DNA from: Cymbomonas tetramitiformis
Taxonomy: Eukaryota; Chlorophyta; Pyramimonadophyceae; Pyramimonadales; Pyramimonadaceae
DNA: 64,000 nucleotides
Direction of reading: 5' to 3'
Assembly: GCA_001247695.2 (NCBI GenBank)
Contig: LGRX02034578.1
Coordinates: 1-64,000 of the forward strand
Under the pieces are notes generated by a model. That model made no database searches. It had not been told where the DNA came from and saw nothing but the letters and a program-made list of their open reading frames with translations. Every line of letters starts with the position of its first letter. Position 1 is the stretch's first letter. Made by a program: the position numbers and the translations under genes. Below, one piece after another: positions 1-64,000 of the stretch.

Positions 1-2381
1 AAGGGTGGCTGTCCTGCGGATATTGTCGCGAGGGTGAGAGTGAGAGCGTGGGAAGGGTCGCTGTCCTGCGGGTATTGAGTTTGTTGTGGCATCAGCCAGC
101 GCCACGATGTAATGCGCCAGAGTTCTGCGGTAGTGGGAAGCGTTACACTTTCACTTCGTTGGAAGAGGGGATGACAGCGGACATTTGAAACGGGTGTTGT
201 GCAGGCAGTGTCACCTTTCACGTTGACAAGGTGAGTATGGCCGGGGCGCCCATGATGAGGCAATGCGCATGAGCAATGCTGCTGGGATTAGCATCCTGGT
301 GTGGGTTGGATAAGGAGTCAACGCGCGTGACGTAGTGCTGATCTAATTCTATGGACGTTAACTATGCGTGCTGCTATGCATGGGTGAATCGAAGTTTGAG
401 GAAGAGATTCTTCCACACTCTTATTGCACTCTATAGTGAACAACATTCAGTGTACCGGGAATGCACTGGCTTTGTTTGGAGGAGGGGGCGCACTACAATC
501 CATGATGGACAATTGAAAGAGAGAAATAAGTTTGGTGGTTTGGTACAGTTTGCCATGCAGTGAACATGATTCCTTCCGTTACCTTGGTATCCTTGCGGAA
601 AGAATGTTAGCAAAATTCAAGTTCGCAAACTGGACTTCTCTCTCGGCGCACTCAATCTTTTACCAGCATTGGTTGACGCCAAGATCGGTAGCATCTGCAT
701 AATCATGGCCCTGATTGTTGATGCATAGTGCGTTGATCGTGAGAGTGGGGAACAGGCTGATCCAAGGGTTGTAAATGCTCGGTCAATGCACCTGCTATCC
801 AATGCTACTGGGAGTGGTTTGGTAGCAGACCTGGGGGCGCATCCTCCAGGTAGGCATCCATGTCCTTACGTTCTTACTTTTGGTTTTGATCTGGATGTGA
901 ATACGGGATGGGGATTGGTTGTGTGTGCTCGATAGGGTCACACATTATAACGGCATATTACACGGGCTCTGCCACTCAGCACGTTGCGCTACATGCGGTG
1001 CTCTCTCACCCCGTGGATGGTTCTCGAATGAGTAGCAGATCAGATCGATAGCATGCTGAAGAGTGCTTGCCACACATGGCCGATCAGATTCCTCACTTCG
1101 GACAACTGAAAATGCGCCTTTCAACGACATGAAAGTATGCACGCGGTGCAACCCATTATAACGTTGCCCCTTAAAGTGTTCTCTAGATATGCTTTCGGCC
1201 CGACCACTTTGAATACATAACATAGAGCGCAACCACATGTTGATGAAATGCATTCAAAGCAGATTTCACTCCCCTTTAGCATCAGCTAATCTGTAAACCA
1301 ACTCTTGGAAAAGTAAAAGAAATTCACTACATCACATAGCATGATAGGACTTTTGTGATCTTTTGTATGCATAAGCAAAAGTAAGATAAAATTGTCCTCG
1401 CCAATCAGTCTAGAACATCGTAGACTACAAAATACCTTCTGAACCGTAGACTGCAAAATACACTGCTATGGAATATAAGGTTTGCCTTCATGGTCCAGGA
1501 AACTACCCCTAATGTGAGTCTTCCAAGCGATCCGCCATGCATCTTGCCTACGACCCTGCGGAGAAATATCCCGGACTTGGCCCCAAATGTATTAGAGGGT
1601 GTCCTTCCCCGCATATTCAGAGAAAAGGTGGGGTGAGTTTATCGATGCATGCATTAATAGCATCCGTGGAGTTGTAAGATCGACAAACTTGATCCCGGAA
1701 GATCAAAACGGCACGTGAAACAAGATACATTCCTACTTCGGGTAACTGCCATTTATGGACACCTACGCCCAACTTATCAATCTATTCGCCAGGGAATGCA
1801 AATTGTTGAATCGTTTCGAACCAACAGTTGGTGAAGGCATAATCTATACAGGCTCCTGAAAGATAACGAAAATGCCCGACAATTAGGAACAGTATCGATG
1901 AAAGCTACTGACGGCTATCACCGTAAAGACCAACGTATTTTTCGCAACCATTATTCACAAATCTATTTCGTTGTTGGAATCAGCAAAAGCCAACGAACAA
2001 AAGTGAAGCAATATCCTAAAAGGTTTACGTTCAACTATAGAGTAATATATTACAATGCTAAATACTGGTACAAATTTGGGTCTATGGTCGTCGACAATGG
2101 CAACCAGTCATCAGATGACAGGATACAACGGCTCAGAATAGGATGCTTTAGCTGCAGTGCATCAGCAACGTAGCTTTAAGTGAAAGATATGCCAGATCCG
2201 AGATAAAGCAGCTTAGTCGGCGCGTGATGAGCTTGGAAGAAAAACCTGCAAGTGCGTCCCATATCAAAACTCTCTTATCAAGGATATTCACGCACATTGC
2301 ATACAGTGCCGTGCCCAGCAACCGCGTAAGTCGAGATTTAAAAACATAAAAGAAAAAGGGGACAGTCATACCAAAAACATC
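1..2381. other. Low-copy sequence, no supported gene
   Basis: I see no recognisable gene. The open frames here are short (under about 105 codons), overlap on both strands and show no known domain. Base composition is near 45% GC up to about 1250 and more AT-rich afterwards. The last part (about 2200-2381) would be 3' flank or UTR of the small minus-strand gene that ends at 2382. Confidence 0.4.
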
Positions 2382-2774
2382 TTATTTCTTTTCCACTGGC
2401 GAGGCCGCAAAAGCGATCAGTTCCTGATGGTGGTGTTGATTGTCAAAGGTTTCTGCGTGTAAAAAGAGAGGACGAGTTAGCACGTATCTCATCATTGCTA
2501 CAAGGCGAAACGCTCGGTATGCAGCACAATGTAAATTGGTTCTGTAACCTTAGAGTCCAAAGTCAGCAAGGTTAGTTGTGCAATATTGAAAGATATACTG
2601 ACCTGGGGCTGGGCGGTAGGTTGCTACCGAGGTGGCAGCGAATCCTGCCACAAGGCTGGCGGCGACTGCACTTCTCGTGTTCGGCATGCTCTGTGCGATT
2701 TTGCAAATTGTGACAGCACTGACTCCAAGGAAGCCGAGAGTTGCCGCCATTTGCATAGGAAGTTCAGTCTTCAT
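2382..2774 (-). CDS. Small two-exon membrane protein, 80 residues, unknown function
   Basis: I do not recognise the family. Exon 1 runs from the ATG at 2774 down to 2603 (57 codons plus one base). It ends at a GTCAGT donor, and the acceptor is ACACGCAG just above 2452. Exon 2 (2452-2382) joins in phase and ends in TAA, giving 80 residues. The protein has two hydrophobic stretches, about residues 9-29 (starting MAATLGFLGVSAV) and 34-53 (SAVAASLVAGFAATSV), separated by a short SMPNTR loop. A His/Gln-rich then acidic/lysine tail is coded by exon 2. This suggests a small hairpin-type integral membrane protein of an organelle or endomembrane. An acceptor-like TATATGGCAG sits 17 bases before the ATG and a donor-like CAGGTAAGAG near 2997, so a leader intron is possible. 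The in-phase intron and clean stop are the main support; expression is not shown. Confidence 0.55.
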
Positions 2775-4291
2775 TCTTATTCCAGATACCTGCCATATAA
2801 AGCTTCGGTGACACGATGCGCGAGCACATGTTGGACGGGACAAACGTATAGAAGCAAGCGTAAGGAACAGCGCAAACAGTTTACGCAAACAGGTTACGCC
2901 AACATCGCAAACACGTACGCAGCCTAGCAACCACTGAACATCAAGAAATGAACGAAACAGAGATGTTCCAGAGACTTCAGGCCGCTGAGAACTCTTACCT
3001 GAAGTTCAGTTTAAAATGTGTGGGTGCAGGTAAGCAAAAAATAAAGTGCTTTGGGACTCTGTAAATGAAAAACAGGTCGTTTCCTCCTTTTTGTATTGGC
3101 GAGTTCCATGTAGACCATCGCGGGCGATGACGCATCGGCGAATATCTCGATCCGTCATGACACCTCGGAAGATATGATAAAGATCTAACATATCCTCGTG
3201 CGCTGCCTGGCGAGGGTGTCGACTTGTTGCACTGAGAAAATACGATTCTGCCAGCAAAAGAAGATATATATATCGTCCATTAAATCACTGAAGCGTCGGA
3301 AGATGACGCAAGGCCTATCCTCTTGTATAGTTTCGTTGATGTTTGAAACGTCATAAACTTCAACCGTCGCCTGAGGACAGGCCAAGACAAGCCCTTTACT
3401 GGCTTCATTTACCGTTTAGATGGATCTTCGTTTGCTTTTCACACTCATGCGATCGCGATGGGTCGTGATCTCACCCATTAATGGGGCGCTATAACTACAC
3501 TCCTATGCATCCGGGTAGAGCCTAGAGCGCAAGCAATTATCTATAGTGACGTCGGACGGATCGAGCGAGAGATCAGTGTTTGTCTTTGTCGCATTTTATG
3601 GTTTTTTAGCCGCGTTCGTGTTATCACGGTGTTCACGATATCCTTTATGATACGCCCTATAATGTATAATAATAGGCTTGAAAGATCCAATATAAACTAT
3701 TCTTGCGGATAACACTACACCGCGGTATCGCGTCTAGAATAATAGTTATTAACTATCATAGTTTTGCTAAACTACCATTCTATCCGTATGCTGCTCCGGT
3801 TGATTTTTGGAACCATCGTCGAAGATTGTGATGGCTCAAGGCGACACAGGGGCCTCCTGGGGACCCCATTTCCAATTTCCTTGCATGTACACATTGGGTT
3901 AGGAGTGATCTCGAAGAATTTGTGTTGGTGTTGCGAATTTAGGCTGCCAAGGTTTTAATTTAGGGACGATATTGCTAACAAGGGCGTGGGCTTCCCCAAG
4001 GGGAATGATCTTGCCCACCCCACGCTCCCACCCAACGCATGTGTCAACCTATTCAGGACCGAGTCAATGCATGGCAGGTACACACCACCGTACTACAACA
4101 CGAGCCAAAATATACAAACACGTTGCACCATTTAAACCCACCGAATCTACATCGTGCGACTACGTTTAACGCGCGGGGCTCAACATTCTTTTTGGCCGCG
4201 CAGGGCTCAACACACTTCCAAGTCAATCTGTTGACACCATATCCCCCACAAACTCGTGAGGCGTTGCAAGATGCCATTGCCCCTGCCCTGC
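2775..4291. other. Non-coding stretch upstream of the small gene
   Basis: This is probably the promoter and leader region of the minus-strand gene ending at 2774 (its leader intron may run from about 2997 to 2790), followed by AT-rich sequence to about 4170. I find no domain or long frame. The last 100 bases before the 202-bp satellite become C-rich. Confidence 0.3.
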
Positions 4292-4735
4292 GAATACAAA
4301 CTCAAACACACCCCCGTGGATGTATATTACCACCCACGACCCCATCCCGCCATTCCCGCTCATCCCTAACCCAACCGCCCCACGCCACCCTCCCACTCAG
4401 CGCTCAGCCTTAAATCCCACACCCCCCTGTGGGCAACCCCTCAGGCCACCCCACCTCCACAGCGGAAGTTCGATGCCAACCGACCCATGGCGTTAATACA
4501 AACTCAAACACACCCCCGTGGATGTATATTACCACCCACGACCCCATCCCGCCATTCCCGCTCATCCCTAACCCAACCGCCCCACGCCACCCTCCCACTC
4601 AGCGCTCAGCCTTAAATCCCACACCCCCCTGTGGCCAACCCCTCAGGCCACCCCACCTCCACAGCGGAAGTTCGATGTCAACCGACCCATGGCGTTAATA
4701 CAAACTCAAACACATCTCCATGGATGTATATTACC
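4292..4735. repeat. 202-bp satellite array, left part
   Basis: Just over two copies of a C-rich unit of 202 bp. The recurring word ACAAACTCAAACACA starts at 4296, 4498 and 4700. Copies are nearly identical, so open frames on both strands repeat in step and are not genes. The array stops abruptly in TTACC at 4735, where the LTR element begins. It resumes at 15150 with the same TTACC in the same register, so this is one array cut by an insertion. Confidence 0.9.
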
Positions 4736-5354
4736 TCTTAAGGGTTCGCTTGGAAGCGATATGATATATGATATATAGCGAGGCTATTATGGAACGTTAA
4801 TAGCTCACGCAGCGTCTGTGTGGATATGAGTGCAGTGCTTCTTCAGAAGTGACTGCTGTAGCCCAACGCTACCTCATTTTACGCAATGCCCCGCATCTCA
4901 TAGATGCCACCACAATTGGGTTGTGAACCCAAGGCATTGGTTGAACAATCAGTATCGGCTGAACGAATAAGCCATATGATACTCGCATGCTTGTTCAGAA
5001 CATGCTAGAAGCGAAGATGAGTTTTCTCCGAACACTTCCGGTTCTTCAAGACTTCATCTTGCTTTGTCATCTCGATGCCACAACCTGGCCTCTCGATGAC
5101 AGGTGTCACTCAAGGTGAGTGAAGGACAAATGGTATGACTGTACATGTCATAGTCGACCGTACTGACGACTGTCATAAATGTATGACGCGACTCGACCTG
5201 TACAGTCATGATCGACCATACTGTCGACTGTCATAATAATATATGACACGACCGACTGTCATAATAATATATGACATGACATGACATGACATGGATGACA
5301 GGTATGACACGTATGACATGTATGACACATATGTCATCGGTCATAACCCTGACA
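4736..5354 (+). repeat. Left LTR of the 10.4-kb element
   Basis: Direct repeat of 14489-15149. The 3' third is built from imperfect TGACATG/TATGACA and CGACTGTCATA repeats (about 5110-5340). It ends CCCTGACA. Compared with the right LTR it lacks about 40 bp just before the final ACA, flanked by CTG in the right copy, as slippage would produce. No tRNA-like primer-binding site starting TGG follows directly; the interior begins GATCTCCCC. Confidence 0.85.
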
Positions 5355-8300
5355 GATCTCCCCTCTTAAGAGAGTTGTGACCTCACAACGGGCATACCTT
5401 TGTATATGTCTTTAATGTCTTTGTTGTTGTCGCTTCTTGCTGGTACCAGTCTTCTTACACCGATTTGAGGCGTCCCTCATGGTGTTTTTAGGTTATTGGG
5501 GGGAACTGAGTCCACTTTAGTCCCTCACCTTAGGCATTTAGCCATACAGTCCTTAGGATGTAGCCCACCTTTCCGGAAATCGTATCGTTGAGTGACGTTC
5601 CAAGGTTCAATGAAGAGCGTTTTCGCGATACAATTCTACGCTGGATTACTGATTGATCCACACGTTATCATGTATGTGCTAGACGATTCAAAGCATCCGA
5701 AGTCTACGTTACGGATTATTTGCGCTAGCCGTCGTCGCCTTTGCGCGATCGATGATCCCACGATTATAACGAATTATATTCGAACGATTCTCGGCCTAAT
5801 ATAGTGCACCCAACTCTTCCTCCCCTCCTTAAGCTACTTTGGAGGATCCTAGGCGATGATGGGGAGCCCGATTTCGATAATAAACGAACAAAGGGGCTTG
5901 TTTTAATGCAAACGGAGCGGCCCTGCTTAACGGAATTGGATTTATAATCCTTTACCGGTCTGCTCAACTCCTTAATATTTTTGTCCAGTACGCACGCTTT
6001 GACGAACATCTATCGCGATGAGTGAGAATGGATTCGCCACGTACTAATGTGAAATTTATTTAGTTATGTTTGTCAAGCACAACTTAGGATCACAACTCCT
6101 TCTACCTCAGTCAATATCTCCGGTAGCTTCGGATGACTGGCCAAGAATCCGATGACAAACCACGGTTTTGGCAAAGGTAGCATTTAGCAGTTTTTTCACA
6201 GATATTGGTACCCGCATATGCGTATCTGTGTAAGGGTATGATTTATACAAGGCTCACTACACCTTAGCAAGGAAGGATCAATTCCTGCTCCTGTCATATC
6301 AATTTGATGCAGGGTAAAAAATGTTAGGGATATAACCCTGCAGTTCTCGGGTTGCAGCCCATTGCACCGAAGATGCATCGCAGTCTTGGGATGCAGCCCT
6401 GCAGTTCTTGGGATGCAGCCCTGATATATTTATACGACCGATGGATGAAAACCTCTTGGGTATATGTTTCCACGGCCTGATTATTTTTAGGTCGGCATTT
6501 ATTGGCAAAAGTCATTGGCTATCAGCTTTTGACTCAGAAGCCACAATGTTATAGAAGCTGCGACCTATTGTGATCATATGCGGCAGTTATGCCTTCAGCA
6601 TACGTAGACAATATGATTATGTGGAACTTATAATCCCACTTAAGTTGCATCATGATAAATTTTCCAGGTGTTAACAAGTGTTCAGGATTTGATAAGGGGT
6701 TGACGCCCCACAAGCCAAAGGTCACTGTCTCATAAGGCTCGCCTCAAGTGTGCGGCTTTGAGGATTAGCGTTCTGGCGAGGCACAGTCATGATGCTTCCT
6801 AGTCCAAAGAGCTGGAAATGAGAGTGCTCAAGATATCCAAAGACAGGAAGGCTTTTGGTTGGCCAGTGTTACTATCAAGATGCTTAACCTTGATGGAATG
6901 GCATTCGGATACAAACTGTGCAACCATGCATGTGACTTATGCATTGGTGTATGACTTTGATGAATTGTCTCTTGTTATGAACCTGGAAGGAATGACGGCA
7001 ATTTAGCTAGAGTGGCGGATTTACTCACTCGGCTTTGCTGTTTATGGATTTCGATGCCTGATGGCACAACTGGCAATCCTTTGCTCAGATGCTTTCCTCA
7101 AGACATTGGCAACAACTTGTGTGCCAGCTTCTCAAGATTTGGGGAAAAACCATGGATCAACAATTTATCAATCAAAACACATGTATCAAGGTTGATTCAT
7201 CGAATCCTTCAACTCTTGAATTTCGACAATCAGCATCCCAGGCTGTTGACGTCAAAGTGATGGTCTTAAGCTTACAATATAGCTTATTCACATTTGAAAA
7301 ACCATCGTTCTCCTATGTCAGTGCCCTTCATATACTATGATAGAGCCGGAGAAATATGCATCTATGATTTCTTCATAATGAACTTCATGTGTCAGTAAGT
7401 CAAATAAGACTTCATTTGATGTTTCAATCGGCATGATGTACCGTGTCATCAATTTTATGGCTGCTATACACAGATGCTGGAACTTTTGATAAGATTTTTA
7501 ATTTTCCAAGCAAATCACAATAATGTAAGGTGTGGCAGCTGTATGAACATGAATGAATCTATACTCTTCCTCCCCCTTGCAAAAAGAGATGTATCAAACC
7601 AATTAGATGGTGATGGAGGATGTTATTCAATCATTGTGTTATGTAAAAAATGGTTTGAAAGAGAATCAGACTAAGATTACTCATCGAATGCTTTAGAGGT
7701 AACAATGTCAATCTAAACATTGATTCTCTGTACGTCATATTGGCAACATGCCTGACGATTTTGAATGTGGCAAATGCCAGATGATGTCAAATGCAGTTGC
7801 TGGGTTGCAGCCCACATACATTTGTCAATTCAGGGTCATTATAGTGTGCCCAATTTAGACAATGTTCTGGAAAATGATTGTCATGATGAACAAAGAAATT
7901 AGTGATGGAGAGTTACCGAAGTTTAACTTTGGTATCGAAGCTAATGGAGAGTCAATCAAGAAGTGTCTTAATGACGACAACTTACTACGAGTTGTATTTT
8001 CGTAGGTGATGGATGGCTGACATGTCATTTCGTTATGAATAGAACATGGCATTGCCTAGTGATATGTGTATATTCTTCAGCACATGATCACTTATCTCAA
8101 TGGTGCCCATGTTATTTTTGGGCAAACACTATTCAGAGACTTATTATGATAAAGAAGTATGAATGATGAATGTGTCATTTCAATCCGATAGAATTGTGAC
8201 TTGTTTTATGACTATAAAATTTCTGTTACTTTCCAGAATGAGGATGAATTGTGCTTGGAGATCGTATGAAGATTGAGAGTTTTCCAAGACTTAGTGGCCT

Positions 8301-11300
8301 AATGGATGAGGCAACAAATTTCTATACATTCCCGAATGAGTTTTCAAAGAGTCTTTATTCCTCAATGAAGCATGCTTGTCTTATGTGCAAAAATGATATG
8401 AAATTACAAATATGATGTCAATCTATATGTGGATGGCTTATACCATTGTATGCTATTCCACAAATAAATAGTGATGTCAGAATAAAACTTTGGACAATTG
8501 CAACTTAGTACAAATTTGAGTGCATTCAAGTCCACTAAAATGTTCAGAATCTGAATTTAATGTACTTTTCTAGCTAAAGTTACCATTGACTGTCCAACAT
8601 CCACTCTGGACATTGTTTCTTACGTCTTTTGGCATCGCGCTCAGCGTTTTTCTTATTCTGCAAGCGCCTCTTTGCTACTTTTTCATCCGGAACGTTGTAC
8701 CGGCTACGAAACTTGCTGGTAACTTCTTCTTCTGAGCTTTCTTCATCCAAAAGCAAAACTGGCTTCAACTTGTCTTGTTCTTTCATCTAGGACGAATCAC
8801 ACAGGGATGCAGCAGACCTGCAGCATGAGAAGAAAATAAACAGCAAGAAAGTCATTATGCAAAATCACCACTGAAGGAGATGACTTTCATCATAGGGTGG
8901 TATATTGGTTGTTTCATATGACACATAGAAGATATGAATAATTCGTAGAGAATTTTGGGATAAACATCCTGGATTGGCTGTGCTTGATTGCTCTATGCAT
9001 AAGAATGACCGAAGAGTTTGCTTGCCATCTTTCAGCTATATAGCGTGGAGGTTGCTTAACAACGGTTGGGTCATAAGCTAAATAGCTATGTCAGCTATGT
9101 CGGAGGCTGAATAGCCATGATTGCACAGACTCTGTCTTTCATGATGAATAGACCTCTGAGAAATGGTGTCTGAAAAATCAATACGTTTGACAACAACTCA
9201 ACCCTTTGGTATGATGAAGAGCTGATGATCTTTGTTGCACTACAATTGTTTAATGTGCACTAATGAAATGCCTCGTGATATATAATCTCACAGAATAGGC
9301 ATTGCTCAATGGCGATATGATCAGATATGTAATGATCAATGAAGACAAGATGGTTGGTATGGCTCATTCAGTAGGCGTAATTACCTCAAAGAGATGCCAA
9401 TACACAGATACATATCAAGACATAAGGGCAATAGGCTTATTGTATAGCCTTCAAGGCAGCTAGCATTTATGCTGCATCGGTCAGCTCAGTGGCTTTGACC
9501 TTTCTAGGTATTGTACTCAGGCCGTGGCCTGCATATTGCATTGAGTAATCTTGACACCTTTAATGATCCAATCAGAGGATATGTATGAAGTATCAAGAAT
9601 GGTTGCCCTTTCCAATGATCATCGGTGGCAGAGGCTATAGTGCTTGCACCGTGTCAATATACAATTCTAGTCTGGATATGTGCTAGACTGGATGTATACA
9701 ATGTCTAGGTCTTCAAAATCAAGCTCATATGTATGTTATGGCTGATGACCTTAGAAATGTTTGATACATATATGTGTCAACTTCATGGAGTTCTGCATGG
9801 TTTGACTATATATAGTCAGGCTTACCAAAGCAAAAACGATGATGCAACTTAATTGTTTTATTTTATTATTTGTCTTTATTATTTATTTGGTTTTTAGTTG
9901 TATTTTTAGCTTACCATCTTCCCCCCTCAAGGAAATGTATTGCTAGGCGGTTGTCAAGCGCCGTTTAAATACAACAGAGGTCCGACCTCTATGTGATGAC
10001 GTGATAGCTTACTATGAAGCTGGATGGCAGTTCTCGGGATGCAGCCCCTTGCACCGAAGGTGCATTGCAGTTCTTGGGATGCAGCCCGAATTCACGTCAT
10101 CAGCGTGGGTCATATAGTGCCCATGCATGTGCTGTATAAAATACAACACTACCCTCCAGCAGCGAAGTGGTTTGCTATTACCATTATCGTATGCTGTGGG
10201 ATGTCAATATATAATCAGAGAGCATGGATATATATATATATATGTACCATGTTTGTCAATATCGGAGAGACTATGTCTTCTTTAAAATCCTCATGACTAT
10301 ATATATAATGGTGGTATACTGATGTCAACACCTTCTCTCTGAGTGATTCATTGATTTCAGATGTGATGTCGTGGCAAAAAATATGTCCACGTCATTGGCA
10401 CGAGTCATGTTGTGTCCATGCATACACGATCTTAGCGCAGGTCACAATACAGTGCCCGAGCATACGCGATTTTAGCGTAGGTCACATTGTGCCTCCATTT
10501 ATTACATCTGAGAATATATGTTACTCATCTTTGTGAGTCTAGACAGCATTGTGCTGATTGCAATGCTTTCTCTAGTGACTTATATATCACAGATTATACC
10601 AATGTGGTGATCAGTCCAGTGCAATATTTTGTCACCGGAATGTACAGGGATTGTGAATGATTGCAATCCAGCCGGAGGAATAATCTCTACAGCTATTCTG
10701 TACTAATGAATTCATTGGAGTTATACTCATTCGACGATTCAAAACCCATGTCATTTGTAGTAATGACAACTCACATGGATATATAGGGTTTTTATCAGAA
10801 TGCTTTTATGTGGTGTCAACATTTATGAACAATTCACTTGCATCTCAGGACAAAAGAGTTACGCTTGGAAGGTCTTGCATGGTGGTCACCAACAGTTATC
10901 AGCTGTTATTCGGGTGCCAAATTCTGCCTTCAGCACTGGGACTATATCAACCAGTCTTACAGCGATGCACTTGTCCTTCCCACTCTTATATACAGCTATA
11001 GTGCCAAAGTATATCTGGTGGGAAATATATATATATACATTATATAACTATCATCTTCTGATCCAGGAAATGCAATTAAGCATGGTATCAGGTTATATGT
11101 TATGTATATATTCAGCATTCCAAACTTACTCGAGAATGTAAATGCTGAACAAAAGTCAACTTATAGTCATTGGAATATAGTTTCCCATCCGAATTTACAC
11201 TTTATTAGTGACGGTGGATTCAACGTTGTACAGATTTCAACGTTATTTGTGGATGCAGTGATTTTATCAAAAGCAATCCATCAGAAATCACCAGATCGGA

Positions 11301-14300
11301 ATATGAAATGGATATGTGTGAATCCTATCCACCTTCTTCCCCCCTTGAGGAAGTGTGAATACATAGGCAGTCAGTTGTTTATATACTTTATAGCTTATAG
11401 CTTATAGCTTGCAGTCCTTATAGAAAGCAGCTCATACAGTTTTAGGGTTGCAGCCCTACAGTCCTTGGGTTGTAGCCCTGCAGTTTTTGGGTTGTTGCCC
11501 TACAGTTTTAGGGTTGTTGCCCATAGTATTATCATGTCTACGATGATTTAGCATGATATAATAATGCCAAAAAACGAAGTTTTTCCAAATAATGGCGGCA
11601 TTTTAGGGCATGTGTGGTTACAGTGGCCCTATTACCCAATACAGTGTTTAGGGTGTTACTTGATATCAGTAACCCTAATACAGGTAAAAAATAAGCAGTA
11701 TAACGATTTTGCCAAGATTTTTAAGCAAAACTGCATTCAATACCTAAGTGAATGTTAGGTGATTTTCAGAGGGTACGTTATACCCCTGACACACACATTC
11801 AAATATTAGGGTGTTACAGGGTGTTACACGTGTTATGTCTTTCAGGGATTGTTATTTGATAGATAAATATCCATTATAGCAAAAAAAATCAATCCCGAAT
11901 TTGCAAAAGATTACACGTACAGCATTTTGACCGATTTAGTGTTACAGCCAATATGTTTACCCCTATATATTACACACCTAATATCTAGGGTGTTACACGA
12001 GATATGACATGTGTCATTATGATTTTCTCATACCTCAATAGGTATAAAATCATATTATCAAATAAAATAGGGTCCGATTTTCAATTTTCAAATCTATCGC
12101 AAACGGATTTTACCTATTTTGGCCGTTTTTGGCTATATATATATATATATATACATATCTCTGTGTGTGTGTGGACTGCAAAGTACAGAAGCACTACAAA
12201 TCACTTTTCCTTTGCACATGACAAATTTCATGGCATAAAAGTGAATTATGCTGTATATCAACATCTGTGGTTGATCACATTTCTGGGTTTTACTGATTTA
12301 AACCCATGGAGGCAAATGCACTCTCTGGTGATATTTAAGATATATCAACTGTAATGATTTCACAGTTGTGTCAGATCCTAAGATATATTTGGATGTATAC
12401 AACGAGTATATCAAGTGATATCTCTATGTTCAAATACATCTGGACACTGCTAGATGTAATCTAAGCAGTTTTTACACAACACATTGTTTGTGTATATGTA
12501 TGTCCACAACCACCTTTTGTCAATTCATGTATGGTTGCTGATCTGAGTTGGTACATGCATGTGAAGTGATCATCTGTATCAACTGTCAGAATGCAATGTA
12601 GATATTGATGTTGCTCCAGCGATGATATGTAAGTGAGACGCATGGACAGTGCTCAACAGTGACCAGCTGTTTTTTGAGCACTGTATACTGCCTTCGGGTC
12701 TGGAGATATCTCCATCCAGCCCTTCAGCATGTTATTTGATCCTGTCCCATATCTATCGCCATCACTTGACACTTCCACGCACATGTGTTTGCTTGGAAGT
12801 GGGATCTATGTATTATGTATTGATACAATACTTAATCATTACACTTGGAGTCAGTGTATTGTCAACATGAATGCTAGTGTTTGTGCAGTGTATAGTACTG
12901 CTGATTAGTACTATTGTGTGTGTGTGTGTTTACTTACACACACTTTGCAAGATCTTTATGGATATCACAATATCCTAACAGCTTATCATGCAGATTGTCA
13001 GCATACCACGTACTGATTATATCTAACATGATATATATAGTTTAGGGATTGTTGTAATTCCATGATAATCTCATTACGATATGAGTTGCTGATAAATTTC
13101 ACATGAAGCTCAGGTGAGCATTCCTTCAAGTAATCCACCATAGAATGTACATGTTACCTGGAGAGCATCTCGGCTCCACCAGGGCACGACAAACTAATTA
13201 TGGTGTTATGATTACTGTCAGGCACCCTTTGCAACATGGATTCTAATATAGTTTAGCATTCACTGCAATATGCTTATGCTTTATTTAATACAGCTGTTAT
13301 CGTGATCAAGCTGTTCAATGTAATAAAGTATGTAACATTTACAACATTGCAATCATTCAGAATAAAATGTGTGCATGATATAGAAGTATATGCACTGTGT
13401 ATTAATGATTGCTGTAAGTGAAATGAGTGTATAAGTGTGTGTGCTGATCTGCACACACATGTTGTGCACAAATCACTGTGCTGTTGATAAGTATAATGCT
13501 GATGATCAAAAGTATTTGTGTGGTCATCAGAACATTGGAATCTGCTGCATGGTATTGTAGCATGGTATAATAATGCATGGTACATATCGCTGCATGCGAT
13601 GGATAGTATATGCTGCAAGTGTGCGTGTGTGTGTGTGTGATATCACAGATTCAGCTACACACACAACATATAGTACACAGACATGTGATTGCACAGCGTC
13701 CATATTTATCTGATTTCATCTACTTATATGTGTGTGTGTGTGGCTACACACACAGCATATGATGCACACCCATGTGATTGCAAACTTGTATGTAATCTGC
13801 CAGTAAATGGATAACATCATCTCTTATGTGCAAGCATCACAGATTTTAAGTAGCATGCTGCATATATGTATACCATCATCGCGCATCGTCTGTTCATGAT
13901 GAATCTAGCAGGTGTATGTATATCCTGTCAAGCAGAATCATCATGCGCGCGTAGACTAGTGATTTTTGCAACCATTTGAAATGACAAGATTTTGATGCGT
14001 ACACTGCACTGAAATTAATGCGAGTAGCGATTTATCAAAGTCGCTGATGTGCGCGCTGCAATTAGTGAACATATCTCTGTCGCAGGTATGTATGGCATAT
14101 GATATGAATGCCATTTCGTGTATGGAACATACACTGATGACGATTTGTTCATCTGCGCGTCAGTATGTCGCATATAGTGCAATTTTGCGAATGATAGCAG
14201 CGTATGTATGCGATTTGTATGCTGTATGCACACCTCTTCGCGCTGTTATACTTTGACGGCGTGTATGTGAACAAATGCGATTGCGACGATGTCTCCTCGC

Positions 14301-14488
14301 GCACTGATTTCGCTGTTTATTCCGCAGCGGTCGATATTATGCGAAATGTGTTGATATATGTGCGACTGCGACGCCTGTTTGAAATATGCGATCCGCAACC
14401 TGCGCACACAAAATTCGATATCTCTACTCACTGCACTCACACTTTATGCGTCCTCAGTTCGTCGCCTTGACGAGTCGGAGAATACCAC
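5355..14488 (+). other. Interior of the LARD-like element, no coding domains
   Basis: Nine kilobases of AT-rich sequence with only short open frames. Visible features: a recurring word around GCAGTTCTTGGGATGCAGCCC (6330-6420, 10030-10090, and weaker at 11440-11520), repeated AGGGTGTTACA words (11650-12000), TG/CA microsatellites (12910-12950, 13620-13760) and a GCG-rich last 500 bases (13940-14480). From about 10650 to 14488 it matches, in reverse, 48320-45682 and 37676-36289. The open frames near 10800-11140 are shared with that copy only because the DNA is similar; I see no codon-level conservation that would argue for a gene. Confidence 0.6.
8580..8786 (-). CDS. Possible short lysine-rich ORF inside the LARD interior
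   Basis: A 68-codon frame that looks more protein-like than its surroundings: an acidic DEESSEEE stretch followed by a strongly basic region with KRRLQNKKNAERDAKRRKKQ, reading like a short basic helix or bZIP-type exon. It may be the last exon of a captured gene or chance. No partner exon was identified and no family is recognised. Confidence 0.2.
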   Translation of the reverse strand: MKEQDKLKPVLLLDEESSEEEVTSKFRSRYNVPDEKVAKRRLQNKKNAERDAKRRKKQCPEWMLDSQW

Positions 14489-15149
14489 TCTTAAGGGTTC
14501 GCTTGGAAGCGATATGATATATGATATATAGCGAGGCTATTATGGAACGTTAATAGCTCACGCAGCGTCTGTGTGGATATGAGTGCAGTGCTTCTTCAGA
14601 AGTGACTGCTGTAGCCCAACGCTACCTCATTTTACGCAATGCCCCGCATCTCATAGATGCCACCACAATTGGGTTGTGAACCCAAGGCATTGGTTGAACA
14701 ATCAGTATCGGCTGAACGAATAAGCCATATGATACTCGCATGCTTGTTCAGAACATGCTAGAAGCGAAGATGAGTTTTCTCCGAACACTTCCGGTTCTTC
14801 AAGACTTCATCTTGCTTTGTCATCTCGATGCCACAACCTGGCCTCTCAATGACAGGTGTCACTCAAGGTGAGTGAATGACAAATGGTATGACTGTACATG
14901 TCATAGTCGACCGTACTGACGACTGTCATAAATGTATGACGCGACTCGACCTGTACAGTCATGATCGACCATACTGTCGACTGTCATAATAATATATGAC
15001 ACGACCGACTGTCATAATAATATATGACATGACATGACATGACATGGTATGACATGTATGACAGGTATGGCACGTATGACATGTATGACACATATGTCAT
15101 CGGTCATAACCCTGCATGTATGACACATATCAATGTCGGTCGCCTGACA
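14489..15149 (+). repeat. Right LTR of the 10.4-kb element
   Basis: Near-identical to 4736-5354 over about 610 bp. A shared single-base change (CTCGATGAC to CTCAATGAC) and small indels in the TGACATG tract separate the two. It carries about 40 extra bases before the final ACA and is followed by the second TTACC target copy. The sequence before it (ends GGAGAATACCAC) is not an obvious polypurine tract. The near identity of the LTRs points to a fairly recent insertion. Confidence 0.85.
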
Positions 15150-15580
15150 TTACCACCCACGACCCCATCCCGCCATTCCCGCTCATCCCTAACCCACCCG
15201 CCCCACGCCACCCTCCCACTCAGCGCTCAGCCTTAAATCCCACACCCCCCTGTGGCCAACCCCTCAGGCCACCCCACCTCCACAGCAGGAGTTCGATGCC
15301 AACCGACCCATGGCGTTAATACAAACTCAAACACACCCCCATGGATGTATATTACCACCCATGACCCCATCCCGCCATTCCCGCTCATCCCTAACCCAAC
15401 CGCCCCACGCCACCCTCCCACTCAGCGCTCAGCCTTAAATCCCACACCCCCCTGTGGCCAACCCCTCAGGCCACCCCACCTCCACAGCGGAAGTTCGATG
15501 CCAACCGACCCATGGCGTTAATACAAACTCAAACACACCCCCATGGATGTATATTACCACCCATGACCCCATCCCGTTAA
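15150..15580. repeat. 202-bp satellite array, right part
   Basis: Continuation of the array at 4292-4735 with the same 202-bp period (ACAAACTC at 15321 and 15523). It is C-rich on the plus strand. The array fades after the third CCACCCATGACCCCATCCCG near 15575. Confidence 0.9.
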
Positions 15581-16229
15581 TCCCACTCGCTCTAACTAAG
15601 GTAGCTTGCATTGACCCTACTATGTGTTGATGACATTTTTTATTGGCCCCATTGCATCCATTCGTATAACTCAAATTGCGCGTGTTACACCCCGACCCCA
15701 CCACCAAAAATTCTTCCTTTGGGGGTATTTAAGCTCCCCCTAACGTGTCTTCCTCTGCCTTGTCCATACGCGCCTTCCACCGCCCGAAAAGCGCAAGGGG
15801 GGACCTACACGCCATATATGGCGTGTGGAGCTGCATATGGATACCCCTTGGATATAACCGACCGGTGACTTCGAAATATTACGTACATGGTATTAGCAGT
15901 AGGTCTAGTACGAAATTCCTAAATAGTATGATTATCGGCGTTACGATGGTCCACACACTCACAGTAACACGGCAAGAAGCCTTCTTGTAGCACTTCTCAA
16001 TACCGTTGCTGGCCTCTTAGGCCTCCGACTGATCAGAAAATCTCAGTTTTCAGATCCGCTCCGTATGACAGACATACTGCCTGTCATACTACACTGATCA
16101 GAAAACCATCAGTTTTATTACTACTAGGCGGATCGATCTCAAAAAGACATCTCCACTAGGCCATCTGACCGTACGCGTAGGATCATGTGCGCCACAGTGC
16201 TTCGCTTTTTGCTTCCCAACCAAGGGACG
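15581..16229. other. Non-coding stretch
   Basis: No gene is supported. A TATTTAA box within a GGGGGTATTTAAGCTCCCCC inverted repeat (15721-15740) resembles a core promoter, and a CTGATCAGAAAA word is repeated at about 16030 and 16097. No coding frame follows convincingly. Confidence 0.3.
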
Positions 16230-16522
16230 GTATCGATAGTTCGATATCCCGATATATCGATATATCGAAATTATCGTTACTCATCGATAGTGTTTCTAGC
16301 GATATCGAAAAATATCGTTACTCATCGATATCATATCGGGTACTTACTCATATCGATCGATAGGAGTTTGGGTACTTACTCATATCAATCGATAGTGTTT
16401 TGAGTTTTTTTGTATCGATTTATCGATATCAGTTTTTGCGCGTGTTATCGATATGCGCCGTCGCTGAACCCCGATATCGCGAAATCGGGCAGATATCGAA
16501 AATATCGATAGTTTGACCAGGG
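16230..16522. mobile_element. Small TATCGATA-rich element flanked by CAAGGGACG
   Basis: About 290 bp packed with TATCGATA/ATCGATAG words, opening GTATCGATAGTTCG and closing with ATATCGATAGTTTGACC. The 9-base word CAAGGGACG stands on both sides (16221-16229 and 16523-16531), which would fit an 8-9 bp target duplication. The same word class fills the ends of the hAT element at 40072-41609, so this is probably a non-autonomous or decayed relative. No coding capacity. Confidence 0.5.
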
Positions 16523-16702
16523 CAAGGGACGACGCTCATGCGTCATGGATCCCATGACTCGGTCGAAATGATCTTGGAATGACTTGTATCCTTAGTCGGT
16601 AACGCCCGATCATGTGCGTTTATAGGTGATCCCAAGATCGATTCGACCATCGGGCATCACAATAAAGCTAGAATAAACCATCTAAAGCCGATCCCAACCA
16701 CA

Positions 16703-16920
16703 TGTCGCGAACTTATGCACGAAGCGTCCACACAAAGCACTACTCTCTAGCCCTAATACTAAACAGTCTTACTTATTGTCAGCGCTTCTACAACACCAGC
16801 TCGGTACTGCATATATTGTCTTAGGTGACTGCACAGTTAACTTCCTACTGTAACCATACAAAATCTCAAAATTTTTGATATCTGCTTTTCTACAACTTAT
16901 GCAAGCTCTTTTTCTCAACA
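16703..16920 (-). repeat. Partial second LTR copy (218 bp)
   Basis: Near-identical to 17315-17532, the first 218 bases (minus-strand sense) of the neighbouring LTR. It abuts that LTR directly: the complete copy ends TTTTACA at 16921 and this copy starts TGTTGAG at 16920. It stops at GTTCGCGACA. This arrangement suggests a tandem LTR left by recombination or template switching, followed by truncation. Confidence 0.85.
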
Positions 16921-17532
16921 TGTAAAAGACTGTAAATTGCAGTTCTGACGCTATAACACAAGAGCAAGTCCACCAAATGTACATCTTTACAAGCAAAAGA
17001 ATGTCATACTGTGTACCATAAATCCGTATATCATAACACTGTTGTTTTCGCGGTCTGAGCGAGCACTTCCTATTTTCGGAATCGCTGTTACGCAGGCAAA
17101 ACAAAAATGAGCGTCTGCCTCACCCTGCTACGCCGCCCTACATATTCTCGCTATCTATAAACAAGTGTAACACCCATCCGTATTTCCGTATCTCGTCACT
17201 ATCATAACTCCTCGCGTGTATCGTACTGCGCGTGTCATACGTTCGTCACAAAGACTGCTACAGCAAGTGTCACAACCCGGCTAAGGTACACGATAAGCCG
17301 TGGTTTGTGACAGCTGTCGCGAACTTATGCACGAAGCGTCCACACAAAGCACTACTCTCTAGCCCTAATACTAAACAGTCTTACTTATTGTCAGCGCTTC
17401 TACAACACCAGCTCGGTACTGCATATATTGTCTTAGGTGACTGCACAGTTAACTTCCTACTGTAACCATACAAAATCTCAAAATTTTTGATATCTGCTTT
17501 TCTACAACTTATGCAAGCTCTTTTTCTCAACA
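16921..17532 (-). repeat. 3' LTR of the DNMT3-type retroelement
   Basis: Read on the minus strand, a 612-bp unit starts TGTTGAGAAAAAG and ends TCTTTTACA, the canonical TG...CA. It is directly preceded by a purine run (GATGGGGGA, about 17533-17541) that suits a polypurine tract. It lies 35 bases after the stop of the last ORF of the element (17568). Its first 218 bp are repeated at 16703-16920. Confidence 0.8.
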
Positions 17533-17567
17533 TCCCCCATCTGTAGCTGCCACTGGTAGCACAGACG

Positions 17568-19427
17568 TTAAATAAGAGCTTGTTCAGCATCTTCTGTCGT
17601 AACACCATCCAGCGCGAACTTGCCCATGCTGAAAGTGAACATACCCACTCCAGAAGCTTCTCCTCCTCGTAGCATCCTTGCTCGTGTCAGGGGAGTTCGA
17701 AACACCATGACCCACATACATCTTCTTCCAATGGGCCCGTGCTCCAAGTGTCCAATCACGTGTAGGCGCCCAGCATGACACAACTTACGAAAGTACTGTG
17801 CCCTGCTCTCTGTCATATATGTCATATAGTGCGATGGCACATGAATACAAGCCACCACTCTATTGGCCAGCACTGCCAATGGCAACGCAATGTCCAGCAC
17901 TGCGAACCAAGGTGAGGTTATCACTGCATCACACACCCCATACTTTTCCTTCCAGGCGCGATAGTTGCCCGGCTGTAATGCATTGAGGGCTTCGTGCCAT
18001 TTCAACTGCGGGTTCCAATCGTTGTTCATGAACTTCAGATGAGGCCACTCCAGTGACATCACCTTGCCAATAACACCTGTACCAGCCCATGGGTCCCAGA
18101 CCTGTGTGACCTTCTTCCAAGTCACCTCGTGCGCCAGACGTCTGACTTCCTGAGGAACTGTCATCACCAGTTCTAGGCCCCAGTTCAGTTGACTGGCAAT
18201 CTTCACCTGGGCTCTGCTCAACTGCGTAACATCCCCCCTTTTCTGCACTTCCTCCGGGCTCATGGCCTGCACTGTAACCGCCTTCCGCAGGCTGCTCGCG
18301 CGAGTGTGTTGTTCTGCACACTTTCGGCTCAAGATAGTGCGGTGACCCTCGTGCCAAAATCCTGGCATCACGTCTGTGATCACTCTGCTGAGCTCTTCCT
18401 GGTTTCCCCAAGCCACTCTGTCAGGGAGATTCCCCATGCTCCCCTCCTTCCTGAGCATCTGTCGCGATGTGAGCGCCTGCCATGGGTGTTCGCGTCCCGG
18501 TCTTACGGCCCGATGCGGACCCACGTCTGCAGGCAACAACACTACATCTGTACCCAGCTTCTCCCTCAGCTGCAGCTCCATAGCAGCCATCTTCTCCACA
18601 ATAGACGTACTCACCTCGGCGGCAGCTGCCACTACGGCCACGCCCAAGCATTTGGGGCATTGCCAGTCTCCTTCAGGCACTCCATCCAGCGCCGGCTCCA
18701 GACACCAAATGTGATAGCCACGATTGCAGGTGTCACACAGCAGCATCGATGCCTCCCCATCTGTTCTCATGCACTCCTCGCACGCGAGATGTTTGCTGGG
18801 GATGGCTGCACTGCAGTCGTACTGATCCTTCACCTGTAGATGACACGGTGCAATGTTCTGTACTGTGCTCTTTTCCCGTAGCTTCGTGCTGTCCTCCAAG
18901 ACTACCACTCCATCCCTCTGCACCTTGACCAACTTCAGAATGGCTGGCTTGGTGGCCACCTCCATGCCAGAGCGCGGCTGTTGCCTTATGTACACGAAAT
19001 CACCTGCCTTGAACTGGTGCGGCTTCGGCTCGTAGCTGTCACTCCTCCTGTGCTCGTACAGCAAGGTGTCGCGGTGTTGAGCGATCTCCAGGTTGCACCC
19101 TGCGTGTACCATGAGCTTCTTCACGATGGCCGCTCGTTGCAACAAGTCCTCAGCCAGTGTCCTCTCATCTTGCTTCTCAAAGTCCAACTCGGGTCGAGCA
19201 CGAAGATCTGGTGGCACAGTAGCTTCCTGAGCGAACAGCAGCGTGAACGGCGCCACCCCAGTCGACTGCTGCTTGGCTGCGTTGTAACTGAGCACGAGCG
19301 ACCAGAGCATCTCGTCCCATTCGAAGTCCAGGCCCTTGTCGAGGGCCATCTTCTTGAAGCAGAACTTGAGAGTGCGCACCACTCGTTCAGTCAAGCCATT
19401 GCTCTCTGGGGAACTAGGTGAAGTCAC
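17568..19427 (-). CDS. Integrase C-terminal part, PHD finger and amino-methyltransferase-like domain
   Basis: A 619-codon frame. Residues 1-20 hold the last integrase block, ESNGLTERVVRTLK, whose Glu is the third catalytic acid. An integrase tail with a YNAAKQQSTGVAPFTLLF motif follows. At residues about 212-259 lies a PHD finger with C4HC3 spacing (CEEC...CDTC...YHIWCLEP...WQCPKC), a likely histone-tail reader. Residues about 442-453 carry VWDPWAGTGVIG, a methyltransferase motif I, and about 500-506 VITSPWF at the place of the (D/N/S)PP(Y/F/W) motif of amino-methyltransferases. A CIHVPSHYMT block follows. The domain resembles N6-adenine/N4-cytosine enzymes, with the second Pro of the motif replaced by Trp, so activity is uncertain. 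The apparent start is only the first Met after a frameshift from the preceding integrase part. The ORF stops 35 bases before the LTR. Confidence 0.75.
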   Translation of the reverse strand: MTSPSSPESNGLTERVVRTLKFCFKKMALDKGLDFEWDEMLWSLVLSYNAAKQQSTGVAPFTLLFAQEATVPPDLRARPELDFEKQDERTLAEDLLQRAAIVKKLMVHAGCNLEIAQHRDTLLYEHRRSDSYEPKPHQFKAGDFVYIRQQPRSGMEVATKPAILKLVKVQRDGVVVLEDSTKLREKSTVQNIAPCHLQVKDQYDCSAAIPSKHLACEECMRTDGEASMLLCDTCNRGYHIWCLEPALDGVPEGDWQCPKCLGVAVVAAAAEVSTSIVEKMAAMELQLREKLGTDVVLLPADVGPHRAVRPGREHPWQALTSRQMLRKEGSMGNLPDRVAWGNQEELSRVITDVMPGFWHEGHRTILSRKCAEQHTRASSLRKAVTVQAMSPEEVQKRGDVTQLSRAQVKIASQLNWGLELVMTVPQEVRRLAHEVTWKKVTQVWDPWAGTGVIGKVMSLEWPHLKFMNNDWNPQLKWHEALNALQPGNYRAWKEKYGVCDAVITSPWFAVLDIALPLAVLANRVVACIHVPSHYMTYMTESRAQYFRKLCHAGRLHVIGHLEHGPIGRRCMWVMVFRTPLTRARMLRGGEASGVGMFTFSMGKFALDGVTTEDAEQALI

Positions 19428-19944
19428 CCTCCGGTCGATGAGACACTGTCTGCATACTGTAGTGCAGCGAACTCGCCCTCAAATTCCGTGCCCCCATCCA
19501 CAAGGCATTCCGCTGGCGCCCCAAACACTGACAGGACGTGATTGCGAAACGCGCTGGCGACGGTGGAGGCTTCCTTGTCGGGAATCGGAACACACACGAT
19601 GAAACGCGTGTAGTGCTCAGTCATGACCAAGACACGCCGGTTCCCAGCTTTCGTGATGGGGACCAGCGGTACATGAAGGATTTGATCTCCAGCGGCGTAA
19701 GCATTGCCTCCTCCCGTGCGTAGTGCGTCTTCACTCTCTGGCAGGTTTGGCATTGCGTGACCACTGCTCGCACATCTTGTTTCATGCCCACCCAGTAATG
19801 ACGTTGCCACAACAGGTTCAGCGTTCGCCTGATGCCCCAATGGCCAGTCCTCTCGTGGTACACACGCACCAGCTGAATTCTGTCACAGGGCTTGGGCACT
19901 AGAAGCTCCTTGCCACTGACAGTGACCATGTACAGTTCGCCCAT
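19424..19944 (-). pseudogene. Integrase zinc-binding and core domain, frameshifted
   Basis: The frame starting at 19944 has the HHCC zinc-binding module (HERTGHWG ... CQTCQRVK). It is in the same frame as the upstream methyltransferase ORF and follows its TAA by only 9 bases. Near 19690 the homology moves to a second frame (LVMTEHYTRF, then CLVDGGTEF with the second catalytic Asp). Near 19435 it moves to a third frame, where the Glu block lies. At the usual site of the first catalytic Asp the sequence reads LHVPLVPI, with Pro where Asp is expected. The integrase is thus broken by a stop, two frameshifts and a probable active-site loss. Confidence 0.7.
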
Positions 19945-19953
19945 GAGCTCGTC

Positions 19954-21690
19954 TTAGCGGTGACGAGCTGCTCTCTTCCTTACTCTATGGTACTCCTCCT
20001 TGGGCACCTCCGAGCTTCCTCCGGTCTTTATCCACGCGAGGCATAGCTCGTCCTCGTGTATGTCTGGGTATTTCTCCCGAAGTGACTCATGGTGGGTCAC
20101 ACTGGCTACCATAGCGACCATTCTCGTCGTGTCAGGCAGTTTAGGTAGCCTCACCTCTTTCTCCTTCACCACTGGTGCCCATTCTGGAGCTGAGCTTACC
20201 TCCACTGGCTTGTCTCCAGGTCCTGAAAAGGCTTGGCGATGACGTGCCTCGTAGCCCGCGAGCTTCATGGAGGCAAGCTTCCACTGTCTGCGACGTGGAA
20301 CGGCGTCGGCTGTGCCGAGCCCCTGAGTGCCTTTCTGCCCTTGGCTGCACATGTGTTGCAGCCGCTCCTCCCAGTCCTGATGGCTAAGGCGTCGCGCGAC
20401 TTGCTGAGTGTAGTCGTTGGAACTGGTGATCCACTCTGCCAGTTGTGCTCGCACTGGCTCCGTTGTGGCTCCAGAAGTGGTAGCCACCTTGGTGGACTTC
20501 ACGATGGGGATGGCAGCTAACGCGTCATGCTCCTCCTCCTCGCTCTCCTGACTCTTTGGCAGCTTGGTCGTGCTGACCTCAGCAACCGCATACAACAGCT
20601 CCATTGCTCTGCGGTCCATGGCGAGACCGAGTACCCCTGTCAACTCTTCGTCTCTCATGCCATGCGCCATGCGTAGCTCACTCGCGCTGTACCCCATGGC
20701 AACAGCTTTCTCGTCCAGGTTGACCTCTCTGGTCTCCCCTTTCTCCTCAGCATCTTCTTTTCTTACCACCGTGCCTGCACGGGGTGCACGAAAGGCTCGG
20801 GAGTTCTGCGTTGCCAAGATGGTCGGCAGTACCCGCATAGGCTCCCCCACGACGTTGGCGGTGTAGTGCGGCTTCCTGTCTCCAGTGACTACTTTGCGTG
20901 GCTTCCAGCCTTGCTGCAGGATATCACACACATATCTGTCTGGTGGTCTGTCCACCCCCTCCATCACCAGATTGAACTGATGGTTCTGAAACAGATTGCT
21001 CCAATATGCTCGTAGGCGATGCGCGTATGATCCCGCGCGCACTGCGTCGAAGGATACTGGCTGGCCCACCACACTATTGATGATGGGGAACACTTCCTTC
21101 CTGATCTTCGAGTTCTCCCGGTGCGATAACGGGGAGACGTTCTCTAGCACATATGCTGGCGGTCGCTGAGGCTGCAGCTGCTGCAGCGTCGAAAGGATTC
21201 GCACTGCCTGATAGAACAGCCTGCTGTGCTTGCCCTCCAAACCAGCTAGCTTGCCGGCTGGTGACAGGTCCTGACATGGATATCCACACACCATGACCCA
21301 TTGTTCTCCGCTCAATGCCCCTGCATGCACGAGGTCAATGAGACTGGTGTCCTCGATGTTGCTGGGCAGCTGCTCCAGGTGAACCGCATCAGCGTGAAAC
21401 AAGTCAGAATGGCGGCGACTGAGCGCCATGCACCTTGCCCTGGCTACCGCCTGGCTGGACTCCGAGATGTCCTGGTAGAGGTACTTGTTGACCTTGACGC
21501 CACAGCGCAAGAGCATCTCCAGCCCAGCACACAAGCCCCCACAGGGTTCATAGCAGACCACGCCTTCTTCTCTGGCCTCTCGAAAGAAGCTCTTGTCAAT
21601 CACTCTCGTGTCGATCTTCTTAGGCACCTTGAGCTTGCCACCCTCCATGGTCTCGTCGCCGTAGATCGCTGGGGAGCCTCCAGAATGCAT
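19954..21690 (-). CDS. DNMT3-like C5-cytosine methyltransferase domain of a retroelement polyprotein
   Basis: A 578-codon frame. The cofactor motif lies near residues 46-60 (CYEPCGGLCAGLEML). The catalytic loop is VCGYPCQDLSPAG with the nucleophile Cys at about residue 139, and the ENV motif is at about 180 (YVLENVSPL). An AHRLRAYWSNL block at about 230 matches the AHRxRxxWxNL pattern typical of DNMT3/DRM-type enzymes. The order of motifs (I, IV, VI, then the AHR block) and the spacing fit a complete catalytic domain. A linker of about 200 residues follows, then TAA and, three codons later in the same frame, the integrase. Reports exist of cytosine methyltransferases captured by retrotransposons in dinoflagellates and charophyte algae; this looks like another such case. 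Upstream the frame stays open only nine codons before a stop, so the N-terminal part of the polyprotein is missing. Confidence 0.8.
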   Translation of the reverse strand: MHSGGSPAIYGDETMEGGKLKVPKKIDTRVIDKSFFREAREEGVVCYEPCGGLCAGLEMLLRCGVKVNKYLYQDISESSQAVARARCMALSRRHSDLFHADAVHLEQLPSNIEDTSLIDLVHAGALSGEQWVMVCGYPCQDLSPAGKLAGLEGKHSRLFYQAVRILSTLQQLQPQRPPAYVLENVSPLSHRENSKIRKEVFPIINSVVGQPVSFDAVRAGSYAHRLRAYWSNLFQNHQFNLVMEGVDRPPDRYVCDILQQGWKPRKVVTGDRKPHYTANVVGEPMRVLPTILATQNSRAFRAPRAGTVVRKEDAEEKGETREVNLDEKAVAMGYSASELRMAHGMRDEELTGVLGLAMDRRAMELLYAVAEVSTTKLPKSQESEEEEHDALAAIPIVKSTKVATTSGATTEPVRAQLAEWITSSNDYTQQVARRLSHQDWEERLQHMCSQGQKGTQGLGTADAVPRRRQWKLASMKLAGYEARHRQAFSGPGDKPVEVSSAPEWAPVVKEKEVRLPKLPDTTRMVAMVASVTHHESLREKYPDIHEDELCLAWIKTGGSSEVPKEEYHRVRKRAARHR

Positions 21691-21716
21691 GCCCCTGACA
21701 CTTCTGAAAGTATTTT

Positions 21717-22232
21717 CTTAAGTTTTCTTAAGTTTTCTTAAGTTTTCGATATAAACCCACACTATGCATATTTAAATCGGGGCAGTTAGCTATTGGCCGA
21801 CAGTATACTTAAGAATTATACTTGAGAAAACTTAAGAAAATGTAAGTACGTGGAAGCTTCTTGGTAGGAGGATATTGTCCACATGGCTCAAGGATAACTT
21901 AAGAAAACTTAAGAATCTTATCCAAATATAAGCACGTGATTGGCTGGAATGTAGGAGATATGCACACGTGTAAGAAAGCTATATGCTGGATATTTAAAGA
22001 TTGTATACACATGCATGCACGTAATTGGTTGTTAAGAAGACACGTGTAGGCAGGACAATGCTTCCCATCGCACAGATATTTACAAATGTAACATTGTGAC
22101 TGGTTCCATATTTAGGGACTAAACCCTAAACCCTAAAACCCTTCAATCAAGCAGTCAGCAGCTGGGTACGTACACTACTATGGGATGCTACCCATTCCAT
22201 CCAGCTTCCAGTCTAACTATCTATCTATCTAT
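21717..22232. repeat. CTTAAG-rich region, telomere-like words and a CTAT microsatellite
   Basis: CTTAAGTTTT words are repeated at 21717-21750 and, in both orientations, at 21805-21840 and 21890-21920. Two CCCTAAA units stand at about 22121-22136, an interstitial match to the plant-type telomere repeat. A (CTAT)n run of about seven units lies at 22212-22240. No gene is seen. The CTTAAG cluster marks the broken 5' edge of the DNMT3-type retroelement. Confidence 0.6.
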
Positions 22233-22517
22233 CTATCTATCTAGTATAACCCACGTGGCTTGGTGACATACACGTGCAGAGTGACAGGCGAATGATTCTG
22301 CTGCCGTAGATAGATCTGCAGCACCGTTGGGAACGTCGGGGACTGCTCGCTGTTGCAGTTGAGAGAAGGCCTGGAAGCTGCGCATCCCACCCCAGATTCT
22401 CAGTAACTTACACCCCTTGCCGCTTGTGACTTTTTCGAGCAGCCTATGAGAAAATGGCACGTACGACACCACAGGAAAGTTCACATTCTTATTACCTGAA
22501 CGAAGCGCGGAAGGGGA

Positions 22518-23192
22518 TCAATGAATGCATTGGATCTCACGCAGCAGGTGCACCGCATGGTAGAGGTTGTCGCCCGTGTCTTTATTCTTTGTTTCAACGA
22601 ATAGTGCCTTCGTTCCGATGAGCGCGCATGGCAGTAGCAGCTCTACGTAATCATTTCTGGCGAGCACAGCGATTCCTTGGTTCTCCATATATGCATCTTC
22701 TACCTGACGGTACGCTCGCAAACTGGCCAAACGGCACACCGTATGCTGGCTCTCGGTGTCTATCACCAGGTAGTATGCAAGGACCTTCGCATATGGGAAT
22801 TCTGATAGGGAGTCCAGTCCAGTCGGGAGCATGTTCCCGAAGCCAGTGTCCGAGATGGAAACGTGGTAGGAGACTCGCTTCTCCGCCCTCGTGTACAAGG
22901 AAGACGTGAATTCCTCCAGATTCAGGGACATCCTCAAGTACACAATGATATCGCACGTGCATAATGCCTGTGCGACCTGCTGCCGGGGGTGCAGCATGCC
23001 AACCAAATGCTGCAGTTGTGCTAAGCAGCTTGCGAGGACGGGTGCGTCGTGAGCTACGCGCCTGCCGGTACCCATGAAATAGCAAGGAGATGTCTTAGCC
23101 TCCGCGGCTGGGTCCACAAGCCCAATGGCTACTGCCCCGCGCTCCAGTACTGTCACAAGTACTTTAGTAAAACCATTATGGGGCCTTTTCAA
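22518..23192 (-). CDS. Hypothetical ORF, perhaps transposon-borne
   Basis: A 224-codon frame of protein-like composition without a domain I can name. Residues from about 28 on (for example VSYHVSISDTGFGN and LLLPCALIGTKALFVETKNK) read as a folded domain. The first ~20 codons (TKVLVTVLERG) are coded by an AAGTACTTGTGACAGTACT terminus also found at 23341 and 26429-26476, so translation probably starts later or an intron intervenes. After its stop a CAGGTAATAAG donor-like site appears near 22500, so this may be one exon of a longer gene running toward 22233. The second, overlapping minus frame (22651-23085) looks like a shadow. Confidence 0.4.
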   Translation of the reverse strand: MKRPHNGFTKVLVTVLERGAVAIGLVDPAAEAKTSPCYFMGTGRRVAHDAPVLASCLAQLQHLVGMLHPRQQVAQALCTCDIIVYLRMSLNLEEFTSSLYTRAEKRVSYHVSISDTGFGNMLPTGLDSLSEFPYAKVLAYYLVIDTESQHTVCRLASLRAYRQVEDAYMENQGIAVLARNDYVELLLPCALIGTKALFVETKNKDTGDNLYHAVHLLREIQCIH

Positions 23193-24014
23193 CAGGTTCC
23201 ACGGGTCAAGTTACAGCTCAGAAAAATCATTTCGGACCCTTTTGAATTATTTTGAATGATAGTGCACGCTACAAGCAACTTTAGGTGTGAGTAAATCGTG
23301 TGTGCTTTCATGCTATAAAACACCAGAAAATTAATTAATTTCGAAAGTACTATCACAAGTACTTTGACTACGAAGGTGTTTTCGCTCGGTAGATGGCCAT
23401 ATATATTCGTATAGGGTGATAGGACTCTTCATTGGGATGTACTCGAACTGTGCAACATGCATTACCCCATGAGAATGCCGGTATCCTGCCATAACCATGG
23501 CAACTATCGCCGCATGTGAGAGAAACTGATTTTTTGGATGTTTTTCACTTATAAAATTTCGAGTTCCATCGTACCGCATCCCTGATTGTGATCCCATGGA
23601 GCGAAGGTCCGAGCACATTAAGGTCTCAAAAAATCAATATTGATATCTACTTTGATGTTTTACACACCCTAGTGCTACTTCCATCACACATCGAGCTCGC
23701 CGTGCCGTTTTCTTCTCGTGGGTATGCGCAGGCTGGAGCAAAGAAATAGCCCCCAAAATCAGGGTTTCCTTGTTGAAACCCAAAACGTCATAACCTCTTC
23801 GTTACTTAGAGTTATGTGAGTTATGACATGATATTTCATGCACATACACTCCACTTGACTAGGAAACCTTCACACATATGGATATATCATGCATCCACGA
23901 CTCAAAATTGATGACTTTGATCATTACCCACTACTTTTGCAGGGTCACCATACTAGAAAAATCCCCAAAAAATCATTTATCATCAAAAGTCGTGAATGAT
24001 GGGAAATTTTTATC

Positions 24015-24858
24015 CTTAACCCCTAAACAGATTTTTGGGTCAAATATGACCCAAAATCATTCGATGTTTTTTTAGTTTGTTGGTGTTAACGATGTTGCTC
24101 GCTGCTAGAATCGCTCTTGTGCCGTTTGGGGCCTTGCGCACATGTGTATTCTTGAAGGTGAAGTACTTGCTTTTAGGTATATCCATGTTATATATCTCAC
24201 ATAGTATTATTTTCATCCATGAAAAAGTGTCAAATGATTGTGGAAAGCGATGTTTGAAAAGTAAGAAATCGAGGTGAAACGAGGATATTCGTCGCCCTAG
24301 ACGGTGGCATGGGCCTGAAACACATTTCGGATGGTATTTGACATCACCCACGTGATTATTCATCTCGTGATATATCATATATATCCAATATAGCAGTGAA
24401 AAACACCAAAATGTTGAAATCTGTGCTTAAGTATGGGAAAACATTGAAAATGTGTGTGTTTTTTTGTTTTTTGTTGTTTTTTCACACAATATTCGTCCAA
24501 ACCGATATATAAGCGTGGTATCTATGCCCCAAGCAGCATACCAACATAAAACCCTTATCAAAGCCGATGCTTTGATGGTGTCCTGTGCGCCGAGGGATAC
24601 CCATACCGTTTTTTATCAATGGTCAAATAAAAAGTTACGTTTGGAAATCCCCAAAATGGTGGTGGCAATTCGGATATATTGGCGGGTATAATGCGTCAAA
24701 TTGCGCGTATAACCTATCGAAATGTTGGGTCAATCAATACCAAAAGCATGGTTGAGTTGGCTAGCGCGTGTATGCAACGGACATCATTCATATGTGGCGA
24801 AAATCGATATTGCCCCAAAAAGGCCCGAAATAGTTTCATCTGTTTAGGGGTTAAGACC
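24015..24858. repeat. Inner inverted repeat pair
   Basis: TTAACCCCTAAACAGAT at about 24015-24031 and its exact reverse complement at about 24840-24856 enclose some 810 bp of AT-rich sequence. This could be a smaller MITE nested in the 3.1-kb element. No coding frame. Confidence 0.5.
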
Positions 24859-25004
24859 CTATAAGTGCACGAAAATCATTATAAGTTCATGAAATATATC
24901 AGATACTCGACTAATTGCGGCGCAATGTAGGGTTGCCCTCTGCTGCATAAACGTATATAATCATATATATTGCACATCCTGCTATGATACTTCGATTAAA
25001 GTCC

Positions 25005-26030
25005 AAAAAAGGGCCTCGTAGTCCACAACATCGTTACAAATCATCTCCGAGCGATACTCGGTACAAGGGTGACCATCGGGAGAATCCATGGCATGCTACT
25101 TGTGTATGCGTACTAGTACACTGTCTGCTAGGCCTCTGGCATCTCTTCATAACTCGAATATGCACCTTAGACATCGACCGGGGTCCCAAAAAATGGGTCT
25201 CGTAGTCCACAACATCGTTGTACATCATCACCGAGCGATACTCGGTACAAGGGTGCCCGTTGGGAGAATCCATGGTATGCTACTTGTGTATGCGTACTAG
25301 TACGCTGTCCGCTAGGCCCCGGCATCTCTTCAAAGCTCCAATATGCACCTTAGACGACATCGACCGGGGTCCCAAAAAATGGGTCTCGTAGTCCACAACA
25401 TCGTTGTACATCATCACCGAGCGATACTCGGTACAAGGGTGACCATTGGGAGAATCCATGGCATGCTACTTGTGTATGCGTACTAGTACGCTGTCTGCTA
25501 GGCACTGGTATCTCTTCATAACTCGAATATGCACCTTAGACATCGACCGGGGTCCCCAAAAAATGGGTCTCGTAGTCCACAACATCGTTACAAATCATCT
25601 CCGAGCGATACTCGGTACAAGGGTGCCCGTTGGGAGAATCCATGGTATGCTACTTGTGTATGCGTACTAGTACGCTGTCCGCTAGGCCCTGGCATCTCTT
25701 CAAAGCTCCAATATGCACCTTAGACATCGACCGGGGTCCCAAAAAATGGGTCTCGTAGTCCACAACATCGTTGTGCATCATCTCCGAGCGATACTCGGTA
25801 CAAGGGTGACTATTGGGAAAATCCATGGTATGCTACTTGTGCATGCGTACTAGTACGATGTCTGCTAGGCTCTGGCATCTCTTCATAACTCAAATATGCA
25901 CCTTAGACATCGACCGGGGTCCCCCAAAATGGGTCTCGTAGTCCGCAACATCGTTATACATCATCACCGAGCGATACTCGGTACAAGGGTGCCCGTTGGG
26001 AGAATCCATGCCATGCTTCTTGTGTACCCC
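25005..26030. repeat. 184-bp tandem repeat, about 5.6 copies
   Basis: GGGTCTCGTAGTCCACAACA recurs at about 25012, 25196, 25381, 25565, 25748 and 25931, a period of 183-185 bp. Each unit holds CGAGCGATACTCG, a self-complementary stretch, and GCGTACTAGTACG. Copies differ by scattered substitutions. The repeating open frames are by-products of the array. Confidence 0.9.
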
Positions 26031-26428
26031 AACCTACCATGAGATTGATTTGTGTAAACACACTTGTAGGGTTGGGTTTAACCCGCAACTTATTACCACA
26101 AATGGCATCACGCCAACAGGCTCACACCCACAAACATCATTGGCCAACATATACCCCTTGGATATGTGTGGTCGCCCGGGCAATCTCACGCCAAGAGCTA
26201 CTCCAAAAAAATTCGTAAAGATGGCCAACTGTTTGAACACCCAGTGCGGAAACCGCAATGTAACAAAAAATGCTACCCCCTCGGCAATATGCATCCAGTG
26301 GGAAGGCGACAAGTGGTTTAGAGGCCAATGGCACAAAAGACAATCATGTTTGGGTCACAAAGTCAACATAATATGAAGGGCAGTATGACCGTAGCCTTAA
26401 AAGACACCGAAAAAAATTATGGCGTGAA

Positions 26429-26476
26429 AGTACTTGTCATAGTACTTTCGAGCTCGAAAGTACTATGACAAGTACT
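26429..26476. repeat. Perfect 48-bp palindrome of two fused transposon ends
   Basis: Each 24-bp arm is the AAGTACTTGTCATAGTACTT-type terminus also found at 23341, joined head-to-head through GAGCTC. One arm ends the 3.1-kb element to the left. The other starts the unit carrying the transposase fragment to the right, followed by GGGGCAGTAGCCA, a word that also follows the related terminus at 23145. Confidence 0.9.
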
Positions 26477-27479
26477 GTGGGGCAGTAGCCACCAACCGAG
26501 ACCGCTGCTTGGCCGGGGTAAAGCTCGTTGGCTAACTCCGGTAGGGAGCGCATTGTTGGATGCAAGCTTACATATGCCTCCAGGGCGAGCTTCTCGCACG
26601 TCCCATTCATTCATGATGGCCTCCACAGGCTTGTTCTTGACGTGAGAGTCTTTCACGATTCCTTTCGCCCGCTGAATACCTCGTTCCACCCAGAACTCCA
26701 TGGCCGCACCCACATCCCCTAGATAGTATTCTTGCCGGAACAGGTGCACCACCGCCAGACGCATGTTGAATGTAAGCATCTTCGCCGGGCCCTTATCTTC
26801 CATGATCGCGGCGTGCTCCCACAAATGCTTCTTTGCCACCTCCCGCGCCCGCCGTACCTCCGTCTCCGTGAGGGGGCTATCTGCTGTTACCATCCCTCGC
26901 GTGTAATGCAACACCGCCCGCCGCAGGTGTTGCCAGGCAGCCTCCATGTCCATGTTCCAATGGACCAGCAGATCGCCAAACACCAAAGGTGAGTAGTATA
27001 CCACGAAATTCAGGAAATCCTCCATGGTCCACATACCTGCCCCCCCCAAACCCTGCCGTTGAGGGTGCAACCGACTCTGGTTGACGCGAAACCGCCGTCG
27101 CATTTTTTCGCCGGACCTAAAGGATTTGAGAACGTGACCATATTGTAGGAGACTTCACCCAGGTTGCAGTTCTGCGCCAGAGTGCGCGCGACATCCGGGC
27201 CGTAACGCCAGGCGGTTGTGCGTGGGTGACGACTGTTCTCGGACGTGAGCTGGGAGTAGTACTCCGAGCAACCACCCACGAATATGGGGAGCGGTGCTTG
27301 TGGAAGGGGTTTCTCCTCCTCGACCGAAGCTTCAAGTGCACTATGTGCCCTTTTCAACTTCACTATTTTTTTCTTAAGACGCTTGGACTTGTTGTTACGG
27401 CTGCGGGTTTTGCGTTTCTTGGTCTTGCAAAAGGTGCAGCAACCGCCCTCCTCTATCCGACCTAGTATTAGGTTTAATG
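26452..27479 (-). pseudogene. CACTA-like transposase (DUF4218-like) fragment
   Basis: Two minus-strand frames belong together. The upstream one (about 27479-27115) has a basic coiled stretch (KSKRLKKKIVKLKRAHSALE) and a YNMVTFSNPL block. The downstream one (27103-26417) has MLTFNMRLAVVHLFRQEY followed by AAMEFWVERGIQRAKG. The latter resembles the H-L/N-M-H ... E(Y/F)WVER pattern I associate with the region after the catalytic domain of CACTA/tnp2 transposases. The frames shift by one base near a run of A at about 27104-27110. No catalytic core is seen, so this is a C-terminal remnant. Its 3' end runs into the AGTACT palindrome. Family assignment is from pattern memory and moderate. Confidence 0.4.
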
Positions 27480-28090
27480 ATGTTACACACATACCACACG
27501 CAACAACCCACATGCGCCCACGGTCCGCCGCACCGGCCCGAAACAACCACATACCTCCTACCGGCCACACCCCCTGAATATGGTCGCGTGTCAGAGGAGC
27601 TGTCCTCACACCGCACCATATATATTCCGTGTGCCCAACCCACATGCGCCCACGGTCCACCGCACCGACCCAAAACAAACACATACATGCTACCGGCCAC
27701 ACCCCCTTGTTATGGTCGCGTGTCAGAGGAGCTGTCCTCACACCGCACCAAATATATTCCGTGTCCCCAACCCACATGCGCCCACGGTCCACCGCACCGC
27801 CCCAAAACACACACACATACATGCTACCGGCCACACCCCCTTAATATGGTCGCGTGTCAGAGGATTTGTCCTCACACCGCACCATAGATATTCGGTGTGC
27901 CCAACCCACATGCGCCCACGGTCCACCGCACCGCCCCGAAACAAACACACACTTCTACATCCTACCGGCCACACCCCCTTGTTATGGTCGCGTGTCAGAG
28001 GAGTTGTCCTCACACCGCACCATAGATATTCGGTGTGCCCAACCCACATGCGCCCACGATCCACCGCACCAACCCGAAACAGCCACATAG
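27480..28090. repeat. About 132-bp tandem repeat, 4.6 copies
   Basis: CATGCGCCCACGGTCCACCG recurs near 27510, 27642, 27774, 27909 and 28046. Each unit also has TATGGTCGCGTGTCAGAGGA and a CTCACACCGCACCA word. Long open frames on both strands (27477-28101 plus, 27395-28088 minus) repeat with the array and are not taken as genes. The repeat lies directly upstream of the transposase remnant in its orientation, where subterminal repeats of CACTA elements usually lie. Confidence 0.85.
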
Positions 28091-28558
28091 ACGTTTCTTG
28101 ATAGTTTTTTGTCGTTTGGAACCTGGCCCCGAGACCTGGGTCCTCATAGATCGCTACATTTTAAATTGGGATGGCCAACCGGCACGGCAGAGCAAAATTA
28201 GACAAATTTGAGCCCATCAGACTACATAGAAGGAAACGGGAGCCCAGAAGGATAGTTTTCTATTTTTTTATATTCTTTGAAGGAAAAAAATAGTCTCCAA
28301 CACTGGGACCTGGCCAATTAGTCTGGATTGCTCCGGGATGGCCGCCAAGAAATTAGCCAAACTGCCGATCAACACTCAATTTTTGAAATTTGGCCACCAA
28401 AACTGCATTGCACTCTGGAAAGCATATTTCTTTGTTCACCACGACTTCCACTGCTACGATGAAATGTTTTTCTGAGTGTTCTGGGGGAATTTGCCCAAAT
28501 TGGACAGATTTGACTTCCCCAACGGTCAGGTTTACACTTTTCCACTCTTAATTTCAAC
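28091..28558. other. AT-rich upstream region of the 28559 gene
   Basis: No gene. It contains poly-A/T tracts around 28255-28290. It is the likely promoter and leader of the plus-strand ORF that starts at 28559; no clear TATA box can be assigned. Confidence 0.3.
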
Positions 28559-30334
28559 ATGATGCAAAACGCCAACACGGGACGCTCACCTCCAACGTCG
28601 CCTACGTCGACTCCCAGGCGTACAAGGGGACGACAGGCCAGCCAGCGCAGCACGAGAGGTGCTGCAGCCACTGGAACCATTGGCAAGGGGGCGAAGGGCA
28701 CCTACAAGGCGCCCTCTCCGGGTCAGCCGCCACAGGCTGCGACAGCAGCAGGTGCGCCAAGCTTCCAGATACCCAAGAAGAAGTCGACCCTGTCAGCTGA
28801 TGCTCCTGAGTTTAACAGCGTGACTCCTCTGGCTCTGGACTCTGGAACCGCTTGTGTGACACCTTCCCTGGAGGAGGCTGTAACGGTACTTAAACCGCGC
28901 CCTAATCCGCCCCTGCGTCATGCAAGAGCGGCGTCACCAAGGGTGCTGACTGTTGACACCCCTGGTGCAGGGCGAAACATGAGGGCGACTCCCCAGCGGT
29001 ATGTCAACTTGACCTCTCCTTCCCCTGGCATCCTGCGATTGCCAGGAAGCCGCGACCTGAGCCCTCCAGCTCCGCGCCAGCGAAGCCCGCCTCGGACTCG
29101 AGACCGGACCCCGCCACCGCCGCGCTGCAGGAGCCCACCACGGACGCGCGACATGAGTCCTCCAGCTCCAAGACCGCGAAGTCCTTTGAACTCCTACAGG
29201 ACTCCACACACTTGGTCTGGAGCTACGGTGATGACCTCCCCGCACGGCCAGCTGCCCACGCCATTCAGCGAGAACGCGCTTCAGGCTGAGTCCGCGGGAG
29301 CAGCCTCTGTGGGACAACCTCTACCGGCTGGCCGCCCACCTCGCGACCCGATCGCCGTGCGCGAAATGACCGAGGTCAAAATTGCAGCATGTGAGCAGGA
29401 CATGCAGAATGAGGCGAATGAGCAGAAACCAGGACTTCGCCAATTTCCCTCCCGCTCTGATGTGGCCAACTGGCGAAAGCGCCAGCAGCCGGGTGAGAAT
29501 CTCGCCTGGACTCCGCGCCCTAACCAGGGGGGTGTGGGGGCAGCGGGGAGGTCAGAAGACACGCACCAAAGCATTGCTGGCGAACTCATGGCACACTCAA
29601 TGCATCCAACTCCCTCCTCAACAAGCAACGGGGAGGTGGGGGCAGCGGGGAGGACAGGTGGCTCCGGCTTGACAGGTGGCCCACGCCACATAAGCATAGC
29701 ATGTTCTGGGCATTCGCTGACCTCACCGATTACCGATACCGTTACGGAACCTAAGGTGATCGGTGACTCTATGGCAAGGTTATCGGTGACTTTCGAGTCC
29801 GAGATAGACAGCGAGGCAACTTCACTGACGCCCTCACTGACTCAGGCGACTACGGAGGCAGCTACGGTTACGGATATGCTCGAGTCCCTGTTGAACAGCG
29901 AGTCCAGACCTTAGACTACCTCGCTGACCTCAACAACTACGGATATGCCCGAGTCCCTGTTGAACCGCGAGTCCAGACCTTTGACTACCTCGCTGACCTC
30001 AACAACTACGGATATGCCCGAGTCCCTGTTGAACCGCGAGTCCAGACCTTTGACTACCTCGCTGACCTCAACAACTACGGAGCAGCCAGTCAGCTCAGTC
30101 AGTTACGCAGACCTCGCACTCAGGCGTGGCGTTGGACTCGCAGCCTACCAGCCGCATCTTAACCGCAACCTAACAGTCATCGAACCCCCTTCTCAAGCGG
30201 ATGTCCTCAGCAGAATTCCAGTCAGAAACTTACCTCTGAACTCAGACTCAGTGAACCAGCTTTCTCGCCGGGAGAGGCGCCATCAGAGATGGGAACAGAA
30301 CCAGCAGCGCCTGGCAGAACAGCGCAGAGCATGA
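28559..30334 (+). pseudogene. Pro/Ser/Thr/Arg-rich disordered protein, interrupted by one TAG
   Basis: One reading frame runs 28559-30334 (591 codons) with a single TAG at 29912-29914. The protein is low-complexity: a basic N-terminus (STPRRTRGRQASQ), an SR/PR-rich section at residues about 160-215 with repeated RSPPRTRD words, then acidic-neutral Ser/Thr sequence. At the stop lies a 23-codon tandem repeat (MPESLLNRESRPLTTSLTS). The first copy reads CCT TAG where the next two read CCT TTG, so one T-to-A change made the stop. The C-terminus is basic and Gln/Arg-rich (RRERRHQRWEQNQQRL). No domain is recognised; it could be a gag-like or nuclear disordered protein. It may instead be two ORFs or rely on readthrough. 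Confidence 0.5.
29871..30079. repeat. 69-bp in-frame tandem repeat, three copies
   Basis: GGATATGCYCGAGTCCCTGT starts at 29872, 29941 and 30010. The period of 69 bp equals 23 codons, so the copies keep the reading frame. The first copy differs at a few positions, including the change that creates the TAG. Confidence 0.9.
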
Positions 30335-30528
30335 CTCGTTATGCCGCTCTAGTTTGATCCTTGACCAAGGATCTACCATTGGGCAATAGACATTCTACTG
30401 CATAGCTTGTTTAATCTGAAATAACGTGAATTTCGAAACGAAGAGCCCATTCGAAAACGTTCGTATATGTCGTGTACTATAACTTCCAACAACACTGATG
30501 AAACCAAATATCAACTTGCAGGTACGCC

Positions 30529-30885
30529 ATGGTAGATAGCATCTACAAGGTCCACTTGGCCGCGAAAGAGTACATTCTTGTGAAGGGAAAGTGGTTCCCT
30601 GAATTCAACCAAGCGACGACAAAACGGTTTGCCAAGCTAAACTCGAAGTACGGGCCGGACAATACCGCAAAGGTGGTGTACACATACGACCCGGATGATC
30701 CCGAGCCACCTTGGGACACTACTGATCCATTCATCCTGGCGGCTCAAATTGAGCACCAAGTTGTAATCAAGAAACATCCTGTGATGAAGACGGCGGTGGT
30801 ATTTGGTTTAAAGGCTGACTTTTTCGAGTGCATCGACGATGATGGTTCACGACCGAAAGGTGCAAGACGCAAGAGGCGATCATGA
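30529..30885 (+). CDS. Small hypothetical protein, 118 residues
   Basis: A compact frame with protein-like composition: WFPEFNQATTKRFAKLNSKYG in the first third, a DPDDPEPPWDTTDPF linker, a hydrophobic TAVVFGLKADFFECIDDD strand region and a basic RPKGARRKRRS end that could be a nuclear signal. The ATG follows a CAACTTGCAG acceptor-like site by seven bases, so this may be the last exon of a gene or have a leader intron. No family is recognised. It lies 195 bases after the disordered gene on the same strand, so the two could belong to one transcription unit. Confidence 0.5.
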   Translation: MVDSIYKVHLAAKEYILVKGKWFPEFNQATTKRFAKLNSKYGPDNTAKVVYTYDPDDPEPPWDTTDPFILAAQIEHQVVIKKHPVMKTAVVFGLKADFFECIDDDGSRPKGARRKRRS

Positions 30886-31014
30886 TAATACGCCGGGCAT
30901 CGTACTTAGTAGTGGTCTGTATGTTGAATAGATGCAATCGTACATGTATGTGTAGATAGACCTATCAATTAACTTAGCCGTATATTATGTATCATAGCAA
31001 CAGAGCATGATGCC

Positions 31015-31436
31015 AACCCTGAAGATGTTAGGAAGATACCTGGAATGTCTTCCGCATGTCTTCCGTGCGCCTTCTGAATGTCTTCTGTGATTACGCGACT
31101 AGTGTACGTGTGGTATGAAGTAGCTATGTGGCCAAATTGCATAATCATCACATATGTGTCGATAACACATGTCAGAATGTATTCTGGCCCAGAAGACATT
31201 CGGAACATCTTCCGTGTATCTTCCGGGAAGACTGCCCTTTGCATGTCTTCCGGGAAGATGTCTTCCGAAACCCGGAAGACATTCCGCACATCTTCGGCAC
31301 GTCTTCCCCGAAGAGTGTCTTCTGGTTTCCAGAAGACGTTTCCACCCCGAAGACGTCTTCTGGAAACCAGAAGACATCATGTTTACGAAGACGTCTATAA
31401 GACGTTCAGAAGACGTCTTCTAGACGTCTTCTGATT
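31015..31436. repeat. GAAGAC/GTCTTC-dense fold-back block
   Basis: Some two dozen exact or one-off copies of GAAGAC and its complement GTCTTC stand within about 400 bases, in alternating orientation, including AGAAGACGTCTTCT at 31409-31422. The density rises toward the right end. Complementary words allow extensive hairpins. Open frames here are artefacts of the repeat. Confidence 0.85.
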
Positions 31437-32005
31437 TTCCCAGAATGTAGGGTTGCGTGTTATCGAGTCAACAAGCCACGCTGTAGATAACTGCAAGAAG
31501 GAAACGACGTTAAAACCACTCTTCCGTAATACGTGTTCAGGCTTTATCTAGCGTCCATCAAATCTCTGTCCAACATGTGGTCAGGCTCTGTCTAGCCTCC
31601 ATCAAATCTCTGCCCTTGAAGCGGCTCTAACTAATCGCTATCAAATCTCAACGAGCATCTGCCTCGCGAACCAATTATTGCCATAGCGGGGGACCCAGAC
31701 TCTACACGTCTGGGTCCCCACTCTAAAGTGAGTAAACCTACGTATCTCTCATAACTTTGCGCGCGTTGCCTACAAATTGTTGCTTTCCAACGGGAACTTG
31801 AAAAAGTGCTACTGAAAACTGTTGTCTATGACCCAGCTATATTATATCTCTCGAGCATAGCCTCTGCGCACCGCGCTCCATCCGTATCGATCGAGTCCAC
31901 CTGTCGCGCGACTGCCTCGTCACCTGGCATACCTTTGTCGCCAGATGTCCTCGGTCACCTTTGTGTCACCAGTAGTCCTCAATCACATCCGGATCACCCC
32001 AGATA
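31437..32005. other. Non-coding stretch with a strong hairpin
   Basis: A short imperfect repeat built on CTCTGTCYARCCTCCATCAAATCTCTG (about 31540-31650) is followed by the stem GGGGACCCAGAC / GTCTGGGTCCCC (about 31689-31719, 7-base loop). Nothing coding was recognised up to the MITE at 32006. Confidence 0.5.
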
Positions 32006-32554
32006 CAGTAATCACTCACCGTTAAGGAAACCCGACGTTAAGGAAACCGCCCCGTTTCGAGGGGGTGCCCAACTCGATGAGAAAAACTGGCTGGATTTTC
32101 CGAATTATGAGATGGCCTGAAATAAGGAAAATGGCCGCTGGCTGCCTAGCTGGAGAGGCATTTCTTAAACTAAGAAAAATTTGCTGGGAAAATTGACAAA
32201 TATGGTATATTTGATGGGTTTTCATGATTCGTTTTCTTCACAAAACTGTCTTAACGGTTCGTTTAAGTTCCTGATAGTCTGTTTCGGAGATAATGTCGTC
32301 ATCTAAATCTTGCTTTAAGCTTCTTTAAGCTGCGCACGGCTCTCAGGGTCCATTTTCTCGGAAATTGAACACCTTAAGAAAACGGGCTGGCTAGGGACGG
32401 TGTCCACGTGAATGATTATGGAATTCGGGTGGCTCACGAGATCGCGGTCCACTATCCATAGCGTTCTCATAGGCCAGCGGCGGGGAGGGGGTACATAACT
32501 CGATGAGAAAAATTTGGACCGGATTTTTGTTTTCTTAAAGGTGCGTGATTACTG
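32006..32554. mobile_element. TA-flanked MITE, 549-bp member
   Basis: Ends CAGTAATCACTCACCGTTAAG on the left and, inverted, CTTAAAGGTGCGTGATTACTG on the right, with TA on both sides (32004-32005, 32555-32556). The TA duplication suggests a Tc1/mariner-type mobiliser. The interior is non-coding. A 157-bp relative sits at 37167-37323. Confidence 0.8.
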
Positions 32555-32937
32555 TATGGGTTATATCTGGGTCACCAGCTGTCCTCTGTCATATTTGTCA
32601 CCAACGGAACTCTATCACTAACAGTTTGCCCCTTACCTAGATTAAAAAAAAAATTGGGCTGATTTTCAATTTTCAAAATTTGATCAAAATTGATCAAAAT
32701 TTAGGTGGAAAAATCAAAATATGTCAAAATTTGCAAATCTGCGTTTAAGACGACGGATGAGATCAGGTGACCCGAGCGCCGAGCGTGATGCGTGCGGCCT
32801 GACAATGACAGCGCAGCCCGCAGTGTGCATGCTGTTTTGAAAACACCTTCATGTCACAAAGCGAAAGCACAATAAGGGGGGGAAACCGCACGTGATTCAT
32901 TAATTATGATTCTCGCTACCAGCCGCAAACATGGTAC
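32555..32937. other. Non-coding stretch
   Basis: AT-rich with repeated TCAAAATTTG words (32660-32740), then GC-balanced sequence ending at the small ORF at 32938. No feature is supported. Confidence 0.3.
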
Positions 32938-33126
32938 ATGTTGGGGGATTTGTCACTGGTTATTCCGTCATCGGACAGCAGTGATACCTTTGAGCCCGAA
33001 TGTGAGGATGTGAATGTTGGCACGACTTTACGAACAGTCCACCTCCACGAGACACAGACGCAAGATGACTCGGCAATCGATACCTCGCGCAGCCTGGCAC
33101 TTGATACGGCCAATCAACCAAATTGA
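32938..33126 (+). CDS. Short acidic ORF, doubtful
   Basis: A 62-codon frame rich in Ser, Asp, Glu and Thr (VIPSSDSSDTFEPECEDVNV). Its composition looks coding, but there is no neighbour exon or homolog I can name. It ends just before the 3' boundary of the minus-strand gag gene. Confidence 0.2.
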   Translation: MLGDLSLVIPSSDSSDTFEPECEDVNVGTTLRTVHLHETQTQDDSAIDTSRSLALDTANQPN

Positions 33127-33197
33127 AGACCATGTTGAGGTCAAAGCACATCTCAGTACACCACCAGAGTGGTGCACTGCCAGAGCCAGAAGGAAAG

Positions 33198-34670
33198 CTA
33201 CTCGGCGGGGTCAAAGTCCAGAAGGGCACCGTCACCACAACGTCCACTGTTGTAGTAGCCTGCAGCACTGCTCACCAGTGGGTCAGGCGGCCGGTGAACC
33301 ACCGTCGCAGTACCCAGGGAGTGCAGTACCGCATCCAGAGTGACGGGGTCCAGCTCGGCTATACCAGGGTAGATGCACAAATCACCTCTGCACAGCACAG
33401 GCTGCGGTGCAGCCCGACCCGATACCTGCACAGAGTCGATGTCATTGGCCGCCGTGTAGGCGGCAGCTCCCACCCCCATGATCGAGATCAAAAGAAAGAG
33501 AGAGACAAAGTAGTGAAACCCCCACGGGCCCGCGTGTGCGGGGAAGCCCCATGGCGGCTTGCCACATCCGTAGGTGCGGGAAGCACCACCAGACACAGGC
33601 ACGTGGGTCGCGGACTCCGACGCATGATTTGCCGAATCGACCGGAGTCCGCGGCTTCACGACGAAGCTGCCGTCGGCGAGGTCCTCGTAGTCGTCCGTGT
33701 CGTAACCCGTGAGATCAACCTGCCCGATGGCGGCGTGGTTCACGGTCTGAACGAACCCAGCAAACTCACCGTCCGCGTCCGCTGTGGCGGTCACCCGCGC
33801 CGATTGCAGTGGCGCGGGTCCCACATCCTTCCCCTGCGAGACAGGCATAGCAGGGGCCGGCACGGCGGATGCCGATGCCGCCGCACCACCTGCCGGAACC
33901 TGCTCCTCTGGCGTGGTCCCCGCCGCGGCGGGCCCGCACACCAGAGCCGAAGCCTGCTGCTCAATGCCGTCAGGAGGCGGGAAAGATGCGTGCGTGAAGT
34001 GCACCTGGTGATTGGCCGCGGAGTGGACCTCCGCGGCAAGATCGTCGAGCCGTCGGAGAATGTCGTCTCCTACGGGCTCGACGGAAGCCGACTGCTGCTC
34101 CACCGCGAAGCCGTAGGCGGACACGTCGATGCCGCCCACCGCTCCCGCACAAAGCACCGCAGGCGGTCCGTACGCGGTGGCCGCACGAGCAAAGGACTCC
34201 GCGCCATCGTCCGCTGCCTGCTGGAAGAGTGCACACATGGCAAGTGCATGCACCCTCTCCGCGTCCTCCTCGTCGATAGGAATGCAGAATGCCACGGCGG
34301 AGGTGGGCGGGTGTTGGCGCCCGCCCAACGGGCAGTCGCGGTAGAAATGGTAGCTCTCACCTTTGCCCGCCTTCTTGCACCTGCCGCAGAACGGCTTCGC
34401 TCGCTGGTCTTCCCGGTCGAATCCCACGGGCGGCGCCTTGTGTTGCCCCATACGGAAGCCCTTCGGATGCTGCGCACGCTGCCGCTGCTGCTGCCGCTGC
34501 AATACCGGCTGTTGCCGCACCACCGGAGCGCCCTCCCCGTGCTGCCGCTGTACCAATTCCTTCAGCTCGGTGAATAATAATAATAATAATAATAATAAAA
34601 CATTTACGCTAGCAAAGGGGACAAAGTCCTGAGAGTGCAGTATCCCTGCAAAGCAGGCTAATGAAAACAC
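33198..34670 (-). CDS. Gag-like protein with zinc knuckle, downstream part
   Basis: A 490-codon frame. Residues about 95-113 carry FCGRCKKAGKGE...HFYRDC, a CCHC-type zinc knuckle with a longer C-H spacing (CX2CX9HX4C) than the classic retroviral form. The region before is Gln/Arg-rich (nucleic-acid binding). The middle is Ala/Pro-rich and acidic. A hydrophobic stretch (FVSLFLLISIMGVGAAAYT) at about 385-410 could be a membrane segment. The first codons run through a TTA microsatellite (a Leu run), so the real start or an intron acceptor lies after it, near 34580. The gag capsid gene ends 100 bases upstream on the same strand in another frame; the two may be joined by a small intron or have been split by an indel. 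No protease or reverse transcriptase follows. Confidence 0.5.
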   Translation of the reverse strand: MFSLACFAGILHSQDFVPFASVNVLLLLLLLLFTELKELVQRQHGEGAPVVRQQPVLQRQQQRQRAQHPKGFRMGQHKAPPVGFDREDQRAKPFCGRCKKAGKGESYHFYRDCPLGGRQHPPTSAVAFCIPIDEEDAERVHALAMCALFQQAADDGAESFARAATAYGPPAVLCAGAVGGIDVSAYGFAVEQQSASVEPVGDDILRRLDDLAAEVHSAANHQVHFTHASFPPPDGIEQQASALVCGPAAAGTTPEEQVPAGGAAASASAVPAPAMPVSQGKDVGPAPLQSARVTATADADGEFAGFVQTVNHAAIGQVDLTGYDTDDYEDLADGSFVVKPRTPVDSANHASESATHVPVSGGASRTYGCGKPPWGFPAHAGPWGFHYFVSLFLLISIMGVGAAAYTAANDIDSVQVSGRAAPQPVLCRGDLCIYPGIAELDPVTLDAVLHSLGTATVVHRPPDPLVSSAAGYYNSGRCGDGALLDFDPAE

Positions 34671-34769
34671 CAGGAGCTACTCCCTCTGCTACAGCGCGCC
34701 CACAAATAGGGACTCAGCCCGCTTGGCAGCGGGGTGACATCTAGAGAAAAAGCAAAGTGCTAAAAAACT

Positions 34770-35711
34770 CTAGAAGATGGAGAAGCAGCCATGGCCGGTG
34801 ATCTTCACGAGGAGGGCGTCGTACTCGTTGCTGGAGAGGTGCGCGGAGATGCCGTCCGCGCCAGAAGCTGCCTTCCCCGTGTCAGTCTGAGCCCAAGCCT
34901 GGTAGATCTCTACCACCATGGAGCGGAGTGAGGCCAACGGCACATGGGCCAAGTCAGCAGCCATGGGGTAGCGCACCTTAACCGCAGCGTAGAACGCCGG
35001 GTCAAGCCTGGTGTACAGGCTCAGCTTACGCGTAGCCTCCGTAGGCGTCCAGTCGGAGGCCCTGTTGTCCCGCACCAAACGTTGCTCCCGCGCCAAGATC
35101 GGCTGCGGGTCCACGTTCGCGGGGTAACGCAAGGCCGCATGTTCTTCTTGCTGCGACTCCCGCAGCGCCACCGGTACGCAGCCCTTGATGATGTCGACCA
35201 AAGCTCGCCGGCCATCTCGGTCAGACGAAGCATCCGTACCAGTGAGCCAGACATACGCGTTGTTGTGCTTCTCCACCACGAGAGCCAGCACGTCGTATAG
35301 AAGGCCATTCACCCGGCTCACAACCGGGGTAAGGGGGTCGTCGAGATCAAAGGACTTCAGCTCCAGTCCAGCAGACTCGAACTCCGTACGTAGCTGCACC
35401 ACCAGGTCGGACAGAAGGCCAGCGTCGTCCGTACCGCGGAAATGATGTTTCTTGTCACCAAGTACGTCCTCGCGGATGCTCTTGGCCCAGGCACGATGCA
35501 GACGTGCCTTGTAGATCTCGTCGGTCAGCCTCGCCTGCTCTTGCAAGTAACGCCTGATGGCCACGTCGGCGTCCTCGTTCGAAGCAGGGTTGGGGGTCGG
35601 AACAGTCGGTGTCCGCACCGTCGGGCTGTTCCGAACCCCGTCTGTCAAGGTCATGACCGATGACATATGTGTCATACATGTCATACGTGTCATACCTGTC
35701 AGACATGTCAT
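34770..35711 (-). CDS. Gag capsid-like protein of the TC...CA LTR family
   Basis: A 313-codon frame, mostly alpha-helical in character (RRYLQEQARLTDEIYKARLH, then VSRVNGLLYDVLALVVEKHN), with the size and helix-rich make-up of LTR-retrotransposon Gag capsids. The first ~24 residues (Met/Thr/Cys repeats) are translated TGACATG repeats of the LTR, so the natural start is probably a later Met, near the LTR end (35643) or beyond. It follows the LTR directly in minus-strand sense, as expected for gag. It could serve as the autonomous partner of the LARD family; no pol domain is seen. Confidence 0.5.
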   Translation of the reverse strand: MTCLTGMTRMTCMTHMSSVMTLTDGVRNSPTVRTPTVPTPNPASNEDADVAIRRYLQEQARLTDEIYKARLHRAWAKSIREDVLGDKKHHFRGTDDAGLLSDLVVQLRTEFESAGLELKSFDLDDPLTPVVSRVNGLLYDVLALVVEKHNNAYVWLTGTDASSDRDGRRALVDIIKGCVPVALRESQQEEHAALRYPANVDPQPILAREQRLVRDNRASDWTPTEATRKLSLYTRLDPAFYAAVKVRYPMAADLAHVPLASLRSMVVEIYQAWAQTDTGKAASGADGISAHLSSNEYDALLVKITGHGCFSIF

Positions 35712-36288
35712 ACCATGTCATGTCATATATTATGACAGTCGGTCGCGTCATATATTATTATGACAGTCGGTCGCGTCATATATTATTATGACAGTCGACA
35801 GTATGGTCGACCATGACTGTACATGTCGAGTCGCGTCATATATTAATATGACAGTCGTCAGTACGGTCGACGATGACTGTACATGTCGCCAGATGATAAT
35901 GTCATATCATCAGGCATCCCTGTCATCGAGAGTTAGTATGTCGAACTCGAAGATGGCAAAGCAAAGATACATCTTGAATACAAACAAGAACCATCTTGGC
36001 TTTCAGCATGCGCGGAACTCGCATGCGCAACATGAACGAACTAGTCGTTATTACCATGTTGGTCGTTCAACCTACGTCTCGGGTTCACAACCCAATGGCG
36101 GTACCATCTAAGATGATGGGAGACGTATGGTACAAAAGTGAGGAAGCGTTGTGCTTCAACAGATCTTCTTACAGAGACTGCACTCACAAACCCGCTCATC
36201 CGTACACTTGCATTGCTGTCCAACTTTGCAGTGTTTATTTGTATACTGATAATATATTCACGGCGCCTGTTTATCTCGCCGTATCTGA
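35643..36288 (-). repeat. LTR of the TC...CA family, minus strand
   Basis: Reverse-complement relative of the LTRs at 4736 and 14489. It shares the TATTGGGTTGTGAACCC region, the CATGC/AAGATG section and the TGACATG/CGACTGTCATA tract, starts TCAGATACGG and ends CCTTGACA. Divergence is clearly greater than between the two plus-strand LTRs, so this is another subfamily. Upstream (36289 on) it joins sequence matching the 3' interior of the LARD; downstream it joins gag. It therefore serves as the 3' LTR of one element and the 5' LTR of another. Confidence 0.75.
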
Positions 36289-37676
36289 TGGTATTCTAAA
36301 AGAAACTCGTCAAGGCACGATACTCGAGAACTCAAGTGGGTGCAGCGATAGACGTAGCATATCTCATATTGTTCGCAGGTTTGCAGGTGGGCGCATAAGC
36401 GACAGCGCTCGCAGTAATATTGAATATCTGCAGCTCGAATAATATACGCTCGCATATCGACAGCGCAGAGATTGCGCGAGGAGATTTTTCGCAGCGCACA
36501 CGCAGAAACAGCTGATCGCACATATACGCGATAAGGTGTGCACATAGCATACATCGGCGCAGCAATGAAACGTATTCGCATAAATGGTTCGCAAATGTAG
36601 GCATGTTCGCAGATGCGATAAATCAGCGGCGAAATCGTTTTCGCGCGGAAAATCATCAGCGCAGTATCACGATTTTCATAATCGCACTAAATTGCTTTTT
36701 GTACGGCTTCATACATGTTGATGCGCGATGGTCACTAATTTGCAGATGGCAGCATGCGCGATGGTCGCATATTTTTACAGAAGTGAATCGCAGCATGCGC
36801 GCGCTTGTATGAATCACGTTCGAAAATTGTCCAGAATGATATTTTACATAGTGGTCATCGACAGAATTTTGATTCGTATACATGTCAGCGCTCGTATCAT
36901 GCGCTGATGAATGGCGACGACAATACATGTTTTTCATCAGCAGCGCGCTCGCATTCGTATGCGACGTACATCAGCGATTTTTGCAAATAATTCCTTCGCA
37001 CTGTTTACAATACCAGCGCGTACAATGATTTATGGCCTGTCAGCACGATATACGTTCATCTTCATGATTTCGTCACATGCGAAGAACGCTCGATTTTAGC
37101 GCGTACAATTTTTGATGTGTTTACATGCAGTGAGAAGCACATATGCATACGCGCGTCGAAATCATACAGTAATCACTCACCTTTAAGAAAACAGGAAATT
37201 CACGCCAGCGTACTTTTACATAGAGTTTTTAAATATGGGGGTGATGTATTAAATATGACGGAGTTTGGAAAAACGCTGGCTGTTTCCTTAACGTCGAGTT
37301 TCCTTAACGGTGAGTGATTACTGTATGCAGAATGATTGTATACATGCAGGAATGCTGTGGACACATGATCGTTATGCTGTGGATACATACTGCTTTGGAT
37401 ACATTACCACTATGTTGTTGTGAATGTATTATTATCATACTGCAGCAAATTCCAAAGTGTTCTGATGACTGCACAAATACTTTAATCATCAGCATTATGC
37501 TTATTAGCAGCACAATGATCTGTTCACGACATGTGTGTGCGGATCAGCACACACACACACATGCACTTATTTCACTCACAGCGATCATCAACATGCAGTG
37601 CATTCACTTTTATACCATGCACATATCTTATGCTGAATGATTGCATTAATTGTGAATTGTACATGCTTTATAATAT
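36289..37676 (-). mobile_element. 3' interior of a minus-strand LARD copy, distal piece
   Basis: In reverse complement it follows 13320-14488 of the plus-strand element: matching ATAATGCTGATGAT..., GTGTGTGCTGATC...GCACACACATG and the GCG-rich block ending GCCTTGACGAGT...AGAATACCA. A 157-bp MITE is inserted at 37167. The piece breaks at 37676, where the 8.0-kb insertion begins; the element resumes at 45682. Confidence 0.75.
37167..37323. mobile_element. TA-flanked MITE, 157-bp member
   Basis: Left end CAGTAATCACTCACCTTTAAG and right end, inverted, CTTAACGGTGAGTGATTACTG; TA on both sides (37165-37166, 37324-37325). It is inserted in the minus-strand LARD fragment, since the plus-strand copy lacks it. 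Same family as 32006-32554. Confidence 0.85.
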
Positions 37677-37829
37677 ATCCAGACCGAAGGTTGGAGCCCC
37701 CCTCGCGAGGGCCCACGCATGGAATGGTGGGTTTACTTATTGAAATGCGCACAGATGTATGAAGTTGAATACCCCACAATACGTAATGATCAGATTTACA
37801 AGTAGAAATGTTCTATTACAAGGTGTTCC

Positions 37830-37985
37830 AGCGGCGCTATTCCAGAAACACACAGATGCGAACAGTTGGGCATGCACAGCAGCAACACGAGTTGGGCATC
37901 CACAGCAGCATTGGGCGCACAGTTGGGCAGTCACAACAACAACGCTTTTCCAGAAATAAACAGATGCGCACAAAAGGTGTCGCGA
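37830..37985. repeat. Short dispersed GC-rich repeat, copy 1
   Basis: Words such as ACACGAGTTGGGCATCCACA and ACGCTTTTCCAGAAATAA, followed by CAGATGCGCAC, recur at 42240-42545, in the same order and orientation. Both copies sit in the 8.0-kb insertion, near its left end and in its middle, outside the nested hAT element. No coding function is supported. Confidence 0.7.
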
Positions 37986-38097
37986 TTATGAACAGCGCTG
38001 TGTCGTGGCGGGTGTCAGGGTGGCCAGGCTGCTGAGGTTCCGGGTGTGAGGGTTGGCGGAGTTAGGGCGCGCGGGCTGTTACGGGGGAATTTTTTTG

Positions 38098-39420
38098 TAT
38101 ATATATGGAAAGTGAAAGGTTCAGGGAACAGGGCAAAATTGTGAAAAAGGCCCTATTCTGGGAGTTTCGAACGTGCACGGGGCTGGTGAGCATCCCCAAA
38201 GGTCCTGACGGGCAACCTGACGAAAAGGTGCCGGGTCAGAGTGGAGTCCTGAAGGGGAAGGCGAAAAGGGGCAACTCCGGCTCGGGGACCACGCAACGAA
38301 GGCCAAACGGGCTGCTGGGCCCGACTTCAAAAGGGATACCAAGGCCCAGCAGCCAGCAGATACCAAATTCACAACTCGCTCGGGCTGGCTGAAAAGGTTG
38401 AATTCAGCCCCCGCGTTGGGCCAACCAGCCCGAGTGGGGATGCCCAAAGAAGGTAGCGGAAGTCGGCGCTGAATTCACGGGGTCGGCTCAGGCCACAACA
38501 GCGAAAGAACACAGTTGGGTAAGGTTTGAGAATTCATGGTGTCCAAGCAGCGAAAGAGTGTGGTGGATCCACTCTGCAGTCATACAGCCGGAGCGCGCGT
38601 GAATGCACACTTGAAAACGGTCACCGCGGGGTCCGGAAAGAGGAGCCGTTGACTCTCGGGAGTCTGAAAAGTCGTCAGGAGTGTTGAGCGGTGACGTCGT
38701 CTGAAGTGGCCGAGCTTAGCCGAGCGTGCTGAATTTCCGAGCTTGTGCTGAATTCGGGTTTTTAAAACGGAAAGCCGCTGGCCGTCTCGGCGTCGCCGTG
38801 CACCTTCTCAACACTCTTGGGGTGGGAATTCACGGGAGTGCGAACTATCGCGCCTCACCTGAGAATTCCCTCGTGAACTTGGTAAAGAAAAGTAGTCGTA
38901 AACGACGAAGACGATGTCTTCGTGCGGACACGTAGAAGGAAGCAGCAGCGGCGTTAGTGAGTGAAGCTAAAGCTGAGCTGCGGCACGCACACATACCGCA
39001 AACGCACGCACGCATGAATTCAGGGTACACTTTTGCGCGCCTGTTTATTGTCGTGCGGTGAATTCAGAGGTGCTCCAGACTCCTTAGGTGCATATCGGGT
39101 CCCTGCACGACTGTCCGTTTCTTGCAAGAAAACACGGAAAGCGTTCACTTAGCACACGGCGTCTCGGGCTTACCTCAACTGCGCGGAGCTGCGGCCTTTA
39201 GTGTGGCGGATTCGCCTTCCGTTATGCGAGTGTGGATCTACGCCTAGCCGGTGTGGCCGCGCGAGCGGGGTTGCGAGTTCGGGGGCACTGAATTCAGGCT
39301 ATGCGCTACGTGAGGAGCGCGTATCAGACAAACTGTCCCTGACTGATTCAAACAGGCGCTTAGTGCGTGGGGATTTGCAAAGTCGCTGTAAATTCAGCGA
39401 GGAAATGTATATATATTCGA
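38098..39420. other. GC-rich non-coding region with recurrent GAATTC
   Basis: Nine exact GAATTC words plus several one-off versions occur between about 38398 and 39295, most within (C/G)TGAATTCA(C/G)G. No convincing open frame is seen. This may be a long leader or LTR-like part of the surrounding insertion. Confidence 0.4.
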
Positions 39421-40071
39421 TACAAACTTACGCAAGGCCAAGATGATTTTGAAAGGTTCAGAGTTATCTGCAGAATGTTTTGAAATTGTCTCTATTCTCT
39501 TTAAGAGCTCTTTTCCTACAGCTGCAGCTAGGCGTTTTGTGTCTTCTCGGTTCGCGATGTTTCGCCTTCTCCAATCAGCGATCTGCTTCCTCATTTGAAC
39601 TGTCGCCAAATGCTACATCCCGTTGGTGACTCTTGAGATACTACATTCTGACGCTGGCTGCTGTTGTGACGTGGTGTCACATGTGGTGCGTCCATGTCGA
39701 GTTACCGTGAACTTCCGCGCTTGGGGCGCGGCGCAGTGCTTCGCGTTTGTACTCGTTGGTGTTGCAGGTGCCAACGGTGATCCGGTGTGGCGAACCGGAG
39801 ACTTCGTCCACGTGGCGCGGATGAGGCGCTGTGGTGCCTGTGATATTCCTTGATCTTCACGAGGCCGTGGATGGGCTCCGCCTGGCCCGGCGGATGTCGC
39901 GCCACGCCCGGTGGACTGTCGCCCCGGTCGTGCGAGCGGGAGCAGTTCAGAGAGAAAGCATGTTGTAGAACAGGAAATGGGTCAGGGCGAATGTAATTCG
40001 AGTTTGGCGTTGTTGTCGTACGTGGTGACGTGGCTGTCGTGCTGCTGAATAACTGACTGGGGTGTTTTGGG

Positions 40072-41609
40072 CAAGGAGTGGTATCGATATTCAATATTTT
40101 CGATAGTATCGATTAATCGAAATATTGTTATTGATTGATAGGTATTTTTTACATATCGAAATATTGAATATTGATTGATACCCTCAAGGGACCTATCGTT
40201 ATTGATCGATACCCCCAAGTGACCTATCGTTATCGATCGATACCCTGGAATGCACCTATCGATATTGATCAATGTATTCCAAATTGAAAGTGTAGCGGGT
40301 CAATATTGATTAATCGATTAATCGAAAATCGATCCCAAGACGCGCATTTTCCAGATTGCCATTGGCTCTTTGGCATTGATATGCGAGTTGTGACTTGTGA
40401 GATCGATCCTAGCACAACAGGTCATCAAAGTATCTTGTCACGAGCTCACGACACCATTTATTCGTAAACCCACGACCCTCTACTAGTCAAACCAAGTCTC
40501 TGAACATACACCGTCACTGCGCAGGCAAAATGGGTGTTCGTGGGCGTGGCAAACGACCGCGCAAGCAGGAGGAGGTAGTGGTTCTGTTAGCGCAAGGAAA
40601 AGGGCCAGTGAAACGAAGCCAACAGAACCCATTTGACGCTCTAGGCAGCGATGACGTAGAGTATGTCGTTGAGAAAGTTTTGGCCACTAGGACTCAATAC
40701 GCCGAGCAGCAGTGGTTGATAAAATGGAAGGATTTACCCGAAGGATCTGAGACTTGGGAGCCATTGGCGAACTTGCCTGGGCATGATATTGAGATCGAGG
40801 AGTTCAAAGCTCGCTCGGAACTCGAGCAAGAGGAGATCGCCAAAAAAGCCGCCGCGAAGACAAGCAAGAAACGAAAGGAGCGGAGTGAAAATGAAGAAGG
40901 TATTCTAGTTGTTGACTTGCTTTCCTTGTCTCATTTTCGTTCGGTGTGATACCTCTTGCTCCAGTCTGGCACGACTGACACTCGTGCATGTAAGTATCGA
41001 GCTAACTAAAAACATAAGAAGGTCGATTATCAGTGAGGATTCATCTTAGCGATTTTGGCATCTTAGCGTTTTTTGCGGGGCGTGCTAAACGTATGTATTG
41101 GGGTATGTCACTTGTCCATATACAGGTGAAGATAGTTCCGGGTTCCAGAGGGCGCCACAAAACCTTCGGTCGCCTTATTGGCGGCATTTCAGCGTTCGTA
41201 TGGAAGCTAAGAAAATTGTCGAGTACAAGTGCCTCCTATGTGGGAGCGATGCGGTCGCTAAAGAATACTGCGGTAACACTTCGTTCGAACCTGAGGACAC
41301 ACCTATCCCACTGCCACAAAAACGCTCTGGTCGACCTCAAGGAGGCTGCGATATCGATATGTCATTGATATATCGATATCTGCTTCTAGGTAGTTATTTA
41401 TTGATAGGCAATTTACACCTATTGTTATTGATTGATATATTTTTTAAATCACTTCAACTTATCGTTATTGATCGATAGGGTTTTAATACCTATCGATATT
41501 GATTGATGTTGATTGATAGGTATTTGTACCTATTGAATATTGATTGATAATAAAATTGACCTATCGAAAAACTATCGATACGCCCTAAAACTTTCGATAC
41601 CACTCCTTG
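40072..41609 (+). mobile_element. hAT element, 1.5 kb, with perfect 8-bp target duplication
   Basis: Terminal inverted repeats CAAGGAGTGGTATCGA (16 bp, exact) at 40072-40087 and 41594-41609. GTTTTGGG stands on both sides (40064-40071, 41610-41617), the 8-bp duplication typical of hAT elements. Both ends carry dense TATCGATA/TATTGATTGATA words over about 250 bp, as expected of subterminal transposase-binding sites. Inside is a chromodomain-BED gene but no catalytic or dimerisation part of a hAT transposase, so this is an internally deleted copy. Confidence 0.85.
40530..41370 (+). pseudogene. Chromodomain plus BED zinc finger, N-terminal part of a hAT transposase
   Basis: Exon 1 (40530-40899) has a basic start (GVRGRGKRPRKQ) and a chromodomain at residues about 50-100 (YVVEKVLATR ... 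QWLIKWKDLPEGSETWEPLANL), with the aromatic residues of the methyl-lysine cage in place. A GTATTC donor at 40900 and a TATACAG acceptor before 41126 join in phase to exon 2. Exon 2 codes SPYWRHFSV and YKCLLCG, the W-x-x-F and CxxC of a BED finger. The His pair (THLSHCH) lies one frame away. The shift falls at TTCGTTCG (41280-41287), a 4-base duplication. The rest of a transposase is deleted. A chromodomain ahead of a BED finger suggests a hAT transposase that reads histone methylation; the fusion is seen directly, the role is inferred. Confidence 0.75.
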
Positions 41610-42965
41610 GTTTTGGGTAGATGTAACGGCTGATACGCCATGGGTGGCGCCCGTGGCTGCTGTGCGAGGGTGCTGTTGTCGTGACGCGTCGTACTGTACC
41701 GCGTTGGCGTGTTTTGGGTATAACTAAGATGCGTGACAAGCGTCATCGGGCGAATAACTGATTATGAGGAAGGGGTCGTCTGGGGGGCGCCGTACTGATC
41801 GCGGGTTTCACGGAGTTTCGACTCGCGAAAGGGAATGGGCCTGTGAGGTTTGCTCCTGTAAGGGTAGCGGTCAGGAAGGCTTGCCCTCGGACGTAGGTAC
41901 TGGCATCTGCTTTCCTGGTGGTTTGCTGAAGCAAGATTTACATCGGGCTGACGTGGATTGCTGGTGGTATCTGAGCGTGAAATCGGGGCGGTGGTGTGGC
42001 TGGTATAAATTGTACGTCGCCCGGTATAACTGGCACACGGGCGCACTTGGGGAAAAGCGATGTTGCGGAGTGGGGGAAAATGGTGACAACTGAGCGCGGA
42101 CGTGGGAATGACTGTCTGAGAGGTGGCAGGGAAGTGGCGAAGCTGAGAGCGCAAGGGGGGGGAAGGCCTTTGTCGGGGCTGCGAGGGGGTCCCCCCCCGG
42201 CCCCGGGGTTGGGCGTGTCTATAGTTGTGACAAAAGGGCATTCTACTGACAACTTTGAGTTGGGCATTCACAACGGCATTGGGCGCACGGTTGGGGCGAT
42301 CACGGCGGCAACGCTTTTCCGAGAAATAAGCAGATGCGCACGAAGGGCATTCACAAGCGGCAACACAGGGTTGGGCATTCACGGCAACATACTTGCTATT
42401 CAGCAAGCGGTGCGAACGGTTAGGCATGCACAGCGACACGAGTTGGGCATCCACAGCAGCATTGGGCGCACAATTGGGAAGTCACAGCAGCAGCGCTTTT
42501 CCAGAGATAAGCATATGCGCACAAAAGGGCATTCACAGCAGCAGCGCCCCGCGGTCTTCTTGATGCCGCCGCGGGGAAAGGGTACCCTGCAACTTTCAGT
42601 TAAGCATACAACAGAGGTTCTTAAGGCCGCTCCCATGGGTTCTTAGGTCCCACTCCTTCACAAGCGTTTCACGGGACGGTGCCCGCCGGTTCTAGGGTCC
42701 GGATTCCCTTGTCGTTGAGGGGTTCGAGGTTGGCATGCACTACATTCAAACAGGCGGGGTGCAAAAGTTGACAGAGCGTACCCTTATCCGTCGCGTTTGT
42801 TGAAGCGTAGGAACCTGCGAGTGCACAGAATTGCATAAAAAATCTTACAGCGAGGCAGGGTTCGTTAACAAACACACGCAAAAAAGAAGGCATGCACGCT
42901 GCGCAGCCGGGGCGCACTTGGTCAGAATTATGTCGTAGTAGTTGTTGCTGCGGACTTTTGTGGCA
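41610..42965. other. GC-rich non-coding region with repeat copy 2
   Basis: Continuation of the 8.0-kb insertion after the hAT element. It includes poly-C/G runs at 42160-42210 and the second copy (42240-42545) of the GC-rich repeat of 37830-37985, here with additional internal copies of GGGCATTCACA. The open frames at 41762-42646 overlap on both strands and are not convincing genes. Confidence 0.4.
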
Positions 42966-43190
42966 TGCTATCGTACCATGCGTAGGCCCACACGCGGCAC
43001 GCCGCCATCGGTAGAGCTCTATCGTCGAATTCAAAATGAGCGGGCAACCAGAACGGCATTTTGAACGAATACGTAGTATTGGCGTCGTCCGTGGGCCCAC
43101 ACGCGGCACGCCGCCATCGGTATCGTCGAATTCAAAATGAGCGGGCAACCAGAACGGCATTTTGAACGAATAGTATTGGCGCCGTCCGCT
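42966..43190. repeat. Tandem duplication of about 105 bp
   Basis: GGCCCACACGCGGCACGCCG ... TCGTCGAATTCAAAATGAGC ... CGGCATTTTGAACGAATA appears twice, at about 42985-43082 and 43092-43168. The second copy lacks a TAGAGCTC word and the first carries an extra CGTAG. Confidence 0.8.
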
Positions 43191-43223
43191 AATTCCACGA
43201 AACTGGGAACATATGACCTACAG

Positions 43224-45385
43224 TATGGCCAATGGTAAACGATAGCGATAGCGATATTGGACAGGAAGTGGGAACTGATTCCGCGCGATCGAGATGTCAT
43301 CAGACCTGAGACAGGTCGTCATCGTCATTTCGCCGGATCCGAGGTTGCCACCGCTCCGTAGAGCTGCACAACTTAAACTGGTCCGTTCATTTTTAACAGT
43401 GGTAATTCTCCGAATCCGACAGTCCATATACGATTTCAGAGATCGAAGTACGATCCAGTCCTTTGTCGCTCCCCAGAAATCTCTTAGGACCTTCCGATGT
43501 TCCCAATCTAAAAACCTTGGACGGCTCAACTTTAGTTGGGCACCCCCACCGCTCCGAGGTCAGGTGCACATGGTAAAACTGCGAACGGAAGGTCAAACGT
43601 CCAAGGCAAAGGGAAAGAAGGCAAAGGGTTTAAGATTTAGCGGCAGTAGGAATAGTTTTCAGAAGCATATGAAAAGTTTTCTAGTGCTTCTGAAAACTAT
43701 TCCTACTTCTTCTATATCCTAAACCCTTTGCCTTGCCTTTTACCTCTGCACGCGACCGGCAAGCATCTTTGAAACTTCCGAGTTTCAAAGATGCGTTTTG
43801 TATTTTGGGTGCACCCTAATTTTACAAAACGGCCGAGCGCTTCCCGTTTGAGCGGGATATTCACAATTATTTCATGGAATATTTCATATGAATTACCACA
43901 CATGCACACGCAGGGGAAACCCTCGGCTGCTTGGCATCTTTGGGTTTGGGTTTGTGTTCGAACCCAAACCCAAACCCAATAAATCTGCCTTAGAAATAAA
44001 TTGTGCGTTGGGCGCACAAGTAACTTGAAGCCTTGAGCTTCAATAACTCAAAGATATATCTCTTGGCAGTATTTGTGCCAAGTTTCGTGCTCTAGGACGC
44101 ACGGGAAGCCCTCGGCTGTTTGGCATCTTTGGGTTTGGGTTCGAACCCAAACCCGAACCCAAAACATCTGCCTTAGAAATAAACTGCGCGTTTCGCGCAC
44201 AAGTAACTTGAAGCTTTGATCTTCAGGTAAATTAAATATATGTACCTTGGCAGTATGTGTGCCAAGTTTCGGGCTCTATGACGCACGGGAAACCCTCGGC
44301 TGTTTGGCATCTTTGGGTTTGGGTTCGAACCCAAACCCAAACCCAAAACATCTGCCTTAGAAATAAACTGCGCGTTTCGCGCACAAGTAATTTGAAGCCT
44401 TGAGCTTCAGGTAACTTAAAGATATGTATCTTGGCAGTATGTGTGCCAAGTTTCGCGCTCTAGGACGCACGGGAAGCCCTCGGCTGTTTGGCATCTTTGG
44501 GTTTGGGTGTCACGTTCGAACCCAAACCCAAAACATCTGCCTTAGAAATAAATTGCGCGTTGGGCGCACAAGTAACTTGAAGCTTTGAGCTTCAAGTAAC
44601 TTAAAGATATATCTCTTGGCAGTATTTGTGCCAAGTTTCGTGCGCTAGGACGCACGGGAAGCCCTCGGCTGTTTGGCATCTTTGGGTTTGGGTACGTTCG
44701 AACCCAAAGGCAAAGGCATAGGACAGTTTCGTAGATTCTGTCCCGATGCCTTTGCAACCTCGCATGCTAACTCATATTATAATGAATATTCAACATTCAA
44801 GCGTTGGATACCCCACGCCAACGGGAAGCGCTCGGCTGATTTGTTATTTGGGTATGCGTACCCAAATGACAAAAACGCATCTTTGAACCTCGTTAGTTTC
44901 AAAGATGCGTGGCCGATGCCTTCGTGCTTATGTGTATATTTCATATGAAATATGCCATGGAATAAATGTGAATATCCCGCACAAACGGGAAGCGCTCGGC
45001 TGTTTTGTGATTTTAGGGTGCACCCAAAATACCAAACGCATCTTTGAAACTTCCGAGTGTCAAAGATGCTTGCCGGTCGCGTGCAGCGGTAAAGGGCAAG
45101 GCAAAGGGTTCATGATATATAATAAGTAGGAATAGTTTTTAGAAGCAATAGAATATTTTTCATATGCTTCTGAAAACTATTCCCCAGCATGCAAGCGTGC
45201 AACCTGTCCTCCGCTCGGCAGCATGCAATTTCGTGTTGATGTGATTTCGCCTGAAATTTCCGGCGAAGAGACGATGACGACCTGTCTCAGGTCTGATGAC
45301 CTCTCGATCGCGCGGAACCAGTTCCCACTTCGTGTCCAATCGTTTACCTGTATCGTTTACCTTTATCGTTTACCTGGCCAATCAT
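43224..45385. mobile_element. Fold-back element with long inverted arms and inner tandem repeats
   Basis: Outer arms: 43224-43325 and, inverted, 45280-45385 (both with ATCAGACCTGAGACAGGTCG). Inner arms: about 43655-43900 and, inverted, 44925-45182 (both with CATCTTTGAAACTTCCGAGT and the CGGGAAGCGCTCGGC family). The left side has about 300 bp (43345-43640) with no partner on the right. The inner arms end in a smaller hairpin (GAATAGTTTTCAGAAGCATA). Between the arms lies a five-copy tandem repeat. This is the layout of Foldback-type elements. No coding frame. Confidence 0.75.
43905..44720. repeat. 185-bp tandem repeat, five copies, with a GGGTTT/AAACCC palindrome
   Basis: CCTCGGCTG occurs at about 43921, 44111, 44296, 44478 and 44664. 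Each unit contains a palindrome of (GGGTTT) and (AAACCC) arms meeting at TTCGAA, then CATCTGCCTTAGAAATAAA and TCTTGGCAGTATGTGTGCCA, itself partly self-complementary. The palindrome can form a hairpin and includes a GGTTCGAACCC word like a pol III B box. One copy has lost half of the palindrome. Confidence 0.85.
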
Positions 45386-45681
45386 GCGCCCATCTACACG
45401 TTCAATGAACCTGCTACCTTAATTGTATGAAAAAGTGACGATTAGAGTCTAGGAAATATTCGGATCTGACGCCCACAGTATTCAATTTTCAATCGAACGA
45501 CAACCTGATTTTTGATTAGACGTCTAGGAATCTTTCGAGAAATAGGTACCTATGTAGAGTTCAGTGATTCAGTCTGTCTTGTGTCTCAGCATTTAGTCGC
45601 GGTTTTTTCTTTGAACGTAGTTGCGGCCCCCCTCGCGCCTGGCAAAGCCTAACGTGAGCACGTCACCGGAGCGAGGGGGGC

Positions 45682-48320
45682 TATTATACTGTACAGCTTG
45701 ATCACGATACCAGCTGTAGTACATAGAGCATAAGCATATTGCAGTGAATGCTAGTCTATATTCGAATCCATGTAGCAAAGGGTGCCTGAAAGTAGTCTTA
45801 ACACCATAATTAGTTTGTCATGTCCTGGTGGAGCCGAGATGCTCTCCAGATCACATGTACATTCTATGGTGGATTACTGGATGGAATGCTCACCTGAGCT
45901 TCATGTAAAATCTATCCAGCAACTCATTTTGTAATGAGATTAGCATGAAATTACAATGATCCCTAAACTTGATATATCATGTTAGATGTAATCGGTACAT
46001 GGTATGCTGACTGTCTTGCATGATAAATTGTCTAGGATATTGTGATACCCAGAACATATCCTGCAAAGTGTGTACAAGTAAACACACACACACACTGGCA
46101 TAAGTACTAATCAGCAGTACTACACACTGCACATACACTAGCATTCATTATACATGTTGAGATTCACTGACTCAGAGTGAATAGATCAACTATATTATAT
46201 ATGGTAATATGGATACCACTTTCCAAACACATGTGCGTGGAAAGTGTCAATGATGGCGATACATAAGGGAACAGGATAAGACAACATGCTGTAGGGCTGG
46301 ATGGAGTTATCTCCAGACCCGAAGGCAAAATACTGCACCCATAAAACAGCTGGTAACTATTGGGTGCAGTCCACTCGTCTCATCCCACATATCATCGCTG
46401 GAGCAACTACAACAACTACGTTGCATATTGACAGTTGAATCAGACTTGATCAGATCAATTGCATGCAACACACAGATCAGTATTTACATGATATCTGACA
46501 ATAGTGTTAAGGACAATACACATATATAAATGTGATGTGTCAAGTTGCTGTGATTATATCCAGCAAAGTCCAGATTTGTTCTAAATAAGATATATCACTT
46601 TGATAAATCTTAAGAGCACAGACCTATGCTCAGAACAAATCATAGGTTGACAAATATCACTGAAGTGGATGTTCCCACTTAAGTTGATAAATCTATTCAT
46701 AATCAGAAAAGTACATTTGCTGTGCATGGGTTTGAATCAGTAAAACCCAGAATGCTGTCAACCATAAATGTTGATATACAGCACAACTCACTTATTTGCT
46801 ATGAAATTTGTCATGTGCAAACGTGAAGTTCCTTCCAGTGATTCTGTACTTTACATTCCACATATACACTGAGATATGTCACCGAGGCAATATTTTAGAT
46901 AGCTGAAAAAGTTGTAAAATGGGTAAAAATGCTCCACGCATGATTTCAAAATGAAAAATGTGTGCCCATTTTATTTAAAATTATGATTTTATACCTATTG
47001 AGGCATCAGGAAATCATAATGACACATGTCATATCTTGTGTAACGCCCTAGATATTGGGTGTGGAATATGTAGGGGTATACATATCGCTGTAACAATAAA
47101 TCGCTCAAAATGCTGTACGTAAAACACATTTTGAAAATTTCGGATTGATTTTTTTTGCTAAAATGAATATTTACCTATCAAATAACAATCCCTGATTTAT
47201 GCAGCATGTGTAACGCCCTGTAACACCCTAAAAATTAAATGTGTGTAACAGGGGTGTAACGTACCTCCTGAAAACCACCTTACATTCATGTAGGTATTAA
47301 ATGCAGTTTTGCTTAAAAATCTTTGCAAAAACATTATACTGCTTATTTTTTACCTATATTAGGGTTACTGATACCATGTAACACCCTAATCACATTATTA
47401 AGTATAAGGGCCACAGTAACCATATATGCCCTAAAGTGCCACTATAAATCCGATAAACTTCGTGTTTGGCATTAAAATATCATGCTGTTTTCAACACAGA
47501 CATGATTATATATCGGGCAACAACCCAAGAACTGTGACAGATGCTTCCTACAAGGAATGCATGCTATTTATGAGGTATTGGCAATTGACAACTGCCACTA
47601 TATCACACACTTCCTTGAGGGGGGAAGAAGGTGGATAGGATTACACATATATCCATTTTATATTCCGATCTGATGATTTCTGATGGATTGCTTTTGATAA
47701 AACCACTGCATCCACAAGTAACGTTGAAATCTGTACAACGTTAAATCCACCATCACTAATAAAGTGTAAACTCGGATGGGAAACTATATTCCAATGACTA
47801 TAAGATGACTCTTGCTCAGCATTTACATTCTCGAGTAAGTTTGGAATGCTGAACTATATACATAACATATAACCTGATACCATGCTTAATTGCATTTCCT
47901 GGATCAGAAGATGATAGTTATATAATGTATATATGTATATATATGTCCCACCTGATACACTTTGGCACTATAGCCGTACATAAGAGTGGGAAGGACAAGT
48001 GCATCGCTGTAAGACTGGTTGATATAGTCCCAGTGCTGAAGGCAGAATTTGGCACCCGAATAACAGCTGATAACTGTTGGTGACCACCATGCAAGACCTT
48101 CCAAGCGTAACTCCTTTGTCCTGAGATGCAAGTGAATTGTTCATAATATGTTGACATCACATAAAAGCATTCTGATAAAAACCCTATATATTCATATGAG
48201 TTGTCATCACTACAATGACATGGGTTTTTTAATCGTCGAAATAAGTAACTCCGATGAATTCATTAGTACAGAATAAGCTGTTGAGATTATTCCTCCGGCT
48301 GGATTGCAATCATTCACAAT
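45682..48320 (-). mobile_element. Minus-strand LARD copy, proximal piece of the 3' interior
   Basis: Reverse complement of about 10650-13310: it shares the GGAGCCGAGATGCTCTCCAG section, the cytosine-poor AGGGTGTTACA region, and the stretch at 47900-48160 that matches 10800-11040 closely. It continues the piece at 36289-37676 across the 8.0-kb insertion. At 48320 the match ends exactly where a hAT terminus (CAAGGATGG) starts. Confidence 0.8.
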
Positions 48321-48329
48321 CAAGGATGG

Positions 48330-48660
48330 TAATTAGTTTGAAAATCGTAACCTATTACAAACTAATTAGCCGATTCTTCTAACTAATATGATTATAATTA
48401 GTTACAACCCCCAACCGATATGATTGTAATTATGCACATTCTCCAAACCTATTAGGTTACCTATTAGTAGACTACTGCAACCTATTTGATTAGTATTCTT
48501 ACAGATTTCAAACCTATTAGGTTAGATGCTTATTTCCAGTGAGAACCTATTTGATACTAATTAGTTCAGCTTGGCAACCTATTGTGTTAGTAATTTCGGA
48601 GCTGCACAACCTATATGATAACAGGTTTCAAGACTAATTAAACCGGTTTGAGACTACAAC
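48330..48660. repeat. Subterminal AACCTATT/TAATTAG repeats of the hAT element
   Basis: At least ten near-copies of AACCTATT(A/T)G and ACTAATTAG in both orientations, e.g. 48348, 48420, 48455, 48480, 48511, 48547, 48580. Such clusters next to hAT ends usually bind the transposase. Confidence 0.7.
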
Positions 48661-48722
48661 TAAGCAAATAAGGTAGGCAGGAAAACACATGCACTGTGGC
48701 AAGTCAAATTAATACTTAGCAC

Positions 48723-50160
48723 TCACTCGCAGCAATCACTGATTCTAACCCTGAGCATATGCTCCAAAGTGTCCTCCTCAGTGTTTTTTCGCAGGTCGTC
48801 ATGCATTCTGCCCGCTGCACTAAACGTCCGCTCAACACCCGCAGTAGTTGCAGGGCATCCTAAAAACTGAAGAGCCATGCGGTAAACATCAGGCAGGTCT
48901 TTGGCTTTTGCGTTCCACCACACCATCACGTCAAAACCGTCCTCGTTAGCTTCTTGGGGCAAGGAAAGATAGCTATCCAGCTGATCTTTCTTCACAACAG
49001 GTGTGCTAGCCCCCGTTTTTTTCCTCAAGAAAGATGCCTCACCAAATGAACGGGGATCGGAGGCTTGCACAGCAGGTGAGCGGGCAGCCTCGGCAGCCAC
49101 GGTGGGCTTGAAGTTGGTCCATGCAGTTCTCAAAAAGCTCATGGCCCGATCACGCGTCATGTTGCCACCGTCGTAGATGTTGCAGCCGTCGAAGTCCCAG
49201 TTTTTAAAGCGAGGATCCAGAAGCGTGGACACGATGTAGTCCTCTAGGATGGACATGCTCAAGTCGTTCACCCACCGTTGGACGAACTCGTCGTGCATGG
49301 CCTCGCGACCAGTGCGCACAGCAGGTATTAGACTAGAATGTCGAAGTACCGATCCATCGGCCAACACCAAGTCCACAGTGGGATCCAGTTCGCACTCGAT
49401 GAGGTAGGCGGTCATGGGTAACACCAACGACATTGTGACATACTTGGTGCCCTGGATGATCCTGGTGTAGTCATACACCGGCTGCAAAACTGGAAGCTGT
49501 AGGCATCCCCACGCGAACACTGAGCATTCGTTGTAGCTAATAAAAGATATAAAATATTTCACAACATGCTACCAGCCGTTTCACCCTTTACCTACACTGC
49601 ACAACCACTGAAGTCAAGGCGGCTCAAACATGAAGAAACGTCAACGTACCGCGTGCTGGATGGTCTGCCAATCCGTCAGGTCTAATTGGAAGTCACGATA
49701 AGTGGATCCGACGTCGTCAGTGCTCATCTTTAACCGAAGGGACTCCACGTCGAACATCTGCAATGCCGTTTGCTGGGGCGGAAACCACTCCCACTGGAGA
49801 AAGATGCTATTCCAGCGAATAGCTACGGAACGTGCTGGCTGAGTCGTTGGGAGCTGGTACTTTTTTTGGCAGCGATGGAGGCAAGACAGCCCAAGGGGAG
49901 ATCGACGGAATAGGGCGGCTATCCCCTTGGTCTTGGTATGGACTTTGTCGATGGCAGGGACCTTCAGGAAGGCCAAGACGCATCTCTGTCCGACATGGCA
50001 AGGGCAAGGGGAGGTCTCAAACTCAGATAACCCCTTTTGAACATTGCTTGCCCCATCGGCGACAGCCTTGTGCAAACAGTCGCGAACTGTATCGACTGCC
50101 TGAGCAGCCTCTGACCCAGAAGAGGCAGTGATGAACTTGTAGGAGGCAGTACTAAACCTC
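48723..50160 (-). CDS. hAT-family transposase, C-terminal two thirds
   Basis: The upstream part (about 50160-49650) carries AVADGASNVQKG, the hAT block around the second catalytic Asp, then a cysteine/histidine CPCHVGQRC region and the CxxW-like RWNSIFLQWEW block. The downstream part (about 49535-48723) ends in the hAT dimerisation domain: LDSYLSLPQEANE, then LGCPATTAGVERTFSAAGRM, whose xERxFS core is diagnostic. A GTACGT donor at 49649 and TTTATTAG acceptor at 49537 suggest a 113-bp intron, but they leave the frames one base apart, so there is either another splice choice or a small indel. The BED finger and first catalytic region are missing upstream, where the gypsy LTR lies. Confidence 0.7.
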
Positions 50161-50651
50161 TACTTGACAGTGACTGTGAAACTACTTGTGGATCATATAT
50201 AGTGCAAGGTTCTATATTATGCACTATATAAGACTAATCAAGCTATGTCGATTCTTAGGAACTATGTCCAGACTCAGTGCATATATTTGCAGTAAGAATT
50301 AGGTATTATATTGACTTTTGCCATGCGGCTGTTTTACTCTAGAAATCTCAACTGTTTCTTTGGCCTTGGCCATTACTTATTCACTCAGCTCTCTGAGGTA
50401 ATCCTAGTCAGCATGGCCAAGTCTCATCAACCTATCATATGCTTGTACTACATTATCATGCAGTATGATGTGCCAGTATTCTACATGTCACATTATTACA
50501 CAGTACAGTGGTACTGTGTACTCCCATATAAGGGGGGTCTCTTCCTCAACAGGGGTCTCGGGCGCTAATGCTGTAAGGCGCGTATGACACTTCTGGCATG
50601 TATGACATTGCTGAGTCATCCGCGCATGACACCGTGTGTTGTCCTAGCACA
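50161..50651 (-). repeat. 3' LTR of the gypsy-type element (far boundary uncertain)
   Basis: In minus-strand sense, CTGAAG followed by ten G and AG (50654-50669) is a strong polypurine tract, and directly after it the sequence TGTGCTAGGACAAC (from 50651 downward) starts the LTR with TG. A TATA-like CCTTATATGGG lies near 50525 and a TGACATG/TGTCATA cluster at 50580-50635. I cannot place the CA end: the second LTR copy lies outside the window, and the hAT coding sequence resumes near 50160. Confidence 0.6.
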
Positions 50652-50707
50652 ACTCCCCCCCCCCTTCAGGTGGGAAGCGTCCTCGCTTGTGCTTAGATGC
50701 ACAGTCG

Positions 50708-53700
50708 TTAGGCTGATTCGGAGCCCATGGTGTCCCACTCGCTGTCGTCGGACATCACTGGTGGCGGCGTAGGGCTGTACTCCGGCATCAAGGTCACCGG
50801 CTCCTCGTCAGCTTCTTCCGGATTAGCGCAGACTCTTTCATCGTTGAGACCTGTCTCATTTTCATCTCTCCAAAGCAGCTCCGCTAGGTATTCACACACC
50901 GCTGCGATTGCCCCCACGGGTTGTTCCACCGGTAGAGAGCTGAATAATTGTTTAAGCAAGGCTGCGGGGATGCCATACACGTGCCATCCAGCTCCCATGC
51001 CTGGTCTAGGGTCGCCCGACACGCTGCTGGCGGAGCCGCTCTGCGCCATCTTCTCGTGCCGCCCATAACGGCGTTTGAAGTCGCAGGGGTTTTCGGGGTC
51101 GCAAGACTTCAGAGTGGCGATAGGCGCGTTGGTCCAGAAGTGGGTGGGCTTCTTGTAGGGCATACCATACTTACAATACGTAGCCAGATGCGGAGGTGGC
51201 AACCCTTGCATGCATCGGCGAGTGTGTAACCCATGAGGAGCTCGGCCACGCGGGTTCTCGATGAAGTAGAAGCTCGGCTGAAGGTACTTGATGATCTCCA
51301 GCGTTCTCCGCACTTGTCTGTCAGCACCACGCAAGTTTCGTATCCCTACCGTTTTGGCTTGGCTATACTCCGTGCATGGAGGGCTCGCCCAAATGACGTC
51401 AAAGTGCTTGGGCGAGAACTGCCGATAGTCCCAGTGCAGGACGTTTTCGCAGTGAGTGGGCTTCCATCGGTTCTGGATGTCCACCGAGACTACCTCACAC
51501 CCAGGAAACTGCTTGCTGAACTGTCGTTCGACGGAGCCTGTGCCACAAAACAACACCAAGATCCGTATTGGGCGTCGAGACGGCTGTAGACGTGCCGCTC
51601 CTCGACCTGGTCCTTGGGATGGCATGAAACTGGTGGACGACACCGTCGCGAATGTGCCCACCTCGTCGTCAGCCCGTTCTTCCGGGATCCACGCCATTCC
51701 GCCCGCCTGTAACTCTTCAGGATCCGTCAACCATATCGCTCCTGCTGACTCCTCGCGTTTGCGAGTGACTCTACTCTTTTCACGTTCTTGCCTCTTGGCC
51801 TCGACCTTCTCGAACTCCTGAAGAGCGCGGTTAGGTATCCCTTTTCGGCCAACTCCATCGAATTCGAGGTCCTCGCGAGTTTTCCATTCATTCTCGGAGC
51901 GCGGCATACCTACCCATTTGACCATGTACTCCGTCCATGTCCGCCCGCTACGTCTCCTCGTGCGTGACCTCTCAATGCACTCCACCGCCATCTCCTTACG
52001 ACCGCTCACGTCCACAGGGGGAGGCGGAATCTCCGCACTCCTGTCCGCGAACTTGTCCTGGCCCGACTCCACTGGGGTGAGTCTATCCACGGTGAAGACG
52101 TCGTGCACCTTCCACTGTGGTGGTAGCTTCAGGCGGTAAGCCGCGGGGGCCCCTCGGTCCTCGGTGGCGAGCTCCATCTGCCGGTCGCTGTGGAAGGCCT
52201 CCAGCACCTCCATCGGACCCAGGCGCTTCTTCAGCAACTTCTTGTGTAGGCCCCGATCCCCGGGCTGGGTGAGATGCGTGGCGTCCACCCACACCATGTC
52301 ACCTATTGCGTACCGGCGAGCGCGATGGCGAGCATCATACTGGGCCACTTGCTGCTGCTGAGCTACCAGCAACCTATCGCGAGCAGTCTGCAACTGCTGA
52401 ACAAACTGCCGGGCGGTCTCGTGGGCCGTGCCTTTCTTCACGACGTCCCCTCTCCCCCCCTTGGCGCGGCCCCTACGAGAGGCCAACGCAGCTTCTACGA
52501 AGAAGTCGAGCTGCGACGCTGGGGCATGCCCATAGCAAAGCTCGAAGGGTGTGAATCCAGTAACCGCGGACCTGGAGTCGTTAATGGCGTACTCCACCGG
52601 GGTGCACCACAAATCCCAGTCTGTCTGGTTTGCGTCAACGTAGGCGCGCAACATGCGCTCCACCGTGTGGTTTGTGTGCTCCGCTTGACCGTCTCCTTGT
52701 GGATGGTACGGCGTAGTGGAGGCCACCTGCACCCCCATAAGGCGATGCAACTCCATATGAAAGGCGTCACGGAAGCGAGAGTCCCTGTCACAAACGATCT
52801 TCATGGGAGCACCGTGCAGTCGCCAAACATGGTCGAAGTACATTCGTGCCACTTGCTCAGCGGAACTGTCAGAGTACAGCATGGGGACCACGTGCACCAT
52901 CTTGGACAACTTGTCCGTGAACGTGGCGAAGGCGTCGTAGCCCCGCTCCGTGCGCGGCAGACCTGTGACGAAGTCAATGCTCACCACCTGCCACAGCCTG
53001 ACCGGGACCTGGAGGGGGTTCAGCTGGCCATCCGGATAGCTGTTCCTCGGGCGGGTCTGCTGGCATATCAAGCACGAGCGGGTCCAGTCGGTGACGTCTT
53101 TGTTCATGCGAGGCCACCAGAACCGCCGCACTATCCGAGCAAGAGTCTTATCTCGTCCGGTGTGTCCCGCCGCGGGAGACTCGTGCGCTTCACGCATGAC
53201 TATCTCTCGAAGGGGAGAGTCGGATGACAACACCAGCTGGTAGCGTCCCTCCGCGATGCGCCAGATCATGTCGTCAACCATACGGAAGGTGTCCGTGCGC
53301 TGGTGCGGGGCGGCTAAAAGCTCTTCCTTTAACATCGTGAGGTAAGGGCTACGTTCGTACTCCGCGCGTAGTGCTTTCACGAACTGGCATGCCTTCAGTG
53401 GTCCTTTGGTTGCGCGTGCCTTGGCCGCTGGCCCTGACGTGACCATAGGCTCGCTTGCACCTTGAGCGGCGGGCGCACGGGCACTCTTCGCTCGAGGCCG
53501 AGTCCGGCTGGCCGCTGGCGCCCACACCAACAGCACGGGCCACCGCAGCGCTGGTCGGCCTCCATCTGGTGACTCAAACAAGCATGTAGGGTGACCCTTG
53601 GCATCCTTGAGGTCGAACACCTTGACCACGTGCAGGCCGTACTTGGGCTGGATAAGGGTGCGCCAGGACGCGTCATAGTCCGGCAGTAGGAACATCGCCG

Positions 53701-56700
53701 ACGTGTTCTCTGGGTCGGCGCGCCACTCAGCCATAAAGTGGCGTAGGATCCTCTCAATGAGGTTGCTATCCTTGGTGTAGGGGGGATTGCACCAGACGTG
53801 CTTTCCCCGCCATTGCTGCTTGAGGCACTCCGTCCAATAGGTGTCCACCTGGCGGTTGACGCCCATGGAGTCACAACACGCGTCCACGTCGAACGGGCCG
53901 TACTGCGCTGAGATCTCTTCGAACTTCTCCTTTACCAGTTTCCAGTCCTGCCGGTCTACCACGTTATCGTAGTGGGAGCTTGACGCGGGAGGGGAACTTT
54001 GTTTGCTGGGAGGGGAAGGACTAAGGGGAGTTGAGGGGGCTGGAGAGGGGGCTTGCTCCGGTTGCGAGCGAGAGCGAGTAGTGACGCCCGCAAGGGTGGC
54101 TTCATGCAAGGCGCGCTCCGCGGTGTGCAACGTCTCAGCTGCGTCTTCCCACAGGTCGGGGGTTTCCACCCAGGTGAGCCCATTCAGATGAGTGAGCTCC
54201 CCAACGACCAACGGGGGGCTGACCGGAGGTACAGACTCGTCTTCAGAGTCGGAGTAATCAAACGTGGAGTCGAGCACCGAGATGGGGTCTTCAAGGGTCT
54301 TGACTTTAGCAGGCTTCTCGGACGGCTCTTCGTCGGTGTCGTCCTCGTCGATTGCACCGAATACTGAGGTGGGATCGGCGGGGGTTGAGCTCTCAGCCGA
54401 CTCCCTTGGCACACTCTGACGAGGCTCGTCTGTGTCCCGGTCGACCACGCCCTTCTCCTTGAGCCCCTCTCTGGCGGATGATTGCTTGTAGTCCGGTCGT
54501 CTGGATTGGGCGTCCGGAACTACTAGGCATCGGCCAGGTACGTGCTCCATTTGGTGCACGCCCACTTCCACCAAGTCTTCATACCAGCGTGCCTGGCGTC
54601 GACTCAGCTCCCGAGCCGGCGCGAAGAGCCACTGCAAGGGTTTGTGGTCACCCATGAGTTTGAAGTCGGTGAATATAAGGTAATGCCTCCACGTCACTGT
54701 GGTGCAGTGGTGGATGGCGCACAGCTCCCGCTCCCCAGCGTGGTAGTTCTGCTCGGCCGAGGAGAATTGCCTGCTCTCGAAGGCCAACGGCTGAAGACCT
54801 CGTCCCAGGTCTTGCATCAGCACGCCTCCTAGTGCGACCGCACTCGCGTCGGTCTGCACGCAAAATGGGCGAGACCCATCGGCTGCTGAGCGCTGGTCCG
54901 GTAGGGCGAGGATTGGTGCTGAAATCAATGCTGACTTCAATCGTTGGAAGGCTTCTTTCTCCTCCTTGCCCCAAGTCCATGGCACTCCCATCTTCGTGAG
55001 GCGAGTGAGAGGGTGGGCAATGTGAGCGAAGGACTGGATGTACCGCCGGTAAAAGCCACACATTCCAAGGAATTGGCGCACGTGGGTGACAGTCTCGAGC
55101 TCCGGCCAGTCGCGAACCGAGGCAACTTTGTCGCGTTGGGGGCGACAACCTTCCTTACTGCACACATGGCCAAGGAAGCGTACTGCTCGCATGCACAACT
55201 TCAACTTGCTCCGCTTGAGGTATACTTTGTGCTGGCGACAGGCCGCTAGTACAGCTCGTACATGGCCGACATGCTGCTCAGGTGTGTCACTGAAAATCAT
55301 GATGTCGTCCACGAACACTCTGCAGAAGGGTAGGTGTCCGAGGTACTGCGTCATCATTCTTTGCCACGTGCTCGGTGAGTTGCTCAGTCCCATAGGCATG
55401 ACCAGCCACTCATAAGCTCCGAAATGGGTGGTCATGGCTGTCTTCTCGATGTCCTCCTGTTCCATGGGAACTTGCCAGAATCCCCACAAGGCGTCTGCTG
55501 TGGAGAAGACGGTTGCTCCTTGTAGGTCATCGAGGAGGGTTTGTACGTCAGGAAGAGGGTACTTGTCCTTGACCGTGATCTCATTTATCGACCTGTAGTC
55601 GATAACCAAGCGCAACTCCTTAGGGTTGCTCGGCTTCGGCACCATAAGTACCGGACAACCCCAGGGAGACGCCGATGGACGGATGTACCCCTTGGCCAAC
55701 AGCTCGTCAAGTTGTGCACGAAGTTGCCGAAGCTCCTCTTGCGACAACTTGTAGTTACGCCGATGTAGCGGCTGCCCACTCCAGTCGGATCGCAAGCGAA
55801 TGTTGTTCTTGTAGTCGCGGCTTTGGACGGAGTCAGGCAGCTCCGTACATATGACGTCCCTGAACTCCTCCTCAAGGTCGCGCAGCTGTTGCCATATCTC
55901 CGGGGACACTGTCTCGTCAATCTCGTCCGGCTCCTCCGCTTCCATGGCATGGGGCTTGGGCGGCGGTGTCGGTGACGGTGGTTCCTCGGCCACAGGAGCG
56001 GCCTGCTCTTGAGATAAACCTTCAGTATGGGGCTTCTCGTCGCTCCAGCGCACACGCTTGCGTCGCGGCCGACGTTCGCGGAGTAAGCGCCTTCCCTGCT
56101 CCAGCGCGGCTGCGGCTTCGGCATGCCAGGTGGGTGGTTTCCCTTGCGCGTGGTCGTCGATTGCTTGGGCACGTACGTGCTCAGGTAATAAAGCAAATGC
56201 TCCCAAAGCTTCGCGCTTGCTCTGGAAGAACCCCAGATGTAGGTTGTTGGATGGCGCATTGTCCGCCGGGGGGCCAACAGCACCCTCCAGCGCGACCACG
56301 TCAAAGTTTTGTGGGCGGGTGGACTCCACTGTTGCGTACACCTTATCCAAGTGGTCCTCGTCACTGGTGCCTGGGCTAGGCCGCACAGATTCCCGGAGGA
56401 GTAGAGCGTCCTCGGCTTCGGAGTCAGTGTCTGACGCGGACATCAGCGCAGGCGCGTCCGTCTCACCCAGATCCGCTCGGGAGGAGTCCATGGCGCCCGC
56501 GACTTGGGCGTCTTGCTGCTCAGAGCTAGACGTGGCGCAACGCTCGGACGAAGCGTCCCTAGGCTTGGCGTTGGTCTCGGCGTCGGTCTCTTCATTACAG
56601 GCGACCGCCCCGAAGGTGCCGTCGGGTGCTAGGTACACCACGAAGGCACACTCATCCTTAGATTGGAGGGCTCGAAGGTCCTTGCGTACCCTTTTGGGGT

Positions 56701-58462
56701 CCAACAAGACTCCTTGTACCAACGCCATGGCCTTATCCTTGGGTCTTGAGGGGTCTGGCGTTCCCGGAGAGCAGCCTGTAATGACCACTCTCTTGCTTCC
56801 AGAACCAAACCGGATGGAACCCCATCGGGAGTAATCCAGGGTGACTGGGGAGTGAGAGGCCAGCCAAGGTCCTCCAAGGATAATATCCACGCAAAGATCA
56901 ATGGGCATCACTCTGAGCTCCAATTGCTTGACGTACAACCCCTTGGTGGTCTCTGCTTGCAGTCGAGGACGGACGCACGTGTTGACATCGTACGACGCGC
57001 CGTCAGCTACTCGCACTCGCATGGGGTTTTCGTGAGGTCGAGGCGTCAGGGAGGGAATGCTGCGTACAGTCTTGTCCGAGATAATGTTGGTGGAGCACCC
57101 ACTGTCCACCAGCACCTTTACGCGACGACCGTTCACGTACGCCCAGAACAACAACAAGGTGGGGGCCTTGGAATTGTTGATCTGTCGAGGTGGCGCTCGC
57201 GATGTTGATACAGCCGCCAAGAGATCACTCCAACCAGGGCTCATGTCCCCACTGTCGATGATGCTGTTGAGCTGGCATATGAAGGGGTCGTCCTTGGCAT
57301 GAGGGTCGCCTAGGTCAGGAGGGTCGTCCATGTCAGAGTCCCATGGTAACTCGTAGGTGCCTGCATCGGCCAAGAGCCCTTGAGCGGTGGCGGTCTGCAC
57401 CAGGTCCCTGGGTGGGTGATCAGGTGGGTACAAGGCCACTTGGATGACCTTGTCCTTCGCTGCTCGCGCCATATCATTCGTCGCCAAGTCACTTGCGTAC
57501 TGGAGGAGTCCATCTTCTACTTCCTCTTGCGCTTGTTCCTTGGCTAAGATGTGCAGTAGCTCTTCGTCTATAGGAGAGTCCCGCTCCAAATATGGGAGGC
57601 CACTGGCATAATCCCGCTTAAGCTTCTCTCGTTGGCGAACCTTCTCCAGCCCACTGAGCCACCTCCTCCTTGGTGCTCCTTCAGCTCGAGCTGCATGGGT
57701 CGGTGACAGCCATGGTCGGGGGCGGTCACTCCATGTGGTTGAGGTTGCCTCGGCAGTCGTGCTGCCGTTAGGTGAGGGCGTACGAGGTCGACGCCCAAGC
57801 TGGATGTCTTGACGTCGTCGTCGGTATTCTTGCAGCCTTTTAAGTTTGTTAAGGGCTGCGGGTAAGGGTGACCGAGCTCGAGCTTCTCGCTTGTTGGCGG
57901 TAACCGCGCTGTGCGTTGGTGACCGCGTGGGTCCTCGGCTGTTGCGTCGATGCCCGGCTCTCCAAAGCGGTGGGCTCGTGCTCCGCGGAGGTGTACGGGG
58001 CGGTGCAAGGTCCGTTTCCAGAGCCTTGATGGAGGACCTCAAGCCCCGTGTGCCCACTTTGGAGCGTAAAGCGCTCGTCCCTTGCCCTCGGACAGCTCGA
58101 AATTGCCAACCTTGCAATGGTTGGCCCGTTGGCTCCAAGTGCACGCGGTAGCTCTCGGTCACCTTCAGGGTACGTCGGTGCCGTTTCTCAACGTGCTGGG
58201 AGTCGTCTGAGAGGTCCTCGCTCGTACACACTGGAGACTTGGCTTCCTTGCGAAGGCGAGCTTCGACCACTTGACGCTCCGGCGCGGGAGGAGGGCTAGT
58301 CATCGCCCGCGAGGGTAGCATGTTGAGCTCATCGGAGTCTAGGTATCCTGTGCAAGGAGCACTCCGCCTTTGACGTCGACGGGCTCTTCTCCACTTCTCC
58401 CGCAACTGCTGCTCCGAGAGGTAGGAGGGGGGCTCATCGCGGGGATGTGGGCCCGAGCTCAT
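50708..58462 (-). CDS. pol: Pol polyprotein: PR, RT, RNase H, Dam-like MTase, integrase, chromodomain, C5-MTase
   Basis: 2584 residues, one frame. N-terminal ~380 residues are Arg/Ser/Pro-rich and disordered. Aspartic protease at about 453 (VLVDSGCSTN). Reverse transcriptase about 900-1080, with LRLVIDYRSIN, FSTADALWGFWQVP and FVDDI (1050-1054). RNase H from about 1200 (QTDASAVALGG) to HKPLQWLF. Dam-like N6-adenine methyltransferase about 1497-1646, with FDVDACCD and NPPY at 1559-1562. Integrase HHCC at 1759-1800 (CLIC), catalytic acids at about D1830, D1892 and E1928 (35 residues between the last two). Chromodomain about 2157-2222 (YMVKWVGMPRSENEWKT). C5-methyltransferase from about 2298, with LFCGTGSVERQF, SPPCTEYS (Cys about 2363) and FIENPRG (about 2404). 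All catalytic motifs look intact. The ATG overlaps the Gag stop (ATGA), so stop-restart translation is likely. A self-encoded protease would cut out the enzymes. Confidence 0.9.
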   Translation of the reverse strand: MSSGPHPRDEPPSYLSEQQLREKWRRARRRQRRSAPCTGYLDSDELNMLPSRAMTSPPPAPERQVVEARLRKEAKSPVCTSEDLSDDSQHVEKRHRRTLKVTESYRVHLEPTGQPLQGWQFRAVRGQGTSALRSKVGTRGLRSSIKALETDLAPPRTPPRSTSPPLWRAGHRRNSRGPTRSPTHSAVTANKREARARSPLPAALNKLKRLQEYRRRRQDIQLGRRPRTPSPNGSTTAEATSTTWSDRPRPWLSPTHAARAEGAPRRRWLSGLEKVRQREKLKRDYASGLPYLERDSPIDEELLHILAKEQAQEEVEDGLLQYASDLATNDMARAAKDKVIQVALYPPDHPPRDLVQTATAQGLLADAGTYELPWDSDMDDPPDLGDPHAKDDPFICQLNSIIDSGDMSPGWSDLLAAVSTSRAPPRQINNSKAPTLLLFWAYVNGRRVKVLVDSGCSTNIISDKTVRSIPSLTPRPHENPMRVRVADGASYDVNTCVRPRLQAETTKGLYVKQLELRVMPIDLCVDIILGGPWLASHSPVTLDYSRWGSIRFGSGSKRVVITGCSPGTPDPSRPKDKAMALVQGVLLDPKRVRKDLRALQSKDECAFVVYLAPDGTFGAVACNEETDAETNAKPRDASSERCATSSSEQQDAQVAGAMDSSRADLGETDAPALMSASDTDSEAEDALLLRESVRPSPGTSDEDHLDKVYATVESTRPQNFDVVALEGAVGPPADNAPSNNLHLGFFQSKREALGAFALLPEHVRAQAIDDHAQGKPPTWHAEAAAALEQGRRLLRERRPRRKRVRWSDEKPHTEGLSQEQAAPVAEEPPSPTPPPKPHAMEAEEPDEIDETVSPEIWQQLRDLEEEFRDVICTELPDSVQSRDYKNNIRLRSDWSGQPLHRRNYKLSQEELRQLRAQLDELLAKGYIRPSASPWGCPVLMVPKPSNPKELRLVIDYRSINEITVKDKYPLPDVQTLLDDLQGATVFSTADALWGFWQVPMEQEDIEKTAMTTHFGAYEWLVMPMGLSNSPSTWQRMMTQYLGHLPFCRVFVDDIMIFSDTPEQHVGHVRAVLAACRQHKVYLKRSKLKLCMRAVRFLGHVCSKEGCRPQRDKVASVRDWPELETVTHVRQFLGMCGFYRRYIQSFAHIAHPLTRLTKMGVPWTWGKEEKEAFQRLKSALISAPILALPDQRSAADGSRPFCVQTDASAVALGGVLMQDLGRGLQPLAFESRQFSSAEQNYHAGERELCAIHHCTTVTWRHYLIFTDFKLMGDHKPLQWLFAPARELSRRQARWYEDLVEVGVHQMEHVPGRCLVVPDAQSRRPDYKQSSAREGLKEKGVVDRDTDEPRQSVPRESAESSTPADPTSVFGAIDEDDTDEEPSEKPAKVKTLEDPISVLDSTFDYSDSEDESVPPVSPPLVVGELTHLNGLTWVETPDLWEDAAETLHTAERALHEATLAGVTTRSRSQPEQAPSPAPSTPLSPSPPSKQSSPPASSSHYDNVVDRQDWKLVKEKFEEISAQYGPFDVDACCDSMGVNRQVDTYWTECLKQQWRGKHVWCNPPYTKDSNLIERILRHFMAEWRADPENTSAMFLLPDYDASWRTLIQPKYGLHVVKVFDLKDAKGHPTCLFESPDGGRPALRWPVLLVWAPAASRTRPRAKSARAPAAQGASEPMVTSGPAAKARATKGPLKACQFVKALRAEYERSPYLTMLKEELLAAPHQRTDTFRMVDDMIWRIAEGRYQLVLSSDSPLREIVMREAHESPAAGHTGRDKTLARIVRRFWWPRMNKDVTDWTRSCLICQQTRPRNSYPDGQLNPLQVPVRLWQVVSIDFVTGLPRTERGYDAFATFTDKLSKMVHVVPMLYSDSSAEQVARMYFDHVWRLHGAPMKIVCDRDSRFRDAFHMELHRLMGVQVASTTPYHPQGDGQAEHTNHTVERMLRAYVDANQTDWDLWCTPVEYAINDSRSAVTGFTPFELCYGHAPASQLDFFVEAALASRRGRAKGGRGDVVKKGTAHETARQFVQQLQTARDRLLVAQQQQVAQYDARHRARRYAIGDMVWVDATHLTQPGDRGLHKKLLKKRLGPMEVLEAFHSDRQMELATEDRGAPAAYRLKLPPQWKVHDVFTVDRLTPVESGQDKFADRSAEIPPPPVDVSGRKEMAVECIERSRTRRRSGRTWTEYMVKWVGMPRSENEWKTREDLEFDGVGRKGIPNRALQEFEKVEAKRQEREKSRVTRKREESAGAIWLTDPEELQAGGMAWIPEERADDEVGTFATVSSTSFMPSQGPGRGAARLQPSRRPIRILVLFCGTGSVERQFSKQFPGCEVVSVDIQNRWKPTHCENVLHWDYRQFSPKHFDVIWASPPCTEYSQAKTVGIRNLRGADRQVRRTLEIIKYLQPSFYFIENPRGRAPHGLHTRRCMQGLPPPHLATYCKYGMPYKKPTHFWTNAPIATLKSCDPENPCDFKRRYGRHEKMAQSGSASSVSGDPRPGMGAGWHVYGIPAALLKQLFSSLPVEQPVGAIAAVCEYLAELLWRDENETGLNDERVCANPEEADEEPVTLMPEYSPTPPPVMSDDSEWDTMGSESA

Positions 58463-61400
58463 TGGGACTTGGAGGGTACTCCGAGCTCGAGGGAGTCCTC
58501 CGCGGCAAAATCCATTAGTTCCTTTGGCAACACCGCGTTGAGCACGTCGCAGTATTCATCCGTTTCCACTTCGTGCATGACCATGTCCAAAGTTTCAGCC
58601 AGAAGTGCTTTGGCCCACTCCTTCTTACGAAGAGCAGCCTGTGGGCACTCTCGAGCATAGTGCTCTTTGCTTTGGCACAACTTGCAACCAGTGTACTCCG
58701 GGGAGCCCAGACGTTGCCCAGTAGGAGTTACACCCGCGGGACGATCTTCGGCTAGAGCTAGTAGCTCCTCCGAGACCTCCACCGCTGCCAGTAGCTGCAC
58801 TGGCGCTCTCCTACTCGTCGCGTTGTTCAAATGCAACTCCGCCTCAATGGCGTATTCCAGCGCTAGGCGTCGACTGGCTGGAAGGGCGCGGTCGAGGAGG
58901 ATCAAGGGGGTTCCCTTCCGCTCTGCAATCTCGAACGCCTCCTTCCGTACCTCCGCGGATAAGCCCGAGAGGAAGACGTCCAGGAGGTCGGATTCCGGAA
59001 CCGGTGTGGTGAGCTCGTGTGTCGCCAACATGGTCACTACGCGATGGGCTAGATGCAGTCCATCCCAAAACTCGCGCACTTTGCGCGGTGTCGCCATGCG
59101 TCCTTGAGTTTGGCGTACTCGGCGTAGGAACGAGCCCAAGGTGGCCATTTCACTCTTCAGCGGCACGATCAGCTTCGCCAGCGGTACAATGACCTTCTCA
59201 AGGTTCAACGACTTGTCCGCCTCGGCATCCAGGAGAACCCCTCGCAGCTCCGTTCCTTCGGAGCTAGGCGTAGGGAAGCAATGCTGGGTGATCTCCTTCA
59301 ACAAGATATGCACCGAGAGAATCGGCTCTCCGAGCTCGAACGCTCCGTTGGGCACGTTGCACGGGGTGTTCATCGCGAGGAGCACCACTGGAAGGGCTAA
59401 GCACCTGTCGAACTCGTCCACGAACCGCAACAGCGGGCCGAAGGGGTTCGTGGACCCTTCCAGCGGTGCTGAGTACAAGGACATGATGTCCTTCGCGGCC
59501 TTGAGGGCATATGAGTGCCTCGTGTACTCCTCCCTTTGCTGCCTGCCATCATTGTACGAGGACCTCCTACTCGAACCGAAGCTGTAGGACGTCTCATCGT
59601 CGGGTGGATCGTCACCGCCTCCGCCCCCGCCATGGCCGCGACGTCCATCTCCAAGATTCCGCGAGGGGTCGCTAGGCGCGTCAGAAGTGGGGTCGCCAGG
59701 CGGCTCATTCCCCCCCCCTTGATGGCCACCGGGTCCTCCCGGGTCGTCACCGTCGTCATCACCATCGCCTCCACCGTCGTCGCCTCCGCCGCCCCCATTG
59801 GTCCCACCAATTGCTGAGGATGGCCTCGGGGTCACTGAAGGGAAGCGGTCAAAGGCTCCCGGCCAAACTCCGCGCGTGCAATATATACACAACGGCAGGA
59901 ATTGAGTGGTTTCCGACAAGTCTGAAAGAGCTGTAAGCCCGCAATTCCATATGGCTACAGGGGGCTGCGGGCTACGAGCGCATCTCGAGCACGGAACGTT
60001 GGACGTGCTGGACGCGACTTCGTCGTACACGCAACAAACGATCGCCGTTCCCGCCAGAGGTGGTGAAGGAAGTTGAGAGGCCGGGGCTTCGGAGACCGGC
60101 GGTCCACACCCAGACGCTAGGTCATGGTCTCGGTACCTTCTTGCTACGTCACAGAACATGCGTTCCGCTTCCATCTTGCCCACGTGGCCAGGTAAGTGCT
60201 CCTCCACGTGTGCACGGATAGCGGTAACGGCTGGCACACTAATGGACCTCCAATCCATTTTGGCTAGGCGGTCATGCACACTCGTGGGGGAAGATGCACG
60301 CTTGGAGGCGTCCTCCTCGAACGTCACGCCTTTGTGGCCCCGTACGTCCACAGTCGTGGCTGACGGGGGCACCATCAGAGCTTCGTGTTCAGCTTCTTGA
60401 GCGTCACTTGTGACGGTCGCATAGCTCGCGGGGGTATTAGGTGGTTGTTCTGGCCGTGAGTGCGCTCGTCCGTCAGCGGCTTCAAGGGCGGCTTGCACCA
60501 CTATCTTGCTCTCCGCCACTTGTTGCTCCAGCAGTCGTTGCTCTCGAGCTGCTTGGTCAAGTTGCTGGCGTTGCTCTTCCGCGGCGCGCTGCATTTCTCG
60601 AAGTTGTTGGTGATGACGTGCAGCTTCCTCCGCCTGCGATGCTACAGCTTGCTCATGCTGATGCGAGACAACGTCCGCGGCATGCTGCATGCGCGCTATC
60701 TGCTCCTCAGCAGATTCGAGAGCGGCCCGTCGCGCTTCTTGGCACACCGTGGTGCGGAGCTCCTGATGCATCCGGGTTGCTTCCTCCACGGCATTGTGCA
60801 TGTCCATGCGCAACGCTGTGAGCTGCGCTTGGTGCGCAGTGGCCGCATCTAACGCGACTCGTTCGGACTCCTCTTGCAGCTCTCGTAGTTGCCGCTCGTG
60901 TCGCGTGACTTGAGCTTGGCGCCGCCGTTGGCGTCCACCCTTTCGCCGAGAGCTCCTTGATGAAGAGGTGTGCGAGGCGTCAGAGGAGAGCGCTTCAGAA
61001 GAAGATGTTTGACACGATGAAAGTGTGGACTTCTCCTCACTGGACGAAGAGGTGGAGTCGTACATCAGTTTACCTTCGTCACTGCGACGTCGAGCCTTGG
61101 CGAGCTTACGCTTGGCCAACTTCTGCCGCTTCCGCTCCTGCTTCGCCACCTCCTTCTCGTGGGCTAACTCCGTCAAAGCCTGGACACGTACAGCACGTTC
61201 TCGTTGTGTGGGTCGTGGGGCGGATGAAGCTTTTGATCGAGGTGGTTGTGGGGCGGAGTCAGCGGAATGAACGTCTTCCTCATCGATCGTGGAGTCATCT
61301 TCAGACGACAAGACGCCATAGGGGTTGCGGCTAGGTACAGATTGTGCGCCATGCTGTTGAACACTTGCTCCCAAGGTGGTTGTACGCCTTAGAGTCTTTA

Positions 61401-62799
61401 TCACCTCCTCGACGCTCACTCCCAACCGCACCAGCCTTGCAGGCCGGTTGGCTGGGATGGTCGTGACGAGTGGTCGTGCAGAGTGGAGGTGATGATAATG
61501 GTGGTTTGCTGAGGTAACATGCGACAGAAGGAGTCCACGAGATGGGATCACGCGTTGCTCTCCACTCTTCGTTCTCAGCTGCACCTCCCATGTGATTGCA
61601 GCGATGGAGTCTTCCTGGCCACACAGGCGGCGAAGATGTCTACGCAAGGTCGCCCATTGCTTCGGGGTCACGTCAGGCGTGTCCGTCAGAGCTGACCACT
61701 CGTGGAGGACTTCGCGCTTCACATGTTGTTCACGCTGGACCGCAAAGGTGGTGCACTTGGAAGCGAAGTCCACGGTAGCCTTCCACGCTTTCATACACTT
61801 CCTCACGTAGAACTCGGACCGGGCTATGTTGCACGCCGTGATTTCGAGAGTGATCTCTTTTACACGACGTTGTTCTTCTCGCCATGCACTCAAGAGCCGG
61901 GACGCCAATCGTGAACTTGCGTGTCCAGCAAAATCTTGCTTTTTGCGTTGGACCTGGTTCTTGCGGTGAACTCGCTCGTGCCATGCTGTAAGGGAAACAC
62001 GCATGCGCGCGAGACGGGCACGTAGGTGCCATGTCGTAAGTGCAGATGAAACACGCCCGCTGAGCACTCGTGCTGTCCAAGTACTCCACCAATTACGCAA
62101 TGCACATACCGCTAGAATATCCACTGCTACAGCTTGGCGTGCCAGCCTGACGCTCCACTCGTTCACGCTTGACAAACCGCGCTCGCCACTTGGAGGAGCA
62201 CTTTCACGCCTAGGCGTAAATATGTTGCTCTCATGGGTCTGGTTTCCAACGAGATGCTCTGGTGCCAAAGGCAAATGGTCAACTACAGCTTCGCTATGAG
62301 GAGATGATCTCAAATTATGAGCGGTGGCTATAGCGACCGTGTTGAGCTCCTCGAGAGCTGGTTGGCTACGTTGTAGACCTGAGGCACCTGCACCCCCTGC
62401 ACGCTGCTGGGGTGTAGAGTAGCACTCAAACGTGCGTACCATGGAAGATGCCAGCCCAGGAGAGTCACGCGAGCTGTCGGGGAAATTCGTGGGCGTGGCA
62501 GGCAGCGATGCTTGGGTGCGACGTTCCTCTTGAGGTAGAGGCGCGCTCGCCAGAAGCGCGTATTCGCCCTCCAGAGAGCGTTGTACTGCTCCCCCCCCCC
62601 TGCTGCCCCGCCGCGCCCCGGCCGGCGCCTCCCATTCCGGGACAAAGTACGGGGTGGGCCCCAAAGCCCCAAGCCCATCCCGGAGCTGAAACACCCGGGC
62701 CGAGCTAGAGAGCCCGGAGGGCCCAGAAGCAGCCTCCGCCACCCCCGAGCGCCGCTGAGGCGGAACATACAGCGAAGAAGCTCGCCGTGAAGAGGACAT
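58459..62799 (-). CDS. gag: Large Gag-like protein with zinc knuckle
   Basis: 1446 residues, far longer than ordinary Gag. The capsid-like region is at about 1096-1330 (helix-rich, SYALKAAKDIMSLYS to LEYAIEAELHLNN). A classic CX2CX4HX4C zinc knuckle (CKLCQSKEHYAREC) sits at about 1371-1384. N-terminal additions are unusual. At about 228-367 a Trp-rich series (ALTTWHLR, SLTAWHER, LLSAWREE, CMKAWKAT, VLHEWSAL) resembles Sfi1 centrin-binding repeats. A long charged coiled coil lies at about 530-775 (EEQRQQLDQAAREQRLLEQQ), and a Gly/Asp run at about 995-1020. The stop codon overlaps the Pol ATG. The ATG at 62799 is the first of the frame. It probably forms the particle and packages RNA; the extra domains may guide assembly or intracellular transport (inference). 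Confidence 0.8.
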   Translation of the reverse strand: MSSSRRASSLYVPPQRRSGVAEAASGPSGLSSSARVFQLRDGLGALGPTPYFVPEWEAPAGARRGSRGGGAVQRSLEGEYALLASAPLPQEERRTQASLPATPTNFPDSSRDSPGLASSMVRTFECYSTPQQRAGGAGASGLQRSQPALEELNTVAIATAHNLRSSPHSEAVVDHLPLAPEHLVGNQTHESNIFTPRRESAPPSGERGLSSVNEWSVRLARQAVAVDILAVCALRNWWSTWTARVLSGRVSSALTTWHLRARLARMRVSLTAWHERVHRKNQVQRKKQDFAGHASSRLASRLLSAWREEQRRVKEITLEITACNIARSEFYVRKCMKAWKATVDFASKCTTFAVQREQHVKREVLHEWSALTDTPDVTPKQWATLRRHLRRLCGQEDSIAAITWEVQLRTKSGEQRVIPSRGLLLSHVTSANHHYHHLHSARPLVTTIPANRPARLVRLGVSVEEVIKTLRRTTTLGASVQQHGAQSVPSRNPYGVLSSEDDSTIDEEDVHSADSAPQPPRSKASSAPRPTQRERAVRVQALTELAHEKEVAKQERKRQKLAKRKLAKARRRSDEGKLMYDSTSSSSEEKSTLSSCQTSSSEALSSDASHTSSSRSSRRKGGRQRRRQAQVTRHERQLRELQEESERVALDAATAHQAQLTALRMDMHNAVEEATRMHQELRTTVCQEARRAALESAEEQIARMQHAADVVSHQHEQAVASQAEEAARHHQQLREMQRAAEEQRQQLDQAAREQRLLEQQVAESKIVVQAALEAADGRAHSRPEQPPNTPASYATVTSDAQEAEHEALMVPPSATTVDVRGHKGVTFEEDASKRASSPTSVHDRLAKMDWRSISVPAVTAIRAHVEEHLPGHVGKMEAERMFCDVARRYRDHDLASGCGPPVSEAPASQLPSPPLAGTAIVCCVYDEVASSTSNVPCSRCARSPQPPVAIWNCGLTALSDLSETTQFLPLCIYCTRGVWPGAFDRFPSVTPRPSSAIGGTNGGGGGDDGGGDGDDDGDDPGGPGGHQGGGNEPPGDPTSDAPSDPSRNLGDGRRGHGGGGGGDDPPDDETSYSFGSSRRSSYNDGRQQREEYTRHSYALKAAKDIMSLYSAPLEGSTNPFGPLLRFVDEFDRCLALPVVLLAMNTPCNVPNGAFELGEPILSVHILLKEITQHCFPTPSSEGTELRGVLLDAEADKSLNLEKVIVPLAKLIVPLKSEMATLGSFLRRVRQTQGRMATPRKVREFWDGLHLAHRVVTMLATHELTTPVPESDLLDVFLSGLSAEVRKEAFEIAERKGTPLILLDRALPASRRLALEYAIEAELHLNNATSRRAPVQLLAAVEVSEELLALAEDRPAGVTPTGQRLGSPEYTGCKLCQSKEHYARECPQAALRKKEWAKALLAETLDMVMHEVETDEYCDVLNAVLPKELMDFAAEDSLELGVPSKSQ

Positions 62800-64000
62800 T
62801 GAAAAAGTCGTTTAAGATGGTGGAGAAACGCAGCAATCTGATTCTGAAAAATCTGCCAGCGCTTCCGCCGTACAGGCGTATAGTATTAAGTGCGAAGACG
62901 CAGGATCCCAACAGCAAATAAACAACTGCCGCTGCCAAATCTCAATCAAAGCTTTCCAGCAAACTCGAGGAGGTAAGATGAAAACAAATTGAGCCAAATT
63001 GGTTAACGATCGGCCCACGGAAGTCAAAGCAACGTCGCAGCGCGATACCACTCAGGGCTAGCCCCCTGCCAAGAACGCCGAAGTCGCATCACGCCAATTC
63101 CGAGCCCAAGAAGAACATCGCGCACACATCTCAATCGCAGAGGGTAGTGCAGACGAAGATCTCGCGGAAAACGCCGACTAACCGGTACAATTCTCGAGAA
63201 GAATTAACGGCGCAAAGCTGCCAGCGAGCAAGAAAAACGCTGAGGCGTTGACCAGTGCGTCAGAGCGCAAATATGCCCAGCAGCCAGAAGTAGATTCCCA
63301 AATCCCGCAAAGCCGGTCTCCAAGGAAGAATTACCATTCCCGATACAATTCGCACCGTGAATTTGGCAGTCGCGCACGCCAATGGAACGCGGAAAGGATA
63401 ACGCAACGAGGCCAAGGACTCAAACAGCTGTTACACTGCACACTGGACAAGTCGCAATTCTCCAATCTCCACAGATCACGACGCCACGAAGAATTAAGTC
63501 TCCATTGACAATTGAAAGATAAGATACAACGTCAAAAAGCGCCACGGAGGCCAGCAAGAGAAAAAACGACTGCATTTTTGAGTTTGGGCGCTTTTAGGCC
63601 CTAAAAGCGCCCGATTTCGGGAATCCAGTGTAAGCCATCATTTCGCAACGCGCCGAAGAAGAAATTCAATCCAGAGTGGTCACAAAAGACAACTTATTTG
63701 AGCATCGAGCACCAACCAGCCGAAAGGGACTGAAGCGAAGCCGCTGGCCAGTGAGGCCCGGGGTACCCGTAACGCACTAGCAGTGCGAGAGCTCAAATAT
63801 CATCCGAAGAATAGGAGAACACATAAATTCGCCCGAAAAGCCATAATTGTAAATCAGAAAAAGCACAGAACTTGCCAACACCGATGTGTGCAAGAGCCGA
63901 TTTCGTCGCGGACTCTATCTCAGCGCCAGTGTGAGCCACCTCGCCGAAAGGTACAGCTCGAACCAACACCTCGGAAATGGACGTGTCACCAGCTCGCCAG
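62800..64000 (-). other. Long leader of the gypsy-type element
   Basis: At least 1.2 kb of non-coding sequence precedes Gag, rich in A on the plus strand, with no long frame. A perfect 13-bp-arm hairpin, GGGCGCTTTTAGG and its complement around a single C, lies at 63586-63612 and could serve in RNA dimerisation or packaging. No LTR copy or tRNA primer site was found up to the window edge. Confidence 0.5.

Follow-up and report, generated by a model that had tools for sequence, protein, structure and literature searches.

A predicted Ty3/Gypsy-type retrotransposon of Cymbomonas whose Pol carries both an adenine and a cytosine DNA methyltransferase domain

On the minus strand of a 64-kb window (the whole stretch of DNA that was analysed, 64,000 nucleotides from Cymbomonas tetramitiformis, a green alga in the chlorophyte class Pyramimonadophyceae) a single uninterrupted open reading frame of 2584 codons, read in the raw DNA at 50708..58462, encodes a retrotransposon Pol polyprotein with protease, reverse transcriptase (RT), RNase H, a Dam-type N6-adenine methyltransferase domain (A-MT), integrase, chromodomain and a compact C5 cytosine methyltransferase domain (C5). 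The intact frame and its set of domains had been proposed in a preliminary description, which omitted the strand; the frame is real, and Pfam-A finds every one of the domains, with the integrase core family rve falling below its cut-off. On balance we favour the view that this is a Ty3/Gypsy-type, chromodomain-bearing element whose two DNA methyltransferases mark its own cDNA, thereby steering how the new copy is read.

All features to be considered are on the minus strand. Directly upstream of Pol is a Gag-like frame of 1446 codons (58459..62799), with the TGA stop of the one and the ATG of the other overlapping as ATGA; what points to Gag as its name is, in whole, its position and a CCHC zinc knuckle near its end (residues 1372-1387, 58639..58686; Pfam zf-CCHC_2, E 0.0012, below cut-off). 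Within Pol an aspartic protease at residues ~441-534 (56861..57142; Pfam Asp_protease_2 at 441-532) with DSG at 453-455 is followed by the RT (residues 941-1100, 55163..55642; Pfam RVT_1, E 1.7e-31) with FVDD at 1050-1053, by RNase H (Pfam, residues 1164-1298, 54569..54973) and, after a linker of ~200 residues, by A-MT (residues ~1497-1660, 53483..53974). Then come the Integrase_H2C2 zinc-binding domain (Pfam, residues 1749-1806, 53045..53218), the integrase catalytic core (residues 1825-1928, 52679..52990; Pfam rve at 1825-1921, 21.3 bits against a cut-off of 32.6), a Tf2-1-like SH3 domain found by Pfam-A, the chromodomain (residues 2159-2201, 51860..51988; PF00385, 27.6 bits against a cut-off of 25.1) and finally C5 (residues ~2298-2508, 50939..51571). 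Just past the Pol stop, in the expected place for such a tract, the polypurine run GAAGGGGGGGGGGAG (50653..50667) is a candidate polypurine tract preceding a 3′ LTR. All the catalytic residues that were checked are intact: DSG of the protease, FVDD of the RT, D1205, E1246 and D1272 of RNase H, D1830, D1892 and E1928 of the integrase, NPPY of A-MT, and PPC and ENP of C5.

The order protease, RT, RNase H, integrase is that of Ty3/Gypsy, with A-MT inserted between RNase H and integrase (Pfam-A). In PDB sequence searches, which are not trees, the best match of the RT-RNase H region is Ty3 (4ol8, E 1.4e-69) as is that of the integrase (7q5b, E 1.1e-37), the latter being a DDE integrase with D,D(35)E spacing, and the chromodomain sits C-terminal to it. 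Because of these matches, the domain order and the chromodomain, the element is assigned by homology to the Ty3/Gypsy-type (Metaviridae), chromodomain-bearing retrotransposons. Membership of DIRS was considered and is out: Integrase_H2C2 and rve are present, and no tyrosine recombinase or phage integrase family was found by Pfam in Pol or in the Gag-like frame. No direct repeat of 40 or more bases spanning the element was found within 44000-64000, the window ending 1.2 kb past Gag, before any 5′ LTR could show, and 49900-50707 and 62800-64000 share no 11-mer.

How good is the case for two methyltransferases? The profile searches that the preliminary description had suggested place both regions in methyltransferase families (Pfam, PHROG, hhalign) and not in another fold, with matches too good to be chance. 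The Pfam-A match of A-MT is to Dam (PF05869) at Pol 1503-1572, with E 1.4e-9 and 38.3 bits against a cut-off of 28.1, and PHROG 111 is matched with E 2.8e-13. Its catalytic motif NPPY, previously put at about residue 1559, occupies 1559-1562 (53777..53788), and its C-terminal boundary at ~1660 was set by family conservation in the alignment of relatives, profile matches stopping at 1572-1595. C5 is matched by DNA_methylase (PF00145) at Pol 2300-2405, barely above cut-off (E 4.4e-5, 23.5 bits against 22), and by PHROG 757 with E 1.8e-18, the PPC, ENP and C-terminal motifs all being present; the SPPC that had been placed near 2363 is at 2360-2363 (51374..51385) and ENP at 2402-2404. With hhalign, A-MT against a profile of five phage Dam proteins and one IMG/VR protein gives 98.8% over 105 columns, C5 against a profile of five phage or viral C5 methylases 100% over 201 columns and, as a control, A-MT against the C5 profile 0.8%, figures that gauge the strength of the match and are not an independent draw, since the members of both profiles were picked by similarity to the same domains. 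Neither domain reaches the NCBIfam cut-offs: TIGR01712 scores A-MT at 30.6 bits (equivalog cut-off 97.05) and TIGR00675 scores C5 at 24.4 bits (cut-off 100.65).

Among phage records A-MT has 558 matches with E of 0.01 or less, none extending over 80% of the query. Those listed are headed by Pantoea phage AAS23 with its DNA N-6-adenine-methyltransferase (29% identity, 67% of the query), whose E of 8e-5 is the best in that list. Those matching C5 number 12, all below 60% identity, and include Bacillus phages and a Haloferax tailed virus. The PADLOC label for the A-MT match is 'orphan methyltransferase' and that for the best C5 match 'Type II methyltransferase'. A PDB search with A-MT, taken as far as E 1, gave no chain; with C5 the same limit yields seven sequences, M.HaeIII (E 0.021) and six chains that are not C5 enzymes. 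A host-derived DNMT as source of C5 was rejected, there being no DNMT1 or DNMT3 chain among PDB matches up to E 1, and a search of the same kind with the window's other C5 domain, considered below, does match DNMT3. A search with C5 alone gives 1547 relatives (E 1e-3 or lower), of which the 120 listed come mainly from metagenome sources, five being named Cymbomonas and three labelled Tetstr1, which we take to be a Tetraselmis. At least 595 IMG/VR stretches encode C5 relatives; no relative of the whole element, or of A-MT, was confirmed in IMG/VR. Two proteins, P0032 and P0041, look by eye like chromodomain-C5 fragments, the Pfam chromo-like matches being weak, below cut-off in P0032 and absent in P0041.

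The arrangement recurs. A search with the A-MT region of Pol found 20 relatives, of which 15 carry the name Cymbomonas tetramitiformis; the top one, P0003, is 100% identical in A-MT and its model, of only 1765 residues, ends within the integrase. NPPY is present in 18 of the 20 and NPPF in one (P0017), the P0022 model ending before the motif, so that the catalytic residues of A-MT are, at 19/20, not lost in most relatives, a loss that the preliminary description would have taken as refutation. For C5, too, no such loss from most relatives is seen. SPPC and ENP are both there in 11/20 (P0005, P0006, P0007, P0009, P0013, P0014, P0015, P0016, P0018, P0019 and P0021), eight of the 20 relatives reaching the C-terminal C5 motif, and the C5 end is diverted after ENP in P0013 and within motif VIII in P0019 and P0021; nine lack the C5 motif, many being truncated models. 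Of these nine P0020 ends inside C5, and in the other eight (P0003, P0004, P0008, P0010, P0011, P0012, P0017 and P0022) no C5 is seen, an absence that with so many truncated models is weak evidence. Since P0012 and P0017 have a chromodomain listed, yet no C5 behind it, some copies or models of the family are without C5. When the A-MT slices are clustered at 90% identity they fall into 11 subfamilies, the window's included, and in 8 of the 11 at least one member has both methylases.

Five complete proteins for which ENA or JGI is the sole listed source (P0005, P0007, P0009, P0014 and P0018) have the same domain order; in three of them A-MT is 93-99% identical to Cymbomonas proteins, and they may therefore be of the same species. 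P0005 has FVDA in place of FVDD in its RT. The Dam match in the five is above the Pfam cut-off of 28.1 (31.2-44.4 bits). That of C5 (cut-off 22) is above for P0018 (24.5) and below for P0005 (20.5), P0007 (16.9), P0009 (20.0) and P0014 (16.7), so the assignment of C5 in the five is made on its 48-79% identity to the window's domain and not on the Pfam score.

Identity to the window's Pol in the distant members P0009, P0014 and P0018 is, in that order, 53, 53 and 48% for A-MT and 50, 48 and 50% for C5, the figures being 61, 59 and 62% for the RT, 65, 66 and 64% for the integrase, 44, 46 and 44% for the protease and 44, 45 and 46% for the SH3 domain plus chromodomain; the two methylases thus rank below RT and integrase in conservation, and roughly equal or surpass protease and chromodomain. 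Linkers give 15, 20 and 16% (residues 1-420), 27, 25 and 32% (561-880), 34, 37 and 34% (1331-1490), 42, 41 and 38% (1661-1740) and 26, 20 and 26% (2216-2290). NPPY, SPPC and ENP are invariant among the seven full-length members. Trees of these seven from the RT, RNase H, A-MT, integrase, chromodomain and C5 have one deep split in common, with support 1.0, their finer branches differing, and the split is absent from the tree of the 1331-1490 linker. Distances in A-MT and C5 track those in RT and integrase (r 0.90-0.98, from 21 non-independent pairs). The shared split, the tracking distances and the conservation of the domains together argue that both methylases were probably present in the common ancestor of the subfamilies, inherited together and kept under constraint.

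From where might they have come? By family membership A-MT and C5 both belong with phage DNA methylases, and both look to be phage- or virus-derived. One of the 80 IMG/VR loci examined (L069; the scan took open reading frames of 120 or more codons and E up to 10) contains a phage methylase cluster that encodes both a C5 methylase of PHROG 757 (7755-8654) and an adenine methylase of PHROG 111 (10583-11038), and in a metagenome protein, P0122, a C5 with the motif SVPC is fused to a Dam-type domain. Because such pairings exist, acquisition of A-MT and C5 in one capture is possible; two captures, one per methylase, are at least as likely, since the two domains flank the integrase on opposite sides. 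As to C5 by itself, the smallest group holding all 11 Pol domains has 20 tips (support 0.72) in a tree of 105 sequences and 24 tips (support 0.84) in one of 182, both counts being before length filtering, with no IMG/VR sequence inside the Pol group and with metagenome proteins of unknown context intermixed. The trees make a single capture of the Pol C5 domains likely, not proven.

The window contains a second, decayed retroelement at ~21.7-17.5 kb, also on the minus strand. A frame of 578 amino acids encodes a C5 methylase (PF00145, E 1.5e-11) for which a PDB search ranks DNMT3A/B/C first (lowest E 3.4e-5), and after it come an H2C2 zinc domain, pieces of rve integrase in shifted frames and then a PHD finger. 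The label 'DNMT3-like' for this C5 is tentative because a C5 methylase of a Roseobacter phage (E 4e-9) and PHROG 363 (E 6.7e-12) are matched as well. No RT was found near it, the best E within 14-32 kb being 0.052. The C5 domains of the two elements have no significant likeness (best E 0.45) and their integrases are 21-29% identical; in two different retroelements within 64 kb, therefore, a C5 methylase accompanies an integrase and a domain that reads chromatin.

In Ty3-type elements Pol is packaged with Gag and RNA and cut by the protease, and double-stranded cDNA is made in the particle. If the present Pol is likewise packaged with Gag and then processed by its protease, A-MT, encoded behind RNase H, would be placed to modify the new double-stranded cDNA inside the particle, and C5, encoded behind integrase and chromodomain, would remain with the integration complex and methylate the cDNA, the DNA at the site chosen by the chromodomain, or both. 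The gain would be control over the reading of the new copy, which would be shielded from a nuclease sensitive to methylation or given beforehand a chromatin state sparing both host and element. Self-methylation of element DNA is the best explanation for the two domains, albeit an unproven one, and the same applies to the suggestion, already in the preliminary description, that the element evades a nuclease or controls its own silencing. For retrotransposon DNMTs of other algae de novo CG methylation has been shown and cDNA self-methylation proposed (PMC5890265). Base composition is not informative here: CpG observed/expected is 0.91 in Pol, 0.98 in Gag, 0.90 in 1-48000 and 0.47 in the 528 bases past Pol (50180-50707), while GATC is found 17 times against 27.8 expected in Pol, 11 against 15.7 in Gag and 153 against 186.4 in 1-48000, so that Gag and Pol show no CpG depletion and a mild shortage of GATC, which neither supports nor excludes methylation. 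A bolder version, to which we would give some chance while holding it doubtful, is a two-mark write-and-read system obtained from phages or algal viruses, in which A-MT stamps 6mA on the cDNA and the integrase-chromodomain-C5 module, having read the chromatin of the host, deposits 5mC where the element lands. The element would in that case decide from the outset whether it is on or off and, if present in very many copies, help to shape the host methylome.

Other uses of the domains can be envisaged. The methylases could have the host genome or competing DNA as their main target, for instance guarding the cell from DNA viruses or viral restriction enzymes, with the alga tolerating an abundant element in return; a 2019 opinion paper does speculate on defence against DNA viruses by retrotransposon-encoded methylases (PMC6338049), and both families are used by phages. 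Action on the element's own cDNA nevertheless needs fewer assumptions, Pol normally being packaged with the element's own RNA, and we consider the host- or virus-directed role unlikely. Less likely again is a target in RNA, or in an intermediate such as an RNA-DNA hybrid, by which reverse transcription would be aided or the transcript hidden: the adenine domain does come after RNase H, beyond that ~200-residue linker, but the families matched bear DNA methylase names, and no RNA methylase family was found by Pfam for Pol up to E 1 or by NCBIfam for the two domains up to E 0.1.

We also regard as improbable the thought that one or both domains are now non-catalytic, kept as structural spacers or DNA-binding modules. 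The modest Pfam scores, with C5 below cut-off in several relatives, and the diverted C5 ends of three relatives would fit; the invariance of NPPY, SPPC and ENP in the seven full-length members, and their retention among the 20 relatives at the frequencies given above, tell against it. An assembly or gene-model artefact fusing unrelated genes is scarcely credible. NCBI models of the family are indeed often cut or fused (P0003, P0011, P0021), but the frame discussed is one uninterrupted ORF in raw DNA and the five further proteins have the same order, and on these two counts the artefact was rejected.

That cytosine methyltransferases occur in retrotransposons had been noted in the preliminary description, and the literature agrees: DNMTs are known in Gypsy, DIRS and LINE elements (PMC5890265), and Dam-like adenine methylases in DIRS-class retrotransposons (PMC5890265, PMC6338049). 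Among protists, 6mA is associated with chromatin permissive for transcription, and 5mC with gene bodies or transposons; the prasinophytes Micromonas and Ostreococcus have both marks (PMC12695648). The element family described here is a natural candidate for what lies behind features reported by Burns et al., in the available text of which no adenine methylase is mentioned and those features are not stated to be of one element. Within the open-licence PMC literature searched, so far as its available text goes, retrotransposons with one DNA methylase are known, and none is described with both an adenine and a cytosine methylase, let alone one Pol with phage-type versions of the two across several subfamilies, which is not proof of novelty. 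Transposons are usually the targets of DNA methylation. With an element that has phage-type adenine and cytosine methylases of its own, and a chromatin reader, one could ask directly whether a mobile element picks the epigenetic state it will have, and also whether the methylome of its host is partly its work.

In DIRS elements the Dam-like methylase is placed behind RT-RNase H. They resemble the Cymbomonas element in having such a methylase within a retroelement polyprotein, but have a tyrosine recombinase where it has a DDE integrase and chromodomain, and it has C5 as well (PMC5890265, PMC6338049). KnitGypsy-Dnmt3 of Klebsormidium nitens (de Mendoza et al. 2018, PMC5890265) is likewise a Gypsy-type Pol with a C5 methyltransferase in which key residues are conserved; its enzyme, however, is a eukaryotic Dnmt3 and its repeat arrangement DIRS-like, whereas the Cymbomonas element has a compact phage-type C5 plus an adenine methylase (PMC5890265). 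The host-derived DNMTs of de Mendoza et al. and the Cymbomonas C5 are thus alike in arrangement and not in enzyme subfamily (PMC5890265). SymbioLINE-Dnmt and SymbioDIRS-Dnmt3 of Symbiodinium are also cytosine methyltransferases borne by algal retrotransposons, of other classes and with host-type DNMTs, and the available text describes no adenine methylase in them (PMC5890265). Certain algal DNA transposons have a ParB-methyltransferase accessory protein with a prokaryote-like N4C/N6A methyltransferase suggested to modify the element's own sequence; unlike the Cymbomonas retrotransposon they are DNA transposons, with one methylase encoded by a separate gene (PMC12477816). Phage and viral methylases of PHROG 757/PF00145 and PHROG 111/PF05869 are of the same sequence families as C5 and A-MT, but where the phage enzymes in the profiles are separate proteins, those of Cymbomonas are domains of one Pol.

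The two methylase families found in the Pol of the main element, a Ty3/Gypsy-type chromodomain retrotransposon, also occur together outside retroelements. On the phage contig L069 (IMG/VR), members of PHROG 757, the phage family matched by the C5 domain of Pol, and of PHROG 111, that matched by its adenine methyltransferase, lie within 3.3 kb of each other (7755-8654 and 10583-11038, respectively), and further methylases accompany the pair. Domains of the two kinds are joined in P0122, a free-standing metagenome protein of 349 aa from a contig of 2446 bases, in which a C5 methylase with the motif SVPC is fused to a Dam-type domain.

Compact C5 methylases of the type present in Pol are also represented by three proteins (P0057, P0078 and P0086) labeled ‘Tetstr1’, which we take to denote a Tetraselmis, a green alga other than Cymbomonas. 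Since P0057 stands for 23 member sequences, the compact methylase is perhaps present in repeated copies there as well. Among the relatives of Pol, the 4110 aa gene model P0011 (CYMTET_39736) joins a Pol of the main-element type with a PCIF1-type domain (PF12237), a joining that is probably a fusion of models.

Downstream of the main element a hAT transposase dimerisation domain is encoded on the minus strand at 48726-49562, and the remainder of this copy, judged by eye, may extend to ~50.1 kb. Tandem arrays are seen at 44000-44780 and 24952-26091, both with a period of ~184 bases.

A decayed second retroelement occupies 17571-21690, minus strand, with no RT detected in a search of 14-32 kb. 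After its integrase, within 17571-19427 (minus), it encodes a PHD finger, behind which a minus strand region, 17628-18140, looks by eye like a Rossmann methylase (DPWAGTG ... TSPWF), but neither Pfam, searched to E 5, nor PHROGs, searched to E 1, matched this region to a methylase. The element's integrase zinc domain and core (19953-18987, minus) are in shifted frames, and its C5 methylase (19957-21690, minus) has DNMT3 as best PDB match. The domain order is unlike that of the main element, where the C5 methyltransferase follows integrase and chromodomain: in the second retroelement it precedes the integrase.
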